In this document: in pieces, positions 1 through 64,000 of the stretch
How positions within the stretch are numbered: position 1 is the first letter of the stretch
Layout of the letters: each line of letters opens with the position of its first letter
Source of the DNA: Micromonospora okii
Lineage (GTDB): Bacteria; Actinomycetota; Actinomycetes; Mycobacteriales; Micromonosporaceae
NCBI RefSeq assembly: GCF_020884795.1
Contig: NZ_BBZF01000012.1
Coordinates: 208,280 to 272,279 of the forward strand
Direction of reading: 5' to 3'
Length of the DNA: 64,000 bases
Notes under the pieces: generated by a model
Seen by the model: only the letters and a program-made list of their open reading frames with translations
What the model was told of the DNA's origin: nothing
Databases searched by the model: none
Program-made: the position numbers and the translations under genes

Positions 1-24462
<24,462 letters not shown>

Positions 24463-24486
24463 GGTGGGCGAGGCTGCGGGGCCGGC

Positions 24487-24541
24487 CACGGCGATGAACG
24501 GGCTGTGGCTGGCCGGACCGTGTCCCGGTCGCCGTGACCGG
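24487..24541 (+). terminator. Possible terminator after PKS gene 1
   Basis: An 8-base perfect inverted repeat (CACGGCGA at 24487-24494, TCGCCGTG at 24529-24536) starts 25 bases after the PKS stop. A competing 6-bp hairpin, CCGGTC/GACCGG with a 5-base loop, lies at 24525-24541. There is no clear T-run, so the role is inferred from position only. Confidence 0.3.
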
Positions 24542-24589
24542 CGCCGGAGCTCGCCGATCTCTTTGTCCCCTGGTCGGGAACGCGAAACA

Positions 24590-24611
24590 GCCCCGAGGAT
24601 TTCCTCAGGGC
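24590..24611 (-). terminator. Terminator hairpin of the tRNA-fMet gene
   Basis: Read on the minus strand, GCCCTGAGG-AAAT-CCTCGGGGC forms a 9-bp stem with a 4-base loop. One pair is G-U, which works only in the minus-strand RNA; on the plus strand it would be a C-A mismatch. It begins 11 bases beyond the tRNA 3' end and is followed by CTGTTTCG, a weak T-tract. This fits termination of the tRNA transcript. Confidence 0.6.
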
Positions 24612-24622
24612 CGTCCAATTTG

Positions 24623-24696
24623 TAGCGGGGACAGGATTTGAACCTGCGACCTCTGGGTTATGAGCCCAGCGAGCTACCGAGCTGCTCCACCCCGCG
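24623..24696 (-). tRNA. Initiator tRNA-fMet (anticodon CAT)
   Basis: The minus strand folds as a complete 74-base cloverleaf with anticodon loop CTCATAA and T-loop TTCAAAT. Two features mark it as the initiator rather than an elongator methionine tRNA: the first acceptor position is unpaired (C1 facing T72), and the anticodon stem has the three consecutive G-C pairs (GGG/CCC) that bacterial initiator tRNAs use for P-site entry. CCA is not encoded. It is convergent with the upstream PKS gene and divergent from the restriction genes. An essential tRNA between PKS genes is unusual. The 3' ends of tRNA genes are common integration sites, but I found no second copy of its 3' end in the window. Confidence 0.96.
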
Positions 24697-24707
24697 TCGG
24701 TTCGCAC

Positions 24708-24713
24708 ACCGTA
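24708..24713 (-). promoter_or_regulatory. Possible -10 element of the tRNA gene
   Basis: On the minus strand TACGGT matches the TAnnnT form of an actinobacterial -10 box and lies 12 bases before the tRNA 5' end, a suitable distance for a short leader. No convincing -35 box is visible at 16-18 bases. Confidence 0.3.
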
Positions 24714-24773
24714 CCTCACCACCCCCGGGCGTAGCAGAGCGGCCCCCGACCGGGGGCGGTCCGGGCCGCGCAC

Positions 24774-26525
24774 GTGTCCCTTGTTAGCTGCGGGAACGCA
24801 GTCAGGGACGCTCTAGTTGCGCTCCGTGACTCCAGTCCGATCGAGTGCTCTACGGGGCTCTACGGGAACGCGACGGGAATGCCGATGAGCCTGGGCTGTC
24901 AGGCGTCGCCTAACTCGGTAAGCTTCCTGCTCGTGGCACCAGAAGCGAAACAGCCCAGAGGGGCGCTAGGCGGACCGGAGCACGTACGGGTCCGAGTCCC
25001 AACGATCGAAGCGCTGATTGCAGCAGGATGGGATCAGTCGCAGCTTCAGTGGCAACCCGAGTGGAGAGTGCCGCAGTCACCGCACGACGCTGCCAAGCGT
25101 GAGGCGGGACGATCGTTCGCGGGCTGGCCCGTCGACTTGGCGATCTTCGATGATGTGAGCACAGCAGGGCAGTGGGAGCACCTACTAGCGATCTGCGAGT
25201 TCAAGGCGCCAACCCTGTCGGAAGGTGCCTCACAGCTTGAGATCTACCTGGCCAGGGAGCCAAGAGCCCGGGTCGGCTACTGGAGCAATGGCAGCGAATC
25301 CCTCACCGTTCAAAAGCGAGCGGACGGCACCTTTCAGCATCGCAGGAACAGCGGAATTCCTCGGCCCGGCGATAATTTCGAGCAGCCCAGCGAGAAGCCG
25401 CTAACCTTCGGCGACCTCGTGATCCCTGACGCCGGAAGCCTCAAGGCTGTCTTCAGGCGACTACTCGATGCCATCGTTGCTCGGGACAGCAAATCGACCC
25501 GATCCGACGGACAGCTAAACCAGCTGTGCAATCTTCTCCTGCTCAAGCTCGACTCGGACACACAGGGATCCTTCGAGCCCCACGAAACCCTTTCATTCCA
25601 GCTTTCCGCCTCCGAGCAGGCTACCGCTAGGAAAATCCGAAGTCAGTTCGAACAGCTCCGCATTAAAAATGGAGACGTCTTCGCAAACGACAACGAGCCT
25701 GGCCTTTTCCTGGATGACCACACGATCCAAGCGGCTGTGTACGAGCTCAGTAACCTGAACCTTCTAGAGGTCGGCACCGAAGCAGTTTCCTCGGCCTTTC
25801 AGGTGTTCCGCAGAGCGAACCTAAAGGCTGGCGAGGGCCAGTACTTCACTCCTCAAAGAGTAATCGCGAGCGCTGTGCGTCTGATGGACATCCGACCGGG
25901 AGACAAAATCATCGACCCGGCCTGCGGAACTGGCGGCTTCCTGGTCGAGGCCTTCAGGAGTATTAGCAAGATGGGGGTCGGCACTAACCCTGGCGCAGCA
26001 AGGACGTGGGCTCACCGGCATGTCTTCGGCGTCGACAAGGACTCCATCAACGTCAAGTTGGCACGCGCCGTGATGGTGATCCTTGGCGACGGTTCAGCCC
26101 ACATCCACGTCGGGGACACCCTCCTGAAGGATCGTTGGCAGCGAGACTACCCACACCTTCCTCCCTCGGTGCAAGACGGCACCTTTTCGGTCGTCATCAC
26201 GAATCCACCCTTCGGCAAGAACCTCAAAGTGGCAAAGAATGACGGCAAGCGCAACGGCTACACGGTAACCAAGGCGGGAGGCCGCGAGCACAGGGACCTG
26301 GAGATCGGGCTGGTGTTCGTTGAGCGCGCTCATCAGCTACTCATGACGGGCGGGCGCCTCGGAATCATTCTCCCCGAAACCTACTTCTTCTCGTCCTCGT
26401 ACCGCTGGTTCACCGCATGGCTAGAGGAAAGGTTCATCCTGCGCGGCGTGGTGAATATTCCAATGGAGGCGTTCCAGGGGTTCTGCCGGGCAAAAACGAA
26501 CTTCTACGTTCTGGAAAAGAGGTAG
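24774..26525 (+). CDS. Restriction-modification N6-adenine methylase with N-terminal nuclease-like domain
   Basis: Likely modifies, and perhaps also cuts, DNA as part of a type I-like or type IIG system. Residues about 110-165 hold VDLAIFDD followed by CEFKAP, the D...ExK arrangement of HsdR N-terminal nuclease domains. Residues about 300-580 are an HsdM-type methylase with DPACGTGGF (SAM-binding motif I) and NPPF (catalytic motif IV). The family normally continues past the FYVLEK region, but this frame stops at TAG 26523. The missing C-terminal piece is encoded in the next ORF in the -1 frame, so the gene looks frameshifted at an A4 run (26515-26518). The start is uncertain: GTG 24774, or ATG 24879 or 24885; similarity to the family seems to begin only near 24990. 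Base composition is visibly less G+C-rich than the PKS genes, suggesting horizontal origin. Confidence 0.85.
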   Translation: MSLVSCGNAVRDALVALRDSSPIECSTGLYGNATGMPMSLGCQASPNSVSFLLVAPEAKQPRGALGGPEHVRVRVPTIEALIAAGWDQSQLQWQPEWRVPQSPHDAAKREAGRSFAGWPVDLAIFDDVSTAGQWEHLLAICEFKAPTLSEGASQLEIYLAREPRARVGYWSNGSESLTVQKRADGTFQHRRNSGIPRPGDNFEQPSEKPLTFGDLVIPDAGSLKAVFRRLLDAIVARDSKSTRSDGQLNQLCNLLLLKLDSDTQGSFEPHETLSFQLSASEQATARKIRSQFEQLRIKNGDVFANDNEPGLFLDDHTIQAAVYELSNLNLLEVGTEAVSSAFQVFRRANLKAGEGQYFTPQRVIASAVRLMDIRPGDKIIDPACGTGGFLVEAFRSISKMGVGTNPGAARTWAHRHVFGVDKDSINVKLARAVMVILGDGSAHIHVGDTLLKDRWQRDYPHLPPSVQDGTFSVVITNPPFGKNLKVAKNDGKRNGYTVTKAGGREHRDLEIGLVFVERAHQLLMTGGRLGIILPETYFFSSSYRWFTAWLEERFILRGVVNIPMEAFQGFCRAKTNFYVLEKR

Positions 26526-26530
26526 CCGGC

Positions 26531-27490
26531 GTGGTGCACAAGCCAGCTTGGTTTCGCGATGGCGAGGTCTTCGTCTCCTACGCTCCAACCTGCGGCATCA
26601 ATAAAGACGGCGAAGAACTGTACGTTGTTGATCCCGAGACGGGACAACGGACGGACGTTATTGATGACCGCATGGCCGACGACGTAGACAGGCTCTTGGC
26701 GGGCCTCTCGCCTAGTGCCGAGGATACTCGACAATGGATTAGCCGTAGTCATGGCGAGCCCTTCACCGCTGTGCCGGTCTACTTCGACGAACGACCGCAG
26801 CGGGAGTTCGAGGCCCTACTCGAAGGTGACGAATTTGAGGGGTGGTCGAGCGCATCGCTGGGTGAGCTCACTACTAAGCGCTGGGTGAGGGCCAGCGCCG
26901 GCCATGGTAGCCCATCAGCCGACCTCCGCACGGGTGAAGTTCCATACATCAAGGTCAGTGATATTCGGGCCGGCCTTGTCAACATCAATCCGAGCAATCG
27001 TGTGTCCAGTGTCGTCGCCGAACGCTTCTGGGGCGGCCTTGACTCTGGCTTGCAAGCTTGGGACTTGATCACGCCAATTCGAACGTCTAAGAACATCGGC
27101 GAGTTTGCCGTGCTCATGCCCGGCCAAGAGCGTGTGGTCCTTACAAAGGAGATGCTTGTCCTTCGCGCTGCGGATGATGCGCCGTTCGACAACTTCTACC
27201 TTCTCTGGGCTATGACGCTGAAGGCCGTCCGCCGCCAGTGGGGCCGAGTCATCTTTATGCAGACAAACCGAGAAGATGTCGGGCCTCGCTACCGGGAAAT
27301 CAAGATTCCTATCCCGCCTACGCCTGACCTCGCGAGAGCCGCCTCCCAAGCCTTCAGAACCTACTACACCGAATCACAGAAGATCCGAGAAGCCTTCCTC
27401 ACATACTTAGCTGAGGATGATCGGCATCACGTATTTCTTTCGAGTGTCGAAGCTGTTGAGGAAGCTGCGGAAGAAGATTCCGAGGCTTAG
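26531..27490 (+). CDS. Methylase C-terminus plus specificity (TRD) subunit
   Basis: Residues about 1-60 (KPAWFRDGEVFV..., GINKDGEELYVVD) resemble the tail that normally ends HsdM-type methylases. The rest resembles one HsdS-type target-recognition domain: WSSASLGEL...GEVPYIKVSDI near the start and a helical REIKIPIPPTPD...ASQAF segment near the end. It would choose the DNA target. The frame is open back to 26417. The GTG at 26531 is preceded by GAGG (26519-26522) overlapping the upstream stop, so coupled re-initiation is possible. Alternatively, a -1 shift at the A4 run joins both ORFs into one chain (LEKEVAGVVHKP). It contains a rare TTA codon at 27407. It ends 39 bases before a large inverted repeat. 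Function is inferred from motif pattern and context. Confidence 0.75.
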   Translation: MVHKPAWFRDGEVFVSYAPTCGINKDGEELYVVDPETGQRTDVIDDRMADDVDRLLAGLSPSAEDTRQWISRSHGEPFTAVPVYFDERPQREFEALLEGDEFEGWSSASLGELTTKRWVRASAGHGSPSADLRTGEVPYIKVSDIRAGLVNINPSNRVSSVVAERFWGGLDSGLQAWDLITPIRTSKNIGEFAVLMPGQERVVLTKEMLVLRAADDAPFDNFYLLWAMTLKAVRRQWGRVIFMQTNREDVGPRYREIKIPIPPTPDLARAASQAFRTYYTESQKIREAFLTYLAEDDRHHVFLSSVEAVEEAAEEDSEA

Positions 27491-27529
27491 CCTCCTCTTG
27501 CCATCCCGCCGCCGACCCATACTTCGTGG

Positions 27530-27610
27530 AGCGGGCCAGGGCCAGGGCGACAAGGTGGACCGCCTACCGGACGAACGGCCTTGTCGCCTTGGCCCTGGCC
27601 CTGGCCCGCT
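27530..27610. repeat. Large imperfect inverted repeat downstream of the RM genes
   Basis: The left arm (27530-27555) reads AGCGGGCCAGGGCCAGGG then CGACAAGG. The right arm (27579-27610) is its reverse complement with a 6-base insertion (CCAAGG when read as the complement). The spacer is about 23 bases. Each arm contains tandem GGGCCA units. It could fold into a very stable hairpin between two converging transcription units, so it may act as a bidirectional terminator. It could also be a relic of an element end. Confidence 0.85.
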
Positions 27611-27987
27611 CGGCTTGCCTGGGGTCGGTGGCTGGCGGGCTGGCATCCCACCGCAACCACCCAGGACCGCAACCGTTCGGCAACTCCTTCCCGGAGTCGT
27701 CTGGCCCCCGCCGGAGGCAGCTCTAACCCCAACCCCGCCCCGATCCTCCGCCCCTTCTCCTACCCCCACCCCTTTCCCACACCGGACCCTGAGCGGCCCG
27801 GCGGATTCCGTTCGGCAACTCACCGACAACCGTCAATGGGCCTGCGGCGATTCGTCGCGAGCGTAGAAGAGACGGAAGGTAAAGGCTGTCGCATGGTCCC
27901 GGTCAGTCCGGAACACCGGTTCCCTTCACGGACCCAGGGTGATGCGCGGGGCGGGGCGTGGTTTGCGGGCTGGCTGACTTTCCGCCC

Positions 27988-28005
27988 GGCCGCCGGTAGG
28001 CGGCC
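27988..28005 (-). terminator. Possible terminator of the XRE-NUDIX unit
   Basis: Perfect 7-bp stem GGCCGCC/GGCGGCC with a 4-base loop, 131 bases beyond the NUDIX stop. It is GC-only with no T-run. The strand is assigned from context; it would fold equally on either strand. Confidence 0.35.
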
Positions 28006-28136
28006 AGGGCCCTGTCCGCGCCGGTCGCCAGGCGTGAGGCGTGCCACAGATTGACAGCGCGCTGCCGTCACGCGCCCCGGGCGGTGGCGTATGCGGCCCG
28101 CTCAGGGACGCCTTGATCGAGTATCCAAACTGTGCG

Positions 28137-28604
28137 CTAAACAGCGCTGCCGTGTTCGGTATACGCGGAAACGCCGCCACTCCGGGCAGCAATCGCAGTC
28201 TGGATCCTACGTACGAGCCGGGGCGGGCAGTGCTGCTGCAAGGACTCTGCCTCCACGTAGCGCCACTCGGTGAGTTCACCGTCTGCGAAGCAGATGTCTC
28301 GCTCCTGCTCGGCATCGAGGGATCCGCCGTCGAAGATGAAGAGGAGCTTGTCGCCCTCATGCTCAGCGGGTGCCCAGTCGACGACCAGCATTGGTCCGAG
28401 CGCGGGCACGAGGCCGAGTTCCTCCCGGACCTCGCGCAGGCATGCCGCACGTGGTGACTCGCCGGGCTCGACGTAGCCGCCGGGGATGTCCCAGTGTTCC
28501 TTGTAGCTCGGGTGTACGAGAAGCACGCTGCCTTCGTCGTCGAAGAAGAGGGCGCCAGCGGCGACACGTGGGGTTGCCATGGGTGGCATCTCGTTGGCCG
28601 TCAC
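28137..28604 (-). CDS. NUDIX hydrolase
   Basis: Small cytoplasmic pyrophosphohydrolase of 155 residues from GTG 28604. Residues about 40-64 carry the full Nudix box, GYVEPGE then seven residues then REVREELG, which binds the metal and hydrolyses nucleoside-diphosphate-linked substrates. Length is typical for a single-domain NUDIX protein. The substrate cannot be read from sequence. The start is uncertain: GTG 28604 has a weak ribosome site, and ATG at 28589 or 28580 would remove only 5-8 residues. It follows the XRE regulator gene by 24 bases on the same strand, so the two are probably co-transcribed. An alternative is an ADP-ribose or oxidised-nucleotide type; nothing decides between them. 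Confidence 0.92.
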   Translation of the reverse strand: MTANEMPPMATPRVAAGALFFDDEGSVLLVHPSYKEHWDIPGGYVEPGESPRAACLREVREELGLVPALGPMLVVDWAPAEHEGDKLLFIFDGGSLDAEQERDICFADGELTEWRYVEAESLQQHCPPRLVRRIQTAIAARSGGVSAYTEHGSAV

Positions 28605-28628
28605 CAGGGCAGCCTAGATGGGCTGGGT

Positions 28629-29852
28629 TCAGTCGAGCACCTTGAGCCTCCGGGCCAGGCCGATCAGTTGAGCGGAGGGTTTGCCTCGCTGTCGGCGGAT
28701 CCAGGTGAGGACGAGTTGTCGGCTGAGGAAGTGGTGGCGGACCTGCTCGGGTGCCATCTGTTCGGCGTTGAGTAGGACGGCTTGGGCGTCGTCGACGCGG
28801 TTCCACGAGCTGTAGGCGCGGGCGACTTCGAGGGCGTGTCGTACCCGGCGTTCCATCGGTAGGCCGGTGGTGTCGACGCGCGGGCCGAGGTCGATAGCGA
28901 CTTGCAGGTCTCCCAGTTCGGCGGCGGTGGCAACGCGGTGGATGGCGACGTTGGTCGGACCGAACGCCGTCCAGAGGTGGTTGGCGTCCGCGCCGAGCTG
29001 GCCGGCGGCGTGGTCTGCGGCGGCGAGAAAGGCACGGGTGGTGGCGGCGTCGTTAGATCGCGCGGCGGCCATCGAGCCGGACAGGAACAAGGTTCCGAAG
29101 ACGGAGAACAGTGCTGGTGTGGCGTGCTTGAGATGGGGCTCAAGGTAGCTGGCGGCGTCTTCGGTGAGGCGTACGGCTTCGGTGTAGCGACCGGTGGCGT
29201 GCAAGGCATGACTGACGGAGCGGAACAGGGAGCCGGTGATGAGCGGATCGCCGGTGGGCCGGACGGCGGCCAAGCCTCGGTCGGAGGCGATCCAGGCGAG
29301 GTCGTTCTCGCCGAGTTTGGTGAGCTGGGTGGCGGTGAGTTGGTACGCCAAGCCGAGCAGCCGTCGGGCTTGTTCCTGGTCGTCGCCGTCGTGGTAATCA
29401 GCGGCGGCCTGGGCCCGGTGTAGCAGGTCGGGAAGGCGAGCGATGACGTAGCCGAATCGGGAATCTTGGTAAGCGTCCCAGAGGTCGCCTACCTCTTTTC
29501 TGAGCACGGCGACGCTCGACGGCTCTGCGTTCATGCGGCCGCCGATCGGGCCGAGGGCGCGGTAGTTCATTAGGGCGGCGCGGAGCGTGGGGACGGTCTT
29601 GGTGCCGCTGTCGCCGGTCCAGTCGAGCAGTGAGGGTTCGCCGAGCAGGTTGCCGAGGGAGACGTCCAGGACTTCGGCGAGGGACTTGATGACGGAGAGT
29701 CGGTCCAGCTCGATCCGGTTGTTCTCGATCTTGCCGAGCCAGTCGGCGGTACGGCCGACGAGTCCGGCTAGGACTTCCTGGGACAGGCCGCGCCGGTAGC
29801 GATACCAGGCGACACGCTCGCCGATGGTCAGGTGGTTAGTCATCCCGTTCAC
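28629..29852 (-). CDS. XRE-family HTH regulator with helical-repeat C-terminus
   Basis: Residues about 8-70 form a Cro/C1-type helix-turn-helix (LSQEVLAGLVGRTADWLGKIE), followed by a long Ala/Leu-rich helical region resembling TPR-type repeats. This is a common actinobacterial regulator plan of about 400 residues. It probably binds DNA, and the repeats may sense a partner. The GTG start at 29852 is favoured over ATG 29843 because GAGGGGAG lies about 11 bases before it. It is the first gene of a probable two-gene unit with the NUDIX gene and is divergent from the plus-strand operon at 30220. The second XRE gene of that operon (31372) is a paralogue, with similar HTH spacing and similar GD-LxW-A-DR and TGDPL segments. 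Two inverted repeats in its upstream region could be operators. The target is unknown. Confidence 0.88.
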   Translation of the reverse strand: MNGMTNHLTIGERVAWYRYRRGLSQEVLAGLVGRTADWLGKIENNRIELDRLSVIKSLAEVLDVSLGNLLGEPSLLDWTGDSGTKTVPTLRAALMNYRALGPIGGRMNAEPSSVAVLRKEVGDLWDAYQDSRFGYVIARLPDLLHRAQAAADYHDGDDQEQARRLLGLAYQLTATQLTKLGENDLAWIASDRGLAAVRPTGDPLITGSLFRSVSHALHATGRYTEAVRLTEDAASYLEPHLKHATPALFSVFGTLFLSGSMAAARSNDAATTRAFLAAADHAAGQLGADANHLWTAFGPTNVAIHRVATAAELGDLQVAIDLGPRVDTTGLPMERRVRHALEVARAYSSWNRVDDAQAVLLNAEQMAPEQVRHHFLSRQLVLTWIRRQRGKPSAQLIGLARRLKVLD

Positions 29853-29883
29853 CGGCTTACTGTCTCCCCTCGGTCGGCTGCGA

Positions 29884-29902
29884 CCCCGGAAGGTTTTTCC
29901 GG
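29884..29902. promoter_or_regulatory. Inverted repeat in the XRE leader
   Basis: CCCGGAA-GGTTT-TTCCGGG, a perfect 7-bp palindrome 32 bases upstream of the XRE start. It could be an autoregulatory operator or a leader hairpin; the role is inferred from position. Confidence 0.35.
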
Positions 29903-29920
29903 GTCACTGAGCGGCTTGCA

Positions 29921-29939
29921 TCACAACCTGTATTCGTGA
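29921..29939. promoter_or_regulatory. Candidate operator TCACaA-N7-TcGTGA
   Basis: A 19-base imperfect palindrome (5 of 6 arm bases match) in the divergent region. The half-site spacing suits a dimeric HTH protein, so the adjacent XRE regulator is the natural candidate ligand. No further copy was noticed at the start of the 31372 gene. Confidence 0.3.
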
Positions 29940-30219
29940 CGGGACTTACCGTATCGACTAACTGCGAACTCTCCTCTGGCGGGGGCCGGAAGTACGCCCT
30001 TGCCCGCACTGCCATCCCGGGATTGGCGCAGGGCAGGAAGGACTCCTTTGCCTGGCCCGGCGGTCCTGCCTGGACTGCGCGGGCTCCGGTCGCTCGGCGC
30101 TCTGCTGAGGCTGTCCCGGGGTGGGCGCTGGTGCGGGACCGCGACCCGAACGACGGCCCGTGAATGGCCCGCCCGCCCCGCTTCCCCGCACACCTGCACC
30201 GCCCCGGCCGGGGGTGCCG

Positions 30220-30492
30220 ATGCCGGGTGACCTGGTGTTGATCGACGGCCGGGCGTCCGTGCAGTTCGCCGGGGATCGCGCCTTGTGGCTGCGGGTGACG
30301 TCGGTGGGCGACAAGCCGACGTACTTCGGCTGGGTGTGGCTGACCGGCTACTCCATCGATCTGGCGACCGGTAACGCGCTGGCTCGGCGGGAGGTCTTCG
30401 TGCAAATCGTCGGCCTGCAGATTCAACGACGCAAGACCGGTAGCGCGCCGCCTCGCAACGTGGCACCGGTGATGAGGAGGCGCGGTGTTTGA
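30220..30492 (+). CDS. Small hypothetical protein, first gene of a four-gene operon
   Basis: 90 residues from ATG 30220; a purine-rich GGGGG lies just upstream. I do not recognise the family. It has a compact predominantly beta pattern with alternating hydrophobics (LVLIDGRASVQF, LWLRVTSVG, FGWVWLTGY) and ends in a basic tail (RRKTGS...RRRGV). No signal peptide or membrane segment. Its stop overlaps the next gene's start by 8 bases, indicating translational coupling. The open frame extends upstream to 30121, but that part is Pro/Arg-rich and unlike coding sequence. It is likely real because of the overlap chain that follows. Confidence 0.7.
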   Translation: MPGDLVLIDGRASVQFAGDRALWLRVTSVGDKPTYFGWVWLTGYSIDLATGNALARREVFVQIVGLQIQRRKTGSAPPRNVAPVMRRRGV

Positions 30493-30928
30493 GCCAGAAC
30501 GGAGGCACATGGAGCCCAGCACAGACGAACCCGCCGAGCCGGTGGGGGACGGCCCCTCTGCCAAGGGCACTGAGGGCGGCGCGGTCTACCAGTCCCGCCG
30601 GAGCCTGCTGACACCCGCCGACGTCCGGTGGCAGGACTTCCCGCTGACCCGGTTTGGTCGGCGTGGCTTCGACCCCGAGGCGGTCCGCAGGTTCCTGCGT
30701 CGGGTCGAGGCTGACCTGGACGTCCTCTACCGGGAGATCGTCGCCGCCCGGGACGAGGCCCGCCACCACCGGGACGCCGCAGCAGAGTTGCGCGCGCAGC
30801 GCTGGCGTCCCGATCCCTCGGCGCAGCGGCCCCGGGCTGAGTACCGACGCCCGCCCATGTGGCCGCCCTACTCGCCCCGCCGGCAGGGCTGCCACCGTCG
30901 GCCGGGAGACGGACCGGGCGATGACTGA
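30485..30928 (+). CDS. DivIVA-like domain protein
   Basis: 147 residues. The GTG 30485 start has a strong AGGAGG four bases upstream. Residues about 45-105 (FPLTRFGRRGFDPEAVRRFL... then a heptad-rich LDVLYREIVAARDEA helix) resemble the N-terminal DivIVA domain, which binds curved membrane and begins a coiled coil. Only a short coiled coil follows, so it is smaller than a full DivIVA/Wag31 and probably not the polar-growth protein itself. The tail is Pro/Arg-rich (RRPPMWPPYSPRR). It overlaps both neighbours by 8 bases. Function in this operon is unknown. Confidence 0.72.
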   Translation: MFEPERRHMEPSTDEPAEPVGDGPSAKGTEGGAVYQSRRSLLTPADVRWQDFPLTRFGRRGFDPEAVRRFLRRVEADLDVLYREIVAARDEARHHRDAAAELRAQRWRPDPSAQRPRAEYRRPPMWPPYSPRRQGCHRRPGDGPGDD

Positions 30929-31385
30929 CTACCCGGCGCTGCACGGCCCGTCGCGGCCGGACTGGAACTGCCTGGTCTGCGGCGAGCCGTGGCCGTGCCT
31001 GACCCGCAAGCGGCAGCTCAAGGAGCTGTGCCAGTGCAACATTCGGACCCTCGTCCGCTACATGACCTCGTACCTCCCGGACGCCCACGCGGACATCACC
31101 GGCATGAGCGCTGCCGACATCGCTGACCGGATCGTCGGCTGGTGCACCAGACCGTTGGAGATGTGGGCCACCCAGGACCCGGCGGTACGTCTTCAACCTG
31201 AAAGGCAGGCAGATATGGGCAGGACTGACAAGAGCGCGGCGCGGCTTCGCAGCGAGCAGGCCGAGGCCGCCGAGCAGGAGGCCGCCCGGCAGCGCCTGCT
31301 GGAGCTGGCGGAGGCGGAGCGGATACCGGCCGAGGAGACCACCCGGGCCGTACCCGACCGGCGGTGGCGTCGTGACTACCAATGA
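30921..31385 (+). CDS. Hypothetical protein with WNCLVCGEPWPC motif
   Basis: 154 residues from ATG 30921, overlapping the upstream stop by 8 bases and the next gene by 14. The N-terminus has a CxxC...C cluster (residues about 14-22), which could bind a metal. A middle segment LVRYMTSYLPDAHADITGMSAADIADRIVGW is likely helical. The C-terminal third is a charged Ala/Glu helix (EQAEAAEQEAARQRLLELAEAE) consistent with a coiled coil. I do not recognise a catalytic family. Its position between a DivIVA-like gene and an XRE gene suggests a shared, unknown function. Confidence 0.7.
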   Translation: MTDYPALHGPSRPDWNCLVCGEPWPCLTRKRQLKELCQCNIRTLVRYMTSYLPDAHADITGMSAADIADRIVGWCTRPLEMWATQDPAVRLQPERQADMGRTDKSAARLRSEQAEAAEQEAARQRLLELAEAERIPAEETTRAVPDRRWRRDYQ

Positions 31386-32583
31386 GCTGCCGATAGGTCG
31401 CCGAATCGCCCGGCTGCGGACCCGGCGGCGGATGACCCAGCAGATGCTGGCCGACCGGCTCGGCAAGTCGAAGAGCTGGGTCGACAAGGTCGAGCGGGGT
31501 GTCCGCGCCCTCGACCGGTACACCGTCATCCAGGACCTCGCCGAGGTGCTGCGCGTGGACCCGGTGGCGCTGCTCGGCCGCGACGCCCTACCGTCGCAGG
31601 CCGCCCGCGCCGCCGCGCACGGCGTCGACGGGGTGCGCGCCGCCCTCGACCGCTACGACACCGCCCTGACCGGGCCGCAGGTGCAGGCGGCACCGCCGGT
31701 CGGCGAGCTGGGTCGGCGGGTACGGCACGCCTGGCTGACCTACCAGCACGCCGACTACCCCCAACTGCTGCGGATGCTGCCGGGGCTGCTCGGCGACATC
31801 CAACACACCCACGCCTGCCCAGGCGGCGGGGCCGGGGACGGCGCGGCGGAGCTGCTGGTGCAGGCGTACCGGATCACGTCGTCGGTGCTGGTGAAACTCG
31901 GTGAGGGCGACCTCGGCTGGCTGGCCGCCGACCGGGCCATGTCCGCCTCCACCGGCGACCCGCTGCGGGTGGCGGCGGCCGCCGTGCCGCTGGGGCAGGC
32001 CCTGCGCGCCCTCGGCCGCCCCCGACCGGCCCTGGCCGTTACGATCGCCGCCGCGCACCGCATCGCCCCCACGGTGCGGCGCGCCGACCCGCCCCGGGAC
32101 CCGGCGCTACACGGAACGTTGCTGGTCCAGGCCGCCCTGGCCGCCGCCGGATTCGGCGACGAACGCAGCGCACGGGAACTGGTCGACCAGGCGGCCCGGA
32201 TCGCCGACGAGACCGGCGGGGATCACGACCGGCACGGGACCAGTTTCGGCCCCACAGCAGTCGAGCTGGCCCGGGTGGCCGCCGCCGTCGAGGTGGGTGC
32301 CGGCGGCGAGGCGGTGGTGCTGCACGAACGGGTCGTCGGCACGGACCACTGGCGACGGTTACCCGCCGAGCACCGGGCGGCGTACCTGCTCGACGTCACC
32401 CGCGCGTACCTCCAGGCCGGCGACCCGCTCGCGGCCGGACGCGCCCTGGTCGACGCGGACCGGACCGCACCGGCCGAGGTCCGGTTACGGCCGGTCGCCC
32501 GTACGCTGATCGCCGACCTGACGCGCCACGGGCCGGTCCCGGCGGACGTGGCCCGGCTCGCCGCGGACCTCGGGATCGGGTGA
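31372..32583 (+). CDS. XRE-family HTH regulator, second copy
   Basis: 403 residues from GTG 31372, which lies inside the end of the upstream gene (14-base overlap). Residues about 7-68 form an HTH (MTQQMLADRLGKSKSWVDKVE), followed by an Ala/Leu-rich helical region with TPR-like periodicity. It is paralogous to the minus-strand regulator at 28629-29852: both have the same length, HTH position and conserved LVKLGEGDLGW / LTKLGENDLAW and TGDPL segments. Last gene of the operon starting at 30220, and about 430 bases upstream of the next PKS gene, so it could influence the cluster, though nothing in the sequence proves this. Confidence 0.88.
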   Translation: MTTNELPIGRRIARLRTRRRMTQQMLADRLGKSKSWVDKVERGVRALDRYTVIQDLAEVLRVDPVALLGRDALPSQAARAAAHGVDGVRAALDRYDTALTGPQVQAAPPVGELGRRVRHAWLTYQHADYPQLLRMLPGLLGDIQHTHACPGGGAGDGAAELLVQAYRITSSVLVKLGEGDLGWLAADRAMSASTGDPLRVAAAAVPLGQALRALGRPRPALAVTIAAAHRIAPTVRRADPPRDPALHGTLLVQAALAAAGFGDERSARELVDQAARIADETGGDHDRHGTSFGPTAVELARVAAAVEVGAGGEAVVLHERVVGTDHWRRLPAEHRAAYLLDVTRAYLQAGDPLAAGRALVDADRTAPAEVRLRPVARTLIADLTRHGPVPADVARLAADLGIG

Positions 32584-32740
32584 CGGGTTGGACAGCGCGG
32601 CTTGTGCTCGAAGCATTGGGCCGAATGCCTCACCGCACAATATCGCGCATCGATACCGTGCCGCAGGGGAAATGCCGGCGGGCACGTTTTGTCGACGAAA
32701 TCGGCGAAGCGCGCCGGGGCGGGTCTCGCGCCAGCCTGAC

Positions 32741-32777
32741 CCCCGGTCGGCGGGCGTCGGCGGGTGCCCGTCCGGGG
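32741..32777 (+). terminator. Possible terminator of the 30220-32583 operon
   Basis: CCCCGG (32741) pairs with CCGGGG (32772), and inner CGGGC (32751) pairs with GCCCG (32766), giving an interrupted stem about 160 bases after the XRE stop. No T-run follows. Confidence 0.3.
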
Positions 32778-32810
32778 TGCGTCTTGTCCCAGCCTGCGGC
32801 CCTGCTCCTA

Positions 32811-32837
32811 GGGGCAGGGGTAGGGGCCCGCTAGGGG
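32811..32837 (+). promoter_or_regulatory. G-quadruplex motif upstream of PKS gene 2
   Basis: Four runs of exactly four G (32811, 32817, 32823, 32834) separated by loops of 2, 2 and 7 bases (CA, TA, CCCGCTA), all on the non-template strand 177 bases before the PKS start. This fits the classical G4 consensus. The regulatory role is inferred. Confidence 0.7.
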
Positions 32838-33013
32838 TTGGCAGCGCTGTCCGGGGCCAAATACCTTCCTCCGGTACGTAGTGCCTGGTCTGTGCTGCAG
32901 TGCTGTTTGTCTGGCAATTTCTGGTCGGTTAATGGGCTCTGGTTTTTGCGGCTTGAGGCGTCCCTGGACGGTATTGGGTCGCCTGGTTCTTCCGGCCCGA
33001 AGAGGTGGCGGCA

Positions 33014-43360
<10,347 letters not shown>

Positions 43361-43402
43361 GCGCGATGCCCCGGACCGCAGACCACGAGACGGAGTGGCC
43401 CG

Positions 43403-46400
43403 ATGCCCACTGAGGCGGAGTTCCTCGACTACCTGCGGCGCGCCACGGCCGACCTGCGCGAGGCCCGGCGGCGCGTGCGGGAGGTGGAGGCGAAGGACCG
43501 CGAGCCGATGGCCGTCGTCGGCATGGCCTGCCGGTACCCGGGCGGGGTGCGCAACCCCGACGACCTGTGGCGGCTGGTCGCCGACGGCCGCGACGGGGTG
43601 GGCGACTTCCCGACCGACCGGGGCTGGGACCTGGAGCGGCTCTTCTCCGTCGACCCCGACGACCCGGGCACCTCGTACGCGGACAAGGGCGGCTTCCTCT
43701 ACGACGCCACCGAGTTCGACCCGGCCCTGTTCGGCATCAGCCCGCGTGAGGCCCTGGCGATGGACCCGCAGCAGCGGCTGCTGCTGGAGAGCGCGTGGGA
43801 GGCGTTCGAGTCCGCCGGGCTGGACCCGCAGCGGCAGCGCGGCAGCCGCACCGGCGTCTTCGCCGGGGTGATGTACCACGACTACGCCTCGCGGGTGCTG
43901 GACCTGCCCGAGGGCGTGGAGGGCTACCTCGGCACCGGCAACTCCGGCAGCGTCGTCTCCGGGCGCGTCGCCTACACGTACGGGCTGGAGGGGCCCGCCG
44001 TCACCATCGACACCGCCTGCTCCTCGTCGCTGGTCGCCGTGCACCTGGCCGTGCAGGCGCTGCGCCAGCGCGACTGCGACTTCGCCCTGGCCGGCGGCGT
44101 GACCGTGCTCTCCACCCCCGGCGTCTTCGCCGAGTTCTCCCGGCAGCGCGGGCTGGCCGCCGACGGGCGGTGCAAGTCGTTCGCCGCTGCCGCCGACGGC
44201 ACCGGCTGGGCCGAGGGCGTGGGCGTGCTGCTGCTCCAGCGGCTCTCCGACGCGCAGCGCGACGGCCGGCGCGTCCTCGCCGTGATCCGGGGCAGTGCCG
44301 TCAACCAGGACGGCGCGAGCAGCGGCCTGACCACCCCGAACGGCCCCAGCCAGGAGCGGGTGATCCGGCAGGCCCTGGCCAACGCCCGGATCTCCCCGGC
44401 CGACGTGGACGTGGTCGAGGCGCACGGCACGGGCACCACGCTCGGCGACCCGATCGAGGCGCAGGCGCTGCTGGCCACGTACGGGCAGGACCGCGCGGGC
44501 GGGCAGCCGCTGCGGCTCGGCTCGGTCAAGTCGAACCTCGGCCACACCCAGGCCGCCGCCGGGGCCGCCGGCATCATCAAGATGATCATGGCGATGCGGC
44601 ACGGCGTGCTGCCCCGCACCCTGCACGTCGACGCGCCGTCCCCGCACATCGACTGGGACGCGGGCGCCGTGGAGCTGCTCACCGAGCCCCACCCCTGGCC
44701 GGCGGGCGACCGGCCGCGCCGCGCCGGGGTGTCGTCGTTCGGCATCAGCGGCACCAACGCCCACGTCATCGTCGAGCAGCCCCCGGCCGAGGAGCCCGCA
44801 CCGGTCGCCCCGGTCGCCGTGCCGCCGCTGGTGGCCGTGCCGCTGGCCGCCCGTACCGCCGGGTCGCTGGCCGCGCAGGCCCGGCGCTGGGCCGACCACC
44901 TCGCCGCCGACGACTCCGCCCGCCCGGTGGACGTCGCCGCCGCCGCGCTCGACCGCGCCGACCTGGGCCAACGGGCCGTCGTGCTCGCCGCCGACCGCGC
45001 CGAACTGCTCGCCGGGCTGAACGCCCTCGCCGACGGCGAACCGCACCCCGCCGTGGTCACCGGCACCGCCGCCGCCCGGGGCCGGGTCGCCTTCCTCTTC
45101 TCCGGCCAGGGCGCGCAGCGCGCCGGCATGGGCCGCGAGCTGGCCGAGGCGTTCCCCGTCTTCGCCGCCGCCCTCGACGAGACCTGCGCCGCCCTCGACC
45201 CGCACCTGCCCCGGCCGCTGCGGGAGGTGCTCTTCGCCGAAGCCGGCACGCCCGAGGCCGAGCTGCTGCACCAGACGGTCTTCACCCAGGCCGGGCTCTT
45301 CGCCGTCGAGGTGGCCCTGTTCCGGCTCGCCCGCTCGTTCGGGCTGGTCCCCGACCTCCTCGCCGGCCACTCGATCGGCGAGCTGGCCGCCGCGCACGTC
45401 GCCGGGGTGCTCTCCCTGCCCGACGCCGCCGCGCTGGTCGCCGCCCGGGGCCGGCTCATGCAGGCCCTGCCCGCCGGCGGGGCGATGCTCGCGGTCGGCG
45501 CGGGCGAGGCGGCCGTGGCCGGGTCGCTGGCCGGCGTCGCCGGCCCCGTCGACATCGCCGCCGTCAACGGCCCCGCCGCCGTCGTCGTCTCCGGGGCCGC
45601 CGGGGCGATCGACGAGCTGGCCGCGCTCTGGGCCGACCGGGGCGCGCCGACCTCCCGGCTGCGGGTCAGCCACGCCTTCCACAGCGCGCTCATGGAGCCG
45701 ATGCTCGCCGAGTTCGCCGCCGTCGCCGAGGGGCTGACGTTCCGGCCGCCGACCGTGCCGATCGTGTCCAACCTGACCGGCCGCGTCGCCGGGCCCGAGG
45801 AGCTCTGCGACCCCGGCTACTGGGTGCGGCACGTCCGCGAGGCCGTCCGCTTCGCCGACGCCGTCGCGCACCTGGCCGAGGCGGGCGTCGGCACGTACGT
45901 CGAGCTGGGCCCCAGCGGCGTGCTCACCGCCATGGCGCAGGGCTGCCTCGCCGACCCGGCGGCCGTGCTGGTGCCGCTGTCCCGCAAGGACCGCCCCGAG
46001 CCCCGAGCCGCCCTGGAGGCCCTGGCCCGGCTGCACGCCGACGGCCTCGCCGTCGACTGGTCCGGCCTCTCCGCCGGTGCCGCGCGCCGCATCGACCTGC
46101 CCACGTACGCGTTCGACCACGAGCGGTACTGGCTGGAGCCCGTCGGCCGGATCGCCGACGTCACCGGCGCGGGCCTCGGCGCGGCCGGGCACCCGCTGCT
46201 CGGCGCGGCGGTCTCCGTGGCCGGCGAGGACATGGTGCTGCTCACCGGCCGGCTCTCCCTCGCCACCCACCCGTGGCTGGCCGACCACGCGGTCGGCGGC
46301 GTGGTCGTGCTGCCCGGCACCGCGCTGGTCGAGCTGGCCGTGCGGGCCGGCGACGAGGTCGGCGCGGCCCGGGTACGGGAGCTGACCGTCACCGCGCCGC

Positions 46401-49400
46401 TGGCCCTGCCCGCCGCCGGGGGCCTGCGGGTGCAGGTGCGCGTCGGCGCGGCCGACGAGGCGGGCACCCGCGCGGTGACCGTGCACGCCCAGCCCGAGGA
46501 CGACCCCGACGCCGGCTGGGTGCGGCACGCCGAGGGCGTCCTGGAACCCGCCGCCGCCGACGAGCCCGGCCTCGGGGCGTGGCCGCCCGCCGCCGCCGAG
46601 GTCGACCTCACCGACTGGTACGACGCCCTCGCCGCGCGCGGCCTGACCTACGGCCCCGCCTTCCGGGGCCTGCGCCGGCTCTGGGCCGGCGACGACGAGG
46701 TGTACGCCGAGGTCGCCCTGCCCGAGGACGGCGCGGACGCCGCCGCGTTCGCCGTCCACCCGGCGCTGCTCGACGCCGCCCTGCACCCGATCGGGCTGCT
46801 GGACGCCGGCACCGGCGGCGGGCCCCGCGTGCCGTTCGCGTTCGAGGGAGTGCAGGTGCACGCCGCCGGCGCGGCGGCCCTGCGGGTGCGGCTGACCCGC
46901 GCCGGCTCCGCCGTGCGACTCGTCGCCGCCGACGCCACCGGCGCGCCCGTCGTCTCCGTCGACTCCCTCGTGCTGCGGGAGCTGACCGGGGTGTCCGCCC
47001 CCGGCGTCGCCGAGCGGTCCATGTTCGCCGTCGACTGGCAGCCCGAGGCGGTCACCCCCGTCGACGACCTCTCCGGCTGGGCGCTGCTCGCCGGCCCGGA
47101 CGCGCCCCGCCTGGGCTGGCTGCCCGCGTACGCCGACGTGGCGGCCGTGCTCGACGCGGCGACCCCGCCGCGCGCCCTCGTGCTGCCCGTGGCCGCCCCG
47201 GCCGACGCCGACGTGCCGGACGCCGTCCGGGCGACCGCCTCCGCCGTGCTCGCCACCGTCCAGGCGTGGCTGGCCGCCGACGCCCTCGCCGACACCCGCC
47301 TCGTGGTGCTGACCCGGGGCGCGGTGGCGGCCGGCGACGGCGACGAGGTCACCGACCTGGCCGGCGCGGCCGGGTGGGGCCTGCTCCGCTCGGCCCGCTC
47401 CGAGCACCCGGAGCGCATCGTCCTGGCCGACCTCGACCGGGACGCGGACGCCGCCGCCCTCGCCGTGCTGGCCGGCGTCGCCGCCGACCCGGCGGCCACC
47501 GGCGGTCAGGTGGCGCTGCGCGGCGACGCGGTGCTCACCCCCCGGCTGGTCCGCGCCGCCCTCCCGCCGACCCCGGCCGGGCCGGCGCTCGCCGACGGCA
47601 CCGTGCCGGCCGGCAACGACAACGCCGCGCCGGCCCTCGGCGACGGCACCGCGCCGGTCCTCAGCGCTGTGTCGGCCCTCGGTGACGGCACCGTGCTGGT
47701 CACCGGCGGCACCGGGGCGCTCGGCGCGCTGGTCGCGGAGCACCTGGTCACCGGGCACGGGGCGCGGTCGCTGCTGCTGGTGTCCCGGCAGGGCCCCGCC
47801 GCCCCCGGCGCGGACGCCCTGGCCGAGCGGCTGACCGGCCTCGGCGCGCGGGTCGACGTCGTCGCCGCCGACGTCACCGACCGCGACCGGGTCGCCGAGC
47901 TGGTCGCCGGCGTCCCGGGCCGGCTGGCCGGCGTCGTGCACACCGCCGGCGTCCTCGACGACGGCGTGGTCACCGCCGTCACCCCGGAGCGGCTGGCGCG
48001 CGTGCTGGCCCCGAAGGCCACCGCCGGCTGGTGGCTGCACGAGGCCACCCGTGGCCTCGACCTCGACCTGTTCGTGCTCTTCTCCTCGGTCGCGGGCGTC
48101 CTCGGCTCCCCGGGGCAGGCCGCCTACGCCGCCGCGAACGCGTTCCTCGACGCGCTCGCCGCGCACCGCCGGGCGGCCGGGCTGCCGGCGGTCAGCCTGG
48201 CCTGGGGCATGTGGGACACCCCCGGCATGGCCGCCTCGGTCTCCGACGCCGACCGGGCCCGCTCCGCCCGGGGCGGCCTGGCCGCGATGAGCGCCGAAAC
48301 CGGCCTGGCGCTCTTCGACGCCGCCCTCGCCGCCGACCGTTCGGCGCTCGTGCCGGCCGTGATCGACGTGCCGGCGATGCGGGCGCAGGTCGTCGCCGGC
48401 CGGGTGCCGTCGCTGCTGCGCGCGCTGCTCGGCGGCGGCCCCGCGCGCCGCCAGGCGGGGCGGGGCGACTGGGCCGACCGGATCGCCGGGCTGGACCCGC
48501 AGGAGGCCCGCGACCAGGTCGACGCCCTCGTCCGGGGCCTCGTCGCCCAGGTCCTCGGGCACGGCGGCGTCGACGCGGTGGCCCCCGACCGGGCGTTCCG
48601 CGAGCTGGGCTTCGACTCGCTGACCGCCGTGGACCTGCGCAACCGGGTGAACGCGGCCACCGGGCTGCGGCTGCCGTCCACCCTCGTCTTCGACTACCCG
48701 ACGCCGCGCGCCCTCGCCGAGCACGTACACGCCGAGCTGGCCGGCGGCCGGGCCGTCGCCGCCACCGCCGCCGCGACGGCGACCGCCGCCGGGCTCGACG
48801 AGCCGATCGCGATCGTCGGCATGGCCTGCCGGTTCCCGGGCGGCGTCGACAACCCTGACGAGCTGTGGGAGCTGCTGGCCACGGGCGGGGACGGGATCAG
48901 CGAGTTCCCGGCCGACCGGGGCTGGGACCTGGACTCGCTGTACGACCCGGACCCGGACCACAGCGGCACCTCGTACACGCGACACGGCGGCTTCCTGCAC
49001 CGGGCCGCGGAGTTCGACCCCGCCTTCTTCGGCATCAGCCCGCGCGAGGCCCTGGCGATGGACCCACAGCAGCGGCTGCTGCTGGAGACGTCGTGGGAGG
49101 CGTTCGAGTCCGCCGGGCTGGACCCGCACCGGCTGCGGGGCAGCCGCACCGGCGTCTTCGCCGGGGTCATGTACCACGACTACGCCTCCCGCCTGCTCGA
49201 CCTGCCCGCCGAGGTGGAGGGCTACATCGGCACCGGCACCTCGGGCAGCGTGCTGTCGGGCCGGGTGGCGTACACGTTCGGCCTGGAGGGGCCGGCCGTC
49301 ACCGTGGACACGGCGTGCTCGTCGTCGCTGGTCGCCCTGCACCTGGCCGTGCAGGCGCTGCGGTCGGGGGAGTGCGAGCTGGCCCTCGCGGGCGGCGTGA

Positions 49401-52400
49401 CCGTGATGGCCACCCCGGGCACGTTCGTCGAGTTCTCCCGGCAGCGCGGCCTGTCGGCCGACGGGCGGTGCAAGTCGTTCGCCGCGTCGGCCGACGGCAC
49501 CGGCTGGGGCGAGGGCGTCGGCGTACTGCTCGTGCAGCGCCTCTCCGACGCCCGTCGGCAGGGCCGGCGCGTCCTGGCCGTGGTGCGGGGCAGCGCCGTC
49601 AACTCCGACGGCGCGTCCAACGGGCTGACCGCCCCGAACGGCCCGGCGCAGCAGCGGGCCATCCGGCAGGCCCTCGCCAACGCGCGGCTCACCCCCGCCG
49701 ACGTGGACGCCGTCGAGGCCCACGGCACCGGCACCACCCTCGGCGACCCGATCGAGGCGCAGGCGCTCCTGGCCACGTACGGGCAGGACCGGCCCGCCGA
49801 CCGGCCGCTGCTGCTCGGGTCGGTCAAGTCGAACATCGGGCACACCCAGGCCGCCGCCGGGGTCGCCGGCATCATAAAGATGGTCCTGGCCATGCGGCAC
49901 GGCCTCGTGCCGCCGACCCTGCACGTGGACGAGCCGTCCCCGCACGTCGACTGGACGGCCGGGGCGGTCACCCTGGCCACCGCGCCGACGCCCTGGCCCG
50001 ACGTGGACCGGCCCCGCCGGGCCGCCGTCTCCTCCTTCGGCATCAGCGGCACCAACGCCCACGTCGTGCTGGAGGCGGCCCCCGAGCCCACCGCCGCCGG
50101 GTTCCGGCCGGGCGTCGGCGGGCCCGTCCCGCTCGCGCTCTCCGCCGCCGACCGGGCCGCGCTGGGGGAGCAGGCCCGCCGGCTGCGCGCGCACCTCGCC
50201 GCGCACCCCGAGACCGAGCCGGCCCAGGTCGCGTACGCCCTCGCCACCACCCGGGCGACGTTCCCGCACCGGGCCGTCGTGCTCGGCCGGGACCGGGCCG
50301 AGCTGGCCCGGGGCCTCGCCGTCCTCGCCGACGGCGGGGACGCCCCCGCCGTGGTCACCGGCGCGGCCCTGCCCGACCCCGCGCCCGTCCTCGTCTTCCC
50401 CGGCACCGACGTCTTCTCCGGGGCCGACGCGCGCGCGGCCGTCGAGCTGCTCGACGCCGCCCCGGTCTTCGCCGCGTCGATCGCCGAGTGCGAGGCCGCC
50501 CTCGCTCCCTGGGTGGACTGGTCGCTGACCGACGTGCTGCGCGGCGTCGACGGCGCGCCCGATCGGGCCGACCCCGCCGTCGCGCAGCCCGCCGGCTGGG
50601 CGGTCATGCTCTCCCTGGCCCGGCTGTGGCGCTCCCTCGGCGTACGGCCGGCCGCCGTCGTCGGGCACGCCCACGGCGAGATCGCCGCCGCCTGCGTGGC
50701 CGGCGTCCTCTCCCTGGCCGACGGCGCCCGGATCGCCGCCCTGCGCGGCCGGGCGCTCGCCGCCGGCCCCGAGGCCGCGCGGGAGCGGTTCCTGGCCGAC
50801 CTCGACGGCATCACCGCCCGCCCCGCCGAGCTGCCGTTCCACTCCACCCTCGACGGCCGGCGGGCCGGCCCCGACGACCGACAGGCCGACCGGACCGGCC
50901 CCGACGATCGGCAGGCCGGCACGACCGAGTCCGACGGGCGGCCGGCCGAGGGCGTCACGCCCGACGCCGGGCACTGGTGCCGGAACCTCAGCGAGGCCGG
51001 GGACCTGGAGCGCGCCGTGGGCGGCCTGCTCGCCGACGGCCACCGGGTCTTCCTGACGGTCGGGCCGCCCGCGCCCGGCCTGCGGGAGGCCGTCGACGCC
51101 GCCGCGCGGGAGGCGGCCGTCGTGGACACCCTGCGCCCCGGCGAGGGCGGCTGGCCCCGGGTGCTCGCCGCCCTCGCCGAGCTGCACGTGCGCGGCGTCG
51201 ACGCGGACTGGGCCGCCGTGTGCGGCACGGCGACCGGGCCGGCCGTGCCGCTGCCCACGTACGCCTTCCAGCGGCAGCGGTACTGGCCCGAGGCGCCGCT
51301 GCGCGTCGGCCGGGCCGCCGCCGAGGACCCCGCCGACCGGCGGTTCTGGGACGCCGTGGAGCGCGCCGACGCCGACGCGCTGGCCGCCGCCGTGAGCGTC
51401 GACGGGACCGAGGCCGACGCGCTCGGCGCGGCGCTGCCCGTGCTGACCGGCTGGCGGCAGCGCCGCCGCGACGAGTCCACCGTGGACGGTTGGCGCTACC
51501 GGGTGCGCTGGCAGCCGCTGACCGTCCCGGCGGCCCGCCTCGGCGGCACCTGGGCGCTCGTGACGCCCGCCGGGCACGCCGACGACCCGCTGGTGGGGCA
51601 GGTCGCCCGGGCCCTCGGCGAGGCCGGGGCCGACGTGGCGACGCTGACCGTCGGCGACCCCGACCGCGCCGCGCTGGCCGCCCGCCTCGCCGACCTCGAC
51701 GCCGACCGCCTCACCGGCGTGCTCTCCCTGCTCGCCCTCGACGAGGCCGACCACCCGGACCGGCCCGTCGTGCCCGCCGGCCTCGCCGGCATCCTCGCGC
51801 TCGTGCAGGCCCTCGGCGACGCCGGGATCGCCGCGCCGCTGTGGTGCGCCACCCGGGGCGCCGTCTCCACCGGCCGCGCCGACCCCCTCGACCACCCGCG
51901 CCAGGCCCTCGCCTGGGGCCTCGGCCGGGTCGCCGCCCTGGAGCACGCCGACCGCTGGGGCGGTCTGGTCGACCTGCCGGCCACCCTGGACGGCCGGTCC
52001 GGGGGCCGGCTCGCCGCCGCCCTCGCCGCGGCCGGGCCCGAGGACCAGCTCGCCGTACGCCCCTCCGGCCTCTTCGCCCGCCGGCTCGCCCGCGCCGACG
52101 CCGACGTTTCACCGGCCGGCCCCGGCTGGCGGCCCGCCGGCACCGTCCTGATCACCGGCGGCCTCGGCGCGATCGGCGCGCACGTGGCCCGCTGGCTGGC
52201 CCGCGACGGCGCGTCCCACCTGGTGCTCACCGGCCGGCAGGGCCCCGCGACGGCGGGCGCGGCCGAGCTGGAGGCGGAGCTGACCGCCCTCGGCGCGACC
52301 GTGACCGTGGCGGCCTGCGACGTCGCCGACCCCGACTCGCTGCGCGCCCTGGCCGACGGGCTCGCCGGGCGGGGCGTGCGCGTCGAGGCGGTCTTCCACG

Positions 52401-55400
52401 CCGCCGGGGCCGCCCACGCCGCCCCGCTCGCCGGCATCGACCTGGCGCAGCTCGCCGAGGCCCTGCGCGCCAAGGTGGCGGGTGCCGTCAACCTGGACGA
52501 GACGTTCGGCGGCGACGTCTCCGCCTTCGTGCTCTTCTCCTCCGGCGCGGGCGTCTGGGGCGGCGGCCTCCAGGGCGGCTACGCCGCCGCCAACGCCTTC
52601 CTCGACGCCCTCGCCGAGGACCGGCGTCGGCGCGGCCTGCCCGCCACGTCGGTCGCGTGGGGCGCCTGGGACGGCGGCGGCATGATGGCGACCGAGGGCG
52701 CGGACCACATGTTCCGTTCCGGCGTCCGGCCGATGCGCCCCGAGCTGGCCGTCGCCGTCCTCGCCCGGGCCCTCGCCCGCGACGAGGCCGCCCTCACCGT
52801 CGCCGACGTCGCCTGGGACCGGTTCCACCAGACGTACGCGCTGGCCCGGCCCCGGCCGCTGGTCGAACAGATCCCCGAGGTGGCCCGGCTGCTGGCCGCC
52901 CGCGCCCGCGACGACGACGGGCCCGAGGCGTCCCCGCTGCGCGCCCGGCTCGCCGGGCTGGCCGAGCCGGAGCGCCGCCGCACCCTGCTGGAGCTGGTCC
53001 GGGTGCACGCCGCGGCCGTGCTCGGGCACGCCTCGGCCGAGGCGATCGACGCCGACCGGCCGTTCCGGGAGGTCGGCTTCGACTCGCTGAGCGCCGTGGA
53101 GATGCGCAACCGGCTCGGCGAGGCGGTCGGGCTGGCGCTGCCCGCCACGCTGGTCTTCGACCGGCCCACCCCGGCGCTGCTCGCCGGCTGGCTGGCCGAC
53201 CGCGTCCTCGGCGTCGCCGAGGCGGCCACCGCCCCGGCCCCGGCCGCCGCCGCCCTGGACGAGCCGATCGCCGTCGTCGCCATGAGCTGCCGCTACCCCG
53301 GCGGGGTGGCCGGCCCCGAGGACCTCTGGCGGCTGGTCGCGTCCGGCCGCGACGCCGTCGGCCCGTTCCCCGCCGACCGGGGCTGGGACCTCGACGCCAT
53401 CTACGACCCCGACCCCGACACCCCCGGCACCGCGTACGCCCGCGAGGGCGGCTTCGTCGCCGACGCCGGCGGCTTCGACGCCGGCCTGTTCGGCGTCTCG
53501 CCCCGCGAGGCGCTGGTCATGGACCCGCAGCAGCGGCTGCTACTGGAGACCGCCTGGGAGCTGTTCGAGCGGGCCGGCATCGCCCCCGCCGACGTGCGGG
53601 ACACCAGCACCGGCGTCTTCGTCGGCACCAACGGGCAGGACTACGCCACGCTGCTGATGGCCGCCGGGGCCGACACCGAGGGCTACCAGGCCACCGGCAA
53701 CGCCGCCGCCGTCGTCTCCGGCCGCCTCTCCTACGCCTTCGGCCTCCAGGGCCCCACCCTCACCGTCGACACGGCGTGCTCGTCGTCGCTGGTCGCCCTG
53801 CACCTCGCCGTGCAGGCGCTGCGGGCCGGCGAGTGCGACAGCGCCGTGGCCGGCGGCGTGACGGTGATGGCCACCCCCGGCCCGTTCCTGGAGTTCGCCC
53901 GGCAGCGCGGGCTGGCCGCCGACGGCCGGTGCAAGTCGTACGCCGCGGCGGCCGACGGCACCGGCTGGGGCGAGGGCGCCGGCCTGGTGCTGCTCCAGCG
54001 GCTCTCCGACGCCCGGCGGGAGGGCCGGCGCGTCCTCGCCGTCGTGCGCGGCAGCGCGGTCAACTCCGACGGCGCGTCCAACGGGCTCACCGCCCCCAAC
54101 GGCCCCGCCCAGCAGCGGGTCGTCCGGCAGGCCCTCGCCAACGCCCGCCTCGCGCCCGCCGACGTGGACGCCGTCGACGGCCACGGCACCGGCACCCGCC
54201 TCGGCGACCCGATCGAGGCGCAGGCGCTGCTGGCCACGTACGGGCAGGACCGGCCCGCCGACCGGCCGCTGCTGCTCGGCTCGGTCAAGTCGAACCTCGG
54301 CCACACCCAGGCCGCCGCCGGGGTCGCCGGGGTCATCAAGATGGTGATGGCGCTCCGGCACGACCTGCTGCCGCCCACCCTGCACGTCGACGAGCCCACC
54401 CCGCAGGTCGACTGGGCCGCCGGCGCCGTCGCCCTGCTCACCGAGGCCCGGCCGTGGCCCGAGCTGGACCGGCCCCGCCGGGCGGCGGTCTCCGCGTTCG
54501 GGGTGAGCGGCACCAACGCCCACCTCATCCTCGAACAGGCCCCGCCGGCCGACGCCGACGAGCCGACCGGCGGCGACGGATCGGCCGGCGACGAGCCCGC
54601 CGCGACGCCGCTGCCCTGGGTGATCTCCGGCGCGGACGCCGACGCCCTGCGCGCCCAGGCGGCCCGCCTCGCCGACTGGGCGGCCGACGCCACCACCGCC
54701 GACGCCGCCGTGGCCCGCACCCTCGCCACCGGCCGCTCCCACCTGCGGCACCGCGCCGTGCTGCTCGCCGCCGACCGGGAGGCGTACGTGGCCGGGCTGC
54801 GGGCCCTCGCCGCCGGGCAGGGCCACCCGGGCCTCACCCGGGACGTCGCCGCCCCCGGCGGCACCCTCGCCGTCCTCTTCTCCGGGCAGGGCGCCCAGCA
54901 CGCCGGCATGGGCCGCGAGCTGTACGACGCGTTCCCCGCCTTCGCCGAGGCCCTCGACGAGGTCTGCCAGCACCTCGACGCCCACCTGCCCCGGCCGCTG
55001 AAGACCGTGCTCTTCGCCCCCGACGGCACCGACGAGGCCGCGCTGCTCGACCAGACCGTGTTCACCCAGGCCGGGCTCTTCGCCGTCGAGGTGGCGCTGC
55101 ACCGGCTCCTGGCGGGCTGGGGCGTGCGCCCCGACCTGGTCGCCGGGCACTCCGTCGGCGAGATCGCCGCCGCCCACGTGGCCGGGGTGCTCACCCTGGC
55201 CGACGCCTGCACCCTCGTCGGCAACCGGGGCCGGCTCATGCAGGCCCTGCCGGCCGGCGGCGGGATGCTCGCCGTCGCCACCGGCGAGGCCGAGGCCGCC
55301 GACGCCCTCGCCCCGTACGCCGGGCGGGTCGCCGTCGCCGCCGTCAACGGCCCCGCCGCCGTGGTCGTCTCCGGTGCGGTGGACGCGCTCGACGAGCTGG

Positions 55401-58096
55401 CCGACCACTTCGCCGCCCTCGGCGTACGCACCAAGCGGCTCGCCGTCAGCCACGCCTTCCACAGCCCGCTGATGGAGCCGATGCTGGCCGAGTTCGCCGC
55501 CGTCGCCGCCACGCTCGACTACGCCCCACCGGCCGTCCCGCTGGTGTCCAACCTGACGGGCCGGGTCGCCGACCCCGAGCTGCTCCGCACCCCCGACTAC
55601 TGGGTGCGGCACGTGCGGGAGGCCGTCCGGTTCGCCGACACCGTCACCCACCTGCGCGACCTCGGCGTCGGCACCCTCCTGGAGGTCGGCCCCGACACGG
55701 TGCTCACCGCCCTGGCCGCCGACGCGCTGCCCGCCGACGGCGGCCCGCTGACCCTCGGCGTGCAGCGCCCCGGCCGGGGGGAAGCCGCCACCCTGCTCGG
55801 CGCGCTGGCCGCACTGCACTGCCACGGCGTGCGCGTCGACTGGGCCGCGCTGCTGCCCGCCGCCGACCCGGTCGACCTGCCCACGTACGCGTTCCGCCGC
55901 CAGCGGTTCTGGCCCGTCGCCGACGGCGACGTGGTCGGCGCCGCCGCGCCGGCCGCCGCCGCGCCCGGCACCGCCGACGAGGCGTTCTGGCGGGCCGTGG
56001 CCGACGGCGACGGCGACGGGCTCGCCGCCCGCTTCGGCGTCGACCCCGACCGGCCGCTGCGCGCCCAACTGCCCGCCCTCGCGCAGTGGCACCGCCGCCG
56101 GCAGGCCGACGCGCTGGCCGACGGCTGGCGCTACCGGATCACCTGGCCACAGCGGCAGCTCACCGGCGGCCCCGCCACCGGGGACTGGCTGCTGGTCGTC
56201 CCGGCCGGCGCGGCGGGGGAGACCGCCGGGCGGATCGCCGAGCTGCTCGGCGCGCACGGCGGCACCGTGCGGACCCTGCCCGTCGACCCCGCCGCCGCCA
56301 CCCGGGACGAGCTGGCCGGGCTGCTCCCCGCCGACCAGCCCACCCGGATCGTGTCGCTGCTCGCCCTGGACGAGCGCCCCCACCCCGACCACCCGCACGT
56401 GCCCGCCGGGCTCACCGGCAACCTCGCCCTGATCCAGGCCGTCACCGCCGCCGCGCCCGCCGGGCCGCTGTGGCTGCTGACCCGGCAGGCCGTCAGCACC
56501 GGCCCCGGCGACCCGGTCGCCCACCCCGCCCAGGCCACCACCTGGGGGCTCGGCCTGGTCACCGCGCTGGAGCACCCCGCGCACCGGGGCGGCCTGCTCG
56601 ACCTGCCGGCCGAACTGGACGACGCCGCCGGGGAACACCTGCTGCGGGCGCTGACCAACGACGCCGAGGACCAGCTCGCCGTCCGGCCCGCCGGGACGCA
56701 CCTGCGCCGGCTGACCCGGGCCGCCCGCGCCTCCGACGTCCCCGACTGGCGGGCCCCCGAGACGGTGCTCGTCACCGGCGGCACCGGCGCCATCGGCCGG
56801 TACGCCGCCGCCTGGCTCGCCCGGCACGGCACCCGCCGGCTGATCCTGGTCAGCCGGCGCGGCGCGGACGCCCCCGGCGTCGCCGACACCCTCGCCGAGC
56901 TGGCCGACCTCGGCGCGCACGCCACGGTCGCCGCCTGCGACCTGACCAACCGCGACGCCGTCGCGGCCCTCGCCGCCGGGCTGCGCCGCGACGGCGAGAC
57001 CGTGCGCGCCGTGGTGCACGCCGCCGGCGTCGGCCGCCTCAACCCGGTCGCCGCGGTCACCGCCGACGAACTCGCCGACGTGGTCTCCGGCAAGATCGCC
57101 GGGGCCCGTCACCTGGACGAGCTGCTCGACCCCGACGACCTGGAGCTGGTCGTCCACTTCTCCTCCATCGCCGCCGCGTGGGGCGTCGGCGACCACGGCG
57201 CGTACGCCGCCGGCAACGCCTTCCTCGACGCGCTCGCGCAGTCCCGGCCCGCCGGCCGGGCCCGGGTGGTCACGGTCAACTGGGGGCCGTGGGCCGGCGG
57301 CGGCATGGTCAGCGACGAGCACGCCGTGGCGATGAGCCGGCGCGGCGTCACGCTGCTCGACCGGGAGCCGGCGATGGCCGCGCTGCGCGCCGCGATCACC
57401 GGCGACGACGCGGTGCTCACCGTCGCCGACGTCGACTGGGCGCGCTTCGCCCCCGTCTTCGCCTCCGCCCGCCCCCGGCCGCTGATCGGCGACCTGCCCG
57501 AGGTGGCGGCCCTGCACGCCGGCACCGATACGGCGGTCGACGGCGGCGACGAGGCCCTCACCGGCCTGCGCAAGCGGCTCGCCGACCTCACCACCGCCGA
57601 GCAGACCCGGCTGCTGGTCGACCTGATCCGCACCGCCGCCGCCGAGGTGATCGGCCACGACAGCCCGTACGCCCTGGAGGCCGATCGGCCGTTCCGGGAC
57701 CTCGGCTTCGACTCGCTGACCGCCGTGGAGCTGCGCGGCCGGCTCGCCAGGGCCACCGGGCTCACCCCGGCCAGCTCCGTGGTCTTCGACTACCCGACCC
57801 CGCAGGCCCTCGCCGAGCACCTGCGCGCCGGGCTGGTCAGCGAGGCGTCGGTGGAGGCGCTGCCCACCGTCGAGGAGCTCGACCGGCTGGAGGAGGCGCT
57901 CGCCCGGCGCGAGGCCGACGACATCGGCCGGGTGCGGATCACCATGCGGCTGCACCGGCTGCTGGAGCACCTCGGCGCCGCCGAGCGGGGCGACGGCGGG
58001 CGGCCCGACGCCGCCGCCGACGTGGCCGACCGGCTGCGCGGCGCCAGCAACCAGGAGCTTTTCGATCTTTTGGACTCAGACCTCGGGCTTTCCTGA
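43403..58096 (+). CDS. Type I modular PKS, modules H-J
   Basis: 4897-residue three-module synthase. ATG 43403 has GGAG seven bases upstream and gives a typical docking helix ([18 protein letters not shown]). Order: KS 34-455, AT 560-855, DH 926-1195, KR 1425-1605, ACP 1700-1780; KS 1799-2222, degenerate AT 2326-2590, KR about 2912-3100, ACP 3186-3262; KS 3286-3710, AT 3823-4120, KR about 4453-4635, ACP 4730-4806; C-terminal docking region 4813-4897. The middle AT has lost the oxyanion-hole Gln, the catalytic Ser and the whole segment with the substrate motif, so module I cannot load its own extender as written. The gene is 42 bases after PKS gene 2 and 37 before PKS gene 4, so the three are probably one transcript. 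Confidence 0.98.
43502..48796 (+). other. PKS module H: KS-AT(malonyl)-DH-KR(B)-ACP
   Basis: KS Cys codon 44018. AT Ser codon 45371 (GHSIGE) with HAFH, malonyl. DH about 46180-46990 with HxxxGxxxxP and [12 protein letters not shown] about 47680-48220 with GGTGALG, LDD and Tyr codon 48125. ACP about 48500-48740. All domains look active; predicted outcome is a trans double bond. The linker before the KR has an extra ALxDGT-type repeat (47585-47692). Confidence 0.93.
48797..53257 (+). other. PKS module I: KS-AT(inactive)-KR(A)-ACP
   Basis: The KS is intact (Cys codon 49316, HGTGT, NIGHTQ). The AT region, about 50380-51170, is decayed: the FSGQGAQ motif reads FPGTDVF, GHSxGE reads GHAHGE (Ser to Ala, codon 50669), and roughly 80 residues including the YASH/HAFH motif are absent, so [20 protein letters not shown] runs straight into PAELPFHST. 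The final EVSAHP-type motif reads TVGPPAP. The KR is complete and A-type (GGLGAIG, no LDD, Trp present, Tyr codon 52580). ACP about 52960-53190. Extender supply must come from elsewhere, or the module is passive. Confidence 0.9.
50867..50956 (+). repeat. 30-base tandem repeat inside the decayed AT
   Basis: Three 10-codon units ([20 protein letters not shown] and a diverged [10 protein letters not shown]) lie just after the FHST remnant of the inactive AT of module I. No equivalent occurs in the other ATs. Confidence 0.8.
53258..57840 (+). other. PKS module J: KS-AT(malonyl)-KR(A)-ACP
   Basis: KS Cys codon 53777; HGTGT is preceded by VDG rather than VEA. AT Ser codon 55151 (GHSVGE) with HAFH, malonyl. 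A dimerisation element ([10 protein letters not shown]) precedes the KR, which has GGTGAIG, no LDD, Trp in AAAWGVGD and Tyr codon 57203, hence A-type. ACP about 57590-57820. Predicted outcome: a hydroxyl. Confidence 0.93.
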
Positions 58097-58133
58097 GGCG
58101 CGCGCGTCACGTGACGAGGAAGTGAGACCAGCC

Positions 58134-61100
58134 ATGGCGAACGTGCCGGCGGAGAACGACGGGGCGCGACCGACCGTGTCGGACGAGGAGCGGCTCCGCG
58201 AGTACCTGACGCGCGTCGTCGCCGAACTGCACCAGACCCGCCAGCGGCTGCGTGAGGTCACCGCCGAGGAGTCCGAGCCGGTCGCCATCGTGTCGATGAG
58301 CTGCCGCTACCCGGGTGGCATCGACTCGCCCGAGGAGCTGTGGCGGTTCGTCTCGACGGGCGGCGACGCCATGGGCGACTTCCCCACCGACCGGGGCTGG
58401 GACCTCGACCGGCTGCACCACCCCGACCCGGACAACCCCGGCACCTCGTACGCGGCCTCCGGCGGGTTCCTCGCCGACGCCGGGCAGTTCGACGCCGCGC
58501 TGTTCGGCGTCTCGCCCCGCGAGGCGGTCGCCATGGACCCGCAGCAGCGGCTGCTGCTGGAGGTCACCTGGGAGCTGTTCGAGCGCGCCGGCGTCGCCCC
58601 CCTGTCGCTGCGCGGCAGCCGCACCGGCGTCTTCGTGGGCACCTCCGGCCAGGACTACGCCGCCGTGCTGCACCGCGCCCCCGGCGTCGAGGGCTACGTC
58701 CTCACCGGCACCGCGGCCAGCGTCGTCTCCGGCCGCATCGCCTACACGTTCGGGCTGGAGGGGCCCGCGCTGACCGTCGACACCGCCTGCTCGTCGTCCT
58801 CCGTCGCCGTCCACCTCGCCTGCCAGGCCCTGCGCGAACGCGAATGTGGCCTCGCCGTCGTCGGCGGGGCCACGGTGATGGCCACCCCCGGCCCGTTCGT
58901 CGAGTTCTCCCGGCAGCGCGGCCTCGCCGCCGACGGGCGGTGCAAGTCGTTCGCCGCCGCCGCCGACGGCACCGGCTGGGCCGAGGGCGTCGGCCTGCTG
59001 CTCCTCGAACGCCTCTCCGACGCGCGCCGCAACGGCCACCGGGTGCTCGGCATCATCCGCAGCTCCGCCGTCAACCAGGACGGCGCGTCCAACGGGCTCA
59101 CCGCGCCCAACGGGCCCGCCCAGCAGCGGGTCATCCGGCAGGCCCTCGCCGGTGCGAAGCTCACCCCCGACATGGTCGACGTGGTCGAGGCGCACGGCAC
59201 CGGCACCACCCTCGGCGACCCGATCGAGGCGCAGGCGCTCCTGGCCACGTACGGGCAGGAGCGCGACCGGCCCCTGCTGCTCGGCTCGATCAAGTCGAAC
59301 ATCGGGCACACCCAGGCCGCCTCCGGCGTCGCCGGGATCATCAAGATGGTCCTCGCCATGCGGCACGGCGTCGTCCCGCCGACCCTGCACGTCGACGCCC
59401 CGACTCCGCACGTCGACTGGGCCGCCGGCGCGGTCGCGCTGGTCACCCAGCCGACGCCGTGGCCGGCTGCGGACCGGCCCCGCCGGGCCGCCGTCTCCTC
59501 GTTCGGCATGAGCGGCACCAACACCCACCTCGTCCTCGAACAGCCCGAACAGGCCGAGGTCGAGGCCGAGGCGGCGGAACCGCCCGCCCCCGCGCCGGTC
59601 CTGCTCACCGGGCGCACCCGCGCGGCGCTGCGCCGGCAGGCCGAGCGCTGGTCCCGGTACGTCGCCGAGCACGCCGACGCGGGCCCGGCCGACGTGGCCT
59701 GGACCTCGGTGGTCTCCCGCTCGCCCCTGGACCACCGCGCGGTGGTCCTCGCCGCCGACCGAGCCGAGTTGGTCGCGGGACTGACGGCGCTGGCCGAGGG
59801 CCGGCCGGGGACCGAGGTCGTCTCCGGTGCCGTCGGCACTCCGGGCGAGGTGGCGTTCGTGTTCCCGGGTCAGGGTTCACAGTGGGTGGGCATGGCCGCC
59901 GAGCTGCTCGACACGGCCCCGGTGTTCGCGGAGAGGCTGGCGGAGTGCGGGCGGGCGTTGACGCCGTTCGTGGACTGGTCGCTGCTGGACGTGGTGCGTG
60001 GTGTGCCGGGTGCGGCGTCCCTCGACCGGGTGGACGTGGTGCAGCCGGTTCTGTTCGCGGTGGGGGTGTCCCTGGCGGCGTTGTGGGAGTCGTACGGGGT
60101 GCGTCCGTCTGCGGTGATCGGGCACTCGCAGGGGGAGATCGCGGCGGCGTGTGTTGCCGGTGCGTTGAGCCTGGGCGACGCGGCGGCGGTGGTGGCGTTG
60201 CGTTCCCGGGTGATTGCTGGGATCGCCGGGGACGGCGGGATGGTGTCGGTGGCGACGACCGCCGACGAAGCCACCGCCACGATCGGGCGCTGGGACGGGC
60301 GGGTCGCGCTGGCGGCGGTGAACGGGCCGACGTCTGTCGTGGTCTCCGGTGACGTCGCTGCCTTGGACGAGCTTGTCGCGCTCTATGAGGCCCGTGAGGT
60401 GCGGGTGCGGCGGGTTCCCGTGGATTACGCCTCCCACTCGGCGCATGTGGAGCCGTTGCGTGAGCAGTTGGTGGAGTTGTTGGCCGGGCTGCGTCCGCAG
60501 GCCGGTGGGGTGCGGTTCTGGTCGACCGTGGACGGGGACTGGCTGGACACGTCGGGTCTGGGCGCGGACTACTGGTATCGGAATCTGCGGCAGACGGTGC
60601 GGTTCGACGAGGCGGTGCGGGCCCTGGTCTCGGCCGGCTACAGCACCTTCATCGAGGTGAGTGCGCATCCGGTGTTGACGATGGCGGTGCAGGAGTCGGT
60701 GGAGGCGGTCGCGGCCGACCCGGCCGGGGTCACCGTCACCGGGAGCCTGCGACGCGGGGAGGGCGGCCTCGGCCGCTTCCACCGCGCCCTCGCCGAGGTG
60801 CACACCCGGGGCGTCGCCGTCGACTGGCGGCCCGCGTTCGCCGGCCGCGCCGGTCGCCTCGTCGACCTGCCCACGTACGCGTTCGAGCGGCAGCACCACT
60901 GGGTGCCCGCCGAGGAGCCCGCCGTCCCGGTCACCGGTGCCGGCCTGCTCGACCACCGCTTCTGGGACGCCGTCGAACGCGCCGACCTCGACGCCCTGCG
61001 CGACACCCTCGCCGTCGACGACGCCGAGGCCGTCGAGTCGCTGCGTACCCTGCTCCCCGCCCTCGCCGGCTGGCGACGCCAGCGTCAGGAGCACTCCCTC

Positions 61101-64000
61101 CTCGACGGCTGGCGCTACAGGATCGACTGGCAGGTGGCCCCCGAGCCCGCCGCCGCCCGCCTCGCCGGCACCTGGCTGCTGGCGCTGCCCGCCGATGCGG
61201 ACGACGACCCGGCGGTCCGCGCCCTCCGGGCCGCCCTCACCGACGCGGGGGCGGACCTGCTGCCGCTGACCGTCGCGCCCGACGCCGACCGGGCCGCGCT
61301 CGCCGCCGCTCTGACCGGCGCGGACGTCGCCGGAGTGGTCTCCCTGCTCGCCTGGGAACCCCGAACCGATCCCGCCGGGGAGCCACCGGCCGGCGCGGGG
61401 GCAGCCCTGCCCGGCCTGGCCCCCACCCTCGCCCTGGCGCAGGCGCTCGGCGACGCCGAACTCGCCGCGCCGCTGTGGCTGATCACCCGGGGAGCGGTCG
61501 CCGCCGCGTCGTACGACCGGCTCGCCGACCCCGGCCAGGCCGCGATCTGGGGGCTCGGCCGGGTCGTCGGCGTCGAGGCCCCCCACCGCTGGGGCGGCCT
61601 GGTCGACCTGCCGCCCGGCCTCGACGCCCGCGCCGCCGGCCGGCTCACCGCCGTCCTCGCCGGGACGACCGGGGAGGACCAGCTCGCGGTACGCGCCCCC
61701 GGCGTCTTCGTCCGCCGCCTGGTCCGCGCCCCGCTCGGCGACCGGCCCCCGGCGCGGCGCTTCGCGCCCACCGGAACCGCGCTCGTCACCGGCGGCACCG
61801 GCGGGCTCGGCGCCCGCGCCGCCCGCTGGCTCGCCACGGCCGGCGCGGAACACGTCGTACTGGTCAGCCGGCGCGGCCCCGACGCGCCCGGCGCCGCCGA
61901 ACTGGCCGGCGAGCTGCGCGACCTCGGCCCCCGGGTCACCGTCGCCGCCTGCGACATCGCCGACCGGGCCGCCGTTGCCGCCCTGCTCGACCGGGTCCAG
62001 GCCGACGGCCCACCGGTACGCGTCGTCGTGCACACCGCCGGCGTCGCCCAGACCACCCCGCTCATGGCGGTCACCCCGACCGAGCTGGCCGAGGTGACCG
62101 CCGGCAAGACCGTCGGGGCGGCGCACCTGCACGAACTCCTCGCCGACGCCGAACTCGACGCGTTCGTCGTCTACTCCTCCATCGCCGCCACCTGGGGCAG
62201 CGCCGGCCAGGCCGGGTACGCCGCCGGCAACGCGTACCTCGACGCGCTCGTGGCGCAGCGGCGCGCCGACGGGCGGGCCGGCACCGCCGTCGCCTGGGGC
62301 CCGTGGTCCGAGGGCGGCATGAACACGGCCGACTCCGCGCGGAAGCTGCGCGACCGGGGCGTGCCCGAGATGGACCCCGCCGTCGCCATGAGCGCCCTGG
62401 TGCAGGCCCTCGACCACGGCGACGTCGCCCTCATCGTCGCCGACGTCGACTGGTCCCGGTTCGCCCCCGCGTACGCCTCCGCCCGGCGTCGGCCGCTGCT
62501 GGAGGGCGTACCGGAGGCGAAGGCCGCCCTCGACGGCGGCGCGCCCCTCGACGACGGCGACGACGGCCCCGCCGCGACCCTGCGCCGCGAGCTGGCCGCG
62601 TCGACTGCGGCGCGGCGGGAGGAGACCCTCACCGACCTGGTCCGCGACCTCGCCGCCGACGTGCTCGGCCACGACGACGCCGCCGCCATCCGGGCCACCA
62701 CCGCGTTCCGGGACCTCGGCTTCGACTCGCTGACCGCCGTCGAGCTGCGCAACCGGCTCGTCGCCGCGATCGGCCAGCCGCTGCCCATCACCCTCGTCTT
62801 CGACCACCCCACCCCGGTGGTACTGGCCCGGTTCCTGCTCGCCGGGCTGCTCGGCGACGCCCCGACGACCGCCGAGGCCGTCGCCCCGTCCGCCGTGGAC
62901 GCCGACGAGCCGATCGCCATCGTGTCGATGGCCTGCCGCTTCCCGGGCGGCGTCACCGCACCGGAACACCTGTGGCGGCTCGTCGCCGACGGCGTGGACA
63001 CCCTCGGCGAGTTCCCCACCGACCGGGGCTGGGACCTCGACCGGCTCGTCGACCCCGACCCGGAAAAGATCGGCACCACGTATACGGACAAGGGCGCGTT
63101 CGTCTACGACGCGGCGGACTTCGACCCGGGCTTCTTCGAGATCAGCCCCCGCGAGGCCCTCGCCATGGACCCGCAGCAGCGGCTGATCCTGGAGACGTCC
63201 TGGGAGGCCCTCGAACGGGCCGGGATCGTCCCCGGGTCGCTGCGCGGCTCGCGGACCGGGGTGTTCGTCGGCACCAACGGCCAGGACTACCGCTCCCTGC
63301 TGGTGGTGGCCGGCGACCAGGTGGAGGGATTCGGCGGCACGGGCAACGCGGCGAGCGTGCTGTCCGGCCGGGTGGCGTATGCGCTGGGGCTGGAGGGCCC
63401 GGCGGTCTCCGTCGACACGGCCTGCTCGTCGTCCCTGGTCGCGCTGCACCTGGCCGTGCAGGCGCTGCGGGCCGGCGAGTGCGAGCTGGCGCTGTCCGGC
63501 GGCGCGACGGTGATGGCCACGCCGGGCCTGTTCGTGGAGTTCTCCCGGCAGCGCGGCATGGCCCCCGACGGGCGCGTCAAGGCGTTCGCGGCGGCGGCCG
63601 ACGGGACCGGCTGGGGCGAGGGCGCGGGCATGCTGCTGCTGGAGCGGCTCTCCGACGCCCGCCGCAACGGCCACACCGTGCTGGCGCTGGTGCGTGGCTC
63701 GGCGGTGAACCAGGACGGCGCGTCGAACGGGCTGACCGCGCCGAACGGGCCGTCGCAGCAGCGGGTGATCCGGGCGGCGCTGGCCGACGCGCGGCTCTCC
63801 CCGGCGGATGTGGACGTGGTGGAGGCGCACGGCACGGGTACGACGTTGGGTGACCCGATCGAGGCGCAGGCGCTGCTCGCCACGTACGGGCAGGACCGGG
63901 ACACGCCGCTGTTGCTCGGCTCGGTGAAGTCGAACATCGGGCACACGCAGGCCGCTGCCGGCGTCGTGAGCGTGATCAAGATGGTCCTCGCGATGCGGGA
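58134..64000 (+). CDS. Type I modular PKS, 3'-truncated, modules K-L
   Basis: Starts at ATG 58134, 37 bases after the previous PKS stop, and is still open at the right edge (1955 codons visible). The N-terminus MANVPAEND... followed by ERLREYLTRVVAELHQTRQRL is a docking coiled coil like that of PKS gene 2. Order: dock about 16-45; KS 48-470; AT 572-860; KR catalytic half about 1215-1390; ACP 1492-1570; second KS from 1591, cut at the window end. The AT carries GHSQGE and YASH (methylmalonyl) and stands out by T-richer codon use than its flanks. No loading domain, so it acts downstream of another PKS protein. The presence of a thioesterase or further modules cannot be judged here. Confidence 0.97.
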   Translation, partial: MANVPAENDGARPTVSDEERLREYLTRVVAELHQTRQRLREVTAEESEPVAIVSMSCRYPGGIDSPEELWRFVSTGGDAMGDFPTDRGWDLDRLHHPDPDNPGTSYAASGGFLADAGQFDAALFGVSPREAVAMDPQQRLLLEVTWELFERAGVAPLSLRGSRTGVFVGTSGQDYAAVLHRAPGVEGYVLTGTAASVVSGRIAYTFGLEGPALTVDTACSSSSVAVHLACQALRERECGLAVVGGATVMATPGPFVEFSRQRGLAADGRCKSFAAAADGTGWAEGVGLLLLERLSDARRNGHRVLGIIRSSAVNQDGASNGLTAPNGPAQQRVIRQALAGAKLTPDMVDVVEAHGTGTTLGDPIEAQALLATYGQERDRPLLLGSIKSNIGHTQAASGVAGIIKMVLAMRHGVVPPTLHVDAPTPHVDWAAGAVALVTQPTPWPAADRPRRAAVSSFGMSGTNTHLVLEQPEQAEVEAEAAEPPAPAPVLLTGRTRAALRRQAERWSRYVAEHADAGPADVAWTSVVSRSPLDHRAVVLAADRAELVAGLTALAEGRPGTEVVSGAVGTPGEVAFVFPGQGSQWVGMAAELLDTAPVFAERLAECGRALTPFVDWSLLDVVRGVPGAASLDRVDVVQPVLFAVGVSLAALWESYGVRPSAVIGHSQGEIAAACVAGALSLGDAAAVVALRSRVIAGIAGDGGMVSVATTADEATATIGRWDGRVALAAVNGPTSVVVSGDVAALDELVALYEAREVRVRRVPVDYASHSAHVEPLREQLVELLAGLRPQAGGVRFWSTVDGDWLDTSGLGADYWYRNLRQTVRFDEAVRALVSAGYSTFIEVSAHPVLTMAVQESVEAVAADPAGVTVTGSLRRGEGGLGRFHRALAEVHTRGVAVDWRPAFAGRAGRLVDLPTYAFERQHHWVPAEEPAVPVTGAGLLDHRFWDAVERADLDALRDTLAVDDAEAVESLRTLLPALAGWRRQRQEHSLLDGWRYRIDWQVAPEPAAARLAGTWLLALPADADDDPAVRALRAALTDAGADLLPLTVAPDADRAALAAALTGADVAGVVSLLAWEPRTDPAGEPPAGAGAALPGLAPTLALAQALGDAELAAPLWLITRGAVAAASYDRLADPGQAAIWGLGRVVGVEAPHRWGGLVDLPPGLDARAAGRLTAVLAGTTGEDQLAVRAPGVFVRRLVRAPLGDRPPARRFAPTGTALVTGGTGGLGARAARWLATAGAEHVVLVSRRGPDAPGAAELAGELRDLGPRVTVAACDIADRAAVAALLDRVQADGPPVRVVVHTAGVAQTTPLMAVTPTELAEVTAGKTVGAAHLHELLADAELDAFVVYSSIAATWGSAGQAGYAAGNAYLDALVAQRRADGRAGTAVAWGPWSEGGMNTADSARKLRDRGVPEMDPAVAMSALVQALDHGDVALIVADVDWSRFAPAYASARRRPLLEGVPEAKAALDGGAPLDDGDDGPAATLRRELAASTAARREETLTDLVRDLAADVLGHDDAAAIRATTAFRDLGFDSLTAVELRNRLVAAIGQPLPITLVFDHPTPVVLARFLLAGLLGDAPTTAEAVAPSAVDADEPIAIVSMACRFPGGVTAPEHLWRLVADGVDTLGEFPTDRGWDLDRLVDPDPEKIGTTYTDKGAFVYDAADFDPGFFEISPREALAMDPQQRLILETSWEALERAGIVPGSLRGSRTGVFVGTNGQDYRSLLVVAGDQVEGFGGTGNAASVLSGRVAYALGLEGPAVSVDTACSSSLVALHLAVQALRAGECELALSGGATVMATPGLFVEFSRQRGMAPDGRVKAFAAAADGTGWGEGAGMLLLERLSDARRNGHTVLALVRGSAVNQDGASNGLTAPNGPSQQRVIRAALADARLSPADVDVVEAHGTGTTLGDPIEAQALLATYGQDRDTPLLLGSVKSNIGHTQAAAGVVSVIKMVLAMR
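58275..62903 (+). other. PKS module K: KS-AT(methylmalonyl)-KR(A)-ACP
   Basis: KS Cys codon 58788 in TACSSSS. AT about 59850-60700, Ser codon 60126 in GHSQGE and YASH at 60426, methylmalonyl. A dimerisation element ([10 protein letters not shown]) precedes the KR, which has GGTGGLG, no LDD, Trp in AATWGSAG and Tyr codon 62217, hence A-type. ACP about 62610-62840. Predicted outcome: an alpha-methyl beta-hydroxyl unit. Confidence 0.93.
62904..64000 (+). other. PKS module L: KS, truncated at window end
   Basis: KS with Cys codon 63423, HGTGT and NIGHTQ all present. The window ends in the IKMVLAMR helix before the C-terminal NAHV motif, so AT specificity and reductive domains are not visible. 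Confidence 0.93.

Follow-up and report, generated by a model that had tools for sequence, protein, structure and literature searches.

The quinolidomicin synthase of Micromonospora chalcea AK-AN57 was reportedly described by Hashimoto in 2018, as cited in PMC8698034 and PMC9967187. This synthase (QmnA1-A13) resembles the PKS line studied here in module order and make-up, and its seventh gene encodes modules 20-22 (PMC8698034). By domain order and motifs, our line matches the quinolidomicin cluster of Table 3 in that paper, from which we take the module numbers, minus module 4, which the reference has and which is also missing as printed for TP-A0316 and TP-A0468. The make-up expected for modules 20-22 (KS/ATm/DH/KR/ACP, KS/ATmm/KR/ACP and KS/ATm/KR/ACP, together in one gene of a line with about 33 modules) places our gene with QmnA7, as judged against the table rather than against the M. 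chalcea sequence, and the exceptions are the missing module 4 and the acyltransferase (AT) of module 21: where the reference lists ATmm, our line has a remnant. The absence of AT21 in one strain is already in print as a table entry, given that Table 3 shows module 21 of M. okii TP-A0468, probably the strain analyzed here, as KS/KR/ACP, without discussion in the parts of the paper covered. The draft genome of that strain likewise comprises 36 contigs, and its genes break off at the gaps of our assembly. What is new is its recurrence, as 13 of the 26 orthologue-bearing genomes among 160 of the genus have an eroded AT21. Our literature search found no description of repeated AT erosion, in graded states, within a single module across related genomes, a result that is weak as evidence of absence because most subscription journals lie outside the search.

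Trans-AT PKSs such as that for bacillaene (PMC11907408) likewise have modules in which KS and ACP are not accompanied by a functional AT. Unlike those systems, in which ATs are missing from modules throughout, our line has 31 other cis-AT modules (31 of 32 keep an AT) and still contains the core of AT21, and no dedicated stand-alone AT was found encoded with the line or elsewhere in the genome. Dead cis ATs compensated by FabD-type loading in trans are known from engineered modules: MCAT restores an AT-null DEBS module 6, giving a 2-desmethyl product (PMC6164871), FabD rescues CalA module 1 carrying a Ser-to-Ala AT (PMC10204065), and rescue of AT-dead cis-AT modules by added MCAT or FabD is also reported in PMC11411704. 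Whereas those cases were engineered, the loss of AT21 is natural and recurrent, and its rescue is what we infer. Individual modules of natural cis-AT lines are also already known to have an AT that is dead, missing or suspect, as in irumamycin M12, haliamide modules 2 and 5, pyoluteorin module 2 (AT*) and aureothin. As far as the covered literature goes, these are single cases, whereas AT21 occurs in full-length and graded eroded states among close relatives. To our knowledge, the origin of AT-less modules from cis-AT modules has been argued mostly from distant comparisons. The presence of intact, half-eroded and dead copies of AT21 in close relatives makes this change directly testable, through product structure and the enzyme that loads the carrier. 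The series also offers a natural guide to tolerated AT loss that is useful for engineering, and in 13 of the 26 clusters, AT motifs cannot be used to predict the extender of module 21.

A dead acyltransferase in module 21

The window, by which we mean the whole stretch of 64,000 nucleotides analyzed, occupies C12:208280-272279 in a 6.44-Mb genome of 36 contigs (G000). On the same contig, the 32 KS domains of the PKS line span approximately C12:127.8k to 322k. The gene that contains module 21 is open throughout (Table 1).

Table 1. Positions in the window of the features discussed in the text
Feature	Position	Strand	Make-up, basis or location
QmnA7-type PKS gene, 4897 aa	43403..58096	+	modules 20 KS-AT-DH-KR-ACP, 21 KS-[AT]-KR-ACP, 22 KS-AT-KR-ACP
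AT20, malonyl-type by motif (HAFH), candidate neighbour loader	45086..46039	+	domain and motif search
KS21, C-H-H intact, entrance motif VMYH	48800..50074	+	domain and motif search
AT21 remnant: FPGTDVF, Ser to Ala, His-containing deletion, insertion	50396..51253	+	profile match, orthologue alignment
GHAHGE instead of GHSQGE	50663..50680	+	residue positions
KR21, catalytic Ser-Tyr-Asn and NADPH motif intact, W-containing	52139..52684	+	domain and motif search
ACP21, GFDSL intact	52985..53188	+	domain and motif search
KS22, TNGQ (beta-hydroxy acceptor) motif	53261..54535	+	domain and motif search
AT22, malonyl-type by motif (HAFH), candidate neighbour loader	54866..55822	+	domain and motif search
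N6-adenine DNA methylase frame	24774-26525		low-GC island
Overlapping frame without Pfam match	26417-27490		low-GC island
HTH_31 protein	28629-29852	-	low-GC island
Second HTH_31 protein	31372-32583		after low-GC island

AT21 is dead in the window protein: both catalytic residues, Ser and His, are gone, together with 77 of 336 alignment positions. Each lesion named in the original prediction was found. FPGTDVF stands in place of FSGQGAQ (50396-50416), and GHAHGE brings Ala to the position of the catalytic Ser. The stretch of about 80 residues with the YASH/HAFH motif that was said to be absent corresponds to the 77 columns missing relative to full-length orthologues, the His column being a gap, and the last conserved motif is eroded, with the window sequence deviating from FLEVGPHPVLSFGM of the full-length copies. 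In addition, 30 residues are inserted relative to those orthologues. The deleted stretch presumably lies within the small, ferredoxin-like subdomain. A working cis-AT module has a complete AT domain with the catalytic Ser in GHSxG and the catalytic His in YASH or HAFH; module 21 has neither residue and an incomplete domain.

What remains is recognizable as an AT. The Pfam profile Acyl_transf_1, aligned almost end to end with the majority of the line's other ATs, matches AT21 in two stretches, the best of which covers profile positions 15-120 of 319. In a phmmer search of the PDB, the AT21 query aligned significantly with its best chain only over residues 1-134 and 192-317. An AlphaFold model of the remnant (pLDDT 79, pTM 0.79) is best in the first half of the domain, with confidence across residues 31-160 (block means 82-98), and its top Foldseek matches are KS-AT and AT structures. 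There is no assembly gap near the lesion, the closest runs of N lying about 50 kb upstream and about 20 kb downstream. All 31 remaining modules, one of which has an AT broken by an assembly gap, carry the GHSxGE and HAFH/xASH motifs, and 30 of them have the GQG-type first motif, which is unmatched in module 1.

The rest of module 21 keeps its active residues and an intact frame, in line with the prediction: the KS reads DTACSS, EAHGTGT and KSNIGH, and the KR and ACP signatures are complete. We take KR21, given its W, to be A-type-like. Among 385 KS+ACP modules in 100 non-orthologous proteins, none had a short or absent AT, defined as no AT match or as coverage of fewer than 270 of 318 model positions; these control proteins had been retrieved with an AT-containing query rather than at random, and 20 of the 120 retrieved (the query and its orthologues) were excluded. 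The lesion in AT21 is thus not a matter of chance, and the survey supports the prediction that AT-less behaviour is uncommon within a cis-AT line, for which the natural cases named above are precedents.

Recurrence, losses and selection among relatives

We screened 160 genomes of the genus with a 690-residue region as query and found orthologues (E <= 1e-120) in 26, the window genome included. AT21 is eroded in 13 of them and full length in the other 13. With an additional protein, P0014, that is also eroded, the prediction of a module retained but for its dead AT is borne out beyond the window. All 13 full-length copies measure exactly 336 residues from the first motif to PTYAF, retain Ser, His, Arg and Asn, and carry GHSQGE and YASHSP. 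These motifs read as methylmalonyl-type by the rule in PMC11672594, and ATmm is what Table 3 of PMC8698034 lists for module 21. Eroded copies lack 63 to 86 columns, and among the 13, Ser is lost in 10 and His in 12. They form a graded series in which the middle of the domain is deleted with Ser and His retained (L037 and P0014), Ser is retained with His lost (L021 and L039), or both are lost (the remaining 10, window included). The frame is open over 4887-4970 codons in 12 of the 13 eroded genomes, and in the thirteenth (L044) it is cut by the contig start. AT20 and AT22 are full length in all fetched orthologues that cover them.

The full-length copies have a peculiarity of their own: in 12 of 13 (range L025-L036), the first Gln of GQGxQ is His. 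This His occurs in none of the 385 other modules, of which 365 have Gln, and Gln is retained in the full-length L038 and P0030 (the latter from the protein set) and in the eroded L037. The change is possibly an early sign of loss; omega of the full-length copies, most of which carry it, gives no hint of relaxation.

We next estimated the number of losses from trees that exclude the AT. The first tree, built from P0014 and the 26 genomes (27 rows), requires four changes between full-length and eroded states, three of which are forced by high-support branches. Since KS21 seems to exchange with KS14-16, the analysis was repeated with KS21 omitted, on 41 rows (27 full length and 14 eroded, with three duplicate proteins dropped and P0026 not included), which again gave four changes, three of them forced. 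A single clade of all eroded rows was rejected with both trees (p-AU 4e-6 for the first and 2e-140 for that without KS21). One ancient loss followed by regain through recombination would be an alternative history; against it, deletion breakpoints vary between lineages, which favours separate losses. At least three losses are thus forced by strong branches, and the trees indicate that AT21 was most likely lost four separate times.

KS21 itself clusters with KS14-16 of its own line, in a tree with 24 of 26 KS21 and 24 of 26 KS20 rows. Its synonymous divergence in the eroded clade is 3-4 times that of its neighbours, as repeated KS exchange predicts. We considered this divergence as a signature of AT loss and rejected it, the grouping with KS14-16 making exchange the likelier source.

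Selection was compared between nine of the 13 eroded genomes (G000, L037, L039 and L041, as separate or deep lineages, were excluded) and the 13 full-length genomes. The AT21 remnant has an omega of 0.65 (bootstrap 0.49-0.87) in the nine relatives, compared with 0.29 (0.23-0.36) for full-length AT21, these intervals being too narrow since the underlying pairwise Nei-Gojobori counts are non-independent. Over the 230 columns common to both groups, the values are 0.65 and 0.21. Resampled differences in omega exceeded zero in 2000 of 2000 cases. Within the same nine genomes, omega is 0.08 for KS21, 0.20 for KR21 and 0.12 for ACP21. For AT22 it is 0.31 (0.22-0.43, likewise too narrow) against 0.36 in the full-length genomes, for AT20 0.15 against 0.37, and for KS20 0.06 against 0.18. 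Relaxed selection is therefore confined to the AT21 remnant in the nine genomes tested. The claim that this was not simple pseudogene decay holds for the module, in which neither stops nor frameshifts nor a gene-wide loss of constraint was found and in which KS, KR and ACP are constrained; it does not hold for the remnant itself, whose relaxed constraint suggests decay of the AT alongside retention of the rest of the module. Given that omega of the remnant is still below 1, a structural role is possible; it is 0.13 in the 25 codons around GHAHGE.

A low omega of KR21 would seem to prove that the domain is used, and we rejected it as such proof with the help of module 17. The KR of that module (23230-23682) lacks its catalytic Tyr and Asn in every one of the 26 orthologous lines, so that a keto group is expected there throughout. 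The omega of this dead KR17 (0.199) is about that of KR21 (0.201).

Probable elongation by module 21 and its possible loaders

A non-elongating KS (KS0) is one that has lost a catalytic His. This is not the case for KS21, as HGTGT and KSNxGH are present in 13 of 13 eroded genomes, in which the KS C-H-H residues, the KR catalytic residues and the ACP Ser are all retained. The acceptor motifs of the KSs carry a further signal, VMYH having been associated with enoyl acceptors and TNGQ with beta-hydroxy acceptors (PMC11321453). KS21, which follows the DH-bearing module 20, has VMYH in 25 of 25 readable genomes (the full-length L027 being unreadable), and KS22 has TNGQ in 26 of 26, including all 13 with an eroded AT21. 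As a control, we classified 295 KSs of 100 other proteins (with 23 KSs after modules of neither class) by our own regular expressions, the DH class including ER-containing modules. TNGQ-like motifs occurred in 57 of 210 KSs after KR-only modules and in one of 62 after DH modules, and VMYH-like motifs in four of 210 and 21 of 62, respectively. Within the line, exact TNGQ is found in seven of 17 KSs after DH-less modules and in none of 14 after DH modules; the rule is imperfect, as TxGQ occurs at two of these 14 (modules 2 and 29). Were module 21 skipped, KS22 would meet the enoyl chain from module 20. These motifs lend moderate support to the view that module 21 continues to elongate, with the reservation that conservation of the KS22 motif may be inertia.

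In the search for a loader, 48 AT matches were found genome-wide, all but one of them in frames of at least 1182 aa. The exception is a FabD-like protein encoded on contig 23. Its best NCBIfam model is fabD, at 165.9 bits against a cut-off of 260.9. The suggested check for a free-standing acyltransferase thus yielded this protein on another contig and, among the 48 matches, no dedicated trans-AT. The barnesin NRPS-PKS, which is AT-less, reportedly makes use of FabD (PMC13096860). We place FabD first among the loaders, ahead of the neighbouring ATs, with modest confidence; by analogy with the engineered and natural cases, FabD as loader and malonyl as unit are suggested more weakly than is continued elongation.

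Our main reading, to which we give a probability of roughly 0.4, is that AT21 eroded by losing Ser, His and the middle of the domain while the neighbouring KS, KR and ACP were retained, and that the module is charged in trans with malonyl. Housekeeping FabD would be the predicted source of the malonyl unit on ACP21, module 21 would add and reduce a two-carbon unit, and the methyl branch from the ancestral methylmalonyl-type AT would vanish, while the surviving AT21 core would probably act as a structural spacer. The methyl loss is not certain, because E. coli FabD also accepts methylmalonyl-CoA (PMC11411704). A further point against the main reading is that our search for products or expression data from eroded strains found none. 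Extended to the genus, the proposal becomes a repeated and graded conversion of one module from cis-AT to trans-AT in at least three, most likely four lineages, through differing in-frame deletions of the AT middle and then loss of Ser and His, with FabD and malonyl stripping one methyl from a giant macrolide; this wider picture we offer as tentative. The original prediction left open whether the module is loaded in trans or only relays the chain. Trans loading fits better, and relay fits less well, because KS22 keeps its beta-hydroxy-acceptor motif, an indirect argument.

Loading in trans could also come from within the polypeptide, with the malonyl-type AT20 or AT22 instead of FabD charging ACP21 and elongation continuing. 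Both ATs have intact HAFH-type motifs and are full length wherever orthologues cover them, and there is precedent in aureothin, in which AT3 serves a second carrier, and in pyoluteorin, for which AT1 has been considered (PMC11411704). The tighter constraint on AT20 in eroded genomes would agree with an added task, had KS20 not tightened likewise and AT22 stayed nearly unchanged. Nor did ACP21 clearly converge on ACP22 (mean identity 0.566 in eroded and 0.558 in full-length genomes) or on ACP20 (0.589 and 0.616), and thus shows no hint of having adapted to a different AT. Neighbour loading is the main rival to FabD, although we regard it as unlikely. Slightly less likely again is a module 21 that is skipped, the chain passing unaltered from ACP20 through KS21 and ACP21 to KS22, or a module 20 that acts twice. 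Reuse of the preceding module is what the authors propose for the Ser-less AT of irumamycin M12 (PMC11672594), the loaders named here for module 21 are putative, and the KR17 control deprives KR constraint of its force as proof of use. However, TNGQ persists in KS22 of all 13 eroded genomes although an enoyl chain from module 20 would arrive there, and the same 13 retain the KS21 histidines and KR21 catalytic residues, whereas the dead KR17 has lost its own in all 26 lines.

The relaxed constraint on the remnant would also be seen if the cluster were silent or being lost in eroded strains, with the AT the first to go. The long open frames in 12 of 13 eroded genomes and the constraint on KS, KR, ACP and the neighbouring ATs over nine species make this improbable. 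Residual acyltransferase activity in some strains is the least probable of the alternatives, and very improbable at that: it could draw on the Ser kept in L021, L037, L039 and P0014, on the His kept in L037 and P0014, and on the confidently predicted core of the window remnant, but the window protein has neither residue and lacks a large part of the domain, and the nine-species clade has a high omega.

We also examined the residue three positions after the KR Tyr (Gly or Ala) as a possible marker of a methylmalonyl-to-malonyl switch. Across 352 modules, the 144 of malonyl type had Ala in 115 cases and the 129 of methylmalonyl type in 81. Among W-containing KRs of DH-less modules, the type to which KR21 belongs, the 42 from malonyl-type modules had Gly in 22 cases and the 82 from methylmalonyl-type modules in 35; the position does not discriminate among KR21-type KRs and was rejected.

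Further observations on the line

Table 3 of PMC8698034 prints module 19 of M. chalcea AK-AN57 as KS/DH/KR/ACP and gives ATmm for two other strains, which may be a second case of AT loss or an annotation artefact. Between the QmnA5- and QmnA6-like genes, window positions 24463-30000 form a low-GC island (0.61-0.67, compared with 0.73-0.81 in most of the window), whose frames are listed in Table 1.
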